From assembly GCF_900220985.1 (NCBI RefSeq), contig NZ_OCPC01000005.1:1-64000 (forward strand): a stretch of 64,000 bases of DNA, written 5' to 3'. The notes beneath the pieces were generated by a model. That model was not told where the DNA came from and ran no database searches. It saw only the letters and a program-made list of their open reading frames with translations. The DNA comes from Parahoeflea halophila. GTDB taxonomy: Bacteria; Pseudomonadota; Alphaproteobacteria; Rhizobiales; Rhizobiaceae. This document shows positions 1-64,000 of this stretch, piece after piece. A program made the translations under genes and the position numbers. How positions within the stretch are numbered: position 1 is the stretch's first letter; each line of letters begins with the position of its first letter.

Positions 1-2
1 GC

Positions 3-77
3 AAGCATGCCAGGAACGGGATGCTGTCGCCCGTCGAGTTCGAACGGCAGCAAGAAATGAAAACCGAGGGCGTCTAG
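3..77 (+). pseudogene. IS3-family transposase (OrfB) C-terminal tail, cut by the window edge
   Basis: The reading frame from base 3 encodes 24 residues ending in a stop at 75-77 and contains LSPVEFERQ, the typical carboxyl end of IS3-family OrfB (DDE integrase) proteins. The rest of the element would lie outside the window, so it may be intact or a remnant. The stop is followed by a short tail ending in CTATTCA, which reads TGAATAG on the other strand; IS3-family ends typically begin with TG. The inferred right end is therefore near base 95. A related remnant with the same tail occurs at 37.1-37.3 kb. Confidence 0.75.
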
Positions 78-95
78 AAAACTCGGGGCTATTCA
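78..95 (+). mobile_element. Inferred right end of the IS3-family element
   Basis: The bases after the transposase stop (tagaaaactcggggctattca) closely match those after the remnant at 37.27-37.29 kb (tagaaatctcgggtctattca), with two differences. This marks them as the shared terminal repeat of one IS family. The end lies only two bases before the ATG at 98, so the insertion seems to have cut into the upstream region of the next gene. Confidence 0.55.
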
Positions 96-97
96 AA

Positions 98-628
98 ATG
101 AACACGGAAAACCACCAAAAAACAACGTCGCTGAGCCATGCAGAAGACTATTTTCTGGAAGTGCTGACACCGAATAAAAAGGCGTTCTTTAATACCAGCA
201 GCACGTTCGCGACGGCACTAAATCTTGCCACCTCACTTTTCCATTTTCACGAGTGGCTATTCGATGAATTTAGGCCTGATCTCGAAATACATTACGGCAT
301 ACCCCTCTCGAGCAAAGGACGTTTCTGGCAAATTACTCAGAATAGCAATTCGAAATTCGGGTATATTCGGGACGTCACGAACGCTTCCAAACATGTGCGG
401 ATCGGCGGTGCGGGGCACCAGACGTCAACTGGAATGACCCACATAGCTAATACACACATTGTCGCAGCGGGTTGGCAAGTCGATGGCTTGGAAGAAGGAG
501 GGCATGGTGGTGACTCGATCGTTTTCGATGATGGCGGAAATCAGATTATTTTTGATGACTGCGCGCGTGAGCTGTTCGATCATTGGCAGACACTACTGCA
601 ATCTCTTACAGGGAAACTCTACACTTGA
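98..628 (+). CDS. Hypothetical protein, possibly 5'-truncated by an IS
   Basis: An open frame of 176 residues with no signal peptide or membrane segment. The carboxyl half is rich in Gly, Asp and His (HGGDSIVFDDGG near residues 136-147). I do not recognise the family. There is no ribosome-binding site before the ATG, because the sequence immediately upstream is the inferred end of an IS3-family element. Either the original start lay further upstream and was lost, or expression depends on the IS. Base composition is more AT-rich than in the nar genes, in line with accessory DNA. Confidence 0.5.
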   Translation: MNTENHQKTTSLSHAEDYFLEVLTPNKKAFFNTSSTFATALNLATSLFHFHEWLFDEFRPDLEIHYGIPLSSKGRFWQITQNSNSKFGYIRDVTNASKHVRIGGAGHQTSTGMTHIANTHIVAAGWQVDGLEEGGHGGDSIVFDDGGNQIIFDDCARELFDHWQTLLQSLTGKLYT

Positions 629-836
629 GTGTCCTGCCTATCAAAGGCAGCGCTCTCTGGCACTGCTTGAGTGCGATAACTCCTTGATCCGATAGGCATC
701 CATTTCCCTTCAGCGTCACCACAGGCGTGCGCCATCGCCTCCCGGCACAATCTGATCACACTGAACTCCGGAAACCTCCTTGGCGGCTTCAGAGGGGCAT
801 CCTACGCGTTAGAGGCACAAAACAAGGAGGTGCTTC

Positions 837-1823
837 ATGGCGACGATCCGAAGGCTCAGAGGCAAATGGCAAGCCCAGGTCAGACGTAAAGGAATTCCCC
901 CTCGTGCCAAAGGCTTCGAAACGAAAGCCGATGCCGAGCGATGGGCGCGGACACTCGAAGCTGAACTCGACCGCTCCGGCTCACTGCAAGACACGCGTCT
1001 CGCCGAGCGCATGACGGTCCGCGAGCTTCTTGAGCGCTATCTCCAAGAGATTACACCACACAAGCGCAGCGCGGCGACCGAGGGCTATCGCATCAAGGCT
1101 CTTATGAAGCGTGACATTGCGCACCGGACGCTTGCCATGCTGTCGTCTGTAGACGTGGCTACCTATCGAGACATGCGTCTCAAGTCCGTCTCAACCTCGA
1201 GCGTCATCCGTGAGCTGAACACGCTGGCGCATGCGATTGACGTGGGACGCAAGGAGTGGGGCGTGCACCTGCCGCAGAACCCTGTCCGGCTGATACGCCG
1301 CCCTGCCCCGCCGCGCGGTCGTGATCGTCGCCTTGAGGCCGGTGAGGAGCAGCGCCTTCTCGATGCAGCCGACGATGGGCGCAGTGAATACATGCGCCCC
1401 CTCATCATCCTCGCCATCGAGACCGCCATGCGTCAGGGCGAGATGCTTTCATTGACCTGGTCTGACATCGATCTCGACAAGCGCATTGCCCATCTGGACA
1501 TGACCAAGAACGGAGAGAGCCGGGATGTGCCGTTGAGCACCCGTGCGCTTGATGCGCTCCAGACGCTCAGGGGCATGCAGATTGATGGCCGAGTAATACC
1601 CAGCACAAGAAGCGCCGTGCAACAGACTTGGGGACACCTGCGCCAGCGCGCTGGCATCCCTGACCTCCGGTTTCACGATCTCCGTCACGAGGGTGTCTCG
1701 CGTCTTCTTGAGCGTGGACTGAACGTCATCGAGACCGCGACCATCTCCGGACACAAGGAGCTGCGCATGCTCCAGCGCTACAGTCATCTCCGCGCCGTCG
1801 ACCTTGTCGACCGCCTTGGGTGA
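837..1823 (+). CDS. Tyrosine-type site-specific integrase
   Basis: A 328-residue phage/ICE-type integrase that would insert or excise DNA by strand exchange through a phosphotyrosine intermediate. The order is an N-terminal Arg-rich arm-binding region (1-45), a SAM-like core-binding domain (about 58-140) and a catalytic domain (165-328). All catalytic residues are visible: Arg199 (TAMRQGE), Lys224, His280 and Arg283 (HDLRH), His306 (SGHKE) and nucleophile Tyr315 (RYSH). The ATG is preceded by a strong AAGGAGG. It appears intact, unlike the two other integrase remnants at 8.4-8.9 and 30.8-31.2 kb. No excisionase was recognised nearby, and I found no copy of the tRNA-Arg 3' end that would define its attachment site. 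Confidence 0.9.
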   Translation: MATIRRLRGKWQAQVRRKGIPPRAKGFETKADAERWARTLEAELDRSGSLQDTRLAERMTVRELLERYLQEITPHKRSAATEGYRIKALMKRDIAHRTLAMLSSVDVATYRDMRLKSVSTSSVIRELNTLAHAIDVGRKEWGVHLPQNPVRLIRRPAPPRGRDRRLEAGEEQRLLDAADDGRSEYMRPLIILAIETAMRQGEMLSLTWSDIDLDKRIAHLDMTKNGESRDVPLSTRALDALQTLRGMQIDGRVIPSTRSAVQQTWGHLRQRAGIPDLRFHDLRHEGVSRLLERGLNVIETATISGHKELRMLQRYSHLRAVDLVDRLG

Positions 1824-2766
1824 CGTCCGGATCAGTCAGCGATCTCAGACGGCTTGATTACCGCGACGACCTTGTCCAATCAGTCGATGACAACAGCGTG
1901 AGCGACGACCCGGGGGGAAGCGAAGTCCTAGAAAAATCAAGTGTCAATCAAGGGGATGCTTTCTGGTGCCACCGAAGTCCGGCGCCGGCTAGCCACCTAC
2001 CTGGGCGGGAGGCTGAGAGGTGTGACGACCTTTACATTTTGTCAACTTCGACCTTGCAGATCAGCCGAAAATGCACCCGCTGGGCTTGCATCATCGCGCC
2101 AGAACCTTGCCTGCTTCTTAGTCCGCCTAAGAGCCACTTAACCCTAACTTTACCCTAAATTGACAAGGAACGCCGGAATTTGCGTTTTTGGCGGTGATGT
2201 AAAGGTCGCATCGGTATGCGCGGGCGCCGGCAGCACCCGTCCGGAGGCAGGTAAACGGCATCTCGTGCGTTTTCGCCCTGGCGGCAACGATACGTATTTC
2301 TCCAGCGCGGGCTTCTAAGTCGCGGATCACCGGACTCGATCGGAAAAGCCTTGCCGCGCAATGCACGATAGATATACATCCTCCATTCGTTCGACCTCGA
2401 ATGTGCTTCTTCGCGCAACGGGTCTGCACCGCTATGCGGTCACCCCTCGGACTTAATGTCGTTGTTCAGACAGTGCTAGCACGACAGCTCTCGACTACCG
2501 GCAATAGGAGACGGCCTCGAACCTGACCAGGCAAACGATTCCGCCGTCTTGCCTTCGGGGGGGACAAACGTCTCCAGCCACCTGTGCACCATCGCTGCAC
2601 GGAGCAAATGTCAGTAATCTCACCGGCTGCGAATAATAATTGAGAAATCGGCGTCACGCCTCCCGCTGCTTGCTATATTGCGAGAAAGCGGTGCGCTGAG
2701 CACCGTGTGCCCAGAAATCCCAACCATATTCGCCGGAGAACCCCCAAGTTCTGCGAAGGAGAAACT
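1824..2766. other. 943-bp stretch without a convincing gene
   Basis: Lies between the integrase and the orphan gene at 2767. Open frames exist on both strands, but none has a good ribosome-binding site together with a protein-like composition. The bases at 2135-2165 are AT-richer and contain repeated CCTAA-like units. Probably degraded island DNA plus the promoter of the 2767 gene. Confidence 0.4.
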
Positions 2767-3864
2767 ATGCAAAAAGCACAGCAAACACATTCAGTTCGGA
2801 TCAAACACCTGCTTCGCGCCGGCGAAGTGTTCGATCGAAAGACGCTGGCAGCGGAGCCGAGCCTCTTTGCTTCCAAGTGGTTCGATTATCGGTTCATCTC
2901 CCCGTATAGGGCCACCATGCTCTTTGTAAGAACATACCAGGACGTCTTCCGGCGGAAGATTGCCCAAGTGGTCGACAAAGGACTGGCCTCGAACGTAAGC
3001 GGCATCAAGGCAACTAGTCTCAAGAACAACGACCAAGTCCGCACTCAAGTCTGGAAGGCTCGTCAACGTGCCGACGAGGTGGGGATGCCATACGATCTCT
3101 ACATCGAAGCAGCTTTCGAGTTCGCCCTCAATAGAAACCGGACGATGATGCCGCAGCCCAATCAGCTGCATTTTCCTGGGAACGCCGAGGAGAGTTGGAA
3201 GTCGTTCCGAGACAAGGTATGGGCCGATCGAATCCGGAACGGCCTGTTCAAGGTCACGCATCCTGCATACCGCGTCGAGAACTATCGAGGCCTGGTGGCC
3301 CAGGACGAGTATCGGCAGTTCGTCAGACTCCAGGCATCCGACTTCCACAAGCCACTTCGACACGTCATGCAGCGGTATTGCTTTGAGTTTGAGCAAATGC
3401 CGCCGGAGATTTTCGAGGGCATCGTCTCACCGGAAGTGTTTGACAACGAACTGGCAGTTGCACGTCAAGAAGCGGATCGTTCTGTATTCGATCCGGAGCC
3501 GCTGCAGCCGTTTGAGAAAGACGACCTTTGGCCATCATGTTTCGGTCTGCCGCATGCCCGCAATCCAGAAGCTTCGCCCTGTTCGGATTGTCGCGAGTGC
3601 GCCGGCTGCAAACTTGTCGGCGAAGGAATTCTGAAAAAACTGATGGAACGTCACGGGTCGACCGAGCCTAAGGATGACCACAAGAAAACCCTGGCTCGGG
3701 AGAGAAAGCGGAAGCAGCGCCGTCTTGAGAAAGAACGCGCGACGACGGACGCCAAGCCGGAGAATGAGACGCGTGCGCTAGATTTACCACCGGAAAACCG
3801 AGCTTCTATCGGGCCGGAGATAACCTTGGGATCCCCGGAAGCAGGTGTCACGCTTTCCAATTAA
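2767..3864 (+). CDS. Hypothetical protein with a cysteine-rich cluster
   Basis: A 365-residue soluble protein of unknown function. The start at 2767 is chosen because GAAGGAGAAACT precedes the ATG; an upstream GTG/ATG extension of 20 residues lacks a site. A cluster of Cys258, Cys272, Cys275, Cys278 and Cys281 (spacing C-x13-C-x2-C-x2-C-x2-C) could bind zinc or an iron-sulfur cluster. It is followed by a strongly basic, coiled-coil-like tail (about 300-330, KKTLARERKRKQRR) suggestive of nucleic-acid binding. The location beside an integrase suggests an island-borne DNA- or RNA-associated protein, but this is inference only. Confidence 0.6.
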   Translation: MQKAQQTHSVRIKHLLRAGEVFDRKTLAAEPSLFASKWFDYRFISPYRATMLFVRTYQDVFRRKIAQVVDKGLASNVSGIKATSLKNNDQVRTQVWKARQRADEVGMPYDLYIEAAFEFALNRNRTMMPQPNQLHFPGNAEESWKSFRDKVWADRIRNGLFKVTHPAYRVENYRGLVAQDEYRQFVRLQASDFHKPLRHVMQRYCFEFEQMPPEIFEGIVSPEVFDNELAVARQEADRSVFDPEPLQPFEKDDLWPSCFGLPHARNPEASPCSDCRECAGCKLVGEGILKKLMERHGSTEPKDDHKKTLARERKRKQRRLEKERATTDAKPENETRALDLPPENRASIGPEITLGSPEAGVTLSN

Positions 3865-4260
3865 GTTTAGATACTTATAAGATATAATTATAAGAAAAAC
3901 AAAAGCTATTGGGGAGCGTGACACTCTCGCTCCTCAAACCCAAACCTTCTCCGGCCCGACAAAAACGCGTTCACCAAAAAGGATAAACAACGTCTCCGGC
4001 TATGCAGGCGCCCCCGCCGGTGAAGAAGCAAATTCCTTCTTCAGGCGCAAGCAGCATCTCCGGTGTGAGGATTCTCACCTACTTCGGTAAGACATACTCC
4101 GGCTCTCCTTCGTCGTGCCGGCGACCTCCGTCCCGGCTGTGACACAAAGCGAAGGCTAAACCGGCCCAGAGTTTACCGCCGGCTCAAGATTGACCTGCGG
4201 GCGCGCTGGTAAGCAACCGTAGGCCGGACGGCGAATTCCCTTCCCAGCACCCGAACGCTC

Positions 4261-4288
4261 GCCAGTGAGCTTCCCTGAGTCAAACAGA
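4261..4288 (+). repeat. 28-bp direct repeat, copy 1
   Basis: The 28 bases starting GCCAGTGAGCTTCC and ending GTCAAACAGA recur exactly at 4653-4680, 392 bp downstream in the same orientation. No gene in either orientation clearly explains the repeat. Confidence 0.8.
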
Positions 4289-4652
4289 GCGCATCTAACA
4301 TCAGATCGAGGCCCGGCTCTCGTGTCTCGTGCAGACGTGACGGGCTCGCCGGAGAGTATGAGAAAGTCGTTTCCCGTGACTGCCCGCTCCATCCCCGGCA
4401 GAAGCCCGCTGCTCTCACCGAAAAACAGGACACGAGGCGCATGGCGTCAGGTGTCCAGGTTCCGGCTTCGGTGCGTTCGCGGATCCGTTCCTCGGCAAGG
4501 CGAAGGACCGGCTCGACGCCCACATCGACACTTGACGCCCTGTGTATGTCGCCGGCCTCCTGGACGCCGTCAGCGCCGAATTGATCAGAAGACTCACTGA
4601 GGCGCATCAGCGTCGCGGATGATGAATTCCTTATCGCACGCGTCAAATGCGC

Positions 4653-4680
4653 GCCAGTGAGCTTCCCTGAGTCAAACAGA
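4653..4680 (+). repeat. 28-bp direct repeat, copy 2
   Basis: Exact second copy of 4261-4288. The flanks diverge immediately (CTC versus GCG before; GCG versus ACA after), so this is a short duplicated element rather than a long duplication. It could be a scar of an insertion or excision, or a binding site. Confidence 0.8.
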
Positions 4681-4949
4681 ACATGTTGAGCACCAGCTGG
4701 AGATACTCAAGTGCAGCGCGGACTGCACGATTGCGCAATCCCGGTCTACTGACGCGGTGAACGCCACCCGATCCCGGCCGCCACCCAGTCACCAGAGCAA
4801 TGCTGCGTTGAAGCATCTACCGAACGATCCCTGTAGCCTCGCCCTACTGCTCTGGCCTGAACGCCAACGCGTCGGCAATAGGGGTCCTCTTGCCTGGCGC
4901 CATCCACCAATGCAATATGACGTTAAAATTCATCGTTTGGATCAAAATA

Positions 4950-6323
4950 ATGAACACCATGGAACCACTTCAATTCACATCCGAAATACGTGGACTAGCT
5001 GCATTAAGAATATTTTTCGGTTTTTATAATAATCCTATTCTCACATCTTCGAATATACTTGACAAGCATGGGAACGCAGTATCGATTGCAATTCCTTTTT
5101 TCGGCAAAAAAACACCTCCAGATGCAATTATATTTTATGGCGCTGAAAATAATCGCAAAGTATACGCTAAATGGGATGATTTGCGGATGACCGCACTTTG
5201 GCCCATCAGTGCAAAGCCGAACACGGCGCAGCAAAAAATCCGACACAACTACATGTGCCTTTCGGGAAAGCCCCATCGAGACATTGCGGTCCAGATCGAA
5301 GCGCCACTGAACCGCACTCAGATCACAAAACTATCGGTCGAAATGCACGCCGTTATTAAACCGGTGATAGACAAGGTATTTACTCAGGACACATTCGATC
5401 TGGTCAAGTTTCACAAGGACCTCTCCATCCAATGCGCGCTCAACCTGCTCTTTGGTGAGCGGAACGCAGAACGGGCGCTCCATATCGGCCATCTGGTAGA
5501 TCGATTGAATCTTTCCAACTATCTAATATCAAACAGAATTCTGAAATACAACATTCCGGGACTTCCATTCCACCGCCTATTGCGGCAGGCGGAAGATGTC
5601 AGGGACACGCTAATGGGATGGATCAAGGAAGCAGCCGGCCAACCTGCCAATACAAATCTTCGGACATCGGTCTTGAACATGGCTGACGCGGATGGTCAAG
5701 TTTTTAGCTTTGATTTCAAGATCGGATGCCTTGGAACCCTAGTCTGGGCGGCCATCGACACACCTTCATTGGGGGCGTTGTGGACGACGATCTTGCTGTC
5801 GCGCAATCCGGAGACAGCGGCAAAACTGCATGACGAACTTAAGGCTGCTGGTTTCTCGAAAAAAACAAGCACAGAAGAACTCAACAACTTGCCATATCTC
5901 AATGGAGTTGTGCTGGAGTCTCTGCGCTTGTCGCCGCCAGCAACTTTCATTCCGCTCAAGTCAGTGCGCGAAACATCAATCGGGTCCATTAAAGTGCCGG
6001 CTAATACAGCAATCTACTTGTGCCCTCGCGAGACCCAGCGGGATCCCACCGTCTATCCGGACCCCGAAATGTTCCGACCCGAACGCTGGGACGCCAAGAC
6101 AGCACCGGATGCTTATGAATTCATTGCCTTCAGCGGCGGCGTGCGCCGCTGTCCCGGAGCTACCTTTGCCACCATCTACATCAAAATGGTGATCGCCATG
6201 TTGGTTGAGCGTGGCGGCCTGGAACTCCTTACGCGCGAATCTATTGCGGTCCGCTCGGTTCCGACCATGGAACCCCTGAAACCAGTGTTTGCACGACCCA
6301 GCGCATCAGGACAATTCTGCTAG
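4950..6323 (+). CDS. Cytochrome P450
   Basis: A 457-residue soluble heme-thiolate monooxygenase. Visible family features are the K-helix ExxR (Glu323-Ser-Leu-Arg326), the FRPERW meander (about 375-380) and the heme loop FSGGVRRCPG with axial Cys401. The I-helix oxygen-activation motif reads AAIDT (267-271) instead of the usual AGxDT, and the C-helix region has GKPHRD. The ATG at 4950 has only a weak GGAT upstream; in-frame TTG 4890 (after AGGGG) or ATG 4917 are alternatives that add 20 or 11 residues. No ferredoxin or reductase gene is adjacent, so electrons must come from elsewhere. The first third is markedly AT-richer than the neighbouring genes, which suggests acquisition by transfer. Substrate unknown. 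Confidence 0.9.
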   Translation: MNTMEPLQFTSEIRGLAALRIFFGFYNNPILTSSNILDKHGNAVSIAIPFFGKKTPPDAIIFYGAENNRKVYAKWDDLRMTALWPISAKPNTAQQKIRHNYMCLSGKPHRDIAVQIEAPLNRTQITKLSVEMHAVIKPVIDKVFTQDTFDLVKFHKDLSIQCALNLLFGERNAERALHIGHLVDRLNLSNYLISNRILKYNIPGLPFHRLLRQAEDVRDTLMGWIKEAAGQPANTNLRTSVLNMADADGQVFSFDFKIGCLGTLVWAAIDTPSLGALWTTILLSRNPETAAKLHDELKAAGFSKKTSTEELNNLPYLNGVVLESLRLSPPATFIPLKSVRETSIGSIKVPANTAIYLCPRETQRDPTVYPDPEMFRPERWDAKTAPDAYEFIAFSGGVRRCPGATFATIYIKMVIAMLVERGGLELLTRESIAVRSVPTMEPLKPVFARPSASGQFC

Positions 6324-6753
6324 ATAAATACCTGCGGTGAAGCGCAGCAGTGTTTGCGTGAAAGAAACTCGCGCTAAGGTCTCATAGACAAGCTCCGGTT
6401 GTTCAGGGCCATCGACATGGCGGCGATTCAATGCTTGATAACCAAGGGCGAGATGACTGGCAGGACGATGATAGAGTAGACCGCACTGCTCCAGAACTTT
6501 CGGAGAGTGGCGACCTACTTTGTGGTTGTTTGTTTCGCCTCTTTCGTCATCTCCTCCCGCCACAACCCCGGCACACTAGCGCACTCGACGGGTCTCGCCC
6601 CCTCCGCCACCTGCCAGCGAATTCAGACCGTCCAAACCATTTTCGGCGTTGATGCGCCGCTCGTGATCAGCTAGAAGACCGTCAGCCAGCCGCTTTGCGC
6701 CGCCCAGGTCATGCCCCTTGCGGCAGACTCGCCGCCCGCCAGGCGCCACGGAT
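6324..6753. other. 430-bp gap between the P450 and tRNA-Arg
   Basis: No convincing gene. A minus-strand frame ending near 6306 contains RPASHLALGY, faintly like the end of DDE transposases (RPHxALGY), but it has no catalytic region and I do not call it. The last part should contain the tRNA promoter. Confidence 0.35.
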
Positions 6754-6830
6754 GCACCCGTAGCTCAGCTGGATAGAGTGCTGCCCTCCGAAGGCAGAGG
6801 TCAGAGGTTCGAATCCTCTCGGGTGCGCCA
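6754..6830 (+). tRNA. tRNA-Arg (anticodon CCG)
   Basis: A 77-nt cloverleaf: acceptor GCACCCG pairs with CGGGTGC; D arm GCTC-AGCTGGATA-GAGT; anticodon stem CTGCC/GGCAG with loop CTCCGAA giving CCG; T arm AGAGG-TTCGAAT-CCTCT; discriminator G and an encoded CCA. tRNA-Arg genes are frequent integration targets. Here a repeated segment begins 35 bases downstream, and integrase relics lie at 8.4-8.9 kb and 30.8-31.2 kb. Confidence 0.97.
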
Positions 6831-6864
6831 TAAAATCAAAGACTTAAGCTCAGCCAGCACGCTT

Positions 6865-7169
6865 TGTATGGAACGAGTACGGAAAATAGGGAGCGAGACA
6901 GCGCGCCTTAACACCGTCCTAGCACTCTAGGAAAATCTTTATTTCAGCTTACCAGTCGCCGTGCGGAAGGCTCTGAAATGCGCTGCGTCGATTACTACCG
7001 ACTCTGATCGATGGACATAACCGTCTAGCCGCGCGATGCTCTTTGCCAGAGTACAATGGATAGAGAGGCTGGAATGGGGTTTTGGGTATTCGACCTGACC
7101 AACATCACTGTCTTACATCAGGCGAGCAAAGAACCTTTGACCCGACCGATGCGGACAACCATCCACGGC
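6865..7169 (+). repeat. Diverged 305-bp repeat, copy A (tRNA-proximal)
   Basis: Colinear with 31211-31516 from TGTATGG through TCTAGCCGCGC and GAGAGGCTGGAATGGG to CGACCGATGC. The start-codon offsets are 209 and 210 bases, so net indels are minimal. It covers about 209 bases upstream of the 7074 gene plus its first 32 codons. Protein-level differences are mostly conservative, suggesting both copies once encoded working genes. Confidence 0.8.
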
Positions 7170-7598
7170 GAGGCTACACAAGAGGCCCACTTAAACTCCG
7201 GTATTGTGCCTAACATCGTCACAGCGCTCTCTCACGTCGAAGCCACAGTCAGCCTTTATGAGCGCTCAAATCCCGAATGGAGGTCTTTGCTTCGATCAAT
7301 GGGACATGACCTTCCCACAAGCGAACAATCTATCTCCGGTTTCATAAACTGCCATCAGAACCCCGATATGCTTGGAGCGATATTCATCGCTGAGAGCGAC
7401 GAGATCAGCAGGATACGGAGCACCGTCGAGATCGCTTTGCTAACGTCAGAGCGAAGAAAATTGCGGCTTCTCGCAGGGTCTGTGTATTTCCGAGAAGACG
7501 GTGCAGATGCCCCCTCACCGACCATGCGGGAGTTTTATTCGTCCGGCAGGCCGTTGTATTTCGATGAATTCAGTTTTTCCCTGAGCAAAGATTTATAG
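7074..7598 (+). CDS. Hypothetical protein; intact copy of a duplicated gene
   Basis: A 174-residue soluble protein of unknown family. The ATG at 7074 (MGFWVFDL) is preferred over 7056 because GAGAGGCTGGA precedes it, and because the diverged second copy at 31421 conserves this ATG and the same leader (MGFWTFDL) but not the upstream one. The middle contains a helical stretch (about residues 105-150). The second copy is truncated after about 35 codons. The gene lies 243 bases after tRNA-Arg on the same strand, a typical site for island cargo. No function can be assigned. Confidence 0.65.
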   Translation: MGFWVFDLTNITVLHQASKEPLTRPMRTTIHGEATQEAHLNSGIVPNIVTALSHVEATVSLYERSNPEWRSLLRSMGHDLPTSEQSISGFINCHQNPDMLGAIFIAESDEISRIRSTVEIALLTSERRKLRLLAGSVYFREDGADAPSPTMREFYSSGRPLYFDEFSFSLSKDL

Positions 7599-8382
7599 AT
7601 TTGCGCCGTTGCGACTTGCCTCATCCATCCATCTTCGTCGCTGAGTGGAATTGGATAAGACAAATGATTGCCGGGCTCTTATGGTGTGAACGGCATAAAT
7701 GCAGAGCTAGGGCTGTTTCGACTATGGCTTTTTTCAACCTCATGTGGGTGCGGCCTAGTCCGTTGCCTTGCGTTCAGACTCGCACTCCCCATCCCCCTGC
7801 GGGCCATCACTTCCATGGAGTGGCTTAGCTGGCAAAAGCCGCCCATGGACCTTTCACCTGGATAACAGACATCGATCAGATGGTCTTCGCTAGGCAGACG
7901 CCGCAATCCGGGGTCTCTTGGAACGTTACTCGCGCGCGGCCGCGCGCGCGAGGACAAATGTCTACATTTGTCTACATTCTCGGTCGTGTTGATTCTCGGG
8001 GCGACATCCGCGGATCTTGCGGAGAGGGGGAGAAGCAGATCCGACCGAGACACATCCTCGTTTTATTTAAAAACTGAATATATTACGCTTATTCAATCCG
8101 AAATCATAGAATTTGTGCACCCCACACAAGGCCTAATGATTGCTATTTGCAATCAATGAGCTCGGACGGCTCAATTCCTTCGGGCCCGGCTTGCAGATCT
8201 TGAGATGAAGGCCTTTTTGCCGGTGCGGTTAAAACCGATGCACCGAAAAAGTGCCGCGAGTCGAAAGTCATCGAGGTTAGGCAGATACGTCTGCCGCGAA
8301 ATCCTGCAACAGTCCGACAATGAGACCGGACGCTGCCATGTTGGCTTCCGGCCCCTTTGGTTCACCATGCTCGCCTAACCTC
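7599..8382. other. About 780 bp without a recognisable gene; contains palindromes
   Basis: No frame has both a ribosome-binding site and a family-like sequence. A GC palindrome (7931-7948) is followed by a perfect 7-bp-arm inverted repeat (7954-7971) and a tandem 10-bp repeat (7959-7978). The right part may include the lost N-terminal portion of the integrase pseudogene that follows. Confidence 0.4.
7931..7978. repeat. Compound palindrome and short tandem repeat
   Basis: Bases 7931-7948 are an 18-bp self-complementary CG tract (CGCGCGCGGCCGCGCGCG). Then ACAAATG-TCTA-CATTTGT (7954-7971) is a perfect inverted repeat, and TGTCTACATT is repeated head-to-tail at 7959-7968 and 7969-7978. Such symmetry fits a protein-binding site or a hairpin end, but no gene start is close by. 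Confidence 0.6.
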
Positions 8383-8903
8383 CTCACGCTAATTTTGGCC
8401 AATGGAGTGCGCGACAGGGCGCTGTTCGGGCTTGCAATCGACAGCAAGCTGCGCGGTTGTGATCTGCTCAAGCCAAAGATCGGAACCCCGGTCAGTGGAC
8501 CTGCGATCCGCACGCGCGCTATGGTCGTTCGGTAGAAAACTGGTCGTCTGCTACAGTTCGAGATAACAGCGGATGTGTGGGCGAGCCTGCTCGCCTGGTT
8601 GGAACGGAGGGATGAGACCGTGGAAGACGATACCTTCCCAAGCCGCGTTGGTCCGGCAACGCACCTGAGCACCGGCAGTATGAGCGGTTAGTTGATGAAG
8701 GGGTCACCGCAATAGGTCTGCAGCCGCAGGACTATGGCACCCATTTCTCGCGTAGGACAAAGGCGGCGATGGTCTACAAGGCGACAGGCAATCTCAGAGC
8801 GATCCATATCCTCCTTGTCCACACCAAGATCGAAAACACTGTCCGATATCTTGGCGTCGACATCGAAGATGCCCTGGAATTGGCGGAACATACTGAGATT
8901 TGA
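8383..8903 (+). pseudogene. Tyrosine recombinase pseudogene (one stop, one frameshift)
   Basis: Read on the plus strand, this is a recombinase with RDRALFGLAIDSKLRGCDLL, then KTGRxxQFEIT, then in another frame QYERLVDEG, DYGTHFSRRTKAA, TGNLRAIHILLVHTK and VRYLGVDIEDALELAE up to a stop at 8901. The recombinase H-xx-R, H and Y positions are recognisable (THFSRR, VHTK, RYLG). Two lesions are visible: an in-frame TAG at 8533-8535 where the family has CAG (Gln), a C-to-T change, and a one-base deletion near 8675 that turned ACCCGGCAG (Thr-Arg-Gln) into ACCGGCAG. The N-terminal part is not recognisable. It is a dead copy. Confidence 0.8.
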
Positions 8904-8996
8904 TCGTAAGCTGCTCCGCGCTACCAGTGGCCGTACCCCACTTAAACTGCCGATGCCGCCACGCAGAAACGCGACCCATCTCGGTCATTTGGGGCT

Positions 8997-9524
8997 TTAT
9001 GCCGAGCACCCGTCAGCCGCCATTCGCTGGACAGACCTGAACCAGGCGGAAAGGCGGTCGGCGTCGGTGGTGATCTCCTTGCCGTAGCCGCAGTTGAACT
9101 CATTGAATGCATCCTGGTTGAGGCCGTTGACCCCTAGTAGTACCGGGATGTCGCGGGCCAGTGCAGCTGCGATCAATGGCCGGAAGCCCTTGCCACCGGC
9201 TTCGTGTTTTCCAAACTTGTTGAGGATCAATAGATCGGGCACAGTTTCCAGCCCCGCCTCCACCAGCGCCACCGACCGTTCAAGTGCTGCGGGATCAAGC
9301 CGGCAGCCGCGCGACGCCTCACCCAGCGTCTGCGAGATGCGGATCACCGGGCCGTCGGGCAGCACCCGTACATCCATGTCGCAATGATGCGAGCCGGGGC
9401 GGTCGGAATTGGTTTGCACCACACTGGCAAGCCGAAACCCGTCCGCCTGCAGCCGGTTAGCGAATTCCGAAAGCGCCCGGTCGGTAAGGCCGCGTTCTGT
9501 TGTTTTGACGAAGGCAAGGGCCAT
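8997..9524 (-). CDS. DUF2478-family protein at the end of the nar operon
   Basis: A 175-residue protein resembling the DUF2478 family: opening MALAFVKT, then LASVVQTN and PDLLILNKFGKHEAGGKG (about residues 100-120). Such proteins often accompany molybdenum-related genes, and some have a nucleotide-binding-like fold; a role in molybdenum cofactor supply to nitrate reductase is inference. The ATG at 9524 is chosen over a TTG at 9629, whose extra 35 residues look unlike the family. It lies 112 bases after the PpiC gene, the apparent last cistron of narKGHJI. Confidence 0.7.
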   Translation of the reverse strand: MALAFVKTTERGLTDRALSEFANRLQADGFRLASVVQTNSDRPGSHHCDMDVRVLPDGPVIRISQTLGEASRGCRLDPAALERSVALVEAGLETVPDLLILNKFGKHEAGGKGFRPLIAAALARDIPVLLGVNGLNQDAFNEFNCGYGKEITTDADRLSAWFRSVQRMAADGCSA

Positions 9525-9636
9525 GACGAGATGCTCCAGAAATACGGCGGGTGGTTCAACGCGAGCGAACCTTTGCCCGCCTGATTGATGGTCTGCCGCA
9601 ACCGGGACCGGTGCGGCAGGACTGAACAAAAAAGGG

Positions 9637-10431
9637 TCAGGCGACCCTGAGCGTAATTCCCGTTACATTGGCCTGTTCTGCGAGCCCATCGACAAAGGCG
9701 CGGCAGGCGCGCACCCAAGCGGTCTTTTCAAGCGCTGAGCGCAAGGCTGTCTCCACCGCCTCGAACGGGAGAACTTCCCCATCAGCTCGGGCATCAAGCC
9801 GGACGATGTGAAACCCGTAGCGGCTTTCCACCGGCTTATCCGCGATCTCGCCCTGCTCCAGGCGCAACAGTGCTGCCTCGAATTCGGCCACCGTGTCACC
9901 GGCGGAAATCTGCCCGAGCCTGCCGCCATTGGCACGCGACGAACAGGCCGAATGATCCCGCGCCAGCGCATCGAAGGCTTTCGGTTCGGCCTTGATTTTC
10001 GCCAGCAACGCTTCGGCCTGGTCCTTCGCCACCTTGCGGGCCACCACAGCATCCGGCCGGGCTGCAAACAGGATATGCGCCGCCTCGAACAATGCCGGTG
10101 AACGATGCCGTTTCGGATTGGCCTCATAGGCAGCGCGGACCGCTTGCGGTGTCGGTGCCTCGGTCTCGACCGCCTCGTCAAGCACCTGCCGGATGATGGC
10201 CTCCTCCTCCGTTTCCCAAAGCCCCGGTGCCATTTCCATCGGATCGGGGCTAAGTCCGCGCCGTTTTGCCTCTTGCAAAATCAACGTGCGCACGGCCAGT
10301 GCCCGTGCCGCTGCCATCCAGGCCATGCCCGGCTTGCCTTTCGGCGCCGGATGGTTCTGCGCTTCCGTCGCGATCAGCTCCGGCGAAATCGCTTCGCCGT
10401 TGACGGAAATGTCGGTGAATGTCTGTTTCAT
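9637..10431 (-). CDS. Parvulin-type peptidyl-prolyl isomerase (NifM/PpiC-like)
   Basis: A 264-residue protein with an N-terminal helical chaperone-like part (1-110) and a parvulin rotamase domain (about 120-225). Landmarks are EAAHILFAARP, DHSACSSRANGGRLGQIS, LEQGEIADKPVESRYGFHIVRL. PpiC/NifM-like genes follow narI in several denitrifiers, where they are thought to assist maturation or folding of the nitrate reductase. The ATG at 10431 overlaps the narI stop (ATGA), indicating translational coupling. A longer upstream frame lies inside narI and is rejected. No signal peptide, so it is likely cytoplasmic. Confidence 0.85.
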   Translation of the reverse strand: MKQTFTDISVNGEAISPELIATEAQNHPAPKGKPGMAWMAAARALAVRTLILQEAKRRGLSPDPMEMAPGLWETEEEAIIRQVLDEAVETEAPTPQAVRAAYEANPKRHRSPALFEAAHILFAARPDAVVARKVAKDQAEALLAKIKAEPKAFDALARDHSACSSRANGGRLGQISAGDTVAEFEAALLRLEQGEIADKPVESRYGFHIVRLDARADGEVLPFEAVETALRSALEKTAWVRACRAFVDGLAEQANVTGITLRVA

Positions 10432-11129
10432 GATCTTGGCTCCAGATTTACCTTGTGCTTTCGAGTGCGGACGATCTGGTAACCCGGGCGCAACACGTAG
10501 CGCACAGGAACCGACAGCATGTGCACCAGCCGGGTGAACGGAAACAGGATGAAGATCAGCAGCCCCAGGAAGATATGCAGCTTGTATATCCAGTGCACGT
10601 CGGCCACGATGTACCAGGCATCCTTTCGCATGGTGAAAATCGCCCGCGCCCAATCCATGAACTTGACCATCTCGCCACCGTCCAGATGCTGGATCGAAAC
10701 CAGAATAGTGCCCATACCGATGATGATCTGGGCGAAGAGAAGCACCAGAATGCCGGTGTCAGCAAATGACGAGTTGGCACGCACACGCGCATCAAACAGC
10801 CGCCGGTGCAACAGCATCGCGCCGCCGATGATCGCCATCGCTCCAGCGATGCCGCCGACCACAATCGCCAGCAGCTGCTTGAAGCCGTAGCTGATGCCGA
10901 GCGCGTGAAACAGCTCCACCGGCGTCAGCATACCGACCAGATGGCCGAAGAATACGACCAGGATTCCGACATGGAACAGGATCGAACCCCACACCAGCTG
11001 CTTGCGGCGCAGCAGCTGGCTGGACGAGGATTTCCAGGTGAACGGGTCCCGCTCATAGCGTGCGATCGAGCCGACAACCAGCACCGTCAGCGCAAGATAA
11101 GGCAGAACCCCGAAGATGAAATAGGTCAT
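10428..11129 (-). CDS. narI: Respiratory nitrate reductase, gamma subunit (cytochrome b)
   Basis: A 233-residue integral membrane protein with five hydrophobic segments. It carries the di-heme b centre that oxidises quinol on the periplasmic side and passes electrons to NarH. Histidines suited to heme ligation are seen in ILFHVGILVVFFGHLVG (about 52-70) and near the end in VHWIYKLHIFLG. Length matches the family (about 225-240). It follows narJ after 18 bases and overlaps the PpiC start by four. Confidence 0.95.
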   Translation of the reverse strand: MTYFIFGVLPYLALTVLVVGSIARYERDPFTWKSSSSQLLRRKQLVWGSILFHVGILVVFFGHLVGMLTPVELFHALGISYGFKQLLAIVVGGIAGAMAIIGGAMLLHRRLFDARVRANSSFADTGILVLLFAQIIIGMGTILVSIQHLDGGEMVKFMDWARAIFTMRKDAWYIVADVHWIYKLHIFLGLLIFILFPFTRLVHMLSVPVRYVLRPGYQIVRTRKHKVNLEPRS

Positions 11130-11147
11130 GACGAATGTCCTTTCGCG

Positions 11148-11840
11148 TCAGGCATTGGCGGGACGCAGGGGCGCGTCCATACGGGCAAGAATATCGCGGC
11201 TGACGGGGCACCCGGCGTTCGGATCGGGGCCGAAAGTAACCATCGCCTCCTCGTAGACCGCGTCGAGCGCCTCGAGATCCTCGGGATCGTCATCCTTCTC
11301 GGCAATCAGTGCCTGGGCTTCATCGGTCTCGATCGAGGCCTGCGCGATCTCCGACAACGCGACCAGTACCGACGCATAGGGCGTCTCGCGCCGGGTCAGC
11401 CGTTCGGCCAGTGCGGCGATGATGTGGCCGGCATCGGCCAGCATCTCGCGCGCCTCGGCAAGCGACAGCGTCGAAATGAATTCGAGCAGCACCGGTAAGT
11501 GATCTGGCAGTTCGGTCGCGACCAGGTCGAAGCCCTTGGCGCGATAGGTCTCGAGCAGGTCTACCATCGCCCCGCCCCGGTCCCGGCCCTCGCCGTGGAT
11601 GTGCTCGAACAGGTTGAGCGACAGCGTCCGCGACCGGTCGAACAAGAGCACGTAGCGCTCCTGCAGATCGAAGATGTCGCCGGTCTCGAATTCGGCCAGC
11701 AATGGCTCGATGGCGTAGAGCGCGCCCCCCGGGACGATGGCTTCCGCTTCAAGCACATCCCGGATCGCCGGAATGGCCTCCTGCAACTCGGTGGAAGGGT
11801 AACTCAGCAAGGCCGAGAGGGCTTTGAATGTGCGGATCAT
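11148..11840 (-). CDS. narJ: Nitrate reductase assembly chaperone NarJ
   Basis: A 230-residue all-helical TorD/NarJ-family chaperone. It binds the NarG N-terminus and holds the complex until molybdenum cofactor and FeS insertion are complete. Family signatures are the YPSTELQEAIP opening, YVLLFDRSRTLSLNLFEHIHGEGRDRG (about 62-90) and LPDHLPVLLEF. It is cytoplasmic and not part of the final enzyme. The start overlaps the narH stop by four bases, and narI begins 18 bases after its stop. Confidence 0.95.
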   Translation of the reverse strand: MIRTFKALSALLSYPSTELQEAIPAIRDVLEAEAIVPGGALYAIEPLLAEFETGDIFDLQERYVLLFDRSRTLSLNLFEHIHGEGRDRGGAMVDLLETYRAKGFDLVATELPDHLPVLLEFISTLSLAEAREMLADAGHIIAALAERLTRRETPYASVLVALSEIAQASIETDEAQALIAEKDDDPEDLEALDAVYEEAMVTFGPDPNAGCPVSRDILARMDAPLRPANA

Positions 11841-13360
11841 GACAAGAACTCCGTGGGTGAGCGGAAGCTCTTGCCGCCGCCGAACAATTTGCCTTTGGAT
11901 GTGCCGGACGAGCAGCCATTGCCGTCGGTAAAGCCGCAGCCGGATTTCAGGTCATAGGCGTCCTCGACCAGCTCCCGGTGGGTTGTCGGAATGACGAAAC
12001 GATCCTCGTAATTGGCAATCGCCATCAACTGGTACATGTCGTCGATCTGGTGCGGAGTGAGTCCGACGCGGTTGGCGACGCCGAGATTGACCACGCCATC
12101 CACGGTCTTCGAGCGCATGTAGGCGCGCATCGCCATCATCCGCTCGAGGGCGGCGATCACCGGCGCTTCGTCACCGGCGGTCAGCATGTTGGCGAGATAG
12201 CGCACTGGGATGCGAAGCGATTTCACATCCGGCATGTTATCGACGGTACCGATGGCGCCGGCTTCCGCCGCATTCTGGATCGGCGACAGCGGCGGTACGT
12301 ACCAGACCATCGGCAGGGTGCGGTATTCGGGATGCAGCGGAAAGGCGATCTTCCACTCCACCGCCATCTTCCATACCGGCGAATTCTGCGCGCCCTTGAT
12401 CCAGTCTTCCGGAATGCCCTCCGCGCGAGCCGCCTTGATCACTTCGGGATCGTTGGGGTCAAGGAAGACCCCGAGCTGGGCGTCGTAAAGTTCCTTCTCG
12501 TCCTCGGTGGCAGCCGCCTCAGAGATCTTGTCGGCATCATAAAGCATGACGCCGAGATAGCGGATGCGGCCGACGCAGGTTTCCGAACAGACCGTCGGCT
12601 GGCCCGATTCCAGGCGCGGATAGCACAGGTTGCATTTCTCCGATTTGCCGCTCTCCCAGTTGTAGTAGATCTTCTTGTACGGGCAGCCCGAAACACACAT
12701 GCGCCAGCCGCGGCATTTCTCCTGGTCGATCAGCACGACGCCGTCGTCCTCGCGCTTGTAGATCGCGCCTGAGGGACAGGAGGCGACGCAGGCCGGGTTG
12801 AGGCAATGCTCGCACAGCCGCGGCAGATACATCATGAAGGTGTTTTCGTACTCGCCGTAGATTTCCTTCTCGATGCCCTCGAAATTGTAGTCCTGGCTGC
12901 GCTTGGCGAATTCACCGCCGAGGATTTCTTCCCAGTTCGGACCCCATTCGATCTTTTCCATCCGCTCGCCGGATATCTTCGAGCGCGGCCGCGCGGTCGG
13001 GAACGCCTGCATTTCCGGGGCCGATTTCAGATGGTCGTAGTCGAAATCGAACGGTTCGTAGAAGTCGTCGATTTCAGGCAGATCCGGATTGGCGAAGATG
13101 TTGGCCAGGATCCGCCACTTGCCGCCCTGCTTGGGCTGCAGCTTGCCGGACTTCGACCGGCTCCAGCCGCCGTTCCAGCGTTTCTGGTTTTCCCAATCCT
13201 TGGGATAGCCGATGCCGGGCTTGGTCTCGACATTGTTGAACCAGGCGTATTCGACACCTTCGCGGCTGGTCCAGACGTTCTTGCAGGTCACCGAGCAGGT
13301 GTGGCATCCGATGCACTTGTCGAGATTGAGCACCATGCCGATTTGCGCGCGGACTTTCAT
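11837..13360 (-). CDS. narH: Respiratory nitrate reductase, beta subunit
   Basis: A 507-residue iron-sulfur electron-transfer subunit linking NarI hemes to NarG. The first cluster motif is CIGCHTCSVTC (Cys16, 19, 22, 26). Further clusters are formed by CEHCLNPACVASCPSG, CRGWRMCVSGCP and CNLC/C. The Trp in CRGWRMC replaces a Cys, the hallmark of the 3Fe-4S centre of NarH. Size and motif order are canonical. Overlaps of four bases with narG and narJ show tight coupling. Cytoplasmic face of the membrane. Confidence 0.97.
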   Translation of the reverse strand: MKVRAQIGMVLNLDKCIGCHTCSVTCKNVWTSREGVEYAWFNNVETKPGIGYPKDWENQKRWNGGWSRSKSGKLQPKQGGKWRILANIFANPDLPEIDDFYEPFDFDYDHLKSAPEMQAFPTARPRSKISGERMEKIEWGPNWEEILGGEFAKRSQDYNFEGIEKEIYGEYENTFMMYLPRLCEHCLNPACVASCPSGAIYKREDDGVVLIDQEKCRGWRMCVSGCPYKKIYYNWESGKSEKCNLCYPRLESGQPTVCSETCVGRIRYLGVMLYDADKISEAAATEDEKELYDAQLGVFLDPNDPEVIKAARAEGIPEDWIKGAQNSPVWKMAVEWKIAFPLHPEYRTLPMVWYVPPLSPIQNAAEAGAIGTVDNMPDVKSLRIPVRYLANMLTAGDEAPVIAALERMMAMRAYMRSKTVDGVVNLGVANRVGLTPHQIDDMYQLMAIANYEDRFVIPTTHRELVEDAYDLKSGCGFTDGNGCSSGTSKGKLFGGGKSFRSPTEFLS

Positions 13361-16300
13361 TCTGCTGCCTCCACTTGGGTGGACGGGCGATCCAGCCAGT
13401 CGACCTTTGTCATTTTGCGGACGATGACGAACTCATCGCGATTGGAGCCCACGGTTCCGTAGTAGTTGAAACCGTAGGAGAGCTGTGCGTAGCCGCCGAT
13501 CATGTGGGTCGGTTTGAGCGTGGCGCGGGTCACGGAGTTGTGGATGCCGCCGCGATGGCCGGTGATCTTCGATCCCGGCGTGTTCACGATCTTTTCCTGG
13601 GCGTGATACATGAACAGCGTGCCTTCCTTGATCCGCTGGCTCACCACCGTTCGGGCCGTCAGAACGCCGTTCGAGTTGTAGACCTCGACCCAGTCATTAT
13701 CGACCAGGCCCGCCTTGCTGGCGTCCACTTCCGAGATCCACACCACAGGGCCGCCGCGGTTGAGCGTCAGCATCATCAGATTGTCCGAATAGGTGGAGTG
13801 GATGCCCCATTTCTGGTGCGGCGTGATAAAGTTGAGCACCACATGCGGTTCGCTGTCGCGCTCGGAGATGTTGATGTCCGGACCGACCGTCTTCAGATCC
13901 ACCGGCGGACGCCATGTGACGAAGAACTCGCCGAAGGCCTGCATCCACTTATGGTCCTGATAGAGCTGCTGGCGACCCGAGACCGTACGCCACGGGATCA
14001 GTTCGTGCACATTGGTCCAGCCGGCATTGTAGCACACCTCCTCGCTCTCGATGCCCGACCAGGTCGGCGACGAGATGATCTTGCGAGGCTGGGCCGCGAT
14101 GTCGCGGAAGCGGATCTTCTCGTCCTGCTTGACCTCGGCCAGGTGCTTGTGATCGATGCCGGTGTGCTTGCCGAGCGCGTCCCAGGCCTTGACCGCGACC
14201 TCGCCATTGGTTTCCGGCGCCAGCATCAGGATGACCTCGCAGGCATCAATGGCCGTATCGATCCTGGTCAGCCCTTGGGAAGCTCCCTCCTCCTGCACAG
14301 TGCCGTTGAGCGCCTTGAGATGATGGACCTCCTTCTTGGTGTCCCAAGTGATCCCCTTGCCGCCATTGCCGATCTTCTCCATGAGCGGTCCAAGCGAGGT
14401 AAAGCGCTTGTAAAGATTCGGATAATCGCGTTCGACCGCGATATAGGCGGGAGCCGTCTTTCCCGGAACGAGGTCGCATTCGCCCAGCTTCCAGTCGAGA
14501 ACCTGCGGCTGCGCCAGTTCCGACGGCGTGTCGTGATGCAACGCCAGTTGCACCACATCGGTTTCCACACCGAGGACTTCCGGCGATATCTCGGAGAACT
14601 TCTTCGCGATCGACTTGAAGATCTCCCAATCCGTCTTGCTCTCGTAGGCCGGGTCAACCGCCGCCTGAAGCGGATGGATGAACGGGTGCATGTCGGACGT
14701 GTTCATGTCGTCCTTTTCGTACCAACTCGCCGTCGGCAGCACGATGTCGGCATAGACCGCAGTGGTCGACATGCGGAAATCGATGGTCACCAGAAGATCG
14801 AGCTTTCCTTCCGGCGCCTGGTCATGCCACCTGGCTTCCATCGGCTTCTGCCGGCCTTCCTCGCCCAGATCCTTGCCCTGGACGCCGTGATCGGTGCCGA
14901 GCAGGTGCTTGAGGAAATACTCGTGCCCCTTGCCCGACGAGCCGAGAAGATTTGAGCGCCAGACAAACAGGTTGCGCGGCCAGTTTTCCGGTGCGTCCGG
15001 ATCCTGGCACGACATTTCCAATTCGCCGGATTTCAGTTTCTCCGCGACATAGGCTGGCACGTCCTTGCCGGACGACTTGGCGGCGCGGCCGACCTCGAGC
15101 GGGTTGGTCCTGAGCTGCGGTGCCGACGGCAACCAGCCCATGCGCTCGGCTCGAATGTTGTAATCGATCAGGCTGAGCTGCTTCCAGTCGCCTTCCGGCG
15201 CCGTCGGCGACAGGATCTCCGCCGCCGTCACCGTCTCGTAGCGCCACTGGTCGGTATGGGCGTACCAGGCCGATGTCGAGTTCATGTGCCGAGGCGGACG
15301 GGCCCAGTCAAGCGCAAACGCCAGCGGCGCCCAGCCGGTCTGGGGCCTGAGTTTCTCCTGACCAACATAATGCGCCCAGCCGCCGCCGGACTGGCCAATG
15401 CATCCGCACATCACCAGCATGTTGATGACCGCACGGTAGTTCATGTCCATGTGGTACCAGTGGTTCATCGCCGCACCGATGATCACCATCGACTTGCCAC
15501 GGGTCCTTTCAGCATTATCGGCAAATTCGCGCGCCACCTGGATGATCTTGTCACGGCGAACGCCGGTGATCTTCTCCGCCCAGGCCGGTGTGAATGGAAC
15601 GTCGTCATCATAGGAGCTGGCGATATTGCCGCCACCCAGGCCGCGGTCCAGGCTGTAATTGGCACAGAACAGGTCGAAAACCGTGGCAACCATGGCGGTC
15701 TTGCTATTGGCCAGCTTGATCTTCTTGACCGGCACGTTACGGGTCAGCACGTCGGGATGATCGCAGACCTCGAAGCCGTTGGTTGCGGCGCCGCCGAAAT
15801 AGGGAAACTCGACGCCCACGACTGCATCGTGGTCCGTATCCAGGATCTGGCTCATGCGCAGCTTGACCGGTGCGCCTGCGGCCTTTTCTTCGAGATTCCA
15901 GTTGCCGTGCTCGCCCCAGCGAAAACCGATCGAGCCGTTGGGGACGACGATGTCCCCGGTTGCGTCATCGATGCCGACTGTCTTCCATTCCGGATTGTTG
16001 TCCTGGCCGAGTTTCTTTGCGAAGTCGGAGGCGCGCAACAGCCGGCCGGGAATGTAGGAGCCGCCGCGCCTGTCGAGCTGCACCAGCATCGGCATGTCGG
16101 AATATTTGCGGCAATAATCCTCGAAATACTCGGCTTGCCGGTCGATATGGAATTCCCTCAGGATCACATGACCAAAGGCCATGCCGAGCGCCGCGTCGGT
16201 ACCCTGCTTGGCGTTGAGCCAGATGTCGGAAAACTTCGACGCTTCGGAGTAATCCGGGCAGATGACGGCCGACTTGGTGCCGCGGTAGCGCGCCTCGGTG

Positions 16301-17103
16301 TAGAAATGCGCATCCGGCGTGCGCGTCTGCGGCACGTTCGAGCCCCAAAGGATGAGGAAGCCGGCATTGTACCAGTCAGCCGATTCCGGCACGTCGGTTT
16401 GCTCGCCCCAGGTCTGCGGCGAGGCCGGCGGCAGGTCGCAATACCAGTCATAGAACGACATGCAGGTCCCGCCGAGCAGGCTCAGATAGCGCGAACCGGC
16501 CGCATAGGACACCATCGACATCGCCGGGATCGGCGAAAATCCGAACACCCGGTCCGGGCCGTATTTCTTCGCCGTGTAGGCATTGGCGGCGGCGGTGATT
16601 TCGGTGGCCTCGTCCCAAGAGGCGCGAATAAACCCGCCCTTGCCGCGCTTCGTGACATAGTCGGCGCGCAAGGCCGGATCCGACTGGATGGTCGTCCAGG
16701 CCTGGATTGCCGATTGGGTCGGGCGCAACTTGCGCCAGGTCTTCATCAGCCGGGCGCGGACCAGCGGTGTTTTCACCCGGTTGGCGGAATAAAGATACCA
16801 GCTGTAGCTGGCGCCGCGGGCGCAGCCGCGCGGTTCGTGATTGGGCAGTTCCGGCCGGGTGCGCGGATAGTCGGTCTGCTGGGTTTCCCAGGTGACGACG
16901 CCGGATTTGACGTAGATCTTCCAGGAACAGGAGCCCGTGCAATTGACCCCGTGGGTCGAGCGGACGATTTTGTCATGGCGCCAGCGATTGCGGTAGACAT
17001 CCTCCCAGTCGCGGCTTTCGATCGTGGTTTCACCATGACCGTCGGAGAAGGTATCGACACGCTTGGTGGCTAAGAAGTTCAGTCTGTCGAGCAGATGGCT
17101 CAT
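13357..17103 (-). CDS. narG: Respiratory nitrate reductase, alpha (catalytic) subunit
   Basis: A 1248-residue Mo-bisMGD enzyme that reduces nitrate to nitrite in the cytoplasm using quinol electrons. The FS0 cluster ligands are visible as His51, Cys55, Cys59 and Cys94 (HGVNCTGSC ... GCARG). The YDWYCDLPP segment (218-226) contains the Asp that ligates molybdenum in this family. GSNVPQTRTPDAHF is the cofactor-binding segment. There is no Tat signal peptide, as expected of the membrane-anchored cytoplasmic type and unlike Nap. Eighteen bases separate it from narK. Confidence 0.98.
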   Translation of the reverse strand: MSHLLDRLNFLATKRVDTFSDGHGETTIESRDWEDVYRNRWRHDKIVRSTHGVNCTGSCSWKIYVKSGVVTWETQQTDYPRTRPELPNHEPRGCARGASYSWYLYSANRVKTPLVRARLMKTWRKLRPTQSAIQAWTTIQSDPALRADYVTKRGKGGFIRASWDEATEITAAANAYTAKKYGPDRVFGFSPIPAMSMVSYAAGSRYLSLLGGTCMSFYDWYCDLPPASPQTWGEQTDVPESADWYNAGFLILWGSNVPQTRTPDAHFYTEARYRGTKSAVICPDYSEASKFSDIWLNAKQGTDAALGMAFGHVILREFHIDRQAEYFEDYCRKYSDMPMLVQLDRRGGSYIPGRLLRASDFAKKLGQDNNPEWKTVGIDDATGDIVVPNGSIGFRWGEHGNWNLEEKAAGAPVKLRMSQILDTDHDAVVGVEFPYFGGAATNGFEVCDHPDVLTRNVPVKKIKLANSKTAMVATVFDLFCANYSLDRGLGGGNIASSYDDDVPFTPAWAEKITGVRRDKIIQVAREFADNAERTRGKSMVIIGAAMNHWYHMDMNYRAVINMLVMCGCIGQSGGGWAHYVGQEKLRPQTGWAPLAFALDWARPPRHMNSTSAWYAHTDQWRYETVTAAEILSPTAPEGDWKQLSLIDYNIRAERMGWLPSAPQLRTNPLEVGRAAKSSGKDVPAYVAEKLKSGELEMSCQDPDAPENWPRNLFVWRSNLLGSSGKGHEYFLKHLLGTDHGVQGKDLGEEGRQKPMEARWHDQAPEGKLDLLVTIDFRMSTTAVYADIVLPTASWYEKDDMNTSDMHPFIHPLQAAVDPAYESKTDWEIFKSIAKKFSEISPEVLGVETDVVQLALHHDTPSELAQPQVLDWKLGECDLVPGKTAPAYIAVERDYPNLYKRFTSLGPLMEKIGNGGKGITWDTKKEVHHLKALNGTVQEEGASQGLTRIDTAIDACEVILMLAPETNGEVAVKAWDALGKHTGIDHKHLAEVKQDEKIRFRDIAAQPRKIISSPTWSGIESEEVCYNAGWTNVHELIPWRTVSGRQQLYQDHKWMQAFGEFFVTWRPPVDLKTVGPDINISERDSEPHVVLNFITPHQKWGIHSTYSDNLMMLTLNRGGPVVWISEVDASKAGLVDNDWVEVYNSNGVLTARTVVSQRIKEGTLFMYHAQEKIVNTPGSKITGHRGGIHNSVTRATLKPTHMIGGYAQLSYGFNYYGTVGSNRDEFVIVRKMTKVDWLDRPSTQVEAAE

Positions 17104-17121
17104 CTTGCTTTTCCTTTCAGG

Positions 17122-19845
17122 TCAGGCTGTCAGGGGTGTGGCTGGGACGCTGCGTTCGACTTCGAACAACAGCCCGCCGGGTCTCGTGTAGTAGGCCCAT
17201 GTCAGCACCGCACAGATCAGGTAGAAGGCGAGGAACCCCCAGAGCGCTGCCACCGGACCGCCGGTCATGGCAATCGACGTGCCGTAGGCTTTCGGGATGA
17301 AGAATGCGCCGTAGGCGGCGATCGCCGATGTAAAGGCGATGATCGCCGCACTCTCGCGACCGGCCTGCTTCTGCAGTTCGTCCCCCTTCAAGTCCTTCAT
17401 CAGGCGGGGCACCTCGCGCGCCATGATCACCGGGATCATCTGGAAGGTCGAGGCATTGCCTACGCCGGTGAGGAAGAACAGCGCCATGAAGCAGGAGAAG
17501 AATCCCCCGAACGCACCCGGCTGCTCCTTTATGCCGAGGAAGAAGATCACTCCGAACACGGCAGCGATCATTCCAAGGAAGGTCCAGAAAGTGACCCTTC
17601 CACCGCCGAACCTGTCTGAGATCCATCCTGTCGCGGCGCGTGACAGCGCCCCCACAAGCGGCCCCAGGAACACGAACTGCAATGCATTGACTTCGGGGAA
17701 CTGCAGCTTCGTCAGCAACGGAAAACCGGCAGAATAACCGATGAAGCTGCCGAAGGTCCCTGTGTAGAGCACGCACATGATCCAGTTGTGTTTGCGGCTG
17801 AAGATGATCGCCTGCTCCTTGAAGCTTGCCTTTGCGTCGGCGATGTCGTTCATGCCGAGCCAGGCCGCGATGGTGGCGGCGATGATGAAAGGCACCCAGA
17901 TGAAGCCTGCGTTCTGCATCCACAATTGCCCGCCATCCGACAGGGCTTGCGGTTGCCCGCCCATCGCCCCGAAGACACCGGCGGTAATCACAACCGGCAC
18001 GGCGAATTGCATCGCCGACACACCGAGATTGCCCAGCCCGGCGTTCAAGGCCAGTGCATTGCCCTTCTCGGCCTTCGGATAGAAGAAGGCGATGTTGGCC
18101 ATCGACGAGGCGAAGTTGCCACCGCCAACGCCGCACAGCAATGCCAGAACGAGGAAGATCAGGTAAGGCGTTTCCGGGCTCTGCACCGCGTAGCCGATGC
18201 CAAGTGCAGGCAAGAGCAGCGACGCGGTGGAGATGGTCGTCCACAACCGGCCACCGAAGATCGGCACCATGAAGCTGTAGAAGATGCGCAAGGTCGCGCC
18301 CGACAGGCCAGGCAGAGCCGCCAGCCAGAACAGTTGGCCCTGCGTGAAATCGAAACCGATCGCCGGAAGGCGAGCCACCACGACCGACCAGACCATCCAG
18401 ACCGAGAAGGCCAGTAGCAGCGCCGGGATCGAGATCCACAGGTTGCGGCGGGCGATGCCTCGCCCCTTGCTCTCCCAGAACATCTTGTCCTCGGGCTTCC
18501 ACTCCTGCAGCACACGCGTCTGCGCCAGCCGCTCGGGATCATGGATGTCCTGCATTTCCGGCAGCTGCGGCAATCGTCCAAGTGCGGGACCGTGGGCAGC
18601 CTGCTCCATGGCGCGGATCGACAGGTGCATCCAGGCCAGCGATATTGCGACGATGACAAACAGCAGCGCAAAACAGCTGGTGTAGATGCCTGTCAGGTCG
18701 AGCAGCGCTCCGAAGCTGATTGGCAGAACAAAACCGCCGAGCCCGCCGATCATGCCGACCAACCCACCCACGGCTCCGACATGGTTGGGGTAATAGACCG
18801 GGATATGCTTGAACACCGCGGCCTTGCCCAGGCTCATGAAGAAGCCGAGCACAAACAGCGTGATGACAAACGGCCACTGCCCCATCTCGGTGCTGAAGGC
18901 GATCGGACCGTCCTTGCCCTGGATCAGATAGTCGGTCGGCGGGTAGGACAGCATAAACAATAGCGCCAACGAGAAGCCGAAGGTCCAGTACATCACTGCC
19001 CGTGCCCCGAACCGGTCGGAGAGATGTCCGCCATAGGCGCGGAACAGAGATGCAGACAGCGAGAAGGCCGCAGCCGACATGCCGGCCGTGCGTATGTCCA
19101 GACCGTAGACGTCGACCAGGTAATGCGGCATCCACAGCGCCAGCGCGACGAAGGCGCCGAAGACAAAGAAATAGTAGAGCGAGAAGCGCCACACCTGCAG
19201 GTTCTTCAGCGGCGCAAACTGCTCGGCCAGCGAGGGGGACTTCCGCCCGGACTTGCGTTGCGCGACCAGCGCCGGATCGTCCTTGGCAAAGACAAAGAAG
19301 ATCAACGCCATGAGCGCCAGGCCCGCGGCCCAGACATGGGCGACGCCATGCCAGCCATAGGCCACCATGACGAAGGGCGCGACAAATTTGGTGACCGCGG
19401 CACCGACATTGCCGGCCCCGAAAATCCCCAGCGCCGTGCCCTGCCGGCCTGCGTCATACCAGCGCGAGACGTAAGCCACGCCGATGATGAAAGATCCGCC
19501 GGCAAGGCCGATGCCGAGTGCCGCGATGAGATACATCGTGTAGGACCCGGCCCAGGTGAGCATCCAGGTTGCCGCCGCGGTCAGCAGCATCTGGGAGGTA
19601 AAAACGATGCGCCCGCCATATCTCTCGGTCCAGACACCGAGGATCAACCGGCTCAGCGACCCCGTGAGGATGGGGGTGGCGACGAGCAGACCGAACTGGA
19701 ACTCGGTCAGCCCCAGCTCCACCTTGATCTCGATTCCGATGATCGAGAAGATGGTCCAGACCGCGAAACAGGCGGTAAAAGCGATCGTGCTCAATCCGAG
19801 AGCACGGGTGCGTTCACTGTCGGGTATATTCACCTTTTCCAGCAT
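17122..19845 (-). CDS. narK: Fused NarK1-NarK2 nitrate/nitrite transporter
   Basis: A 907-residue protein consisting of two consecutive MFS nitrate transporters joined by an approximately 40-residue linker around residues 440-480. The N-terminal half resembles NarK1 (nitrate/proton uptake) and the C-terminal half NarK2 (nitrate/nitrite exchange), the arrangement known in Paracoccus. Both halves have nitrate-signature-like glycine-rich helices (GNVGAAVTK; GVGGGNFASSMANIAFF). The ATG at 19845 is preceded by GCGGAGACACACA; a longer frame to 20151 crosses the regulatory region and is rejected. First gene of the nar operon, downstream of an FNR-type box. Inner membrane, about 24 helices. Confidence 0.95.
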   Translation of the reverse strand: MLEKVNIPDSERTRALGLSTIAFTACFAVWTIFSIIGIEIKVELGLTEFQFGLLVATPILTGSLSRLILGVWTERYGGRIVFTSQMLLTAAATWMLTWAGSYTMYLIAALGIGLAGGSFIIGVAYVSRWYDAGRQGTALGIFGAGNVGAAVTKFVAPFVMVAYGWHGVAHVWAAGLALMALIFFVFAKDDPALVAQRKSGRKSPSLAEQFAPLKNLQVWRFSLYYFFVFGAFVALALWMPHYLVDVYGLDIRTAGMSAAAFSLSASLFRAYGGHLSDRFGARAVMYWTFGFSLALLFMLSYPPTDYLIQGKDGPIAFSTEMGQWPFVITLFVLGFFMSLGKAAVFKHIPVYYPNHVGAVGGLVGMIGGLGGFVLPISFGALLDLTGIYTSCFALLFVIVAISLAWMHLSIRAMEQAAHGPALGRLPQLPEMQDIHDPERLAQTRVLQEWKPEDKMFWESKGRGIARRNLWISIPALLLAFSVWMVWSVVVARLPAIGFDFTQGQLFWLAALPGLSGATLRIFYSFMVPIFGGRLWTTISTASLLLPALGIGYAVQSPETPYLIFLVLALLCGVGGGNFASSMANIAFFYPKAEKGNALALNAGLGNLGVSAMQFAVPVVITAGVFGAMGGQPQALSDGGQLWMQNAGFIWVPFIIAATIAAWLGMNDIADAKASFKEQAIIFSRKHNWIMCVLYTGTFGSFIGYSAGFPLLTKLQFPEVNALQFVFLGPLVGALSRAATGWISDRFGGGRVTFWTFLGMIAAVFGVIFFLGIKEQPGAFGGFFSCFMALFFLTGVGNASTFQMIPVIMAREVPRLMKDLKGDELQKQAGRESAAIIAFTSAIAAYGAFFIPKAYGTSIAMTGGPVAALWGFLAFYLICAVLTWAYYTRPGGLLFEVERSVPATPLTA

Positions 19846-19951
19846 TGTGTGTCTCCGCATGGCGGCGCAGGCAATCACTGCGCGCGTGTATTCTCGACGC
19901 CGGCGTGATGGCCGGTACACACACAAATTCACGTTGGGAAACCGGGCGCCG

Positions 19952-19965
19952 TTGACACAGATCAA
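19952..19965 (-). promoter_or_regulatory. FNR/NnrR-type box serving narK
   Basis: TTGACACAGATCAA matches the FNR-family consensus TTGAT-N4-ATCAA with one difference. It lies 107 bases upstream of the narK ATG. A class II arrangement would place the transcript start about 41 bases beyond the centre, near 19917, leaving a leader of about 70 bases. Confidence 0.75.
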
Positions 19966-20044
19966 ACGGATTAGCCAGGTTCGGCCCAATCGAACCGGAA
20001 TTGCCTTTGGTCCTTTTTCAATGAGGAATTGATCAACGAGCCAT

Positions 20045-20058
20045 TTGATAAATATCAA
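20045..20058 (+). promoter_or_regulatory. Perfect FNR/NnrR-type box serving the regulator gene
   Basis: TTGATAAATATCAA is a perfect match to TTGAT-N4-ATCAA, 62 bases upstream of the regulator ATG at 20120. A class II start would fall near 20093. Together with 19952-19965 this gives one box per divergent promoter. They could be read by the encoded regulator itself, by FNR, or by NnrR. Confidence 0.8.
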
Positions 20059-20119
20059 GTCGTGCCGTGAAGATTGCCAGTAGATTGCCCGCGTAGGCAT
20101 ATCGGAGGAGAGACACAGC

Positions 20120-20839
20120 ATGCGGGATGAAGACAAACCCGAGATTCGCAAATTGCCACTGTTCCGGGATATGACTGGGGAGAATTTCGAAACGCTTACC
20201 CGGGCGGCCTACGCGCAAAGTTTTCCCGCACAGCTGGAGATGATCCGCCAAGGCGAACCTGCCGATTTTCTGCACGTGGTCATGGAAGGCACGGTGGAAC
20301 TCTTTTCGGGCTGGCGTGAGCGCGAAACCACAATGGCCGTGGTCCGGCCGGTGTCGAGCTTCATCCTCGCCGCCTGCATCAAGGATGCACCCTATCTGAT
20401 GTCGGCGCGCACCATCGAGAAATGCCGCATCGTGATGATACCGGCAAAAGATCTGCGGGCGACGTTTAGAACCGACCCTGATTTCGCGATGTCAACGATA
20501 AGCGAGTTGGCCAGTTGCTACCGGTCGGTGGTGCGTCACACCAAAAGCCTGAAGCTGCGCAGCTCCCGGGAACGCGTGGCTGCCTATGTTCTCTGCCAGT
20601 CGAGACTGACCGGCAACGCTGCGAGCTTCATTTTGCCAATGGAAAAACGGCTGCTGGCGTCGTTTCTCGGCATGACACCGGAAAACTTCTCACGCGCCGT
20701 CAAATCGTTGCAGTCCGACGGTGTTGCAGTGGACGGGATGCGCATCATCATCACCAATTTCGAGGCGCTTGAAGCTGTGGCCGGACTGGATGCACTGATA
20801 GACGGGTTTGGTATCAGCGGCGAACTGAATAGCGCTTAG
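20120..20839 (+). CDS. narR: Crp/Fnr-family regulator, NarR-like
   Basis: A 239-residue regulator with an N-terminal cyclic-nucleotide-type beta-barrel (about 15-125), a dimerisation helix (about 130-160) and a C-terminal winged helix (about 160-220; LASFLGMTPENFSRAVKSL is the recognition region). The N-terminus lacks the Cys cluster that lets FNR sense oxygen. That fits the NarR/NnrR branch, which responds to nitrate/nitrite or nitric oxide, possibly through heme. Divergent from narK, as expected of a dedicated activator; in Paracoccus NarR activates narK. The symbol is given by context and similarity. Confidence 0.8.
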   Translation: MRDEDKPEIRKLPLFRDMTGENFETLTRAAYAQSFPAQLEMIRQGEPADFLHVVMEGTVELFSGWRERETTMAVVRPVSSFILAACIKDAPYLMSARTIEKCRIVMIPAKDLRATFRTDPDFAMSTISELASCYRSVVRHTKSLKLRSSRERVAAYVLCQSRLTGNAASFILPMEKRLLASFLGMTPENFSRAVKSLQSDGVAVDGMRIIITNFEALEAVAGLDALIDGFGISGELNSA

Positions 20840-21116
20840 GTCTTTGCCTGCCTCAATCTCCAAAACTTGAAGCAAAGAGTCAGATGTCTGTTTTTTTTTA
20901 ATTACGCACCTTTAAGCCGTCGTTCGGTTTTCGGTCCCATCACCGCCAGTCAGGTATGAGCCCCAAATCGGTCGCCGGCTTACTGGCATCCTGTTAACAG
21001 AAGCGGTCTTTCGACGCGCACCAGCTTGATGTCTATAAAGGGCGGAAAGCCGTCCTTCGCAGCCATCTCGTTTGCCGGTTTTTGAACTCCGTCAACTGTT
21101 GCGGGTTCTGCATCGG

Positions 21117-21509
21117 TCACCATAGATTACGCATGGCACGTAGCGCGTCGGCACGTGACAACTGCCCGACAAGTGCCCCACCTTCAAGCACGGGAAATCG
21201 ACGATAAGGCGTCTCAGCAAACAGTTTCGCCGCTTCCAAGATTGTACGACCCGCGTTGAGCGTGACGGGATCTGGTGCCATGTAGTCGCTGACGAGGCCA
21301 TTCCATGCGCGATGATAACTGCTGTCGATGGCAGCCCGCAGGCAGTCTTTCTTCGAAAGTACGCCGCGCAGCCAGCCTTCGTCGTCGACGACAGGGGCGC
21401 CGGAAATCTTTTCGTCAAGCAGCAAGTTCATCGCATGATTGATATTCTGATCCGGCGCTAATGTAATCAGTCTGCGCGCCATGTAGTCGGCTACGAGTGG
21501 CATGGTCAT
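21117..21509 (-). CDS. Two-CBS-domain protein at the end of the nqr operon
   Basis: A 130-residue protein made almost entirely of a tandem CBS pair: VADYMARRLITLAPD...ISGAPVVDDEGWLRGVLSKKDCLRA, then VSDYMAPDPVTLNAG...YRRFPVLEGGALVGQLSRADALRAM. Such Bateman modules bind adenine nucleotides and sense energy state. The ATG at 21509 overlaps the nqrM stop (ATGA), which fixes the start and ties the gene to the nqr operon; a longer upstream frame overlaps nqrM and is rejected. No membrane segment. A regulatory role for the sodium pump is inference. Confidence 0.85.
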   Translation of the reverse strand: MTMPLVADYMARRLITLAPDQNINHAMNLLLDEKISGAPVVDDEGWLRGVLSKKDCLRAAIDSSYHRAWNGLVSDYMAPDPVTLNAGRTILEAAKLFAETPYRRFPVLEGGALVGQLSRADALRAMRNLW

Positions 21510-21682
21510 ACTCTGTGATCCTTGATCGCGGTGCACCCTTGGCATCTTGTGGCTTTCATACAGGCTAGGCCGCCGCAAGACCCTTTGACAGGTGGCCGAC
21601 CGAAAAGCGGGCCGACTGTAAGTCCGGCCATGAGCAGAAGAATAACTAAAACGGTTGCGAGCAGCATGATGGCGAAACTCAT
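21506..21682 (-). CDS. nqrM: Na+-NQR maturation factor NqrM (small gene)
   Basis: A 58-residue protein with one N-terminal membrane helix (about 3-24, AIMLLATVLVILLLMAGL), then GPLFGRPPVKGSCGGLACMKATRCQGC with Cys36, Cys41, Cys47 and Cys50. KGSCGGLA and the Cys-rich tail are characteristic of NqrM (formerly DUF539). NqrM is required for assembly of functional NQR, probably by delivering iron to the NqrD/NqrE centre. It overlaps both neighbours by four bases (apbE stop and CBS start), so the reading is strongly supported by operon geometry. Operon order apbE-nqrM is the standard one. Confidence 0.9.
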   Translation of the reverse strand: MSFAIMLLATVLVILLLMAGLTVGPLFGRPPVKGSCGGLACMKATRCQGCTAIKDHRV

Positions 21683-22677
21683 TTCTGGACCTCGTGTCGG
21701 GTAAAATGTCCGGTGCGCACCGCGGAAACCAAACTGCAGTCTACCCGGGCAGAAACCAGAATGAGGGCGTCAATTGCATTTGCATGGGCAAGGTCGACCG
21801 CCTCGCGCGCGTCAAGTGCGGCCAAAGCGGTCGACCATGCATCGGCCTCCATTGCATTGTCGGCGATGACCGTGGCGCTGCGCACTTCCTGCGAGGCTGG
21901 TTGCCCACCGGCTGGAGCCATGATGTGCGACAGACCGATAATGCCGTCGACTCCCTGGTGGCGATGCCCTGATGTGGCGATTGCTCGTCCATCAGGCCTG
22001 ATGACGGTAATCGCATTGCTCGTGCCGGGAAGCGGGTTTTCGACCGCGATGTGCCATGGTCGTCCTGCCGGATGCGAGCCAAGCGCGGCATACTCCCCAC
22101 CGATTTCGACGAGCATGTTGTCGAACCCATCGGCATGCAACCGCTCGATGATCAGATCGACGGCCCGCCCTTTAGCAATGCCGCAAAGGTCAATGGTGGC
22201 GCCGTCAACATGTTTGAGCAGCCTTTCACCTGCAAGACCGAAGCCTTCGCGGAAAGGCACAAAATCTCCACGTATCGGGCCAAAACCCATGCGGTTCACC
22301 AACGGGCCGACGCCGGGATCAAACGCACCGTCACTCGCCTTCGTGACCGTCTCGGCAGATGCAAGGACGACTGCCATCTCTGGACTGATCTTGAACTGGG
22401 AACCTTTTGGCGCGGCGTTTACAGCGAAAATCTCGCTGTCGCACCGATAAGGTGACATTGACCGGTCGACCAAAGCGATCGCATCGGTGATGATCTTCGC
22501 CACTTGGGTGCGATTTGTACTGGCGTCACACAAGGCACGCCATTGTGTCCCAAACCCGGACCCCGTGAGAACCATCGGTTTCGTTGCGGAAGTTGCAATT
22601 TGTGGCATTGCGAAGACACCGGCAATAGCAGCCGCAGTTTTCAAGACTTCACGTCGATTTAAGGTGTTGTAGGACAT
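21679..22677 (-). CDS. apbE: FAD:protein FMN transferase ApbE
   Basis: A 332-residue flavin transferase that covalently attaches FMN, via phosphoester bonds to Thr/Ser, to NqrB and NqrC using FAD as donor. The N-terminus is a Tat-like signal (NRREVLKTAAAIAGVFA), placing it in the periplasm where the acceptor sites lie. Family motifs include the SPYRCDSEIFAVN segment, DLCGIAKGRAVD, MLVEIGGEYAALG and the metal-binding end DNAMEADAWSTAL. It follows nqrF by three bases and overlaps nqrM by four, so it is dedicated to this pump. Confidence 0.93.
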   Translation of the reverse strand: MSYNTLNRREVLKTAAAIAGVFAMPQIATSATKPMVLTGSGFGTQWRALCDASTNRTQVAKIITDAIALVDRSMSPYRCDSEIFAVNAAPKGSQFKISPEMAVVLASAETVTKASDGAFDPGVGPLVNRMGFGPIRGDFVPFREGFGLAGERLLKHVDGATIDLCGIAKGRAVDLIIERLHADGFDNMLVEIGGEYAALGSHPAGRPWHIAVENPLPGTSNAITVIRPDGRAIATSGHRHQGVDGIIGLSHIMAPAGGQPASQEVRSATVIADNAMEADAWSTALAALDAREAVDLAHANAIDALILVSARVDCSLVSAVRTGHFTRHEVQK

Positions 22678-22680
22678 CCT

Positions 22681-23898
22681 CTAAACTCCAAAATCATCGC
22701 TGAATATGTTGTCGGGTTCAACGCCCAGTTCGTCCAGCATTGCCATGACAGCCTTGATCATGAGTGGTGGGCCACAAAGATAGTATTCGCATTCCTCAGG
22801 CGCCGGATGTGAGGCGAGATGATCGCGCATGACCACATCGTGCACGAAACCTGTAGCCCCTTCCCAAGCATCATCCTTTGCCGGCTGCGAGAGCACGCTG
22901 ACCCATCGGAAATTGCTGTGCAAATTCGCCAACCGGTCCAATTCGTCCACATAAATCAACTCGCGCCGCTCGCGTGCGCCATACCAGTAGCTCATTGGAC
23001 GGCTTGAATTGTGGATTTCAAGTTCCTCCAGGATGATCGCCCTTAGGGGAGCCATACCCACACCACCGCCGATGAAAATCATCTCGTTTTGTGTCTGCTG
23101 GGCGCGGAAAGATCCGAACGGGCCCGTCGCCATGATGGTGTCGCCTTCGTTCAGCGCAAACAGCCATGAAGAGACGATACCAGGCGGCGTTCCGGGCAAG
23201 TGCGGCGGCGGAAGCGCGAGACGAATGTTCAAAACCAGTCGACCGGACCGCGTGTCTTCAAGACGGTTGGAGATCGAATAGGCCCTTGTCACAGGCTCGC
23301 GGCTTACCGACTTCAAATGTCGTACGGGCACCCACGCGTCGCGATGGGCGTAAGGGATCTCGATATCCGCGAAATCCAGTTGATAGGGCGGTGCTTCCAA
23401 CTGAATATAGTCCCCGGCCTTCACCGCCGGGGCTTGGCCTTCGGGATACTCAAGGACCAGTTCGCGGATGAACGGTGTCAGGGAACGGTTGGCAACCACA
23501 GTCACTTCAACCGGCTCTACCCCGATCAACCCGTCCGGAACGGTAATGTGCAACGGTCCACGTACGGTCACTTGGCATGCGAGGCGTTCACCGTTGCGCA
23601 ATTGCGCGCGGGTCAAGCGCGCGGTTTCCGTTGGAAGTGGCGCGTCTGCTCCCGCCACTTTGACGCGGCACAAACCGCATGTGCCGGCACCGGCACAGGC
23701 TGATGGGACCGCGATGCCATGGTTGTTGAGAACACCCAGCAACTTGCTGTTGGTTGTCCCCTCGAAATCGATCTTACCGTTTATAGTGAGCTTGACCGGT
23801 ACGGCCGGCATCAACACGCGGCGCGTTATGCCGATTAATGCGGTCAAACCGGTGATGATCAGCGTGATTACGCCAACGCCCATAAAAACTTCGGTCAT
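22681..23898 (-). CDS. nqrF: Na+-NQR subunit F (NADH dehydrogenase module)
   Basis: A 405-residue subunit, near the usual length of about 407. One N-terminal membrane helix is followed by a 2Fe-2S ferredoxin domain with [10 protein letters not shown] and a fourth Cys in ERLACQV (about residues 70-112). A ferredoxin-reductase domain comes next, with the FAD motif RAYSISN, the loop GPFGSF, the nucleotide motif [13 protein letters not shown] and the C-terminal [10 protein letters not shown] and DDFGV. It oxidises NADH and feeds electrons into the pump. It overlaps nqrE by four bases. Confidence 0.96.
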
Positions 23899-24494
23899 CC
23901 GGCTGCCCCCGCAAAAGCGGCAAAGCCGAGTGACAACAAGCCGGTGATCAAGAATGCGCTGCCCAGCCCATTAAGACCATTGGGCATATCAGAGTAGCGT
24001 ATGCGTTCACGAATTGCTGCAAACGCGATGATCGCAAGTGCCCAACCGAAACCGCTGGAGAAACCAAAAATGGCAGCTTCGCCGATGGTGTATTCTCGCT
24101 CCACCATGAACAGACTACCGCCAAGAATGGCGCAGTTGACTGTAATCAGGGGCAAAAAGATACCAAGCGCACGGTGCAGGACAGGCAAGTAGCGGTCGAG
24201 CACCATCTCGGTGATCTGCACCATCGCGGCGATGATCCCGATGAACGCAATCAGGGCCAGATAGGAAAGGTCGAGATCAGGTAGTCCAGCCCAAGACCAA
24301 GCGCCTGGCGCCAACAGCGCGTGATAGACAAAAGCATTGGCGGTCACAGTGATGGTCTGGATAACAATCACTGCTATGCCGAGCCCAAATGCCGTGTCTA
24401 CCCGTTGGGAAACCGCGAGAAAGGTGCATATGCCGAGGAAGAATGACAGCGCTAGATTCTCGGAGAAAACCGCGGTGAAGAAGATGTCAGTCAT
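23895..24494 (-). CDS. nqrE: Na+-NQR subunit E
   Basis: A 199-residue membrane protein with six hydrophobic helices, of the NqrE/RnfA family. Cysteines equivalent to the membrane-embedded iron(-sulfur) ligands are present in [13 protein letters not shown] (about 20-32) and TVNCAILGG (about 118-126). With NqrD it relays electrons between the cytoplasmic FeS of NqrF and the periplasmic FMN of NqrC. It overlaps nqrD by eight and nqrF by four bases. Confidence 0.95.
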
Positions 24495-25137
24495 CGGAAA
24501 GCTCCTCGCGACGCAGGCCGTAGCCAGTGCGCTCGACGAGATCGCGGCGTTTCGACCTTATCGCCCAGATCAGGAAACCGATAACGAAGTAAGCGCTTGG
24601 CGCGAGCGTCATCAATCCGATCGGCTCGAACCAACCGCCATTTGATGCCAACGGAAAAACCGTCATTGCGAACCATGTACCCTGGCCAAGCACTTCACGG
24701 ACCGTCCCGACCAGCAGCAGTATCAGGCTGTAACCCAACGCATTGGCAAGGCCGTCAATTGCCGAGGGACCGACCGGGTTGCGTGACGCAAACGCTTCTG
24801 CGCGGCCCAACACAAGGCAGTTGGTGACGATCAATCCGACGAAGATTGACAGCTGACGGCTCAGTTCGAAGGCATAGGCCTGCAAAATCTGGTCTGTAAC
24901 GATCACCAATGAGGCAATGATAGTGATCTGCACGATAAGCCTGATCGAGGGCGGGATATGGTGCCGGATCGACGAGATGATCACATTTGATGTGCAAAGA
25001 ACCGCGGTCAATGCCATCGACATGGTCAGCGCCGTCGCCACGCTTGTACTGACGGCGAGCGCCGAGCAGATACCGAGGATTTGCTGTGTGACCGGATTGT
25101 TGGTGATCAGAGCAGACCGGATCTCGCGCATTGCCAT
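24487..25137 (-). CDS. nqrD: Na+-NQR subunit D
   Basis: A 216-residue polytopic membrane protein of the NqrD/RnfE family, with six predicted helices. Conserved Cys lie in [10 protein letters not shown] (near 22) and [13 protein letters not shown] (near 110), expected partners of the NqrE cysteines. The ATG at 25137 starts one base after the nqrC stop (TGACATG). A 27-residue upstream extension overlaps nqrC and is rejected. Confidence 0.95.
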
Positions 25138-25138
25138 G

Positions 25139-25939
25139 TCAGCCCCCCTCCGCGCGCAATCGCTCGATGAACGGGCCGAATCCGTGGTCACCAAGCCAGT
25201 ACCTGACCATGTTGGCAACGCCCTGACTGGTAACGGTAGCGCCTGAAATGCCGTCCACTTCGAAGCTCGTGCTGGCGCCGCCGCGAACCACGTCGATCAT
25301 GATGGTACCGTCCGTGCCGGCAACCTGTTTGCCAACCCAGCTTGCCTGCCATTCGGGTGTTTCGATGCGCGCGCCAAGTCCTGCGGTTTCGGCCTGTTCG
25401 AGGATACGCAACGCCGCAACAGTGGTCAGGTCGCTTTCGAGCGCCATTACCGCGCTTATGACAGATTGGTAGCCACGACCCCGCATCGGGAGCACAACAA
25501 GCAGAAGTTCACCGTCCTTCTCCACGATGTTGACCGGTATCTGCGACGGGCGCGTTCGCAAACGGGCCAGATCCCGGTCGCCTGGAATTGTCGTTGCGAT
25601 GTCTTCGCTTGACGCTGCCGCATCATAGTCGAAACCCGCTGTTTCGGCGCCCGGAACAAATTGCCCGGTTGAAAGGTCAACCATGCGCGTCTCCAGTCCA
25701 TCTGCCCCGCTTTCGGCAATGATGTCGCGTAGGCCGGGAACGGCATCAACCATCGCGGCCATTCGCGCCTCACGCTCAGCCGCTAGGTTCGCCTCTTGAA
25801 CCGGGCGCAAGTAGGCGGTCGCTCCCGATACGAGTAACGAGCAAGTAAGGGCTACGCTGATCGCTACGCCGAAGACTTTTGCCGGGTCGTCGTTTGAGCG
25901 GGCCAGAAAACCGGGCGATTGGTACTTACGCTCTTGCAT
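25139..25939 (-). CDS. nqrC: Na+-NQR subunit C (covalent FMN)
   Basis: A 266-residue subunit with one N-terminal helix (about 22-45) and a periplasmic FMN-binding domain. The ApbE recognition motif DGISGATVTS is intact: Asp229, Ser232, Gly233, Ala234 and the acceptor Thr235. That contrasts with the altered motif in NqrB. MRGRGYQSVISAVMALE is a typical NqrC segment. ATG 25939 is preferred to TTG 25942. The start lies within the last codons of nqrB, so the two are coupled. Confidence 0.94.
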   Translation of the reverse strand: MQERKYQSPGFLARSNDDPAKVFGVAISVALTCSLLVSGATAYLRPVQEANLAAEREARMAAMVDAVPGLRDIIAESGADGLETRMVDLSTGQFVPGAETAGFDYDAAASSEDIATTIPGDRDLARLRTRPSQIPVNIVEKDGELLLVVLPMRGRGYQSVISAVMALESDLTTVAALRILEQAETAGLGARIETPEWQASWVGKQVAGTDGTIMIDVVRGGASTSFEVDGISGATVTSQGVANMVRYWLGDHGFGPFIERLRAEGG

Positions 25940-26711
25940 CAATGCGCCTTCCGATTGTCAGGATTGCTTGATCCAGGAGCGGAACGAAGAGTGCTGTCAG
26001 CAGAACCGCGCGCACCAGTGTTGTGGTGGCGTCTGCGCCGCCTGCTCCCAGAAATGCGAATAGAACCGCCGCCAGCACGCCTTGCAGCACCTGGCCGCTG
26101 CGTGTCTGCGCGGATGCAAATGGATCGGCGAGCAGGAACACGCCACCAAACACGAGCACCCCCCAAGCGGTCGTGGTGGTGATCGTGTCCGACAAACCGG
26201 TCATTGCGATGCAGCCAAGTGCGAACGCGCCAAGCGCACGCCAAGGCAATACACCCGCCACTGCCAACGCCAGTACGGCGGGTGCCGTTGCTGCGGCATG
26301 CATATCAGTTAAGCTGGCCAACGCAGTACCTGGAAACGACACGACCACAAGCGCCGCGATCACCACGGCCGCATTCAGGAAACCGAAACCACGCCCACCG
26401 AAAATCATCTCCGACAGCGTGACCCCGAGCACTGTCATGGTTGCCGCCCGCCAAAGTGCGATCTCTGTTGGCAGCAGGATGGCGAGGATAAAAGCAGTCG
26501 TTACATTGTGTGCCGTAAGCGCCTGTTTGCGTATCAGACGGAACGTCATTTCCGTTGCGATGGCGCTTGTTGTCAATACGGCCAGCAAAGGCAGGACTGC
26601 AGTACCGGATTCCGAAACCGTCACTCCAAGCCCCGGTAGCAGCATCGCGGCTGTGACCAGGGTCGTGAACGCGAGGCCACGACCGGCGATCATAGTGCGC
26701 AGACTACTCAT
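25926..26711 (-). CDS. nqrB: Na+-NQR subunit B, unusually short form
   Basis: A 261-residue NqrB/RnfD-family membrane protein; canonical NqrB is about 410. The missing part is mainly the approximately 150-residue N-terminal portion, which in the classical enzyme contains the cytoplasmic extension and first helices. The family core is clear (HNVTTAFILAILLPTEIALWRAA, MIFGGRGFGFLNAA). Where the canonical protein has an SGAT motif carrying FMN, this one has Asp136-Met-His-Ala-Ala-Ala-Thr142, which still fits a loose D-x-x-[SA]-[GA]-A-T ApbE pattern. No stop or frameshift is visible between nqrA and this start: the ATG overlaps the nqrA stop by four bases, so the short length appears genuine. Confidence 0.88.
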   Translation of the reverse strand: MSSLRTMIAGRGLAFTTLVTAAMLLPGLGVTVSESGTAVLPLLAVLTTSAIATEMTFRLIRKQALTAHNVTTAFILAILLPTEIALWRAATMTVLGVTLSEMIFGGRGFGFLNAAVVIAALVVVSFPGTALASLTDMHAAATAPAVLALAVAGVLPWRALGAFALGCIAMTGLSDTITTTTAWGVLVFGGVFLLADPFASAQTRSGQVLQGVLAAVLFAFLGAGGADATTTLVRAVLLTALFVPLLDQAILTIGRRIDARA

Positions 26712-27976
26712 GATCGCGCCTCCGCAAGCTCATCAAGGGCGTGCCTGAGAAGAACGCCGTAATCCGCGCCGCTGGTGCAAACGCGCGACAGTTGCGCAAC
26801 ATCGGCTTCCAGCATTTTGTCGGCTCCGAGCGCCTCGACAGTCTCCAAATCATGAGCCGTCAGCGCACGCATCAGAGGCAGGGCCGGTTGGCCAAATGGC
26901 AGTGCGTCGATGAGAGCTCCGTAGGGTGTGATAGCATTGATGCGAAGATTGCCACGCCCACTTACATCAACATCACGCTTCGAAGTCAGCGTCACCACGT
27001 CGTCGAAGCGGTGAAGGTAGGCAGCAGGCACCCCACTGACCGGGTCACCTGAGAGAACGGTCATCGACCGTTTCGAACCGAAGTTGCTCTTTTTGCGCAA
27101 GCCAGTGGCGAGAGCCTTGAGGTCGGACCCGACCGGAACCGTGGCAACGGCGCGAGTTCCAGCGTTGTCACCGCCAATACCCACTTGACGACGCCACGAT
27201 ACAGTCCCTGTATTGACCAAGCGCCCGATGGCCAGTGTATCTTGCCAGTCGACCGTTAGGACCGGGTTGGTACCCGTCTGCGGCCGCAACGCATGAACGT
27301 GCGTGCCTGAAAGCGCAGAGCAGTAGGCTCCGCTGAACCGGGCGATACGCAGTTTGCGACCATTGTTGTTACAGAGGGGCTGAGCCGCCTGCTGACAAAC
27401 GAACACGGCTTCCTCTGCCAAGAGCCCGATAGCATCCACGCCTGCGGCAAACCATCGAAACTCTTCCTGCAACATTTTTGCTGGATCCGGGCTGTTGCCT
27501 GATTTGCAGCATGCATTGATGAAGATTGCGGGTATCGGCTTGGGCGGATCCGGAACGAGACCGAACGGCCGGGTTTTGAAGGCGGTCCACAGGCCAGACG
27601 AAAGCAGCAACCTGACCAACGCTTCACGATCAGTTGGTGGCGCGTGATCGTACCGTCGCTTCTCGAAACATGAGGGTTCTGGCGCGTTGGCCTTGATCGC
27701 GATACGCTGTATGCTTCGCCTTGCCCCACGCTCGATCGCGGTGATCTCTCCGCTTGCAGGTGAAACCAGTGTGATGTTTGAGTTGTGTCGGTCGCACAAT
27801 ATCTGGTCACCGCATGCGATCCGGTCGCCTACGGCTACCACAGGCTTCCACTTCGGACCTCGAAAATTTTCGCCAAGTAACGCGAGCGCATTGATTTTCC
27901 GGTCCAACTCGACAAACGGCTGGTCGGGTTCGGGGGATGGTGCGGCAATACCGTTTCGGAACGTGAAGTTCTGCAT
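26708..27976 (-). CDS. nqrA: Na+-NQR subunit A
   Basis: A 422-residue soluble subunit on the cytoplasmic side, first gene of the operon. It aligns with NqrA through the barrel-like N-terminal part (KPVVAVGDRIACGDQIL; SPASGEITAIERGARRSIQ), the FKTRPFGLVPDP segment and SGTHVHALRP. It is more diverged than the other subunits and has a cysteine-rich patch (NACCKSGN). The ATG at 27976 (MQNFTFRNG) is chosen because it matches where NqrA normally begins; a start at 28030 would add 18 unusual basic residues. The promoter region with an FNR-type box lies upstream. Confidence 0.9.
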   Translation of the reverse strand: MQNFTFRNGIAAPSPEPDQPFVELDRKINALALLGENFRGPKWKPVVAVGDRIACGDQILCDRHNSNITLVSPASGEITAIERGARRSIQRIAIKANAPEPSCFEKRRYDHAPPTDREALVRLLLSSGLWTAFKTRPFGLVPDPPKPIPAIFINACCKSGNSPDPAKMLQEEFRWFAAGVDAIGLLAEEAVFVCQQAAQPLCNNNGRKLRIARFSGAYCSALSGTHVHALRPQTGTNPVLTVDWQDTLAIGRLVNTGTVSWRRQVGIGGDNAGTRAVATVPVGSDLKALATGLRKKSNFGSKRSMTVLSGDPVSGVPAAYLHRFDDVVTLTSKRDVDVSGRGNLRINAITPYGALIDALPFGQPALPLMRALTAHDLETVEALGADKMLEADVAQLSRVCTSGADYGVLLRHALDELAEARS

Positions 27977-28055
27977 CGTGGCGTGTTTCCGCTTCCTGAC
28001 TACGATCTCAGTTTCGAAAGTCGCCACCAAGCTAGCGTCCGAACACCTAATGTCT

Positions 28056-28069
28056 TTGATTCAAGTCAA
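28056..28069. promoter_or_regulatory. FNR-type box in the nqrA/pentaheme-cytochrome intergenic
   Basis: TTGATTCAAGTCAA matches TTGAT-N4-ATCAA with one difference (G for A). Its centre is 65 bases from the cytochrome ATG and 86 from the nqrA ATG. Class II spacing gives plausible starts near 28104 (plus) and 28021 (minus). One site could therefore control both divergent units. Confidence 0.65.
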
Positions 28070-28127
28070 TGCGCGATCCGCCAAAGTGCAATGTCATAGT
28101 AGCCGGGAAACAAAGGGAGTTACCGCC

Positions 28128-29234
28128 ATGGTATTCAGATTTGTGTTCGCTGCCACGTTTGTTTTTGCGCTGGGGTTTTCTGCTCATACTGCGCTCGCCC
28201 AAGACCAGAATTCTCAAACGCTGGAAAGGCTTTCGCGCATTGTCGAAGCGTGGCGTCAGTCGCCACACGCAGACTTCGAATCTCAAGCCTTTACGCATTG
28301 GAACGATGAAGAGGCCCGCCAAGTACCTGGCTCATGTGCGGTTTGCCATTCGGGCATCGGATTCAATTCCTATGTCACGGGAGACATGTCGGTTGCCGGT
28401 ATCCTCGATCACCCAACCCCACTTGGTAACACCGTCGACTGCGCCGCCTGCCATGGTGAAGGTGCGACGAACCTGACAGAAGTTCCTTTCCCTTCCGGTG
28501 TCCGTCTCGACGGATTTGAAACGTCCGCCGTGTGCGTCGTGTGCCACCAGGGGCGCGCGGCAGGAGTGACGGTGCAAAACGCAACCGCAGGCCTCGAAGA
28601 CGACACCGTCTCCGAAGCGCTTTCCTTTATCAACGTTCACTATTCGCCTTCGGCAGGAACGCAGATGGGTTCAGTTGCCGGAACCGGCTATCAGTATGAA
28701 GGTAGGACCTACAAAGGTCAGTTTACACACGTTTCGGACTTTCAGCAGTGCACCGACTGCCACCGCCCGCACTCTTTGGCATCAGTTCCAATCGAGAACT
28801 GTACAGCGTGCCACCAAGGTGCTGAAGCGTTCTCCGACATCCGAATCTCTCCGGCTGATTTTGATGGAGACGGTGATGTGAGCGAGGGCATCGGAGAACC
28901 GATCAAGGAGATGCATGGACGGCTTTATGCTGCGATCCAATCCTACGCGCGTGACGTCGCCGGAACTGCCGTCATCTACGCAGATAGATATCCGCATTTC
29001 TTCATCGACACCGATGGTGACGGAGCGGCGACAGAGGGAGAAGTTGCCTTCCCCAACCGCTATGCTTCGTGGACACCGCGCTTGCTCAAAGCGGCGTACA
29101 ACTATCAGTTCATCGCAAAAGACAAGGCTGCATACGCGCATAACCCGCACTACGCACTTCAGATCCTATACGACACGCTTGAGGACCTCAGCGGTTCGGT
29201 CGATGTCGATATGGCTAAGCCCACACGGCCGTAA
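28128..29234 (+). CDS. Periplasmic pentaheme c-type cytochrome with EF-hand-like loops
   Basis: A 368-residue exported protein: signal peptide 1-24 (ending HTALAQ), then five CxxCH heme sites starting at Cys70, Cys105, Cys136, Cys208 and Cys225. The C-terminal half has no hemes but holds two acidic loops. DFDGDGD (244-250) is partial. DTDGDG...E (Asp294, 296, 298 and Glu305) is a canonical EF-hand calcium loop. The ATG follows GGGAGTTACCGCC; a long upstream frame is rejected because it crosses the promoter. It resembles multiheme reductase or carrier proteins but no exact family is recognised. Divergent from the nqr operon and sharing its FNR-type box, it may exchange electrons at the periplasmic face. 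Confidence 0.88.
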   Translation: MVFRFVFAATFVFALGFSAHTALAQDQNSQTLERLSRIVEAWRQSPHADFESQAFTHWNDEEARQVPGSCAVCHSGIGFNSYVTGDMSVAGILDHPTPLGNTVDCAACHGEGATNLTEVPFPSGVRLDGFETSAVCVVCHQGRAAGVTVQNATAGLEDDTVSEALSFINVHYSPSAGTQMGSVAGTGYQYEGRTYKGQFTHVSDFQQCTDCHRPHSLASVPIENCTACHQGAEAFSDIRISPADFDGDGDVSEGIGEPIKEMHGRLYAAIQSYARDVAGTAVIYADRYPHFFIDTDGDGAATEGEVAFPNRYASWTPRLLKAAYNYQFIAKDKAAYAHNPHYALQILYDTLEDLSGSVDVDMAKPTRP

Positions 29235-29271
29235 CGCCTGAAACCGCCGTGTGCTAGGGGACAGTTGGCTG

Positions 29272-30450
29272 ATGGATGATTGGGTAATGCTTGTCGCTCT
29301 GGGCAGTATCCTCCTTTGCGGTCTTGCACTGGACGCTGTCGGACGCATCGTTCATGTGCCGAGGGTCACCCTACTGATGATTATGGGGGCGGTCGCCGGG
29401 CCGCCTCTTTTTGGCCGCATTCCAGAAGAACTCGTCGATAATTCAGGCGTCTTCAGCGATGTGGCGCTAACAATGGTGGCTTTTTTGCTGGGCGGATCGC
29501 TGCGTCCAGAAGACATGAAGAAGCACGGTCGAGAAATCTTCAGCTACTCGATATCCATTGTGATTGTATCAGCGGTGTTTGTGACTGTAGCCCTTTGGGC
29601 ACTCGGTGCAGATCCGGCGCTTGCATTGCTGCTTGGTGCGATTTCGGTGGCGACAGCACCGGCAGCCACGATGGATGTCATCCGGCAATCGGGCAATACC
29701 GGTCACTTCGCAAAGACCATCAGGGGTATCGTTGCCATTGACGACGTTTGGGGCATTCTCCTCTTCAGCGCTTCTATGGTTATCGCAGGCGTGTTGATCG
29801 GGGTCGATTTCGGCGCGAGCATGGTAAACGGTTTGTGGGAGATCTTTGGCGCTATTCTGATAGGCATCAGCATCGGCTTTCCAGCGTCCTATCTGACTGG
29901 AAGGGTCAAGGCTGGCGAACCCACTCTCGTTGAAGCGGTAGGCGTAGTCGTTCTGTGCTGCGGGGTCGCGTCGGCTCTGGACGTTTCGTTCCTTTTGACT
30001 GGCATAACCTGTGGCGCCGTCATCGTGAACTTTGCCCTACATCATGAGCGCCCATTTCACGAGATTGAGCGGATCGAATGGCCATTCATGTTGCTGTTCT
30101 TCGTTTTGGCTGGTGCTTCGTTTGAAGCGGGCAATCTGTCAATGGTCTGGTCTACAGTGATTGGCTTCGTTGTATTCCGCGTTGCAGCTCGGTTCGTGGG
30201 TGGACTCATCGGTGCCGTCGCGATCGGCAAAACGGTGCACGAGGGATTGCTGACAGGCTTGGCGTTGAGCCCGCAGGCGGGTGTATCGATTGGCATGGCG
30301 TTGGTGGCAGCTGACCAATTCCCATCCCTTGCGGAACCTTTGATCGCAATCGTCATGATCACCACAATCATATTCGAGCTCGTGGGCCCATTTGGTACAC
30401 AGTTCGCTTTGAGCCGACAGGTAACTACGGCTACCGGTGCCTCAGGCTGA
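29272..30450 (+). CDS. Monovalent cation:proton antiporter (CPA family)
   Basis: A 392-residue membrane protein with 11-13 hydrophobic segments and the sodium/proton exchanger fold. Typical features are LGAISVATAPAATMDVIRQSG (half-helix crossing region) and IRGIVAIDDVWGILLF, whose paired acidic residues (IDD) are the expected ion/proton site. The ATG at 29272 follows AGGGGAC; a GTG at 29251 is the alternative. Thirty-seven bases after the cytochrome stop, so probably cotranscribed with it. Placed beside a sodium-pumping NADH dehydrogenase, it could use or balance the sodium gradient. KefB/NhaP-type, exact ion uncertain. Confidence 0.88.
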   Translation: MDDWVMLVALGSILLCGLALDAVGRIVHVPRVTLLMIMGAVAGPPLFGRIPEELVDNSGVFSDVALTMVAFLLGGSLRPEDMKKHGREIFSYSISIVIVSAVFVTVALWALGADPALALLLGAISVATAPAATMDVIRQSGNTGHFAKTIRGIVAIDDVWGILLFSASMVIAGVLIGVDFGASMVNGLWEIFGAILIGISIGFPASYLTGRVKAGEPTLVEAVGVVVLCCGVASALDVSFLLTGITCGAVIVNFALHHERPFHEIERIEWPFMLLFFVLAGASFEAGNLSMVWSTVIGFVVFRVAARFVGGLIGAVAIGKTVHEGLLTGLALSPQAGVSIGMALVAADQFPSLAEPLIAIVMITTIIFELVGPFGTQFALSRQVTTATGASG

Positions 30451-30777
30451 TCGCGCACTGATCGGATATCACAACGCAATGTCCGCATATTCGACACCGA
30501 TCCTCGATGCAAACAATGCTCCAAGCCACACGGCTGACTTGTAGCAGCCGAGTACGCAGTTTGAATGGCAGCATTGGGCCGGAAGTGCCACAGTTCCGGT
30601 CACCGCAGAACGCCTGTTTTCCCGACTTCGTTCCAACAAGCTGCTGCCTGACAGGCTACGGACTCATTCTAGTCTTTTGTTTCGGACTCAACGAACGCTC
30701 GGTTGGGAGGCGGAGAGTTGATATTCCGACCAGGAAGGCAACGCGGAGTATCGAAATTCATTTCGATTACCACATGG
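30451..30777. other. 327-bp gap, no gene seen
   Basis: Separates the antiporter from the integrase remnant on the opposite strand. No open frame with family-like sequence and no clear terminator hairpin were found. It probably contains the 3' end of the antiporter transcript and old junction DNA. Confidence 0.4.
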
Positions 30778-31200
30778 CTAGTTTTTCAGTATGGCGGATA
30801 TCTTGTCGCCCACCGCCTCTGCTGCTGCTCTTAACGGATCATCATGCAAATGCGCATATCGTTGGGTGGTAGCGCTATTTTTGTGACCAAGAAGAGCGCC
30901 TATGATTGGTAGACTAGCACCTCCAGACACGGCTATGCTCGCGAAACTGTGGCGTAAGTCATGCAGACGGACATCCTCCAAGCCGGCCATGTCTCGAATG
31001 ATACGCCAGACCTTAAGGGTTCCCTCGTAGTAGCCGTCGCTGCGATGAGCCGGAAACACGAAAGGTGAACCCTCGAGCTTCGTTATAGCGTTCAAAATTT
31101 CCAGTGCACCTCCATTAAGGGGGATGGCCTTTTGACCAGTTTTGGAATCGGCAAGGCGGAGATACCCGCCCATGAAATCAACAGCATCCCAATGCCCCAC
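30778..31200 (-). pseudogene. Truncated tyrosine integrase (C-terminal catalytic half)
   Basis: Only the last 140 residues of a phage-type integrase remain. They contain Lys20 of the beta-hairpin, HDLRH (His80, Arg83), LLGHKN (His106) and Tyr115 (TTQRYAH). The first catalytic Arg and the DNA-binding domains are missing. The frame is closed by a stop just before the GTG at 31200, exactly where the diverged repeat copy B begins (31211). A rearrangement evidently removed the 5' half. Different from the integrases at 837 and 8383. Confidence 0.85.
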
Positions 31201-31210
31201 CTACACATTG

Positions 31211-31516
31211 TGTATGGCATGTGTACGGAAACTATAGCGGATCAGCGTGTGCCAAAACACGTTCCGATTACTCTCAGGAAAATCGTTTTCTCAGTGGATT
31301 GGCCACCGTGCGGCATGCTCTGAGATGCCCCGTTTTGATTATGACCGACCTATATCTTTGGACACAACCATCTAGCCGCGCAATGCTTTTAGCCAGAGTA
31401 GAATACATTGAGAGGCTGGAATGGGATTTTGGACATTCGACCTGACGGACACCACTGTCCTGTATCGGGCGACGAAAGAGCCCTTGGCTCGACCGATGCA
31501 GACAACCGTTCACGGG
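31211..31516 (+). repeat. Diverged 305-bp repeat, copy B
   Basis: Colinear with 6865-7169 (see there). It starts within a dozen bases of the truncated integrase and runs through the leader and first 32 codons of the duplicated gene. Same orientation as copy A, 24.3 kb away, so the nar and nqr modules lie between the two copies. Confidence 0.8.
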
Positions 31517-31537
31517 CAATGGCATGGCAATCACTGA
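31421..31537 (+). pseudogene. Truncated second copy of the 7074 gene
   Basis: Encodes 38 residues beginning MGFWTFDLTDTTVLYRATKEP, matching the intact protein at 7074 (MGFWVFDLTNITVLHQASKEP) until about residue 32, then leaves the homology and stops at 31535. Most amino-acid differences are conservative. A further short match (GAGGCCCACTT, near 31636 and 7186) may be a displaced continuation, implying about 110 bases of foreign or rearranged sequence. Confidence 0.7.
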
Positions 31538-32044
31538 TGATGATCGCAGGGCGATCTCGGGCGCTGGTCACCTTGCTATCGCGAGTGGATCACGAAAGGC
31601 CTGATTGCTTCACGACCCTGGAATACCTGCTCGGATGAGGCCCACTTCCAATGACCATCGAGGAATGCAAACTCTGCGCCCGGTGGCGGACATTCGTTGC
31701 TTTGGGCCAGTTTCGCGAAGGCATCCGCTCGTGCCTCCACGCGGAGACACTGATAGGACTTAGAGCGGGCGTCAGCTCTTCGCTTTACCCGAGTTCTCTA
31801 CCAACTGTTTAGATTGCCAAACGTATCATCAAGCACTGCCATGCGAACCGATCCAGCGGCCACGGGTTCTTGTACAAAACTGACTTGAAGATTTCGAAGT
31901 CCCCGGAACTCGGGATTCAGGTTCCCGCCCTGAAACAAGTGGACCGGCAGGCCGTCTGCGACCAGGGCCTACCTTTAAGGCGGCACGGCTGCGAACGAAC
32001 CAGGCTCCACCAGAAGTTCGGTCCCGATTGAACATCCTTCATCA
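31538..32044. other. About 500 bp with no gene seen
   Basis: Follows the truncated gene copy and precedes the 3' end of the RND operon. Only short frames without ribosome-binding sites are present. Likely junction DNA. Confidence 0.4.
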
Positions 32045-35000
32045 TCAAGCGACCTTCGGACGGACACCGGCTTCACGGCTTGCACGCTTCTCGCCGAGCA
32101 TCAGCATGGCGGGGGTGACGACCAAGGTGAGCATAGTCGCGATGACCAACCCACCTGCTATGGCGGACGACAACTCGGTCCACCATTGCGTTGAAGGCGC
32201 GCCGTAGACAATCTCGCGGGTGAAGAAGTTGATGTTCAGGCCCAGCACCATGGGCATCAGACCAAGCGCGGTTGTCACCGATGTAAGCACGACGGGCCGC
32301 AGGCGCTGTGCGCCCGTCCTGAGGGCGGCTTCCATTGCCGACTGACCGTTGCGCTTCAAATCGTTGTAGGTGTCGATCAGCACGATGTTGTTGTTCACCA
32401 CAATCCCGGCCAATGCGATTACGCCGATACCGCCCATGACTACGCCGAACGGGCGACCTGTCACGATCAGGCCCAGGAGGACGCCCGCGATAGAAAACAC
32501 AATGGCGCTCAGAACAACAAAGGCGTGATAGAAATTGTTGAATTGTAGAACGAGGATCGTGAACATCAGGGAGATTGCCGCGATGAAGGCGCCGGCAAGA
32601 AAGACCATGCTTTCCTGTTGGTCCTGTGCCTCGCCTGCAAACGAATAACTGACGCCTTCGGGGAGGTCCGCGCTGCCAAGTTTTGTTTCCAGCGTCGTGA
32701 TCTGATCGTTGACCAACACGCCGGGCGCAACGTTGGCCTCGATCGTGACCACCCGGCGTTCATCGACCCGGCGCACTATGCCAAGACGCTCTGTCGGTTC
32801 AAATGTCACAAAGTTCGAGATCGGGACCAATCCTGATGATGTCGGCACGCGCAGATTTCCCAGCTCGGACAGAGAACGTTCCTCGCGTGGAAAACGGACC
32901 CGGATATCGAGTGCGCCATCCGTGTCGTCCGGGCGGTAATCGGCAACGGTAATGCCTTGCGTCAGCAGCTGGATGGCTTGACCGAGAAGGCTCACATCCG
33001 CGCCGTACCGGGCTGCCTCTTCCCGATCCACGAGAATGGATACTTCGACACCGGGGAGAGGCCGCGTATCCGTCACATCGGTAAAGCCGCCCATCCGATC
33101 CATGATCGCCAGCACTTCCTCGACAGCAGCGGCTTGACGGTCAGGGTTCCTCGCCTGGATCTGAAGCTGCACCGGCTTGCCGGATGTCGGGCCGCCGCTC
33201 TCGGTTTGCACCTGCACGTCGATGCCCGCGATATCCGATACATCTGCGCGGATGCGCTCGCCAATCTTTGATGCCGTTTCACGGGTATCCCAATCCTTCA
33301 GATCGAGCTGAATGATCCCGATGGTTTCCTCGTCACCCTGACCGGCGCTCATGGTCGAGCGGGCATAGACGCTTTCAACCCCATCGTAGCCGATCAGGCG
33401 ATTTTCCACTTCACGAACGAGCGCATCACGTTCCCAGATCGAGAAGTTGTCGCGGGCGCGAACCTGCACCTGCATGAATTCTGGCTCGACGGACGGGAAG
33501 AAGCTGATGCCCCGCCCGAACTCGGCATACAGAGCAAAGCCGCCCAACAGTAGGGAAACCGCCAACATGAGCGTGGCCGCTGGCCGCAGGATCGCCCAGT
33601 GCAACAGGCGCACATAGGCACCCGTCGCGCCGCCCATCTCTCGTGGATCGCCCAGCTCGGCAGAGTGCAGCGCGGCCTTGGCGTTCGCGGATTGCGGCTG
33701 CCGCTTCCCGATGACGCCCCCCACGACCGGGATGAAGATAAGCGCCATGAAAAGAGACGCAAAAAGGGTAAGGATCACAGTTGTCGGCAGAAACTTCATG
33801 AACTCGCCAACCAGGCCGGTCCAGAACAGAAGCGGAAAGAACACCGAAAGCGTTGTCGCCGTCGAGGCGATAATGGGCCAGGACATGCGCTTTGCGGCAA
33901 AGGCATAGGCCTCTTTTTTCGTGGCGCCATCCTGCAGGCGTCGGTCGGCCAACTCGACCGTAACAATCGCCCCGTCCACCAGCATCCCCACCACGAGGAT
34001 CAGCGAAAACAGCACTACGATGTTCATCGTGTAGTCCATCGCCCATAGCGCAGTGACACCAGCAAGGAACGCCCCCGGAATGGCAAGACCAACCAGGATC
34101 GCGGACCGCAGACCAAGGGCGAACACGATGACTATCATCACGAGGATGACGGCGGCGATGACGTTCGCTTCCAGATCGGAAAGCAGCGTTTTGACCTGCT
34201 CGCTCTGATCCTGAAGATAAGTCACCTCCATGGTGTCGGGCCAATCGACCCGCAGCGCTTCGATCAAAGACTGAACTTCGGCCACTGTGTCGATGATGTT
34301 GGCGCCTGACCGTTTGGTAACTTCGAGCGACAGCGCAGGCTGGCCGTCGATCCGCGCAAAACTCGTCGGATCATCAAAAGTCCGGCGCACCGTAGCGACA
34401 TCCGCAAAGGTCACGACGGCATCGCCGCGCACCTTGACTGGCATATCCATCACATCCTGAAGGTCTTCGATCAGTCCAGGCACCTTGAGGACAATACGGC
34501 CTCCGCCTGTGTCGATGGCTCCGGCTGCGATCAAGCGATTGTTCCGCTGAAGCTGCCCGATCAACTCGTCGAAGCTGAGGTTGTAGGTCTGGAACACAGT
34601 CGGATCGATCAGAACCTCAAGAAACTCCGTCCGCTGCCCGCCAATATCGATCTCCAGCACTCCGGCGATGCCCTCAAGCTGTTCCTTCACATCCTCGGCC
34701 AAGGCGTTCAGCGTGCGTTCCGGGACAGGGCCAGACATGACAACCGTGATGATGGGGAACAGGGCTGTGTTGATTTCGGTAATGTTCAGATCGCGTGCGT
34801 CTTCCGGCAAGTCGGACTGAACCCGGTCGGCCGCCTCTCGCACCTTCTCAAGTGCCTCGTCGATGTCGCCACCGGCGGTGAACTCCAACTGGACACTGGC
34901 GAAGCCTTCCGACGCTTCGCTCGACATCTTTTGAAGGCCCTCGATACCGCCGAACTCGGCTTCCATCGGCTCCAGCAAGAGCCGTTCCGCGTCGGCGGGA

Positions 35001-35167
35001 CTGATCCCATCAAGTCCCGTCGAAACATAGACCAGAGGCAGCGGGACTTCGGGGTTTGCTTCCTTCGGTATTGAGACGTAGGCATAAGCTCCAACGCTCA
35101 GGATCATGACCAGCGCCATGATGACGACGCGGGTGCGCGAGAAGGCACCGTCAATGATCGCGTTCAT
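32045..35167 (-). CDS. RND-family efflux transporter (inner-membrane pump)
   Basis: A 1040-residue proton-driven pump of the AcrB/HAE type: helix 1 at the N-terminus, two large periplasmic loops and two sets of helices. The transmembrane-4 proton-relay motif reads GMLVDGAIVTVE, so the first Asp of the classical DD pair is kept and the second is Gly, as seen in several non-AcrB subfamilies. Other landmarks are FFPSVEPEFMQVQV and GGIGVIALAGIVVNNNIVLIDTYN. It overlaps the adaptor stop by four bases. No outer-membrane channel gene is in the operon, so a shared TolC is presumed. Substrate unknown. Confidence 0.93.
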   Translation of the reverse strand: MNAIIDGAFSRTRVVIMALVMILSVGAYAYVSIPKEANPEVPLPLVYVSTGLDGISPADAERLLLEPMEAEFGGIEGLQKMSSEASEGFASVQLEFTAGGDIDEALEKVREAADRVQSDLPEDARDLNITEINTALFPIITVVMSGPVPERTLNALAEDVKEQLEGIAGVLEIDIGGQRTEFLEVLIDPTVFQTYNLSFDELIGQLQRNNRLIAAGAIDTGGGRIVLKVPGLIEDLQDVMDMPVKVRGDAVVTFADVATVRRTFDDPTSFARIDGQPALSLEVTKRSGANIIDTVAEVQSLIEALRVDWPDTMEVTYLQDQSEQVKTLLSDLEANVIAAVILVMIVIVFALGLRSAILVGLAIPGAFLAGVTALWAMDYTMNIVVLFSLILVVGMLVDGAIVTVELADRRLQDGATKKEAYAFAAKRMSWPIIASTATTLSVFFPLLFWTGLVGEFMKFLPTTVILTLFASLFMALIFIPVVGGVIGKRQPQSANAKAALHSAELGDPREMGGATGAYVRLLHWAILRPAATLMLAVSLLLGGFALYAEFGRGISFFPSVEPEFMQVQVRARDNFSIWERDALVREVENRLIGYDGVESVYARSTMSAGQGDEETIGIIQLDLKDWDTRETASKIGERIRADVSDIAGIDVQVQTESGGPTSGKPVQLQIQARNPDRQAAAVEEVLAIMDRMGGFTDVTDTRPLPGVEVSILVDREEAARYGADVSLLGQAIQLLTQGITVADYRPDDTDGALDIRVRFPREERSLSELGNLRVPTSSGLVPISNFVTFEPTERLGIVRRVDERRVVTIEANVAPGVLVNDQITTLETKLGSADLPEGVSYSFAGEAQDQQESMVFLAGAFIAAISLMFTILVLQFNNFYHAFVVLSAIVFSIAGVLLGLIVTGRPFGVVMGGIGVIALAGIVVNNNIVLIDTYNDLKRNGQSAMEAALRTGAQRLRPVVLTSVTTALGLMPMVLGLNINFFTREIVYGAPSTQWWTELSSAIAGGLVIATMLTLVVTPAMLMLGEKRASREAGVRPKVA

Positions 35168-36480
35168 TGGCTTGTTCCCTCAAGCAGCTCTTCCGCCACA
35201 TCGGAGGTCGGTTCCGGCCGGGCCACGACAGTCTCTCCGTCGCGCACAAAACCTTGGCCGATTGTGATGATTTGGGCTTCATCGGGCAGACCCGTGACCC
35301 AGATGCCCTCGACTTCGGCCCGCACGACAGAGATGTCGTGGAACACAACTCGTCCATCCTCGACCGTTTTCACGCCCGTGACACCGTCAGGGCTGAGCGA
35401 CACGACAGAAGGTGAAATGAAATGCGCCTGTTCTTCGCCGGTTGGTATGCTGATCTCGGCAGAAATGCCGGCCGGAATAATGCCGTTCTCGTTTGCGACC
35501 TCTATCTCAGCCAGAAACGTGCGGGTTTCGGCGGAAGCGGATGTTCCAACAAAGACGACACTGCCTTCTCGTTTTTCGCCGGTAATGAAGGACACCAATG
35601 CTGTCTGGCCGTTCTTGATCCGCCGAAGCGCCTGCTGAGGCACCTGAAGCGCGACTCTCAGCGGCTGGTTGTCAACGATCCGCCCCACTTCGCTTCCTGC
35701 GGAGATGAACTCGCCAGCGTCCAGTGACAACGTTTCGATTCTTCCGTTGAATGGAGCGACAATGTTGGTGCTTTCTACCGCTTCTTCCGCGGCTGTGACC
35801 GCAGCCTTGGCACCCGCGAGTGCCGCCTGCGCCTGAACCACGCGATCAGCCGTGGAGACACCGCGCTCGAGAAGAGTGGTTGCGTTGTCAAACTCTCGCT
35901 GCGCCCGGTCCCGCTCCTCAATCGCACGTTTCAAATCGGCCTCGACTCGGTTGGACGATAGACGCGCGATGATATCGCCCTCCTGAAGGTCCTGTCCCTT
36001 GCGGACTAGCACTTCGGCCACGTCGCCCGACGCTTCTGCCCGAATCACTGTGTCCCGGTCCGGCTGAGCCTGGCCTTCTGCCTGAAAAAACAAGGTGACG
36101 GTTTTGGCGATTGACGCGCGAACGGCCACGGCAACGGCTGCTGCTTCCTGCACCGCAACAGGCTCTGGCACATCCTCTTCAGACGGAATGACGAACCCGC
36201 TGCCCATCCAGCCGACCAAGGCTAGCAACAGCAGCGCAGCGATCCAGGTTGACCGTGATGCCCCCTTGTCGCTGTCGAATGTCAGTGTTTTTCGTTCACC
36301 CGAAACCCGGTTGTCTTTGGAAGACGACTGAAGGTTCGTTGAGGTCGTATTGTCTGCATCGCTCGATGCGGTTGCATCCTTGTCAGCTTCTTCCGTCTTC
36401 TCCTCCTTCTCGGAATCGGGACTGTCGGACGCAGGCAGGACATCATCATTGAGCGTGGATTCGTTCTTAGTGTCGGACAT
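35164..36480 (-). CDS. RND periplasmic adaptor with a long acidic cytoplasmic tail
   Basis: A 438-residue membrane-fusion protein. The first 70-75 residues are strongly acidic and Ser/Thr-rich (SEKEEKTEEADKDATAS), followed by one membrane helix (about 79-96). The usual lipoyl halves (VIRAEASGDVAEVLVRKGQDLQEGDIIARL and VAPFNGRIETLSLDAGEFI), a helical hairpin and beta-barrel domains follow. Most adaptors start directly with a signal or anchor, so the tail is unusual. The ATG at 36480 follows GGGTGAGACGATCA; a GTG at 36492 overlapping the regulator stop is the alternative. Confidence 0.9.
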   Translation of the reverse strand: MSDTKNESTLNDDVLPASDSPDSEKEEKTEEADKDATASSDADNTTSTNLQSSSKDNRVSGERKTLTFDSDKGASRSTWIAALLLLALVGWMGSGFVIPSEEDVPEPVAVQEAAAVAVAVRASIAKTVTLFFQAEGQAQPDRDTVIRAEASGDVAEVLVRKGQDLQEGDIIARLSSNRVEADLKRAIEERDRAQREFDNATTLLERGVSTADRVVQAQAALAGAKAAVTAAEEAVESTNIVAPFNGRIETLSLDAGEFISAGSEVGRIVDNQPLRVALQVPQQALRRIKNGQTALVSFITGEKREGSVVFVGTSASAETRTFLAEIEVANENGIIPAGISAEISIPTGEEQAHFISPSVVSLSPDGVTGVKTVEDGRVVFHDISVVRAEVEGIWVTGLPDEAQIITIGQGFVRDGETVVARPEPTSDVAEELLEGTSQ

Positions 36481-36488
36481 TGATCGTC

Positions 36489-36950
36489 TCACCCTTTCTT
36501 GTCATCAACAGTCGAGAGCGCATGTTGCAGACCCCCGCCGAGTGTTTTGTAAAAATCGCTGTATGATCTGAGACGATCACGGGTTGCCCCGGCCTCAATG
36601 GATAGCTCGGAAAGGCTTGCCTCGATTTCCTGCTCCGCGCGCTTGATCCGTTTCAGGGCTCCTTCGAGCAGACCCGTAAAGGGCTGGTCTGCTATCTGAA
36701 AAAAGTCCTGACGCTCACCCGGTACGCCGACGCGCTTGATCACTCCCCGGTCCTCCAGAAGCCGCACGCTTGAACTGATACTGCCCCGGCTCACCTGAAG
36801 TTCTGTGGCAAGGGCACCAAATGAAATCGGCTCTCCGTCGAACATCAGCAGGCCAAAGACGCGGCCTGCGATCTTTGGAAGTCCTTCGCCTTGTGCGATC
36901 TGGCCAACCTTTTCGACAAAGTCTGAGCGGATCCTATGTGTATTTGCCAA
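36489..36950 (-). CDS. MarR/GbsR-type transcriptional regulator of the RND operon
   Basis: A 153-residue winged-helix protein: HTH at about 40-75 (PISFGALATELQVSRGSISSSVRLLEDRGVIKR), wing (VGVPGERQDFFQI), then a C-terminal helical dimerisation region. The GbsR-like subgroup (FVEKVGQIAQGEGLPKIAGRVFGLLMF) fits best. A TTG at 36950 is chosen as start because GGAG lies seven bases before it (GGAGAACCACTTTG); the upstream ATG at 37007 lacks a site. First gene of regulator-adaptor-pump, with a palindromic candidate operator 63 bases upstream. Confidence 0.85.
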   Translation of the reverse strand: MANTHRIRSDFVEKVGQIAQGEGLPKIAGRVFGLLMFDGEPISFGALATELQVSRGSISSSVRLLEDRGVIKRVGVPGERQDFFQIADQPFTGLLEGALKRIKRAEQEIEASLSELSIEAGATRDRLRSYSDFYKTLGGGLQHALSTVDDKKG

Positions 36951-37012
36951 AGTGGTTCTCCAGTGCGGGCTGGAGACGGCAATTAGCGGACGGAAGGTAA
37001 TTATCAAGTCAA

Positions 37013-37028
37013 TTCAGTATAAACTGAA
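37013..37028. promoter_or_regulatory. Palindromic candidate operator for the MarR/GbsR regulator
   Basis: TTCAGT-ATAA-ACTGAA is a perfect inverted repeat with 6-bp arms, in an AT-rich stretch upstream of the regulator-RND operon. Size and symmetry fit a MarR-type dimer site, and the ATAA centre could be part of a -10 element. Autoregulation of the efflux operon is the likely role. Confidence 0.65.
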
Positions 37029-37134
37029 CACTTTTGCGTGAGCCGATGCACCCAACTGGGCGTCAACTCTCAAGCTCTAATATCCGGACGTTGAAACGCT
37101 TTGCCCATGTGACGGTGGAAGTCGACCTCTGCTC

Positions 37135-37289
37135 CCGCCGTGCTGATGGCGGTGTGGAGAGCTTCCTCAACCTGCTCAAGCGGGAACGGATATGGCGTCG
37201 AACCTATATGACGGATGCAGCCACCGGCGAGTTCAAACTGCAGCACAAAAATAAATACCGAAGGCGCCTAGAAATCTCGGGTCTATTCA
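37135..37289 (+). pseudogene. IS3-family transposase remnant with internal deletion
   Basis: Encodes DGGVESFLNLLKRERIWRRTY, the OrfB region around the last catalytic Glu (DNAAMESFFxxLKRER in intact proteins), then jumps by deletion of about 100 bases to GEFKLQHKN and a tail matching the C-terminus at base 30-77. A one-base shift takes the stop out of frame. The end CTATTCA at 37283-37289 matches the inferred end of the IS at the window start, so both derive from the same IS family. Confidence 0.75.
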
Positions 37290-37326
37290 GGTCGGTGGCG
37301 CCGAGTACGGAACAATTGACTTCGTG

Positions 37327-37740
37327 TTATCCGGCAAGAAGGCGAAACGTACCTGACGCGCGGGCGAGGACGAGGCCGGTGTCGTCTTCGACATGACCTT
37401 CGGAAAAGTAGACGGTCTTGCCGCCGCCGACGCGCCGCCCTTCGGCAATCAGCCTCTGGCCCTTTGGCGCGGCAAGATAACTTATATTGAGGTTCAGTGT
37501 CACCGCCCTGTGAAAATCGTTCGGCAGGCCCTTGTAGACCCCGGCGGCACCCAGAGCAGAATCAAGCAGGCAGCAATGAACTCCGCCATGTGGCACCATC
37601 GCCCGGTTCATGTGCTGGGGACCGAGGTCGAGTTCCATACGCGCATAGCCCTTCCGGAACTCGGTCTTGCGGAACCCGATGAGATCCTGGAACCCGTAGG
37701 CAGTGACAAAGGATTGGGTGGTCTCCGGGTGATCAGTCAT
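37327..37740 (-). CDS. PaaI-type hotdog thioesterase
   Basis: A 137-residue single hotdog domain. The motif HGGVHCCLLDSALGAA (about 51-66) contains the HGG and the Asp that form the active site in PaaI/YdiI-like acyl-CoA thioesterases. They hydrolyse CoA thioesters, often relieving dead-end CoA intermediates in aromatic or fatty-acid catabolism. The start overlaps the IclR gene by eight bases, so the two form an operon with the regulator upstream. It may serve the catabolic locus that follows on both strands. Confidence 0.85.
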   Translation of the reverse strand: MTDHPETTQSFVTAYGFQDLIGFRKTEFRKGYARMELDLGPQHMNRAMVPHGGVHCCLLDSALGAAGVYKGLPNDFHRAVTLNLNISYLAAPKGQRLIAEGRRVGGGKTVYFSEGHVEDDTGLVLARASGTFRLLAG

Positions 37741-38545
37741 CGTCCATCGGCCTCAAGCTCAGGGTGTGGGCTGCACGCAGCAGACGCTGTGCACGGGTTT
37801 CCATCAGCTCCTCGGCGCTGTTCAGGAACGCAACTCCCCCGACATTGAGGGCAAAGACGCGGTCCCCCTCCAGCGGTACGATGGGCGCTGCAATTCCGTT
37901 GATTTCCTTGCGCCACTCGCTGAACGAGGTGCAAAAGCCATAAGCCTGGTAATCCGCCCTTGCACGCGCCAACCCATGAGCCAACCGGTCCCGCTCCTCG
38001 TCAGAGGTGGCACGATCATAGGCCCGGCGCAGCAAGTCTTCCTGCCTGGTCTCGGAGAGCCCCATCAGAAGCGCCCGGCCGACAGAGGTGGAAAACAGCG
38101 GCACCTGCGCTCCGAGATAAAACGCGGTGAGAATGGCAGAGGGCGCGCGATGGGTCACCAGATAGACCGCCAATAGGTCATGGCGTTCTGCAATGGCCGC
38201 AGCCACATTGGGATTGTCGCCGGCACACAGGTCCCTCAACTCAACTTCGGCGCGGTCTTTCAGATCAGTCGAGGCCAGCGCCCCGAATCCCAGACGCAAT
38301 ACACCAGGGCCAAGCCTGTAAAGCCCGGCCGGCTCGGACTGGACCAGATAGCCGAGCTTGCAAAGCGTGTATGTCATTCGCGTCACGGTAGCCTTGGGCA
38401 GCCCGGTGCGCTCGACGAACGCGTGGTTCGACAGCTCTGTCTCGTTCTTCCTGAAACAGCGCAGCAGCCCCAGCCCGCGCGCAAGCGCGGTAACAAATTT
38501 CGGGTCGGCGGGGTCGGTCTCCGAACCGTCCGGATCGCCGGTCAC
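37733..38545 (-). CDS. IclR-family transcriptional regulator
   Basis: A 270-residue regulator with an N-terminal winged HTH (about 15-75: FVTALARGLGLLRCF, LSNHAFVERTGLPKATVTRMTYTLCKLGYL) and a C-terminal effector-binding domain (about 90-255; TSVGRALLMGLSE, GIAAPIV). The GTG at 38545 is chosen because GAGGAGGGGATCTC precedes it and it overlaps the upstream gene's TGA; a 25-residue extension is basic and unlike the family. IclR proteins usually control catabolic operons for aromatic or related carbon sources, fitting the genes at 39.6-49 kb. Confidence 0.9.
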   Translation of the reverse strand: MTGDPDGSETDPADPKFVTALARGLGLLRCFRKNETELSNHAFVERTGLPKATVTRMTYTLCKLGYLVQSEPAGLYRLGPGVLRLGFGALASTDLKDRAEVELRDLCAGDNPNVAAAIAERHDLLAVYLVTHRAPSAILTAFYLGAQVPLFSTSVGRALLMGLSETRQEDLLRRAYDRATSDEERDRLAHGLARARADYQAYGFCTSFSEWRKEINGIAAPIVPLEGDRVFALNVGGVAFLNSAEELMETRAQRLLRAAHTLSLRPMDDD

Positions 38546-39498
38546 GAGATCCCCTCCTCTTCTCCGTCGCCTTGCCGCGGCCTGACATAGACGTTCTCGC
38601 GGCTGATCCAGCCACCGCAATGGTCGCAGCAGAAGCGACCGTGCACGAGTTCACCGCAGGAATGAACACGCACCTCCGGCGGCGGTTGACCACCATTGCA
38701 CCAGCGGTCCCCCCAGTCGGAAATGCTCATCAGCAAGGGATAGAATTTCTCTGCCTTCGGCAGGACCGAATAGGTCAGCTTACGGCCTTCACTGCGCTCC
38801 TCGACCAACCCCAGAAGGCGCAGCTTTTCCAAGCGTCCACGGGCGACCGACATGCCCAGATCAAGGCCATCTGCAATCGCTCCGAGATGTGAGGGCGATC
38901 GAAAAAGCATGTAGAGGATCTCATTGCAGACAATGTCGCCGACAAGAGACGCCGCCACCATATTGTCCGCGCCACCGTCCCCGGCTGCGGTAACGGCTGC
39001 ATCATTGCGACGCGCAAGCCTGTCGCGCGGATCGAACTGCAGTGGATGGGTATGCTCAACCGAAACACTGCCGCTCGTGATCTCGTCCCGGCAGTGCATG
39101 CAGCAATAGCGGGCGCTGAGACGCTGTCCACAGCTGCGGTGAACGATCTCGAACGGCAGGACACTGACATCGCTCGGATTGGCCTCGTGCCAGAGCCAGA
39201 TTGAATACATCGCATCCTGCAGATCAAAAGCCTTGGCCGTCAGCGCGTATTCGAGCGTTGTGTGGGTCGGGCTGACCTGCCGGCGATACATCATCTGCTC
39301 ATGGCATAGATGCGTCAGCCGCAATGAGAGGGTCTGCTTGGGTATGTTGAGCTTCTTCTGAAATCCGCTGAAACGGCGCTCACCATTGAAGGCCTCCTTC
39401 AGGATGAGCATGGTCCAAGGATCGCCGAGGATGCGCAAGGCCCGGCGCAGCGAGGTTGTCGGCGGCCCTGCGACGGTATCGCGGTTGATCTGATTCAC
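38542..39498 (-). CDS. Tandem HxlR-type regulator with duplicated Cys motifs
   Basis: A 318-residue protein made of two similar halves. Each has an HxlR-like winged helix (domain 1 about 14-105: ALRILGDPWTMLILKEAF, LNIPKQTLSLRLTHL; domain 2 about 188-268: GDIVCNEILYMLF) followed by a cysteine knot: CGQRLSARYCCMHC (about 123-136) and CGELVHGRFCCDHCGG (about 281-296). Ordinary HxlR proteins are about 110-150 residues with one domain. The paired CG-x9-CC-x-x-C pattern suggests zinc or thiol sensing. First gene of the regulator-IclR-thioesterase operon. Confidence 0.85.
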   Translation of the reverse strand: MNQINRDTVAGPPTTSLRRALRILGDPWTMLILKEAFNGERRFSGFQKKLNIPKQTLSLRLTHLCHEQMMYRRQVSPTHTTLEYALTAKAFDLQDAMYSIWLWHEANPSDVSVLPFEIVHRSCGQRLSARYCCMHCRDEITSGSVSVEHTHPLQFDPRDRLARRNDAAVTAAGDGGADNMVAASLVGDIVCNEILYMLFRSPSHLGAIADGLDLGMSVARGRLEKLRLLGLVEERSEGRKLTYSVLPKAEKFYPLLMSISDWGDRWCNGGQPPPEVRVHSCGELVHGRFCCDHCGGWISRENVYVRPRQGDGEEEGIS

Positions 39499-39594
39499 GC
39501 CCCCACCTTCCGCAACCCGGCCAGTCGCATGCTGCGTAGTTCCTCGACCGGACGTGCAATCCCGATCCGGTCCGGAATTGTCATCCGGATTCTG

Positions 39595-41127
39595 TCATAC
39601 GTCCCAGATCTCGGATCCGTCCACCCATGTCGTGTGGAATCCTATGCTGATCCGCCGGGGAATTTTCACCCGCGCAATCGGCGCGCTGATATCGGCGGCA
39701 TCGAAAATCAGGCAATAGGAGGTCCAGTCATTGCTGTCGGTGGTAAATATCACCGGATAGGCCCTGGTTTCATCACCTGATTTGCCCTGACCATGGGCGG
39801 CCGCCACAGGCGCCTCCGAACCATAGACGCCGTCGCCGTAATCATAGCGCTGCGTCGCACCGGTTTCGAGATCATAGCGCAGCAGGCCATTGAATGTCTG
39901 GCAGCGTCCTTCGAGACTGCCCTCTTTCGGGACAGGAATGATCTGGTTGAAGCTGTAGCGGGTTTTTCGTCCGGTCATGTGCGAATTGATCGTCGGAAAC
40001 TCGGTGTTGGTCTCGTCGATCAGGCCTTCGCGTGTCTCTCCGGTCTTCACGTTGAATGACCAGCGGTACATGACGTGGCTGCGGCGGCGATAGGCCATCA
40101 TGGATGCCAGATGATGGTCACGCGCGTCCTTTTGCGGCATTGGATCTTCCTGCCGGCAGCCGAGCATGTGCACCCAGTCGCCTTCCTCCCACGAATTCGA
40201 GATGTGCAGGATGTAGCAGGCTTCGGCTTCAAACCATTGCACCTTGTCACTGCGTCCGAAACGATCGATCAGGCCGAACCGCGCCGGCTGATCCCGGTGG
40301 AAACCCATGACTCGCCTGTTGTGGTTCTTGAGAATGTCGACATCGTGATAAAACGGCAGATCGTGCAGGATGGCATAGTTTTCCGTCAGGCCCATGTCAT
40401 GCGGGGACCGGGGGCCCTTGAGGTCGATGTCGATGTCGAACTTCAGGCGACCCTGCGCATCGGCCATGCCGTAGCTCATATAGGGCGGCTCGTCCTGATA
40501 ATTGAAGAAGAAGAGCTCACCGGTGTTCGGATCGGTCTTGGAATGCGCAGACAGGCTGTGGCTGAGACCGCCACCCAGGGTTTCGCGGCCCCTTGTCTCC
40601 AGGGTCAGCGGGTCGACCTTGTAGGGGTCGCCTGCCATGTGCCACAGGGACAGAAGATTGCCGTTGTAGAAGATGACATCGGTGTTGGAGACGTCCTTGA
40701 TGGGCGAACCAGGCAGACGGAAGTCATAGGGGCCGGCAATGCCGGGCCAGATTGCCATGCCGGCCTTGTCTTCCACGATGAAAGCACCGTTGCGCAGATA
40801 TCGCTGGCGAAACGTCGCCCTGCCGTCACGAAAATAGATCGCCCGGAGCTGCGCGTCCCCGTCATAGTAGTGATACTTGCTGTTGACCGGCTCGAAACGC
40901 TGCGACGGACCGTTCATCACATAGGCGCCGCAGAGATCTGAGGGAATCTCGCCTTCGACCTCAAGATCTTCGGCGTCGTATTCTACGTCGGTTGGTGCAA
41001 ATGCGCCGTGCAGATACGGGTGGTCATAGCGCTTGATCCACTCCGGAGCGTCAGGCGGCGGCGTCCCGTCGGGCGCGACCATCCTCACATTGGCGGCGGT
41101 TACCATCAGTGGCGTGTCATGCGACAT
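39595..41127 (-). CDS. Carotenoid/stilbene-cleavage-type oxygenase
   Basis: A 510-residue non-heme iron dioxygenase of the RPE65/CCD/lignostilbene dioxygenase family, which cleaves a C=C bond of an apocarotenoid or a stilbenoid/phenylpropanoid into two carbonyls. The four iron-binding His are at His195 (AHSKTDP), His243 (SPHDMGLT), His308 (LHISNSWEE) and His498 (FHTTWV). The seven-blade propeller length is normal. The ATG at 41127 follows AAGGATCGTTGTG; a start at 41148 adds 7 residues. Divergent from the hydrolase-ligase-thiolase operon and sharing its leader motif, so probably the entry enzyme of that pathway. The substrate cannot be told from sequence. Confidence 0.9.
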   Translation of the reverse strand: MSHDTPLMVTAANVRMVAPDGTPPPDAPEWIKRYDHPYLHGAFAPTDVEYDAEDLEVEGEIPSDLCGAYVMNGPSQRFEPVNSKYHYYDGDAQLRAIYFRDGRATFRQRYLRNGAFIVEDKAGMAIWPGIAGPYDFRLPGSPIKDVSNTDVIFYNGNLLSLWHMAGDPYKVDPLTLETRGRETLGGGLSHSLSAHSKTDPNTGELFFFNYQDEPPYMSYGMADAQGRLKFDIDIDLKGPRSPHDMGLTENYAILHDLPFYHDVDILKNHNRRVMGFHRDQPARFGLIDRFGRSDKVQWFEAEACYILHISNSWEEGDWVHMLGCRQEDPMPQKDARDHHLASMMAYRRRSHVMYRWSFNVKTGETREGLIDETNTEFPTINSHMTGRKTRYSFNQIIPVPKEGSLEGRCQTFNGLLRYDLETGATQRYDYGDGVYGSEAPVAAAHGQGKSGDETRAYPVIFTTDSNDWTSYCLIFDAADISAPIARVKIPRRISIGFHTTWVDGSEIWDV

Positions 41128-41150
41128 CACAACGATCCTTATTAACATTA

Positions 41151-41161
41151 CTAGACCAAAT
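41151..41161 (-). promoter_or_regulatory. 11-bp leader element upstream of the oxygenase gene
   Basis: Read on the minus strand this is ATTTGGTCTAG, ending 23 bases before the oxygenase ATG. The same 11 bases occur at 41358-41368 on the plus strand, 24 bases before the hydrolase ATG. A matching operator or a transcript leader element is likely; the TGGTCTA core resembles a GntR-type half site. Confidence 0.6.
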
Positions 41162-41357
41162 TCTACCGAATCCAGCCGCTTGTCAAGTTACACCTCTCTC
41201 TGGAGACAATCTGCGCAGCGCGTGACTAGCCTCCTCACCAATAGTTGGCGCGCCACAACCACATCCAGAGGCCCCAGCCGCGCTTCAAAAATCCAAAATG
41301 TTTCGTCAGATGAAACAGTGTACTGTTTTACGAAAACCCCCGTTGACCAGCATGTTC

Positions 41358-41368
41358 ATTTGGTCTAG
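41358..41368 (+). promoter_or_regulatory. 11-bp leader element upstream of the hydrolase gene
   Basis: ATTTGGTCTAG, the exact inverted partner of 41151-41161. Equal distance and orientation relative to the two divergent start codons suggest common control by one regulator, perhaps the IclR or HxlR-like protein encoded next door. Confidence 0.6.
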
Positions 41369-41392
41369 CAATTTTATCAACGGGAGGAATTG

Positions 41393-42109
41393 ATGATGAC
41401 GCGCCTTGTGTGTCTGCCGGGATTGCTTTGCACAGCGGAGGTTTTTGCCGACGTTTTGCCGGGGGTCTACGCGCCGGCGGACGTCGTCAATCTCCCCGAC
41501 TCCAACGACTTCCACACAATAGCTTCAGACATTGCCGCCGCGCTGCCGGATCGCGCAATCCTTGTCGGCATGTCGATGGGCAGCTATCTCTGCCTCGAAA
41601 TCGCCAGACATCAGCCGCAACGGGTTGCCGGTCTGGTGCTGATTGGTTGCACGGCAAAAGCCGACAGCGAAGACGCAGCGGCCATGCGAGGCAAGGTGGT
41701 CAAATGGGCGCGGCGCGAAGGGCTTGACGCACTTTCCGACACAATCTGCGCAGGCATGCTTGCTCCGGCGAACCGAGGCAAGGCTCGACTACGCCAGAAG
41801 GTTGCGCAGATGGCGCATGCGCAAGGACTGGAGATCTTTGCGCGCCATCAGGCAGCCCTTGCCGGTCGCCCCGACAATTCCGCCGCGCTCGCGGAAATCA
41901 CCTGCCCCGCACTGGTTATGACCGGAGCGGAGGATACCGTGACGCCGCCGCATGCGGGGCTTGCCGTGGCCGAAGGTCTGGCCCACGGCAGATTCATGGA
42001 AATCGAAAACGCCGGACACCTGGCCGTGCTTGAACAGCCCGGCTTTGTTGCGGCACAGCTGAATGCCTTCATGGGCCAGGACATGAAGAAAGAGACCCAG
42101 GCAGAATGA
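41393..42109 (+). CDS. Alpha/beta-hydrolase
   Basis: A 238-residue serine hydrolase. The nucleophile elbow is GMSMG (about 62-66), the acid lies in MTGAEDTVTPP (about 180-190) and the His in NAGHLAVLEQP (about 205-215). No signal peptide, so cytoplasmic. Start ATG 41393 or 41396 after GGGAGG. It overlaps the next gene by four bases. In the pathway it would hydrolyse an ester, lactone or thioester after oxygenase cleavage, but its exact step is unknown. Confidence 0.88.
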   Translation: MMTRLVCLPGLLCTAEVFADVLPGVYAPADVVNLPDSNDFHTIASDIAAALPDRAILVGMSMGSYLCLEIARHQPQRVAGLVLIGCTAKADSEDAAAMRGKVVKWARREGLDALSDTICAGMLAPANRGKARLRQKVAQMAHAQGLEIFARHQAALAGRPDNSAALAEITCPALVMTGAEDTVTPPHAGLAVAEGLAHGRFMEIENAGHLAVLEQPGFVAAQLNAFMGQDMKKETQAE

Positions 42110-43065
42110 CCATTCGTGATCAGCTTTCCAGTTTGCGCATGCCGATCTTTGCGGCCCCGATGTTTCTCGTCTCATCGCCGGAACTCGTCATTGCCTGCTG
42201 CCGTGCGGGGGTTGTCGGAAGCTTTCCGGCCCCCAATCTGCGCACCAGCGCAGAACTCGGTGACTGGATGCAGACCATCCGGGACGGAGTAGCAGGGCCA
42301 GCTGCGAACGCCTGGCCGATAGCCCCCTGGGCGGTCAATCTCGTAACCCATTCGACGTCGCCGCGGCTTGACTCCGATCTCGAGCAGGTTACCGAGCACC
42401 AGCCGCCCATCGTCATCACAGCACTTGGCAGTCCGAAACCGGTCATCCCTGTCGTCCACGGCTACGGCGGACTGGTGTTTGCCGATGTCACCTCGGTCGA
42501 ACTGGCACGCAAGGCTGTGGATGCCGGGGTAGACGGCCTCGTTCTCGTCTGCTCGGGCGCCGGCGGGCATACCGGAGAGCTGAGCCCACTGGTCTTTGTC
42601 GAGCGCGTTCGGCAGTTTTTCAACGGCTACATCGCCCTGGCGGGCGCGATCAATACGGGTGACGCAGTGCTGGCCTCGCAGGTGCTGGGAGCCGATTTCG
42701 GTTATGTCGGCACGGCTTTCATCCCCGCAACCGAAAGCCTGGCATCGGATGAGTACCAGCAGATGCTGACGGAATGCGGCCCCACCGACCTGATGGTCAC
42801 GAAAGCCTTCACCGGTGCCCGTGCAAGCATGCTGATACCGTCGATCGTCAAACAGGGGCTTGATCCGGCAGAACTCGAATTCAAGGTCGCAAAGATGAAC
42901 TTCACCGGGCGGCAGGATGAAAAGGTCAAGCCTTGGACAGGCATCTGGGGCGCAGGTCAGGGACTTGGACGCATTGAGCGTATTGAACCTGCCGCCGCCA
43001 TCATCGACCGGCTCGCCTCGGAATATATGGCTGCCAAAACACGCGTGGCGGGGCTTTGCACATGA
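42106..43065 (+). CDS. Nitronate monooxygenase-like flavoprotein
   Basis: A 319-residue FMN TIM-barrel protein of the NMO/2-nitropropane dioxygenase family. Landmarks are MPIFAAPMFLVS (phosphate/FMN start), VLVCSGAGGHTGELSP (about 143-158, the GGHTG flavin loop) and GADFGYVGTAFIPATESLAS. Members oxidise nitronates or act as enoyl-reductase-like flavoenzymes. In a CoA-based catabolic operon it may act on an unsaturated intermediate rather than on nitro compounds. It overlaps both neighbours by four bases (ATGA). Confidence 0.88.
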   Translation: MTIRDQLSSLRMPIFAAPMFLVSSPELVIACCRAGVVGSFPAPNLRTSAELGDWMQTIRDGVAGPAANAWPIAPWAVNLVTHSTSPRLDSDLEQVTEHQPPIVITALGSPKPVIPVVHGYGGLVFADVTSVELARKAVDAGVDGLVLVCSGAGGHTGELSPLVFVERVRQFFNGYIALAGAINTGDAVLASQVLGADFGYVGTAFIPATESLASDEYQQMLTECGPTDLMVTKAFTGARASMLIPSIVKQGLDPAELEFKVAKMNFTGRQDEKVKPWTGIWGAGQGLGRIERIEPAAAIIDRLASEYMAAKTRVAGLCT

Positions 43066-44753
43066 GCCTGTTTGTTCCCGATTACAGCGAGCGTTTCCGT
43101 GCATCCGGCCATTGGGGCGATACCACCATCCCCGGCATGTTCCGCGATACCTGCGCGCGCGCGTCCGGGCGCCTTGGACTGGTCGATCCGCCTGATCGCG
43201 CAGAGGTGTTCGAGGGCACGCCCAGGCGGCTGACCTATGGCGAGATGCTAATCGAGGTCGACCGATACGCCGCCCTTCTGCAAAGCCATGGGCTCGGACC
43301 GGGTTCACTGGTGGCCACCCAGCTTCCCAACATCTCCGAACTGATCCTCCTGTACCTCGCCATATCGCAGATCGGTGCGGTGCTGAGCCCGGTCTCGGTC
43401 GCCTATCGCGGCGCGGAACTGCATGCGATGAGCAAGATTGCACAATTCGACGCCTATATCTCGGTTGGCCGGATGCGCGGAAAGCCCTACTACGCCGAAC
43501 GGCTCGATGCGCTTCCATCGACGGCCAAGCTGCTCGGCATCGGCTCGGAGCTGCCGCCTGAAGTCACGCGCATCGACACTGCTCACGCGCCGGGGAAGCC
43601 CGAGCCGGTCGAACTCGCCGCAGACAAGCTTTTCGCTGTCTTCTGGACCTCTGGCACCGAAGGCCTTCCCAAGGCGGTGCCCAAAACCCACAACAACATG
43701 ATGGCGAGCTCGCTCGGCGCGTGGCGCATCCTTGGTCTGCCAGACGGCGCGAACATTCTTTCCCCCTTCCCCTTCGTGAACGCAGCGGCGATGGGCGGGT
43801 TGATGATGTGCTGGATGCGGACCGCCGGGGCAATGATATTGCACCACCCCTTCGACGTGACGATTTTCATCGAGCAACTCAAGACCGAGGAGATCGCCTA
43901 CACGATGGTCGCGCCGACGGTGCTGGTTTACCTGCGCGAGAAGGCAGCCGACCCCGAACTGCATCCAGCCCTGCACCGCTTGCGGGCGATCGGAACAGGC
44001 TCCGCGCCGCCGGACCCGGAAGTCTTTGCTTTCTTCGACGCAAAATTCGACATACCCGTGCTCAATTTTTTCGGCTCCAACGAAGGCGCCCAGTTGTGCT
44101 CTTCTCCGGCGCAGGTCGTTGATCCGCGCAAGCGCGCCAGCTTCTTTCCCCGTGACGGGGACGAATGCTGGACAGACCGGCCGGACGGCCGGACAGCCAA
44201 TGGCGGAACATTCAGGATTGTCGACCCGGCAACCGGAACCCCGCTGACGACGCCAGGCAGCATCGGCGAGATGCATATTCGCGGTCCTGCACTGATGCCG
44301 GGTTACTTTGACCGCGGTGGGGTTCGCCACGACAGAATTGACGCCGAAGGCTTCTTCGCCACCGGAGATCTGTTCGAAATTTCCGAATGCGGCACCCTCA
44401 TCCGTTTCCACGGAAGGTCGCGTGAGCTGATCGTTCGCGGCGGCATGAAGATTTCACCAGTCGAGCTGGACGGGCTGCTTTCGGCTTTGCCACGCGTACG
44501 CGAAGTCGCCGTTGCAGCCTACCCCGATGCCAAGATGGGCGAGAAGGTCTGCCTGTTTGCAGCCTTGGAAGAAGGCGCGTCCCTCGACCTCGAGACGGTG
44601 CAACGCTTCTGCAACGACAAGCAGATGGCTAAGTTCAAATGGCCGGAGCGCCTGATCCTTGTCGAGGCCTTGCCACGCACGCCGCTTGCCAAGCTCGACC
44701 GCAAGACACTCACCAGACAACTGGCCGAAGAAGGGAACGCTGTTCATGCCTGA
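43062..44753 (+). CDS. AMP-forming acyl-CoA synthetase
   Basis: A 563-residue adenylate-forming ligase that activates a carboxylic acid with ATP and CoA. Motifs in order: P-loop-like FWTSGTEGLPKAVPKTH (about 195-212), NFFGSNEGAQ, ATGDLFEI, GRSRELIVRGGMKISPVELD (hinge) and PRTPLAKLDRKT with the catalytic C-terminal Lys. The start at 43062 overlaps the flavoprotein stop (ATGA). Fits the activation step before thiolytic shortening by the next gene. Confidence 0.93.
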   Translation: MSLFVPDYSERFRASGHWGDTTIPGMFRDTCARASGRLGLVDPPDRAEVFEGTPRRLTYGEMLIEVDRYAALLQSHGLGPGSLVATQLPNISELILLYLAISQIGAVLSPVSVAYRGAELHAMSKIAQFDAYISVGRMRGKPYYAERLDALPSTAKLLGIGSELPPEVTRIDTAHAPGKPEPVELAADKLFAVFWTSGTEGLPKAVPKTHNNMMASSLGAWRILGLPDGANILSPFPFVNAAAMGGLMMCWMRTAGAMILHHPFDVTIFIEQLKTEEIAYTMVAPTVLVYLREKAADPELHPALHRLRAIGTGSAPPDPEVFAFFDAKFDIPVLNFFGSNEGAQLCSSPAQVVDPRKRASFFPRDGDECWTDRPDGRTANGGTFRIVDPATGTPLTTPGSIGEMHIRGPALMPGYFDRGGVRHDRIDAEGFFATGDLFEISECGTLIRFHGRSRELIVRGGMKISPVELDGLLSALPRVREVAVAAYPDAKMGEKVCLFAALEEGASLDLETVQRFCNDKQMAKFKWPERLILVEALPRTPLAKLDRKTLTRQLAEEGNAVHA

Positions 44754-45984
44754 TCCTGTTTACATCCTCGGCGGCGCACAGACCGACTTCGCCCGCAACT
44801 GGCACCGGGAGGGACTGGGCATCGACGCCATGATGGCTGAGAGCCTGATGGAAGGTCTCGAGGCCACCAGCCTTGAAGCCCGGGACATCCAGAGCGTCCA
44901 TGTCACCAATTTCACCGCCGAACTGTTCTGCAATCAGGGGCAACTGGGCGGCATGGTGGCTTCCCTGCACCCGGATCTGTCCGGGGTACCGACAAGCCGC
45001 CACGAAGCCGCCTGCGCCTCGGGGTCGATGGGCATTCTGGCCGCCGGAGCCGAAATCGAGGCGGGGCGCTACGACCTGGTCTGCGTGCTGGGCGTCGAGT
45101 ACATGCGCAATGTGCCCGGCCGGCGGGCCGCCGAATACCTGGGGGCAGCCGCATGGGCCGGCCGGGAATGGACCGATGCCCAGTATGTCTGGCCGGCGGC
45201 ATTCGCGGATCTGATCACCGCCTACTCGGAGAAGTACGGATATGTGAATTACCACCACCTCGGTGAGATTGCCCGGATCAACTATGCCAACGGCAAGCGC
45301 AACCGCTTTGCACAGACCCGCAACTGGCAGTTCTCCGATCAGAGCTTCACGGAGGATGATGAAGCCAATCCTGTGATCGAGGGCCGTGTGCGCCGGAACG
45401 ACTGCGGACAGGTTACCGATGGAGCCGCCGTTATCTTCCTGGCGTCAGAGGCCCGTGCGCACGACTATGCAAAGACCCGCGGCCTGAAACTGTCGGATCT
45501 GGCCCGGATCGACGGCTGGGGGCATCGCACGGCGCCGATGCTTCTGAGCGAAAAACTGCAGGAAAGCCGCAACAGCCGTTTCGTTCTTCCCCAGGTTCAC
45601 CAAGCCATTCGCGAGTGCTTTGACCGGGCGGGCATTGCCGATGCCTATCAGCTTGACGCGATCGAGACCCACGACTGTTTTGCAATGACGGAATATGCGG
45701 CCATCGACTGTTTCGGAATTACGGAGCCCGGCGAAGCCTGGAAGGCCGTGGAAGAAGGCGTGATTGCCGCCGACGGCAGGTTGCCGGTCAACCCTTCCGG
45801 AGGGCTGATCGGGCTTGGCCACCCGGTCGGTGCTACCGGTGTGCGCATGATGCTCGACGGATACCGGCAGGTGACGGGTCGCGCAGATGAATGCCAGGTG
45901 GCAGACGCGAGACGGGTCGGCCTGCTGAACATTGGCGGTTCGACCACCACAATCGCTTCCTTTGTCGTCGGACGCGGCGAATGA
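44746..45984 (+). CDS. Thiolase-fold acyltransferase
   Basis: A 412-residue thiolase-superfamily enzyme (SCP-x/acetyl-CoA acetyltransferase-like), cleaving a 3-ketoacyl-CoA with CoA. The nucleophilic Cys lies in HEAACASGSMG (about residue 88), NPSGGLIGLGHPVGATG carries the His and oxyanion elements, and the end is LLNIGGSTTTIASFV. The ATG at 44746 overlaps the ligase end by eight bases and has AAGGGAA upstream. Last gene of the five-gene catabolic set apart from the transporter. Confidence 0.93.
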   Translation: MPDPVYILGGAQTDFARNWHREGLGIDAMMAESLMEGLEATSLEARDIQSVHVTNFTAELFCNQGQLGGMVASLHPDLSGVPTSRHEAACASGSMGILAAGAEIEAGRYDLVCVLGVEYMRNVPGRRAAEYLGAAAWAGREWTDAQYVWPAAFADLITAYSEKYGYVNYHHLGEIARINYANGKRNRFAQTRNWQFSDQSFTEDDEANPVIEGRVRRNDCGQVTDGAAVIFLASEARAHDYAKTRGLKLSDLARIDGWGHRTAPMLLSEKLQESRNSRFVLPQVHQAIRECFDRAGIADAYQLDAIETHDCFAMTEYAAIDCFGITEPGEAWKAVEEGVIAADGRLPVNPSGGLIGLGHPVGATGVRMMLDGYRQVTGRADECQVADARRVGLLNIGGSTTTIASFVVGRGE

Positions 45985-46173
45985 CCTTCCCGACCTACGC
46001 CATCAACGAAAGACATGGCCATGCCAGGCCAGGCGGCCGCAATCTCAAATGCACCTGCATCGGAAGGTCTAGGAGCAATGAAGCACGACTGACTGAATGA
46101 CGCTGCAGGCCATGCTTCCCGGGAGGAGAAGCGGGTTTGGCAGAACCAAAATCAATCAACCAGGGAGGAAACC

Positions 46174-47172
46174 ATGTTGAACAGAGTTATCACAAACCTA
46201 TTGGCAGGAGCTGTCGTGGCTCTTGGTGCAACCGCGACGCAGGCAAAGGATCTCGCATTCTCGGTATTCGTACCAGCGGCGTCGCCCACCGTTTCCAAGG
46301 TCTACCAGCCGTGGATCGACTGGTTCAACGAAAAGGCTGCGCCCCACGATGTTTCGATCAAGCTCTACGCCGGCGGCACTCTGGGCAGAAGCCCGCTGGC
46401 CCAGGCGCAGATGGTTGCCGACGGTGTGGCCGACATGGCATTGACCGTCCCATCCTATACGCCAGGGGTCTATCCGGATTTCGACATGTTCGAACTTCCA
46501 GGCTTCATCGGCAATGTCAAGGAAGGTTCCCTTGCAGCGCTCGAACTTCATCAGGAAGGCAAGCTGAGCGGTTACGAGGACTATTACGTCGTCGCGATCT
46601 ACACCTCGGACACCTACATGCTGCACTCCAAACCCGAGATCAGATCTTTCGACGACATTGCCGGCAAGCGTTTCCGTGTCGCCGGACAGATCCAGACTGC
46701 GGTGATTGAAGCCCTTGGCGGAGTTCCGCAGAATGCCTCCGCCGGAGAGATGGCGGAAGCAATTGACCGCGGGCTGCTTGACGGTGCGCTGACAGACCCC
46801 TCGGTTGCCCGGACCTTCCGGGTTTCGGACGTGGCGACAAACCATTACGCCGCCAAGCTGGGTGTGCTGGTGTTTACCATCGTGATGAATCGCGGCGTCT
46901 ATGAGGATCTGCCGGCAGAGGTCAATGAACTGCTGGCGCAAAGCGGCAAGATCATCGCGGACAACCAGATCGAATCCTACGCACCTGCGGTTGCCCGCAA
47001 TCTGGAGCAATGGGAAGCCAGCGACGAACACAGTGTTGTCTACCCCTCAAAAGAAGATCGTGCGCGTATCGATGAAGCTGTTGCGCCGGTCATCGACCAG
47101 GTTTCCGCTGCGGCCACACCCGGACTGCTGGAGACGTTCAAAGGCAAGCTTGAGGACATCCGCACGCGCTAA
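46174..47172 (+). CDS. TRAP transporter substrate-binding protein (DctP type)
   Basis: A 332-residue periplasmic binding protein with a signal peptide (1-24, ending ATQA). The family shape is clear: GGTLGRSPLAQAQMVADGVADMA, YTPGVYPDFDMFELPGF, SFDDIAGKRFRVAGQIQ. The conserved Arg that binds a carboxylate is expected in the KRFRVAG region. It follows a clear GGGAGG. First gene of a P-Q-M set. Location after the ligase/thiolase genes suggests uptake of the organic acid degraded by them. Confidence 0.93.
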   Translation: MLNRVITNLLAGAVVALGATATQAKDLAFSVFVPAASPTVSKVYQPWIDWFNEKAAPHDVSIKLYAGGTLGRSPLAQAQMVADGVADMALTVPSYTPGVYPDFDMFELPGFIGNVKEGSLAALELHQEGKLSGYEDYYVVAIYTSDTYMLHSKPEIRSFDDIAGKRFRVAGQIQTAVIEALGGVPQNASAGEMAEAIDRGLLDGALTDPSVARTFRVSDVATNHYAAKLGVLVFTIVMNRGVYEDLPAEVNELLAQSGKIIADNQIESYAPAVARNLEQWEASDEHSVVYPSKEDRARIDEAVAPVIDQVSAAATPGLLETFKGKLEDIRTR

Positions 47173-47235
47173 GGCGCTTACCAGGGCCGGAGGCAGCCTT
47201 GCCTTCGGCCCTTGCGGTCAAACCAGGGACTGACG

Positions 47236-47736
47236 ATGAAAAAACTGGAACGGACCTTCATGCTCATGTCTCGCGGGGCGGCCACCCTTGGCGTGCTGTT
47301 TCTACTGCTGGTTGCGGCGATGTCCGTCGCCGATATCGTGGTGAGGGAAATCACCGGACGCCCGATCCGCGGCGCGCACGATCTGGCCAGCCTGCTGACG
47401 ATCATCATCATCGCGTCATCCTTCCCAGCCGGTCTGCTCGAACGCCGCCAGATCAAGGTGACCGTGCTTGGAAGCTTCCTGCCCGAAAGCATCAACCGGG
47501 CCATGGAAGTGCTCGGCGCGGTGCTGACCGGTGCTATGTTCCTGTTCATTGCCTATTTCGTGACACTTCACGCAATGCGCGTGAGCGACAATCATCAGGC
47601 CACCATGGTCCTCAACATGCCGATCGGTCCGTGGTGGTGGATTGCCAGCATCTGTTTCTGGGCCTGCATTCCCGCCCAGCTTTTCGTCATCATCGCCGAA
47701 ATCCTCGGTCAACCCGCTGCCCAACATCAGGACTAA
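47236..47736 (+). CDS. TRAP transporter small membrane subunit (DctQ type)
   Basis: A 166-residue protein with four hydrophobic helices; contains REITGRPIRGAHDLASLLT and the typical PIGPWWWIASICFWAC end. Start at 47236 rather than 47212 because the first eight residues of the longer frame are not membrane-like and no ribosome-binding site precedes them. Bridges the binding protein and the large permease. Confidence 0.9.
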   Translation: MKKLERTFMLMSRGAATLGVLFLLLVAAMSVADIVVREITGRPIRGAHDLASLLTIIIIASSFPAGLLERRQIKVTVLGSFLPESINRAMEVLGAVLTGAMFLFIAYFVTLHAMRVSDNHQATMVLNMPIGPWWWIASICFWACIPAQLFVIIAEILGQPAAQHQD

Positions 47737-47739
47737 GAC

Positions 47740-49053
47740 ATGGATCCCGCAACCATTGGCCTGCTCGGCATGGCCCTGATGCTTCTCCTCATCTTCATCC
47801 ATGTGCCAATCGGCGTGGCTATGGGGATTTCCGGAGTCCTGACCTTCGGCCTGATCCGTGGCAGCTTCGGCCCGGCGTTGTCGCTGTTCGGGACCGAGAC
47901 TGTCAGCAAGGTCGCCAGTCTCGAACTCGCGGTCGTCCCGCTGTTCCTGCTCATGGGCGCTTTCGCCACCTTTGGCGGCCTGTCGGCGGATCTTTACCGC
48001 ATCGCCTATGCCTTCATCGGGCATGTGCGCGGCGGGTTGGCGATCGCGACCATTGGCGGCTGTGCCGGTTTCGGTGCGATCTGCGGGTCATCGATCGCCA
48101 CGGCAACCACGATGACCCGCGTTGCCCTGCCCGAGATGATGAACAGGAACTATTCGGAGAGGCTGTCAACCGGATCCATCGCGGCCGGTGGCACGCTGGG
48201 GATGCTGATCCCGCCTTCGATCATCCTGGTGCTTTACGGGGTGCTGACAGAGCAGTTCGTCAAGACATTGTTCGTCGCGGCGCTGATCCCCGCCATCCTC
48301 GCGGTGGGCCTGCACATTGTCACCATCATCATCCTGGTCCGTCGCAACCCGGCGCTGGCTCCCGAGGGCGACGTCTTGCCCTGGTCAGAGGGCTGGAAAG
48401 CGCTCAGGAACGGCTGGGCTGCGGTTCTTCTGATGATCGTGGTGACCGGCGGAATCTATGCCGGCATCTTTTCGGTCAACGAGTCTGCTGCTGTCGGCGC
48501 CTTCCTCGCCTTCCTGATTGCCGTTCTACGCCGCCGCCTTTCCCTGAAAGGATTCTGGGCAGCGCTGCGCGACACCGCGGCAACCACCTCGATGATCTAC
48601 CTGATGATCATCGGCGCCTCGATCTTCACCTATTCGGTGACGCTCTCCGGATTGCCGGAAATCATCGTCAGCGGAATCCGCGACACCGGATTACCGGGCA
48701 TCTGGGTGGTGATCCTGCTGATGGTGATGTACCTGATCCTGGGCGCGATCTTCGACACCATCTCATCGATGGTGATCACCATTCCCTTCGTCTTCCCCCT
48801 GATCCTCGGCTACGGATACGATCCGATCTGGTGGGGTATTCTGACGGTCATGGTGATCGAGATCGGGATGATCACACCCCCCATCGGCATGAATGTCTTT
48901 GTCATGAAGGCCATGCTGCCCGACACGAAACTCGGCACGATCTATGCCGGCGTGGGCCCGTTCATCCTGGCGGATGTCATACGGCTGGCCATCCTGATCG
49001 CCTTCCCGGCACTCTCCCTCGCGCTGGTCGACCTCTGGGACCTGCCGCGCTGA
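47740..49053 (+). CDS. TRAP transporter large permease subunit (DctM type)
   Basis: A 437-residue permease with about 12 helices; VPIGVAMGISGVLTFG, ATTMTRVALPEMMNRNYSERLSTGSIAAGGTLGMLIPPSI and the TPPIGMNVF near the end are standard DctM signatures. Moves the organic acid with sodium ions, which links it to the sodium energetics seen elsewhere in the window. Three bases separate it from dctQ. Confidence 0.95.
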   Translation: MDPATIGLLGMALMLLLIFIHVPIGVAMGISGVLTFGLIRGSFGPALSLFGTETVSKVASLELAVVPLFLLMGAFATFGGLSADLYRIAYAFIGHVRGGLAIATIGGCAGFGAICGSSIATATTMTRVALPEMMNRNYSERLSTGSIAAGGTLGMLIPPSIILVLYGVLTEQFVKTLFVAALIPAILAVGLHIVTIIILVRRNPALAPEGDVLPWSEGWKALRNGWAAVLLMIVVTGGIYAGIFSVNESAAVGAFLAFLIAVLRRRLSLKGFWAALRDTAATTSMIYLMIIGASIFTYSVTLSGLPEIIVSGIRDTGLPGIWVVILLMVMYLILGAIFDTISSMVITIPFVFPLILGYGYDPIWWGILTVMVIEIGMITPPIGMNVFVMKAMLPDTKLGTIYAGVGPFILADVIRLAILIAFPALSLALVDLWDLPR

Positions 49054-49089
49054 GAGGCCGCTGATCTCGGCCATTGCCGTGCGTGACGG

Positions 49090-50316
49090 TCACCGGTCAG
49101 CTTCGGCTGTTTCCCCGGGGCCGTCGCCCGGGACCGATGCGGGCCAATGATCGATCCGGATGCCCCTGTCAGCCAGCTCGCCGATAATCTTCGATATCCG
49201 GATCGCACGGTTTTCTGACCAGCTGCCCCCTTCTGCAAAGCCGTAGTGATGCAGCCCGACCAGAATTCCCGCCTCGTTGAAGACCGGGGAGCCGGAAGAT
49301 CCGCCCAGCGTGTCGCAGCTGTGGGAAAAATCCGAGTCCGGCGCCAGGCCATCAACCGGGAGCTCGGCAATCATGCAATTGGTGCGGGCGATCTTCTTTG
49401 GCAGGCCAGCCGGGTGCTGAATGATCAGAACCGGGTTACCGCCGGCTGGCGGCGTGGCGGCTTCGCCGGCAAGTGCGTCGAGCGAAATGGTGCCGAACTG
49501 GGCGCCCGGATCGCCCTCGACGCGGACAAGGGCATAGTCCAGTTCCTCGCTGGTGAGTTGCGGATCAAAGCCAATGCAGTCGCGCTGCGTGACTTCACCG
49601 ATGCGTCCAAGTTCGGTTTCATGATAGTTGAACTGCACCTTCATGTCGTCGCATTCGAGCTGAGACCGGACACAGTGAAAATTGGTCATCATCATCGAGT
49701 CCGACACCATGAAGCCGGTGCAGGAGGCGGTCAGGTGGTCCTGTATCAGCAACAGGCGTGCAACGGGAGACTGCAACTCCCAGACCAGTGGGCTGTTTTT
49801 GTAGAAGATGATTTTTTCCGTGTCGTCATCCCCGATGATCGAGAGGGCGGCACTGGTTTCATTCTGAACTGCTACCCGCCGGATCTCGATCGCGGTGTCC
49901 GGACCGGGATTGGTGACCCTGAAGGTAACAAGCACATAATCCCCATCGACAGCATCGCTCCACACTAGTCTGTCCTTTCGCAGCTCCTCGAGACCGAGCC
50001 TGCGAACAAGACGACCGGACTGGTCCCAGAACGACAGGCTTGCCGAGAGGTCTGCGCCGTCTAGCCCGACCGGACGGAACTGAACACGAAGATAGTTGGC
50101 GCCCGGATGCGAATATTCCCATTGCCAGAAGGCCCTGCCCTCTACATTGGCGACAAGGGGCGAAAGCGGCTCATTGACATCCAGCACGATCCCGGTGACT
50201 TGCGCCGCCCGCGGGGTGGCAGGCTCCGTCGGGTCCTGGGCCAGGGAAAAGGGTGCAATGCACAGGCTCCATGCGAATGCGAAGGCTGCAATGCGGGCCA
50301 CACCTTGTATCCTCAA
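49090..50316 (-). CDS. Secreted trypsin-fold serine protease 1
   Basis: A 408-residue exported protein with signal peptide (about 1-26, FSLAQ), an N-terminal beta-rich region (about 35-165) of unknown role and a chymotrypsin-fold domain. Triad: His in MMTNFHCV (about 212), Asp in EELDYALV (about 260), Ser in DTLGGSSGSPVF (about 340). Two or three Cys pairs are likely (CTGF, CVRSQLEC, CIGF, NCMI, HSCDT). First of four secreted protease-like genes on this strand, convergent with the TRAP operon. Confidence 0.9.
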   Translation of the reverse strand: MRIQGVARIAAFAFAWSLCIAPFSLAQDPTEPATPRAAQVTGIVLDVNEPLSPLVANVEGRAFWQWEYSHPGANYLRVQFRPVGLDGADLSASLSFWDQSGRLVRRLGLEELRKDRLVWSDAVDGDYVLVTFRVTNPGPDTAIEIRRVAVQNETSAALSIIGDDDTEKIIFYKNSPLVWELQSPVARLLLIQDHLTASCTGFMVSDSMMMTNFHCVRSQLECDDMKVQFNYHETELGRIGEVTQRDCIGFDPQLTSEELDYALVRVEGDPGAQFGTISLDALAGEAATPPAGGNPVLIIQHPAGLPKKIARTNCMIAELPVDGLAPDSDFSHSCDTLGGSSGSPVFNEAGILVGLHHYGFAEGGSWSENRAIRISKIIGELADRGIRIDHWPASVPGDGPGETAEADR

Positions 50317-50366
50317 CGCTCCTGCTCCTGTCTTACAACTCCAACATCAGAACCTGCGACCCAAGT

Positions 50367-52745
50367 TCAAAACATGGGTGAAATGTAGCTGCGGATATCG
50401 CGCAGCTGAAATGACAGCTCGCCATCGGCTTCGTCGGAATCGAAGGTTGCGACGTTGTAGCGGGTGGTCAGACGGCAATCGCTGACGCGGATCAACGGCG
50501 TATCGCGGCTTTCATCCTGGGCCTGATAGATCGCAACGTACTTGCGGCGCACGGGATCGTATTCGAGGCGGCGCAGGTGACGCAGACGGATTTGAAGGAC
50601 ATCGCCCCGTGGCCCGGTCAGGCACTCAATATAGGGGATTGCACCCATCGACGGCACGTCGAGCAGGTTGCCGGGATGATGCTCCACCACTCCTCCACGC
50701 TCCAGCGTCAAATGGGCCCGGCCCATATCCAGAGCCCGGGAAACATTCAGCCGTCCCCCCTTGAGTTGGCCATTGATCGAGGGGAACAGGTCGGAGGTAT
50801 AGATCAGGCGGTTCTTGATGCGGATGGGAAGCAGCCGTGGTTGCTCGACCGAAAACTGAGCTTCAAACCGTGACTGGATAAGGGAAGCGGCGGCGGCCAC
50901 TTGCGGGGTCGCCTGGGAGGTGCCGCTCATGGGTGCTGTGTAGCCCCCAAAAACTGTGCTGGTGATATCGGACGCGATTGCACCGATACCGAATTCCGGA
51001 TTGGTGTTGGACCCTTGTTCCTCCGTGGCAACCCACACGCCCGGCCTGTCAGGATCACGGTCGAGACCGACCACTGTCAGCACATTGTCCAAAGCGTAGA
51101 AGCAGGCCGGCTGATAGTGACAACCGGCCAAGTGGTCCTGCCGGTCATTTCCGGCAGCAACCACGAACAGCATCACCTCGTCGTTTTCCTCGATCGACTG
51201 CCTGATCGCATCGTGGCCGTTGAAATTCCGCTGATAGTTCCAGCTGATGTTGACGATGCCCGTGGTCTCGAGATCCTGATCCAGGGAGATGTCGCGGATC
51301 TTCCTGCGGATTTGCTGCGTGTAGCGGGCGTCACGCATCGCCGGCTGATCAAGCGGAACATATCTGAGCCTGGCAAAGGGGTTGAGGCCCACATGACCCT
51401 TGCCCTGAAAGCTGGACGCAATGATGCCGCTTACATGTGTGCCGTGGTCGTGCGCCTTGTTGGCGGGTTCCGATGACGGCGCGCCGCAATCGGTCGTGCG
51501 CTCCCGGTCCAGTTGGGGCTGATGTGACGGCCACAGGCTGTTGTCGAGGTCGACATGGCCGGCAAGCCCGCAATGCTGGCTGTCAAATGCAAAATCGAAC
51601 ACCGTGATCCCCACCGGCCTTTTCAGGTAGTCGGGAAACGGCTGATCCGAATGCTTGAACGGATGATTGATCAGGTCAAAAAGTTCGGTGTCGGAGGGGT
51701 CCAGGCCGGCCACGACAACACCGGGGTTTTCAGGTTGACCGGAATTGGCCGGGGCAGCATCGCCATCCCCTTCTATGTGGCTTGTCTGCGGCCGGACCGA
51801 ATTGACCGAGGTAATGTTGTCGGCAAGCGCGGTCGTGAGCAGTTCCACTGCACCAAACTCCCTCAGCACTTCCTGCCAGGCCGGGCTGAAGCGTTGCGAG
51901 GTGCTGACATTGCTGGCCACAATCTGCTTCTTAAACCGGGCATCGGAGAACTTCTCCGGCAGGCCGGTGCTTCCCAGTTCGTGGATCGCGAGCTCGGCGA
52001 CCAGCTCGGCTTTTGGCAGTTTGATGGTTCCGCCATGCTCTTCGGCTGACCGTTTTGGATCGAACCACACCCGGTTGAGCCGCTGCGTCACCTCGAAACA
52101 GGACCGGTTCCAGTCGGAACAGTCGACACTCGGCACCCCGTCTATCACCGATGTGAATTGCTGTTCGATGGTGTCCTGCTGAAGCAATTCGGGCCGGAAG
52201 GTCTGCTCCACGATCGCCGCCCCGACCTCGAAGCTGATTTCCGGGACGACCAAAGGCACCGATCCATCCTGCGACCAAACACCCCTGGAGGCGACATAGC
52301 CGCCCACGTGGCCAATGGCGGACCGAATGGCTTCCGGATCGGCAGGCACACGTTCCCGCTTGCACACGGAGGGGTTCAGATCACACAGCAGCGCATCCAG
52401 CCGGACGGAAAAGGAGCGGCCGAAATAGATGCCTTCCGCACGGAACAAATTGACGATGGGCTGGGCTGCCAGCTGCGGATCGTCGACCAGCGTGAGCGGC
52501 AGGTTGACCGTGTTGTAAAGGGCGACATAGAGATTCTCGAGGTCGGTCTCGAAGCGATAATCGCCGCTGTCGACGGTGCGCCAGCTCACCGGCAAAGCCA
52601 CATCCGCGATTCCCTGGATGGATTCCGAGCGATCGGCCGCCGTGATCTCTGCTGCCTGGGCCAGCGAAAGGCCAGCCAGAACCAGTCCCGCGGAGAGTGT
52701 AAGGGGCATTGCCCGTCTGGGGTTGCAAGCAGCCTGCGTTCGCAT
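50367..52745 (-). CDS. Secreted subtilisin-like serine protease (S8)
   Basis: A 792-residue exported protease: signal peptide (ending AQAAE about 33), a long propeptide-like region (about 35-375), catalytic domain with Asp in ITVFDFAFDSQH, His in HDHGTHVSGIIAS and Ser in PMSGTSQATPQVAAA, then a beta-rich tail (about 680-792). The propeptide region is far longer than in typical subtilisins and contains several Cys (LCDLNPSVC, DCSDWNRSCF), so it may be an additional binding domain. Fifty bases separate it from protease 1. Confidence 0.92.
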   Translation of the reverse strand: MRTQAACNPRRAMPLTLSAGLVLAGLSLAQAAEITAADRSESIQGIADVALPVSWRTVDSGDYRFETDLENLYVALYNTVNLPLTLVDDPQLAAQPIVNLFRAEGIYFGRSFSVRLDALLCDLNPSVCKRERVPADPEAIRSAIGHVGGYVASRGVWSQDGSVPLVVPEISFEVGAAIVEQTFRPELLQQDTIEQQFTSVIDGVPSVDCSDWNRSCFEVTQRLNRVWFDPKRSAEEHGGTIKLPKAELVAELAIHELGSTGLPEKFSDARFKKQIVASNVSTSQRFSPAWQEVLREFGAVELLTTALADNITSVNSVRPQTSHIEGDGDAAPANSGQPENPGVVVAGLDPSDTELFDLINHPFKHSDQPFPDYLKRPVGITVFDFAFDSQHCGLAGHVDLDNSLWPSHQPQLDRERTTDCGAPSSEPANKAHDHGTHVSGIIASSFQGKGHVGLNPFARLRYVPLDQPAMRDARYTQQIRRKIRDISLDQDLETTGIVNISWNYQRNFNGHDAIRQSIEENDEVMLFVVAAGNDRQDHLAGCHYQPACFYALDNVLTVVGLDRDPDRPGVWVATEEQGSNTNPEFGIGAIASDITSTVFGGYTAPMSGTSQATPQVAAAASLIQSRFEAQFSVEQPRLLPIRIKNRLIYTSDLFPSINGQLKGGRLNVSRALDMGRAHLTLERGGVVEHHPGNLLDVPSMGAIPYIECLTGPRGDVLQIRLRHLRRLEYDPVRRKYVAIYQAQDESRDTPLIRVSDCRLTTRYNVATFDSDEADGELSFQLRDIRSYISPMF

Positions 52746-52766
52746 GAGAGCCTCCCGCTCGGTCGA

Positions 52767-54074
52767 TCAGGGTTTCATATAGGTAATGGCAAGATTGAAA
52801 GTCGCCGCCTCGTAGCCCCGCACCATGACATAGGCACGCGATGCGCCGGCCGGGACATCGACAACGCATTTCTCATCGGCACCATCCGTGTAGGGCCGGC
52901 AGTCATAATCCGCCCGGCTGGCGGGGGTGTCGAACTTGAGATAGAGGTCCGGATCACCGGTCCCGCTCATGACGGCCGAGAACTCGGAACCACCCTTGAC
53001 GGGGACCGGCAGGCCCTGCGGTTCCCAATCCTTGTTTGCGGCCACCGTTATATCCTCGAAGGCGAGGGTCTGGGTCGGCGCTGCGGCACCAGGCGGCTGG
53101 CATACGGTGGGATCGATGGTGAAACCTGCCGCGGGGCCGTAGAGGCAGGCAATGCCGTTCCTGTCGAGATGGGTCAGCGTCAAGGACCAGTCGCCCTGGC
53201 CATTGCACTGCGGATAATGCATCACCGAGAAGGCGTCATAGTCGGTAACCGGGCGCCAATTATCATCTTCGTGGCAGGTGCCTGAATCGGGCCGCGTGTG
53301 CTCGTGGCGGATGCCGATGACATGGCCCAGTTCATGGCGCAGGATCCCGCGCAAGCTGAGCTTGCGCATGGGATCCAGCGTATAGCTTGAATCGTCGATC
53401 AGCACGTTGCGGGCGGGGCGGGCATCATGGGGGAAGAAAGCCCGAGCAAGATAGCGGCCGCCGCTGACCGGCCGGACATCGAACACGACGCTGGTGTTGT
53501 TCGGCGTGCAACTGGCGTCCTGGTCCAGTCGATGAATGAATTTCAGGTCGGCCGCAGCTTCCCATGCCGTAGCCGCTTGGCGCATGGCCTCCACCGTTTG
53601 CTGGTACCGGCTGCCGAAGGAAAGACTGACGCAGTAGCTCAGCGCCCGTCTTTCCGACTGGCTCCAGATCGCATCAAGGCCGCCGACCGTTATCACTGCA
53701 AGCTCGGGAACCTTCGGATCCACGCTGTTTGCAGCTTCGTTCCTGAGACGGGCAAAATATTCCCGCAACTGTTTCTCATTGGCGATCGCGGTGTCGCCAT
53801 TGACGATGAACTTGCCGTTCTCGCCCGGCTCTTTGTAGAGACTTTCGCGGAACTCCTCGAAGGTCATTTTCAGCAGCTCCCGGCGCCTGGCCTCCGCGGC
53901 TTCCGCCAGTTTCTTGCGGGCTTCGAGCAACTCATCGCTGATTTCGGAACTGCCCATAAAGGGTGCTTCTTCGTCCTCAGCGGCCTGGGCCGCAGGTGAG
54001 GTGAGCAACAGGCCGCCCGCCAGCAGGAATGCCGCGCCGACAGGCCGGCTGCTGTTTTTCACGAGATGCATCAT
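52767..54074 (-). CDS. Secreted zinc metalloprotease (astacin/matrixin-like) with PPC domain
   Basis: A 435-residue exported protein: signal peptide (1-31, AAQAAE), an acidic/helical spacer (about 35-105), the metzincin site HELGHVIGIRHEHTRP (HExxHxxGxxH plus Glu, about 245-260) and the Met-turn SVMHYP. The C-terminal region (about 355-435) resembles a bacterial pre-peptidase C-terminal domain (SGTGDPDLYLKFD, VRGYEAATFNLAITY), usually found on secreted peptidases. ATG 54074 follows GGGAGAAGGACC; the 48-residue upstream extension is Cys-rich and rejected. Confidence 0.9.
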   Translation of the reverse strand: MMHLVKNSSRPVGAAFLLAGGLLLTSPAAQAAEDEEAPFMGSSEISDELLEARKKLAEAAEARRRELLKMTFEEFRESLYKEPGENGKFIVNGDTAIANEKQLREYFARLRNEAANSVDPKVPELAVITVGGLDAIWSQSERRALSYCVSLSFGSRYQQTVEAMRQAATAWEAAADLKFIHRLDQDASCTPNNTSVVFDVRPVSGGRYLARAFFPHDARPARNVLIDDSSYTLDPMRKLSLRGILRHELGHVIGIRHEHTRPDSGTCHEDDNWRPVTDYDAFSVMHYPQCNGQGDWSLTLTHLDRNGIACLYGPAAGFTIDPTVCQPPGAAAPTQTLAFEDITVAANKDWEPQGLPVPVKGGSEFSAVMSGTGDPDLYLKFDTPASRADYDCRPYTDGADEKCVVDVPAGASRAYVMVRGYEAATFNLAITYMKP

Positions 54075-54097
54075 GGTCCTTCTCCCAAAATTACAGT

Positions 54098-54910
54098 TCA
54101 TGGAATGGCGCGAGGCTGTGGAACAGCTTCGTTGAGCACCATCACAATGCGTGCAAACCCGCGTGCGGGAGCACGGATGGAGAGTGTCAGATCCGAGGCG
54201 GCATCTTCTGGCTGACAAGCTGCCGGCAAGGTGGCGAGCAGAACATCTGCCACCGGCGTGCCATCGCGGTCGGGGAGTTCGAACAGATTGAGCCCGACAT
54301 CTTCCGCAGCACAGCCGCCAAGCGCCATTTTCGCTGTGATCCGGTAACCGCCGTCCGCGTCGGCACCTACACCTGACACCTCCATGCGGGGCAGCCGAGC
54401 CTCTGGATCGCGGTTTGCTTCAAGAACGATATCGTGGCCGCCGGTTCCGGAACTTTTGAACATGATGGGCTGGTCCGAACGCCCCTCCGCATTCCCGCGC
54501 CAGGGCTTGGCGACCAGGTATATACCCTGACCGTTGACGTTGGCGGGAAGCAGGATGCGGATTTTCCCATCCACCGGTCTGGCAATGTCGGGGCAGCCGG
54601 CTTCGGAGGCTTTCTGCCTCAACACCAGAACAAAGGGACCATCTTCAGCCGAGGCATAAAGAACCGGTTCCACGCCCGCCTCCATAACGCAGGGACTGAT
54701 GAAGGTAACCGTCAACGACAGCGATGGCCGCCCTGCCGCATCAACTTCCCCAGCAACCTCATTGACATAAGGTGAGCCGGCCAGGGAGATGATCGCATCT
54801 TCCTCAACCACCAGGTCCGAGGCTGCTGCTGCCGGCAAAAAGCCGGCTGAAGCAACAAGGCCGAGGCCTGCGGCTTTGATGAAATGCGACAATCTGGTTG
54901 TCACGGGCAT
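54098..54910 (-). CDS. Secreted protein of unknown function
   Basis: A 270-residue exported protein: signal peptide (about 1-30, LPAAAAS), four or so Cys (CVMEAG, GCPDIA, GGCAAED, ACQPED) suggesting disulfides, and otherwise beta-rich sequence. No domain recognised. Its 3' end lies 24 bases before the start of the metalloprotease, so cotranscribed and possibly an inhibitor, chaperone or accessory subunit of the adjacent proteases; that role is inference only. Confidence 0.7.
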   Translation of the reverse strand: MPVTTRLSHFIKAAGLGLVASAGFLPAAAASDLVVEEDAIISLAGSPYVNEVAGEVDAAGRPSLSLTVTFISPCVMEAGVEPVLYASAEDGPFVLVLRQKASEAGCPDIARPVDGKIRILLPANVNGQGIYLVAKPWRGNAEGRSDQPIMFKSSGTGGHDIVLEANRDPEARLPRMEVSGVGADADGGYRITAKMALGGCAAEDVGLNLFELPDRDGTPVADVLLATLPAACQPEDAASDLTLSIRAPARGFARIVMVLNEAVPQPRAIP

Positions 54911-54997
54911 GGAACACTCCTCGGTCTTTCAATACCTCGGACACGGCGCGCCGGATCGAATTGGAAAGGCTCTGACGCGCCGGTTCCCGGAAGGAGC

Positions 54998-56098
54998 CTA
55001 GTACTTGGCCTTCCACTTCTTCAGGTTTTCAAACACCGGCTTGCGGATGCGGGTACCACCGTTGAGACCCGTGCCGTCCACGCCATAAGCGTGGATGCCG
55101 TAGATGATCCGCTTCTTGGAGCTCTTGAAGTAGACATAGTCGGCGCTGCCGCTGTTACCGCCGAAGGTGTCACAGGGGTAGTACAGCCGATAGGTTGTGA
55201 CGATGCTCATCTTGCAGAACGAGTGCCACATCGTGCCGAACGGCTTGTCGCCGGGATAGCCGTTGATGTTGATGTTGTAGCGCGGCATCGGGTTCTTCCA
55301 GCCATAGCCAAGCCAGCCAAGCTGATTGCCGATGTCCTTTTTCAGGACGATCATGGCGTAGTCGTAATTGCGCTGGTGGTTCTTGGTCCAGCCCTTGACC
55401 GCAATGGCACGTTTCCAGTCGATTTCACCGTAGGGACGTGAGGCGCCGCTCTGGCCCGGCGAGAACTTGAGGTTGGAATACCATTTGTCGGTGCGGATGT
55501 TGTAGACACAGTGAGCGGCGGTCAGAACGTGCCGCTTTCCAATCAGTGTTCCGGTGCACCCGATACCGATTCGCCCCATGGTGCGGAACGGATAGGCGGT
55601 GGTGTTGTTGACCTGCACCCTTGTATCAGCGCCGATCACGCTTTCGGCCGGGTTGGACAGCTCGGCGAAAGAGTCACTTTCCTCGTTTGAGCCGGGTTCC
55701 GAAAGCGCTGACGTGTCGCCCTCACTGCCCTCTTCCAGCGTGGTGACCATTTCGAGCATTGCCTTCAGCGCGGCATCATCGGGCGCCAGTTCCTCGATCT
55801 TGCCATCGGGTGTGACAGACACGGCCGTAAGCTGCTCCCTCGCCTCCGCCTCACTCAGATTGGCAGCCTCCTTGATGTAGACATCCTCCACCGGGAGCTC
55901 CGAGAGCGGAACGAAATTCTGGGAATCGTCGAACTCCGCTTCGGAGGCTGGCGGCGTGGTTGGAGCACCGTCGTCACCACCAAAGCCATCATCGGAATCC
56001 TGCGCCAGCGCTCCCGACATCAGGAAGGTGCCGGAGACCAGGATGGCCAGGGATGTTTTGACGAGCAGGCCGCTTCGGGCTTCGTTCTGCATATTCAT
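54998..56098 (-). CDS. Secreted trypsin-fold serine protease 2 (V8/S1B-like)
   Basis: A 366-residue exported protease with signal peptide (ending GALAQ, about 32), an acidic low-complexity region (about 33-145, DSDDGFGGDDG and repeated Glu/Asp/Ser) and a catalytic domain: His in VLTAAHCV, Asp in RNYDYAMIVLKKD, Ser in DTFGGNSGSADY. The acidic region may be a propeptide. ATG 56098 follows GAGG; a GTG at 56110 is the alternative. Together with proteases 1, S8 and metzincin it forms an exoproteolytic locus. Confidence 0.9.
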   Translation of the reverse strand: MNMQNEARSGLLVKTSLAILVSGTFLMSGALAQDSDDGFGGDDGAPTTPPASEAEFDDSQNFVPLSELPVEDVYIKEAANLSEAEAREQLTAVSVTPDGKIEELAPDDAALKAMLEMVTTLEEGSEGDTSALSEPGSNEESDSFAELSNPAESVIGADTRVQVNNTTAYPFRTMGRIGIGCTGTLIGKRHVLTAAHCVYNIRTDKWYSNLKFSPGQSGASRPYGEIDWKRAIAVKGWTKNHQRNYDYAMIVLKKDIGNQLGWLGYGWKNPMPRYNININGYPGDKPFGTMWHSFCKMSIVTTYRLYYPCDTFGGNSGSADYVYFKSSKKRIIYGIHAYGVDGTGLNGGTRIRKPVFENLKKWKAKY

Positions 56099-56448
56099 GA
56101 TAGGCCTCACAATGTTAAGGCTCCACGGGGGAACCGAAATTGGGAAAGCTTATGACGCAAGAATTGTAGACCGCTTGAGGGTGTAATAGTGACCCTGAGA
56201 AAGCTAAAAGACAAGAGGTCGAACAATGTTTGTCACAGCCGAACGGAAATTCATTTCCTGTCGATGGCCAAATTTCTTTCCTCCTGCATCTCACCGACAA
56301 TTTTGTCCTTGAGTGATCGCTCGTTGAACTTTCAATGAACGATGTCAACTTCGAATAAGATCAAACTGCCGCCCGTTTCACGTCACCCGTTATGGGGATG
56401 GATTCAAAAACTGCCCGGCCGCAATGACAGGCGGCAGCGTTGCTCACA
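56099..56448. other. 350-bp gap: promoter region of the protease cluster
   Basis: No open frame with support. It should contain the promoter for the minus-strand protease genes. AT-richer than the flanks, and no FNR-type box was seen. Confidence 0.4.
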
Positions 56449-56478
56449 GCAAAAGCCGCCGAGTTGGCCGGCGGCTTG
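56449..56478 (-). terminator. Rho-independent terminator after the di-heme cytochrome gene
   Basis: On the minus strand the stem AAGCCGCCG pairs with CGGCGGCTT (arms at 469-477 and 453-461) around a 7-base loop, followed by TTTTGCT. It lies about 25 bases beyond the stop of the 56502 gene, the classical position. Confidence 0.8.
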
Positions 56479-56501
56479 CAGGCAGCGCGAGACTGCAGGC
56501 G

Positions 56502-58454
56502 TCAGAGCGTCTTGAGATATTCCAGCAAGTCCAGCCGCTCATTCTCACTGAGATCGGCCGTGCCGTACTCATGGCCGGAATTGTAGTTCCCGGGCACAGG
56601 ATTGCCCTCGTCATCGACCACTTCGAAGCGGAACGGCGGCACCTCGGTGCCATCGCTCAACAGGGCAACCGCAGCATCGTCGGTGCGGAACCCGACACGG
56701 TCCGGATCGAATTCCCGGCTGCCTACGTGAAAGCTCAAGGGTCGCTGGTCGGGGCCAGGCGCTGCCATGGTTTGCCCCTGCCTCAGGACAGTCCGCAGAT
56801 GCGACGGCAGCAAGAGATCATGGAGTGTGGGTACCGAGCCGTTGTGCAGATAGGGAGCCGTGGCCCAGATCCCGTTCAGGGGACGCGCCTTGTAAGCCAC
56901 GATCGAGTTTTCGGTGGCTGCTTCCTGGGACTTGAGGCATTGTTCCGCCAAGGCTTTCTTCTCCGGCGAAAGAGCCCCTGGAAGATACTCGGCCTCAGCA
57001 GAGAGGGCCGCTTCAAACCGTGCCGTCCTGACGCCGTCAACGACATCACCGACCACGCTTTCGAGCAACTCATCGAGTTTACCGACAACCACGCCGGCGG
57101 CTGCATTCTTGAGCATCAGCGTGGTGCTGTCCTGGCTCTCGATCTTCTCTCCCTTGACGATGAAGAATTTCCGTCCCTCATAGAGACCCGCATTGGAACG
57201 GTGCAACAGCGTGTTGCAGGCCAGCATGACGTCCGTGCCGACCTCCTCAACACCCGACATCTTGACCTTGATCGGCGAGGTAATGTCGCCAACGGCCAGA
57301 TCATCGTGGCATTGGGCACATTTTTCCACGAAATGGGCGCGGCCACGCGTTGCTTTGTCCGCGTCGATGGAGCCAAACACCGCTTCGGGCCAGACCGGCG
57401 AACCTAGCTTCTCCAGGGTTTGCTCGAGATCGATCATCTCCTTCACACGCACGCTTGATTCATACCCGAGGAATGCCGGTTTCCACCGCGGACTGATCTC
57501 CACATGCGCGAACACGCCGATGACTTCAGAGACGTTGCGCACCAGGCCACCAACATCCGTGGTTTTGCCGAAGATCGGCAGCTTGACGATCTCGCCGGCA
57601 ATTCCGTTCCACTGGATCTTGTCCTGCTGGGACGTGTTCCAGACATGCGGATAGCTTGCAGGCGCGTTGGATCTGACAGACTGGTGCAGGTCCCCGCCCT
57701 GCCCGACGAGCGCAACCTTGTTGAGAATGTGCCCCTGCGCATCGAGCCGGCCGTAGCCGTAGCGAACATCGGAGCGGTTCATCGCCAGCAGCCTGCCGCG
57801 ATAGACCGCCAGTTCGGCAATCTGGGCCTGGAGCGCCTCGCGAGCCTGGCCGGTGTGGCCCGCGCCCAGCACACGGGTTGCAAAGCGCTCAAGCTTTCTC
57901 TCGTCGACAGACGTCGCCAGCAAGGCTGCGTGCAGGTCTTCCAGCATGGTCTGGAAGTCGGCCAGCGTCGGCGCGCCATCGACGCGGACGGTCTTGCCCC
58001 CGAACCGGATATCGGTGGTGTGGCAGGCCGAACAGTTGAGCCCCAGCCACTCCTGCCGCATGACACGGCCAGCGCAGATCGCCGGCAAGGTCTGGCACAT
58101 GATGTCGGCGCTTCTTGAGCGGTCATGATCTACGACGAAACCGACGGGCAGACCGTAGGGATTGTAGCTCGAAGCCGGCTCCTGAAGATACCCGTACCGA
58201 GTGATGTTGTCTGGCGACAGGAAGGCTTCCTCGCTGTCGGCCTCCTCCAGCGCGCGCATCCAGGCCAGCGGGATGAGCCTCGACCCCTGGCTGGCACGAT
58301 ACCAGAAGGCCCGGTCGGCCTGGGTCCAGTTCTGATCCAGACAGAGCACTTCGTCCGTACAGGGTGACGCCGCTCGGACAACGTTGGCGCAGAAAGCGGT
58401 AAATCCCGCAACACAGACTGCAAACATGATCATGGGGAAGGTTACGCGGGTCAT
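56502..58454 (-). CDS. RoxA-like di-heme c-type cytochrome
   Basis: A 650-residue exported protein: signal peptide (about 1-28), two heme sites CSACH (about 141-145) and CAQCH (about 383-387), and the C-terminal signature YKARPLNGIWATAPYLHNGSVPTLHDLL typical of di-heme peroxidase/RoxA-like proteins. RoxA cleaves polyisoprene oxidatively; relatives act on other hydrophobic or unsaturated substrates, and the assignment here is to the superfamily, not to rubber cleavage. A clear terminator follows. LuxR-type regulator gene 85 bases upstream on the same strand. Confidence 0.85.
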   Translation of the reverse strand: MTRVTFPMIMFAVCVAGFTAFCANVVRAASPCTDEVLCLDQNWTQADRAFWYRASQGSRLIPLAWMRALEEADSEEAFLSPDNITRYGYLQEPASSYNPYGLPVGFVVDHDRSRSADIMCQTLPAICAGRVMRQEWLGLNCSACHTTDIRFGGKTVRVDGAPTLADFQTMLEDLHAALLATSVDERKLERFATRVLGAGHTGQAREALQAQIAELAVYRGRLLAMNRSDVRYGYGRLDAQGHILNKVALVGQGGDLHQSVRSNAPASYPHVWNTSQQDKIQWNGIAGEIVKLPIFGKTTDVGGLVRNVSEVIGVFAHVEISPRWKPAFLGYESSVRVKEMIDLEQTLEKLGSPVWPEAVFGSIDADKATRGRAHFVEKCAQCHDDLAVGDITSPIKVKMSGVEEVGTDVMLACNTLLHRSNAGLYEGRKFFIVKGEKIESQDSTTLMLKNAAAGVVVGKLDELLESVVGDVVDGVRTARFEAALSAEAEYLPGALSPEKKALAEQCLKSQEAATENSIVAYKARPLNGIWATAPYLHNGSVPTLHDLLLPSHLRTVLRQGQTMAAPGPDQRPLSFHVGSREFDPDRVGFRTDDAAVALLSDGTEVPPFRFEVVDDEGNPVPGNYNSGHEYGTADLSENERLDLLEYLKTL

Positions 58455-58539
58455 CGTCTCTTCCTTTCTGATAAAGCAGCCTTGCTGCCGGTCACTTCCT
58501 GCTTGATGTCAAACTCTCGGTCCTGATACTGATTTCGGC

Positions 58540-59748
58540 TTAGCTGGTTGCAAGTCCCCGCCCATCACCCAAACGGGTGACGGGGCCGCCCTCCGGGTCG
58601 TCCTGGAAGAAGATGTTTCGTGAATATTGCAGGGCGACGCGCATCAATTGCGACCGGCTTGAGGCCATGGTCTTCTGCAACACGGATTTGACCTGGGTAT
58701 TGACCGTCTCGAGCGAACGATTGCGCTGCTCGCAAATCTCGGCATTGGTCATGCCTTTCGCCAACAGCCCGAGAACCTCCGTCTCGCTGCGGGTCAAGGA
58801 AAAGAACTGTGCCATCGCATCGGTATCGACATGGATGGCGAGACTGGTGTCGAGCGAGAACAAGGCATAACCGTTGAGCCGTTCACCGTTGAAGAAATCG
58901 GGCCTGGTGAGCGGACAGACTTCGATGCAAAGCGCGCTTTCGTGATGGTTGATTGGGTGCATCAACGCTTCCTTGCGCGGTCGCGCGCCAAAGCGGCCAT
59001 GAGCCTGAATGTCGCTCAAGAGCTCGGCCAATCCATTGGCGCCGTCTTCCAGACGGGCAAGGAGCCGTTTGTCCGGGCTGAGGTGAAAAGCACCGAAAGC
59101 CTCCATCTGACGCTGAAACTCGTGATTGGCAAAAACAAGTTCGCCACGATGATCCAGGAGCGCAATCCCCACCCGCAGACCGTTATAGCCATCAGATAAA
59201 ATATCCAGGCTCTGGTTCAGACGGCTGGTGTGGCGGCCGATATTGAGCGCCTTGGCCATATGCGGCAAGATGCTGTTGAGCTTCTTGAGACGTTCACCGG
59301 TGGGGAACCCGACCGATTCCGAAAACTGCAGTGCGAAGCGATCAACGGAGGTCTTGTCCTTGTTGAGCAAGCCTCCCATGCGATAGAATATGCCGTAATC
59401 CCGCATCGCCTGGGCATTGGGCCGCTGCATCAGTGCCTCCCGGCTGGGCGCAAGCACATCGTCACGGACCAGCTCGATCCCGTCCAGCTCCCTGGAATGG
59501 CGGGCAAACAGTGCCTGATCTTCCATCTCCAGATCCTGGTAATCCGTCAGGTACTTTTGAACAAGGCCCACCTGGTAGTTCGAACTGAAGTAGGTTGCAT
59601 TGAGCTTCTCGATCCCGTGACGGACCTCGATGTCAAAAACAAAGGCTCCTCGAGCATCAATGGACTTGGCCAGAGAATGCAGTAAATCCGGCCATTTCTG
59701 AGGCTCAAGGGAGGCATCGTAAATGGAAAGGACGAGGTCCGAAACCAA
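58540..59748 (-). CDS. LuxR-type transcriptional regulator
   Basis: A 402-residue protein with a C-terminal LuxR HTH (about 320-380: SLTRSETEVLGLLAKGMTNAEI, SLETVNTQVKSVLQKT). The large N-terminal portion shows no recognised sensor domain; short PAS-like stretches (YNGLRVGIALLDHRGELVFANHEFQRQ, about 185-212) suggest a PAS fold. The TTG at 59748 is preceded by AAAAGGAATGTAATA and no better ATG exists. Adjacent to the di-heme cytochrome, its presumed target. Confidence 0.85.
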   Translation of the reverse strand: MVSDLVLSIYDASLEPQKWPDLLHSLAKSIDARGAFVFDIEVRHGIEKLNATYFSSNYQVGLVQKYLTDYQDLEMEDQALFARHSRELDGIELVRDDVLAPSREALMQRPNAQAMRDYGIFYRMGGLLNKDKTSVDRFALQFSESVGFPTGERLKKLNSILPHMAKALNIGRHTSRLNQSLDILSDGYNGLRVGIALLDHRGELVFANHEFQRQMEAFGAFHLSPDKRLLARLEDGANGLAELLSDIQAHGRFGARPRKEALMHPINHHESALCIEVCPLTRPDFFNGERLNGYALFSLDTSLAIHVDTDAMAQFFSLTRSETEVLGLLAKGMTNAEICEQRNRSLETVNTQVKSVLQKTMASSRSQLMRVALQYSRNIFFQDDPEGGPVTRLGDGRGLATS

Positions 59749-60064
59749 TATTACATTCCTTTTCCCAAACTGTGCTGGCGACGACAGAAATGCTATTTCA
59801 GCCTACCCCTGGAAGGTGAATTTTGCAATTATCGCGCCTGGCAAATCCGCAGCATCATAGGCTGGCTGACGATTATGCGTCACAAAGACTTTGGCGGCAC
59901 TTGAAGAACCCACCAATAGTAAACAGAGACTTAATCATTGCGCCGGGCCGAAGGCTTACGCGATGATGCTCTCCGTCCTGCGAGAGGCACCGGAGCCAGG
60001 ATATTCGGGGTCCACGGTTCAGCGACCGGGTCATGCCACCTGACGGCTTTCGACAAACCGAGCT
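59749..60064. other. 316-bp gap upstream of the LuxR gene
   Basis: Contains the promoter region of the LuxR gene (minus strand) and the 3' end of the lipoprotein gene. No gene or strong hairpin seen. Confidence 0.4.
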
Positions 60065-61126
60065 TCACTCACAGGTCTGAGCAGTTTCAAGCGCCCTCGC
60101 CCGGTCAGCCCTGGCCAGCCGACCCAGCCGGTGAACCGCAGCATAAAAGCGGGGATAGTCGGCAGAGCAGAGTTCGAAGAGGCGGACAAAGGCGGGAACC
60201 TGATCGCTGTAGACCGATGTCGCAGCAAGCTTGGCGTTGTTGATCGGAGCTTCAAACCAGGCGTCGTATCCGGAGTACCCACCCCAGCGGGTGTCGCGCA
60301 TGTGCCGGTAGCGCGATCTGAGCTCGTCGATCGCGGCTGATTTTGCGACGCGCCGGCTGTCCGTACTGCCCGGCCCGGCATAGATACGGGCCAGATCCGC
60401 CCGTGTCCGTGCCACCAGTCGGACAAAATCGGCGCTACGCTCCAGTCCGGCCTCGTAGCGATGCAGCGCGGCTTCATCGCCGCTGGCACGGAGCCATTTC
60501 CTTACCCCTGTGGTTTCCACCGCCACGGCAAACGCCTCGTTGAAGGCGGTATCGTCATTGACGTAGACACGCTGATGGGCAAGCTCATGAAAGATGAGCG
60601 CCGCGAGATAGGTCTTGTCTCCGCCGAACATCGTCGAGAGCAGCGGGTCGCTGGTCCAGCCCAGAGTCGAATAGGCAGTGATGCCAGAGACATGGACATC
60701 AAGCCCCTCCTCCTGAAGTTCACGAGCCGTGCTGATCGCGGTCGCCTTTGAAAAGTACCCCCGGTAAGGGACGCAACCAAACACCGGAAAACACCAGAAT
60801 TTCGGCATCAGCGAAAATTCGGGCGCCGCGAAAACAGCCCAGGTGACGTATTCCCGGCCGATATCGACGTAAGAGCGATAACTGGCATTGTCAGGCAAAT
60901 CGAGTTCGACGCTGGCAAACCGCCTGATGTCGCGCGCCACTGTCATCTGCGCCCGCAACGGCTCGGCTGTCGACGCATCGCCGATCAGCCTGTCGACATT
61001 CTGGCGCGCCGACATGATCTCGAGATGGCCATTGAGCGACTGTGCGTAGTAGGACACGGTGGTGCACCCGGCCAGGACGGTTACCAGGCCGATTGCGATG
61101 ACCAGTCGAATGATGTTGCGATGCAC
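60065..61126 (-). CDS. Lipoprotein zinc peptidase (Aminopep family)
   Basis: A 353-residue protein of the family often annotated as putative aminopeptidase. The N-terminus is a lipoprotein signal with VTVLAGC (lipid-modified Cys21), then YYAQSLNGHLEIMSARQNVDRLI, YRGYFSKATAISTARELQEEGLDVHVSGITAYSTLGW and the metal site FHELAHQRVYV (HExxH). The GTG at 61126 is chosen because it puts the signal at the start; the 42-residue upstream extension is rejected. Outer- or inner-membrane anchored, facing the periplasm. Confidence 0.85.
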   Translation of the reverse strand: MHRNIIRLVIAIGLVTVLAGCTTVSYYAQSLNGHLEIMSARQNVDRLIGDASTAEPLRAQMTVARDIRRFASVELDLPDNASYRSYVDIGREYVTWAVFAAPEFSLMPKFWCFPVFGCVPYRGYFSKATAISTARELQEEGLDVHVSGITAYSTLGWTSDPLLSTMFGGDKTYLAALIFHELAHQRVYVNDDTAFNEAFAVAVETTGVRKWLRASGDEAALHRYEAGLERSADFVRLVARTRADLARIYAGPGSTDSRRVAKSAAIDELRSRYRHMRDTRWGGYSGYDAWFEAPINNAKLAATSVYSDQVPAFVRLFELCSADYPRFYAAVHRLGRLARADRARALETAQTCE

Positions 61127-61559
61127 GCTCTGCTCACATGTGCCCGAGCACGGGTTGCCAGCGCTCCTCAAGCCAATGGATGTGTTAAAGCGGCATTCCG
61201 CATTGTTCAAGTCCGAGAAGGGTGCGGTCCTTTCCACCTGCCGCACTGGCAAGGGAAAGACTTTCAGTTGGGCGCCGGGCCGGAAGTTTCACCGCGGGCC
61301 GGTCAAAGCCGCGCTGAATCGGGTTCAATGGTCGGGGTCCTGCAGTGGCAGCGCGAGAGCGAAAGACCGCTTAGATCCGCATATGCGCAATAAGCATTTT
61401 GTTTCGGTTTTTTTCGTTTGACATTCGGTTCCGGTTCCTTTTAACTTTCTTGAATTCGGGAATGCAGGACGTAAACTGACCCGCGGCAGGCACAAGAAGC
61501 GGGTCGAAGCTGTGTCCGACCCGCAATCCGGAGGCGAGTCTGGGGAGGACTTCTTCTAT
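61127..61559. other. Glp operon promoter region
   Basis: No gene. From 61400 the sequence is a T/C/G-rich run of TTTCGG/TTTCG/TTCGG-like units that could be DeoR/GlpR-type operators, followed by a TTGACA (see next entry). The ribosome-binding site GGGGAGGAC for glpS lies at its end. Confidence 0.5.
61418..61447 (+). promoter_or_regulatory. Possible sigma-70 promoter of the glp operon
   Basis: TTGACA at 61418-61423 is a perfect -35; with 18 bases spacing the -10 would be TAACTT (61442-61447), a partial match. It lies about 113 bases before the glpS ATG and is embedded in the TTCGG repeats. Confidence 0.4.
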
Positions 61560-62636
61560 ATGCTGGAACTGGACAACGTCTCCAAGATTGCAAACGGGGA
61601 AACCCACCTCAGTGACATATCGCTGAGACTGGAAAGCGGCTCGCTGAACGTTTTGCTCGGACCGACCCTGTCGGGCAAGACCAGCCTGATGCGGATCATG
61701 GCCGGCCTCGACCGACCGACACGCGGGCGTGTGCTGAGCGATGGAAAAGACGTGACCGGGCTGGCCGTGCAGAAGCGCAATGTCGCCATGGTCTACCAGC
61801 AATTCATCAATTATCCGGCGATGACCGTTTACGAGAACATTGCCTCGCCGCTGCGGATTGCCGGTGCTGACAAGGCGACGATCGAGCGTGAGGTGGCCCG
61901 CGCAGCGGAACTTCTGAGGCTCGGGCCCTATCTGCAACGCACGCCGCTCAACCTGTCGGGCGGGCAGCAACAGCGTACCGCGCTGGCACGCGCCATCGTC
62001 AAGAAAGCAGGCCTGGTGCTGCTCGACGAGCCGCTGGCCAATCTCGACTACAAATTGCGCGAGGAACTGCGCGCCGAATTGCCCAAGATCTTCTCGGAGT
62101 CGGGTGCCATTTTCGTTTACGCGACAACCGAACCATCCGAAGCTCTGCTGCTTGGGGGCGCCACAGCGACGCTGAGCGAAGGCCGGGTCACCCAGTTCGG
62201 ACCAACGGTCGAGGTGTTCCGCAACCCCGTTGACCTGATGACCGCGCAAACATTTTCCGACCCGCCGATGAACCTGCTGCCAATGGAAAAACGGCAGGGG
62301 ATGTTCGTCAAACAGGGTGTGCGCGACATCCCGGTTCCCGCAGAGCTTTCGCATCTGGCAGACGGGCCATGCACACTCGGCTTCCGGCCACACAATCTTT
62401 CGCTCGTCGCCGGCGCCGGCACCACACCACTTTCCGCCGAGGTGATGGTGACCGAGATCACCGGATCGGAAAGCTATGTGCATCTCATTCATGAAGACCA
62501 GCGCTGGGTGATGCTGACGAAGGGCATCCATGACGTTGACGCAGGCAAGATGATGGATGTGCATCTCGACACAGCTCACTTGATGGTCTTTGACCGCAAT
62601 GGGCAGACGGTTCGCACCCAACCAGCGGGGGCTTGA
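61560..62636 (+). CDS. glpS: Glycerol ABC transporter, ATP-binding subunit GlpS-like
   Basis: A 358-residue ATPase of the MalK/UgpC type with Walker A GPTLSGKTS (about 34-42), Q-loop YQQF, signature LSGGQQQR and Walker B VLLDEP, then a C-terminal TOBE/regulatory domain (about 240-358). The pair of ATPases with the permease genes matches the GlpSTPQV glycerol uptake system of rhizobia. Start ATG 61560 after GGGGAGGAC. Confidence 0.88.
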   Translation: MLELDNVSKIANGETHLSDISLRLESGSLNVLLGPTLSGKTSLMRIMAGLDRPTRGRVLSDGKDVTGLAVQKRNVAMVYQQFINYPAMTVYENIASPLRIAGADKATIEREVARAAELLRLGPYLQRTPLNLSGGQQQRTALARAIVKKAGLVLLDEPLANLDYKLREELRAELPKIFSESGAIFVYATTEPSEALLLGGATATLSEGRVTQFGPTVEVFRNPVDLMTAQTFSDPPMNLLPMEKRQGMFVKQGVRDIPVPAELSHLADGPCTLGFRPHNLSLVAGAGTTPLSAEVMVTEITGSESYVHLIHEDQRWVMLTKGIHDVDAGKMMDVHLDTAHLMVFDRNGQTVRTQPAGA

Positions 62637-62645
62637 GGACACACC

Positions 62646-63716
<1,071 letters not shown>

Positions 63717-63717
63717 G

Positions 63718-64000
63718 ATGGACAAGAGCTGGAACAACAAAGCCTGGTTCCTGGTATTGCCCGTGCTGCTGCTGGTGGCATTTTCGGCCGTGATCCCGCT
63801 GATGACGGTGGTCAACTACTCGGTACAGGACACCTTCGGAAACAACCAGTTCTTCTGGGCCGGCACCGACTGGTTTTCAGACGTGCTGTCTTCCGCGCGC
63901 TTCCACGATGCGCTTTTGCGCAATCTGGCATTCTCGGCAATCATCCTTTTGATCGAGGTGCCGCTGGGTATCTTCATCGCGCTCAACATGCCGCGCAAAG
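63718..64000 (+). CDS. glpP: Glycerol ABC transporter permease GlpP-like, partial
   Basis: The first 94 residues of an inner-membrane permease; MDKSWNNKAWFLVLPVLLLVAFSAVIPLMTVVNYSV is the first helix and start of the first periplasmic loop, LLRNLAFSAIILLIEVPLGIFIAL the second helix. Continues past the window end. It starts one base after the glpT stop. Members of MalF/UgpA-type permeases. Confidence 0.85.
   Translation, partial: MDKSWNNKAWFLVLPVLLLVAFSAVIPLMTVVNYSVQDTFGNNQFFWAGTDWFSDVLSSARFHDALLRNLAFSAIILLIEVPLGIFIALNMPRK

Follow-up and report, generated by a model that had tools for sequence, protein, structure and literature searches.

A variant Nqr locus with a short NqrB and a linked pentaheme cytochrome c, a candidate route for NADH electrons into the periplasm

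Introduction

The Na+-NQR of Vibrio cholerae and the nqr locus of Parahoeflea halophila analysed here share six subunits encoded in the same order, NqrM and ApbE, the NADH/FAD/2Fe-2S input, the cluster cysteines of NqrD/E and a (here predicted) flavinylated NqrC. By contrast, the variant's NqrB has no FMN loop and has lost most of the quinone pocket as well as the acidic residues for which a part in the Na+ path has been proposed, its NqrA is without the NqrB-contact segment, and genes for a pentaheme cytochrome c and a CBS protein are linked to it. The Rnf-MmcA system of Methanosarcina acetivorans likewise combines a complex of the Rnf/NQR type with a multiheme cytochrome encoded at its operon, and for it, too, electrons have been proposed to leave the periplasmic FMN subunit for the cytochrome. 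However, that system is archaeal and fed by ferredoxin (RnfB, RnfC), whereas the variant would be fed by NADH, with nqrF as its input gene. MmcA is a heptaheme cytochrome with kinship to OTR, while the cytochrome described here has five hemes, and no kinship of the two was detected. According to passages in PMC8238504 and PMC11334425, two-subunit NQR/RNF-like systems also have an NqrB/RnfD-like part without the flavinylated Thr, and one-way electron flow from NAD(P)H to the periplasm has been proposed for them; they are NqrB-NqrF fusions, mainly from Actinobacteria and candidate phyla, whereas here nqrB and nqrF are separate genes within a full NqrA-F set that includes NqrD/E. Among the best matches listed from the open-licence PMC literature, none described an NQR variant linked to a pentaheme cytochrome.

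Results

Organisation of the locus

The window is the whole stretch of 64,000 nucleotides that was analysed (positions 1 to 64,000 of contig NZ_OCPC01000005.1). The first-pass annotation had proposed a tightly overlapping operon of nqrABCDEF, apbE, nqrM and a CBS-pair gene, divergent across an FNR-type box from genes for a pentaheme cytochrome c and a Na+/H+-type antiporter. This layout was confirmed in position and in gene family (Pfam/NCBIfam profile matches, Table 1). The operon spans 21117-27976 on the reverse strand, with neighbouring genes overlapping or a few bases apart, and the divergent genes and the palindrome are present. The short nqrB is the sole NqrB/RnfD-family gene of the genome (profile search; two matching stretches in one gene).

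Table 1. Features of the variant nqr locus, with positions in the window.
Feature	Position	Strand	Evidence
CBS-pair protein	21117..21578	-	ORF of 153 aa, last operon gene; PF00571, two stretches
nqrM, Fe-S maturation factor of NQR	21506..21682	-	PF04400, 24 bits (cut-off 22)
apbE, flavin transferase	21679..22677	-	PF02424, 195 bits
nqrF, NADH/FAD/2Fe-2S input subunit	22681..23898	-	TIGR01941, 405 bits, above cut-off
nqrE	23895..24494	-	TIGR01940, 278 bits, above cut-off
nqrD	24487..25218 (ORF; real start probably ~25137)	-	TIGR01939, 258 bits, above cut-off
nqrC, periplasmic FMN subunit with SGAT motif	25139..25942	-	TIGR01938, 155 bits, above cut-off
short nqrB, 261 aa	25926..26711	-	PF03116, 82.6 bits; nqrB equivalog 56 bits (cut-off 349.9)
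nqrA	26708..27976 (ORF to 28030; ATG at 27976 likely)	-	nqrA equivalog 201 bits, below cut-off (321)
FNR/DNR-like palindrome, common to both divergent units	28056..28069	.	sequence motif
pentaheme cytochrome c, 368 aa	28128..29234	+	five CXXCH motifs
Na/H-exchanger-family antiporter with IDD motif	29251..30450	+	PF00999, 110 bits

Of the 52 related loci that have the complete nqr set of six, 50 have apbE, 49 the CBS gene and 45 nqrM. The CBS gene and the antiporter had both been put forward as associates of NQR; the CBS gene is a regular one, but of the 53 NQR loci with room for the antiporter, only 15 have it after the cytochrome (0 of 17 FRE loci; Fisher 0.015, ignoring kinship).

Linkage of the cytochrome to the short NqrB

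The proposed conserved neighbourhood of short nqrB, cytochrome and antiporter held for the first two members and only in part for the antiporter. The cytochrome gene adjoins nqrA in all 12 uncut short-NqrB loci of relatives, and it was present in 14 of 16 short-NqrB genomes vs. 0 of 22 genomes with a longer NqrB or RnfD. This strengthens the idea, raised when the locus was first read, that the cytochrome is a likely electron partner of NQR. One exception (G216) has a short NqrB and neither the pentaheme cytochrome nor NqrA. In seven loci the cytochrome gene lies directly 5' of nqrA on the same strand, an arrangement that may be likened to that of mmcA, given in a passage of PMC11024163 as the first gene of the Methanosarcina rnf operon. 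The cytochrome/NQR variant occurs in Rhodobacterales and Rhizobiales among the matches listed (taxa as given with the records), and complex I was present in all 18 genomes tested.

The cytochrome family also adjoins genes of the Ferric_reduct-FAD-NAD (ferric-reductase/NOX-like) and PepSY-flavodoxin-NAD types. Flavocytochromes of such types normally oxidise NAD(P)H. These partners are probably further exporters of electrons from NAD(P)H to the periplasm that the family serves.

Flanking ORFs were clustered, rather than fully annotated, over 90 stretches, and neither a constant terminal reductase nor a linked electron-donating periplasmic enzyme was seen among the clusters. The largest cluster consisted of ABC-transporter ATPases by eye (29/90 stretches) and another held CRP/FNR-like regulators by eye (11/90). 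OTR was considered as the acceptor and dropped: the window's genome has none, though in three Hoeflea genomes it lies next to a paralog of the cytochrome (TIGR04315; full match in G006, partial in G005 and G012). An NQR-type genome, G007, carries an OTR at another place.

The pentaheme cytochrome

The His residues of the five CXXCH motifs and five further His residues are invariant in 92 of 92 sequences. This pattern fits five bis-His hemes and suggests a carrier role. An enzymatic function was consequently rejected, and the five additional His residues argue against the open active-site heme of an NrfA-type cytochrome c nitrite reductase. Apart from a signal-like helix at the N-terminus, from which the protein is predicted to be periplasmic, the structure model (mean pLDDT 92.3) has no membrane anchor. 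At E 0.01 the cytochrome matched neither the heptaheme family TIGR04314 nor TIGR04315 (OTR), and PDB profile matches were weak and partial. Foldseek ranked OcwA first (E 0.06, probability 0.97, TM 0.40), a hit that was not counted as significant.

The FNR-like box and the nar genes

The palindrome between the divergent units (TTGAT-TCAA-GTCAA) has one mismatch to TTGATnnnnATCAA. An FNR-like site (at most one mismatch) was present in 45 of the 49 intergenic regions that separate divergent nqrA and cytochrome genes (the window's region among them). Windows of equal length taken from other parts of these loci had one in 59 of 1440 cases, so the box noted at first reading recurs. We used these windows as the control because segment-swap shuffling of the intergenic regions (149/1470) can leave the motif intact; single-letter shuffling gave 10/1400 in an earlier set with three loci counted twice. 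Expression is probably controlled by an FNR/DNR-type regulator at low oxygen.

A nar operon and a CRP/FNR-type regulator adjoin the NQR locus in the window, and co-regulation with nitrate respiration had been suggested. We rejected this coupling, which is not conserved: across 102 related stretches (up to 21 kb), neither narG nor the MFS protein nor the regulator gave a match at E 1e-5 (one FNR match, at 1.25e-5, lay in L028), and of 19 cytochrome-bearing genomes, the window's own counted among the 19, 6 had no narG above cut-off.

An intact input half and an eroded output half

The input half of the complex is predicted to be intact. The first cysteine of the NqrF 2Fe-2S motif, the one NqrF cysteine tallied over all rows, was found in 58/58 variant rows, the equivalents of NqrE Cys26 and Cys120 in 59/59, and those of NqrD Cys29 and Cys112 in 45/45. 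The NqrC flavinylation motif was scored in 60 of 61 variants and found in the remaining one on re-reading. Residues at the NqrC FMN were changed (Leu145 to Tyr in 58/59, Trp146 to Gln in 54/59), and the window's own NqrC has both substitutions.

The picture was different for NqrB, for which 60 variant rows (five loci counted twice) were compared with only four ordinary sequences, whose source genomes are all related to that of the window. The loop carrying the covalent FMN (Thr236 loop) was deleted in 60/60 aligned rows, with an ambiguity for the window, where one pairwise alignment set a Thr (DMHAAAT) against T236. The quinone pocket was mostly lost: G140 was changed in 59/60 rows, G141 in 58/60, G158 in 59/60, and N156, E157 and F159 in 60/60 each. 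Acidic residues were mostly gone as well (E157 0/60; Asp at the D52 position 7/60; Glu at the GE position 5/60). A loss of TMH1 was considered and dropped; the alignment retains TMH1, and the gap corresponds to the deleted TMH1-2 loop.

Other features of NqrB were retained. D346, whose role as a riboflavin ligand has been probed by mutation in V. cholerae, was kept in 59/60 variants and T162 in 45/60, and N200 (3/60) and N203 (15/60) were eroded, that is, two of the four riboflavin-site side chains; the window's own NqrB has T, G, N and D at T162, N200, N203 and D346. With D346 and T162 retained, variant NqrB may still hold a non-covalent flavin. The E144 position was Glu or Asp in 47/60 rows, and the gate positions F338 and F342 were Phe in 42/60 and 55/60. 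The predicted structure keeps the NqrB/RnfD fold (TM 0.81 to 9eri_D, 0.73 to V. cholerae 7xk3_B).

The NqrA segment matching V. cholerae residues 330-379 was eroded; residues 331-360 showed a 3% match to ordinary NqrA and 63% gaps (59 variant rows). This region is described, in a passage of PMC9325719, as intertwined with the NqrB N-terminus in V. cholerae. As judged from the alignments, the NqrB FMN loop, most of the quinone pocket and the NqrA grip on NqrB appear lost or eroded.

Discussion

We propose that the variant NQR passes NADH electrons through FMN-NqrC to the periplasmic cytochrome and no longer to quinone, a reading to which we assign a probability of roughly 0.7. NqrF would oxidise NADH, and the 2Fe-2S cluster of NqrD/E would take the electrons across the membrane to NqrC, whose covalent FMN lies on the periplasmic side. 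As the return path that ordinary NQR provides through FMN-NqrB, riboflavin and quinone is apparently dismantled, the electrons would leave from FMN-NqrC to the bis-His pentaheme cytochrome c and then reach a periplasmic acceptor. The intact input half, the eroded output half, the tight cytochrome linkage, the recurring box and the alternative NAD(P)H-to-periplasm partners, all read from sequence, are consistent with this route; we infer the NqrC-to-cytochrome step and its direction. More tentatively, at somewhat below even odds, such an NADH:periplasmic-cytochrome oxidoreductase would still pump Na+: each electron would pass the membrane a single time, with pumping at the NqrD/E step, and Na+/H+ exchange would remove the proton left by NADH.

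The first reading had the cytochrome exchanging electrons with the periplasmic face of NQR or with quinol. Its role as a partner is supported, but the complex is probably not a quinone reductase to which a cytochrome has been added, given that NqrB no longer has its FMN loop and retains little of the quinone pocket. An ordinary, merely divergent NADH:quinone oxidoreductase, with the cytochrome as a co-regulated neighbour doing another job, would account for the NqrB/RnfD fold of the model, D346, the frequent T162, the acidic E144 position and the gate Phe residues. We nevertheless regard it as improbable in view of the NqrB losses, the eroded NqrA contact, the linkage of short NqrB to the cytochrome across genomes and the complex I already present in the genomes tested. 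Complex I, which covers the NADH:quinone duty, also weighs against a periplasmic detour in which NqrC would reduce the cytochrome and the cytochrome would reduce quinone in the membrane, giving net NADH:quinone activity. MmcA, which carries Rnf electrons to methanophenazine in Methanosarcina according to passages in PMC11024163 and PMC4023990, is a precedent for this detour, but the cytochrome model has no membrane anchor beyond its signal-like helix and no heptaheme-family (TIGR04314) match, and we consider the route rather unlikely.

The complex might also work backwards, with periplasmic electrons entering at the cytochrome and an ion gradient driving them to NAD+. Rnf is able to run in reverse, as stated in part of PMC11889175, and the antiporter, seen at some NQR loci and at none of the FRE loci, could supply the Na+ gradient. 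However, the alternative partners of the cytochrome are flavocytochrome types that normally oxidise NAD(P)H, and the clustered flanks revealed no electron-donating enzyme; there is little chance, in our estimate, that reverse transfer is the duty of this locus.

The variant bears on a dispute about which subunit of NQR/Rnf carries Na+, placed in NqrB by a passage of PMC10643135 and in the RnfA/E pair, equivalent to NqrE/D, by one of PMC11889175. The variant retains NqrD/E and has lost the NqrB acidic residues and flavin loop, so its Na+ transport could separate the two models: if it pumps, NqrB would not be the Na+ channel. If the proposed route is correct, these bacteria would have an NADH-fed counterpart to Rnf-MmcA, and their NADH electrons a new way out to the periplasm. 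The complex would then offer a natural test of how NQR-type pumps work, in which the quinone half has been lost and a five-heme partner outside the inner membrane has taken its place.

Composition of the locus

The genome carrying the window (G000, 4.19 Mb) has a single NqrB/RnfD-family gene, the short nqrB of the window, and complex I is also present. The nar-nqr stretch is flanked by integrase-type genes and a tRNA-Arg lies in the window, with which an acquisition of the nar-nqr block by transfer agrees. The MFS protein that adjoins narG matched MFS_1 and is of double length, like a fused NarK1-NarK2.

Features of the window and of three related stretches
Stretch	Feature	Position	Orientation or remark
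Window	Phage-type integrase gene	837-1823	
Window	tRNA-Arg	6754-6830	
Window	MFS protein, 1009 aa	17122-20151	
Window	nqrA-B-C-D-E-F, apbE, nqrM, CBS-pair gene	21117-27976	minus; single packed unit
Window	FNR-like palindrome	28056-28069	between nqr and cytochrome units
Window	Pentaheme cytochrome, 368 aa	28128-29234	divergent from nqr unit
Window	Na/H-exchanger-family gene	29251-30450	divergent from nqr unit
Window	Integrase-domain ORF, 140 aa	30778-31200	
L173	Tetraheme protein	7029-7625	about 2 kb from short-nqr genes
L173	Short nqrB-C-D-E-F-apbE-nqrM-CBS	9500-15012	
L180	Pentaheme cytochrome paralog and adjoining octaheme tetrathionate reductase family protein	7504-9390 and 9393-10523	
L116	Ferric-reductase type partner, pentaheme cytochrome, Mrp-type antiporter subunit	8311-14159	in this order

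Erosion of the NqrB output side and retention of the input half

Short NqrB (249-282 aa) was found in 13 of the 18 loci fetched around the NqrB matches of relatives. Residues (V. cholerae numbering) of 60 variant NqrB rows (window included, five loci entered twice) were compared with those of four ordinary NqrB taken from relatives. Two blocks, 43 and 44 residues long, corresponding to the loop joining helices 1 and 2 and to the loop bearing the flavinylation motif DG[YF]SGAT, were absent in at least 90% of the 60 aligned variant rows; one pairwise alignment, at odds with the loop deletion, sets a window Thr opposite T236. The riboflavin-binding side chains described in excerpts of PMC9325719 and PMC10643135 were unevenly retained (T162 45/60, N200 3/60, N203 15/60, D346 59/60). 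The quinone-site residues, taken from parts of PMC12779168, PMC10643135 and PMC4014512, were largely gone (G140 1/60, G141 2/60, N156 0/60, E157 0/60, G158 1/60, F159 0/60), and the E144 position carried Glu in 34/60 and Asp in 13/60. Most of the NqrA segment equivalent to V. cholerae 330-379, which the V. cholerae structure has intertwined with the NqrB N-terminus (PMC9325719, in part), was missing in the variants. The structure model of NqrB (mean pLDDT 92.7) retained the NqrB/RnfD fold.

Cys26/Cys120 of NqrE and Cys29/Cys112 of NqrD were retained in 59/59 and 45/45 rows respectively; in the cluster motif of NqrF the first cysteine, the only one counted, was retained in 58/58. The NqrC flavinylation motif was present in 60/61 rows, the remaining row being also positive on re-reading, while residues at the FMN were altered (L145 to Tyr in 58/59, W146 to Gln in 54/59). 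In the NqrE+F+C tree, for which the program warned of long branches meeting (window's row included), a branch with support 97 parted 53 variant rows from the four ordinary rows and G216.

Linkage of the cytochrome to short NqrB

The neighbourhood proposed in the first-pass annotation stood for the cytochrome, which adjoined nqrA in all 12 short-NqrB loci of relatives free of a contig-end cut, but only partly for the antiporter, present after the cytochrome in 15/53 NQR loci with room. Genome-wide (101 relatives and 385 class members), the cytochrome was found in 14/16 short-NqrB genomes vs. 0/22 genomes whose NqrB or RnfD match was longer; the latter were assigned by open frames of 325-694 aa, and 14 of them showed the flavinylation motif, the rest having none or one unread by the pattern used. 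One exception, G008, is a 75% complete genome in which the contig ends inside nqrA. The other, G216, lacks the pentaheme cytochrome, and a search across its genome found no nqrA either; a tetraheme protein lies near its short-nqr genes (L173).

Among 84,980 species scanned there were 471 cytochrome relatives. The best 80 of these, ranked by likeness to NQR-linked queries and hence biased to NQR in partner shares, plus seven further relatives' loci gave 87 loci: 56 with NQR, 18 of the ferric-reductase (FRE) type and 13 others. Orientation was divergent in 48 of the 56 NQR-linked loci; in seven of the eight on one strand, the cytochrome immediately preceded nqrA.

Regulatory box and neighbouring genes

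Sites matching TTGATnnnnATCAA with no more than one mismatch were present in 45/49 NQR intergenic regions (59/1440 windows elsewhere in the same loci) and in 11/18 FRE intergenic regions (12/540 elsewhere). The CBS gene was found in 49/52 loci bearing all six nqr genes. The antiporter was seen in 0/17 FRE loci and 2/12 others (NQR vs. FRE, Fisher 0.015, kinship ignored); recurring in part of the loci, it may faintly hint at Na+ traffic. An Mrp-type subunit in L116 is another antiporter beside this cytochrome family.

The nar neighbourhood of nqr, also claimed at first, did not recur: narG and NarK-like genes were sought in 102 related stretches (repeats included) and none was found. By genome, narG was above cut-off in 13/19 cytochrome-bearing genomes vs. 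21/82 other genomes of the set. Near the cytochrome, the flanks of some loci (L057, L069, L103 and L117) carry genes for universal stress protein, Hsp20, PAS kinase, M50-CBS protease and P-type cation ATPase, a set like that of low-oxygen stress islands; Pfam identified five of these proteins in L057, L069 and L103, and those of L117 were assigned by eye.

The cytochrome family and its other partners

The histidines of the five CXXCH motifs and five other histidines were invariant in 92/92 cytochromes, which fits five bis-His hemes and a role as carrier, not as reductase. The fold model was confident (92.3), and a search for significant PDB structural relatives found none.

The non-NQR partners are informative. 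One type comprises membrane proteins that combine Ferric_reduct, FAD and NAD domains (two identified by Pfam, others by tblastn); the other, found in two loci, is a PepSY-flavodoxin-NAD reductase accompanied by an ApbE-like gene. Both types transfer electrons from NAD(P)H to the periplasmic side. Nine genomes of the window's genus have the NQR type next to the cytochrome (G000, G001, G002, G003, G007, G010, G011, G013, G015), and four have the FRE type there (G004, G005, G012, G014). In a quick, unrooted cytochrome tree, a branch with support 100 separated the 20 FRE rows from the rest, whereas the 57 NQR rows required 7 changes. In this tree the window's cytochrome clustered with that of L028, a locus of a different family in the order, and not with other Hoeflea NQR rows (support 96); the locus was therefore probably acquired separately. 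In the Hoeflea genome G006 (L180), a cytochrome paralog adjoins a protein of the octaheme tetrathionate reductase family (401 bits to TIGR04315, cut-off 375); partial TIGR04315 matches occur in two more genomes (L181, L182).

Proposed electron route and Na+ pumping

NADH would reduce the FAD and 2Fe-2S of NqrF, and electrons would pass through the NqrD/E cluster to the NqrC FMN in the periplasm; this half of the route follows from the retention of its sites. Beyond the NqrC FMN the ordinary route appears broken, judging by the sequences, and electrons probably pass from NqrC to the pentaheme cytochrome. This step has its closest worked case in the Rnf complex of Methanosarcina acetivorans, for which RnfG has been proposed as donor to the multiheme cytochrome (excerpts of PMC4023990 and PMC11024163).

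Part of PMC10643135 proposes D52, E157 and E273 as acidic residues of an NqrB Na+ path; by our count the GE motif has its Glu at 274. These were mostly lost (E157 0/60, Asp at the D52 position 7/60, Glu at the GE position 5/60), and the proposed gate residues were mostly retained (F338 42/60, F342 55/60). In the Rnf model, as excerpted from PMC11889175, the pump is RnfA/E, and its counterpart, the NqrE/D pair, is retained in the variant NQR. Na+ pumping by the variant NQR would hinge on which of the pump models holds.
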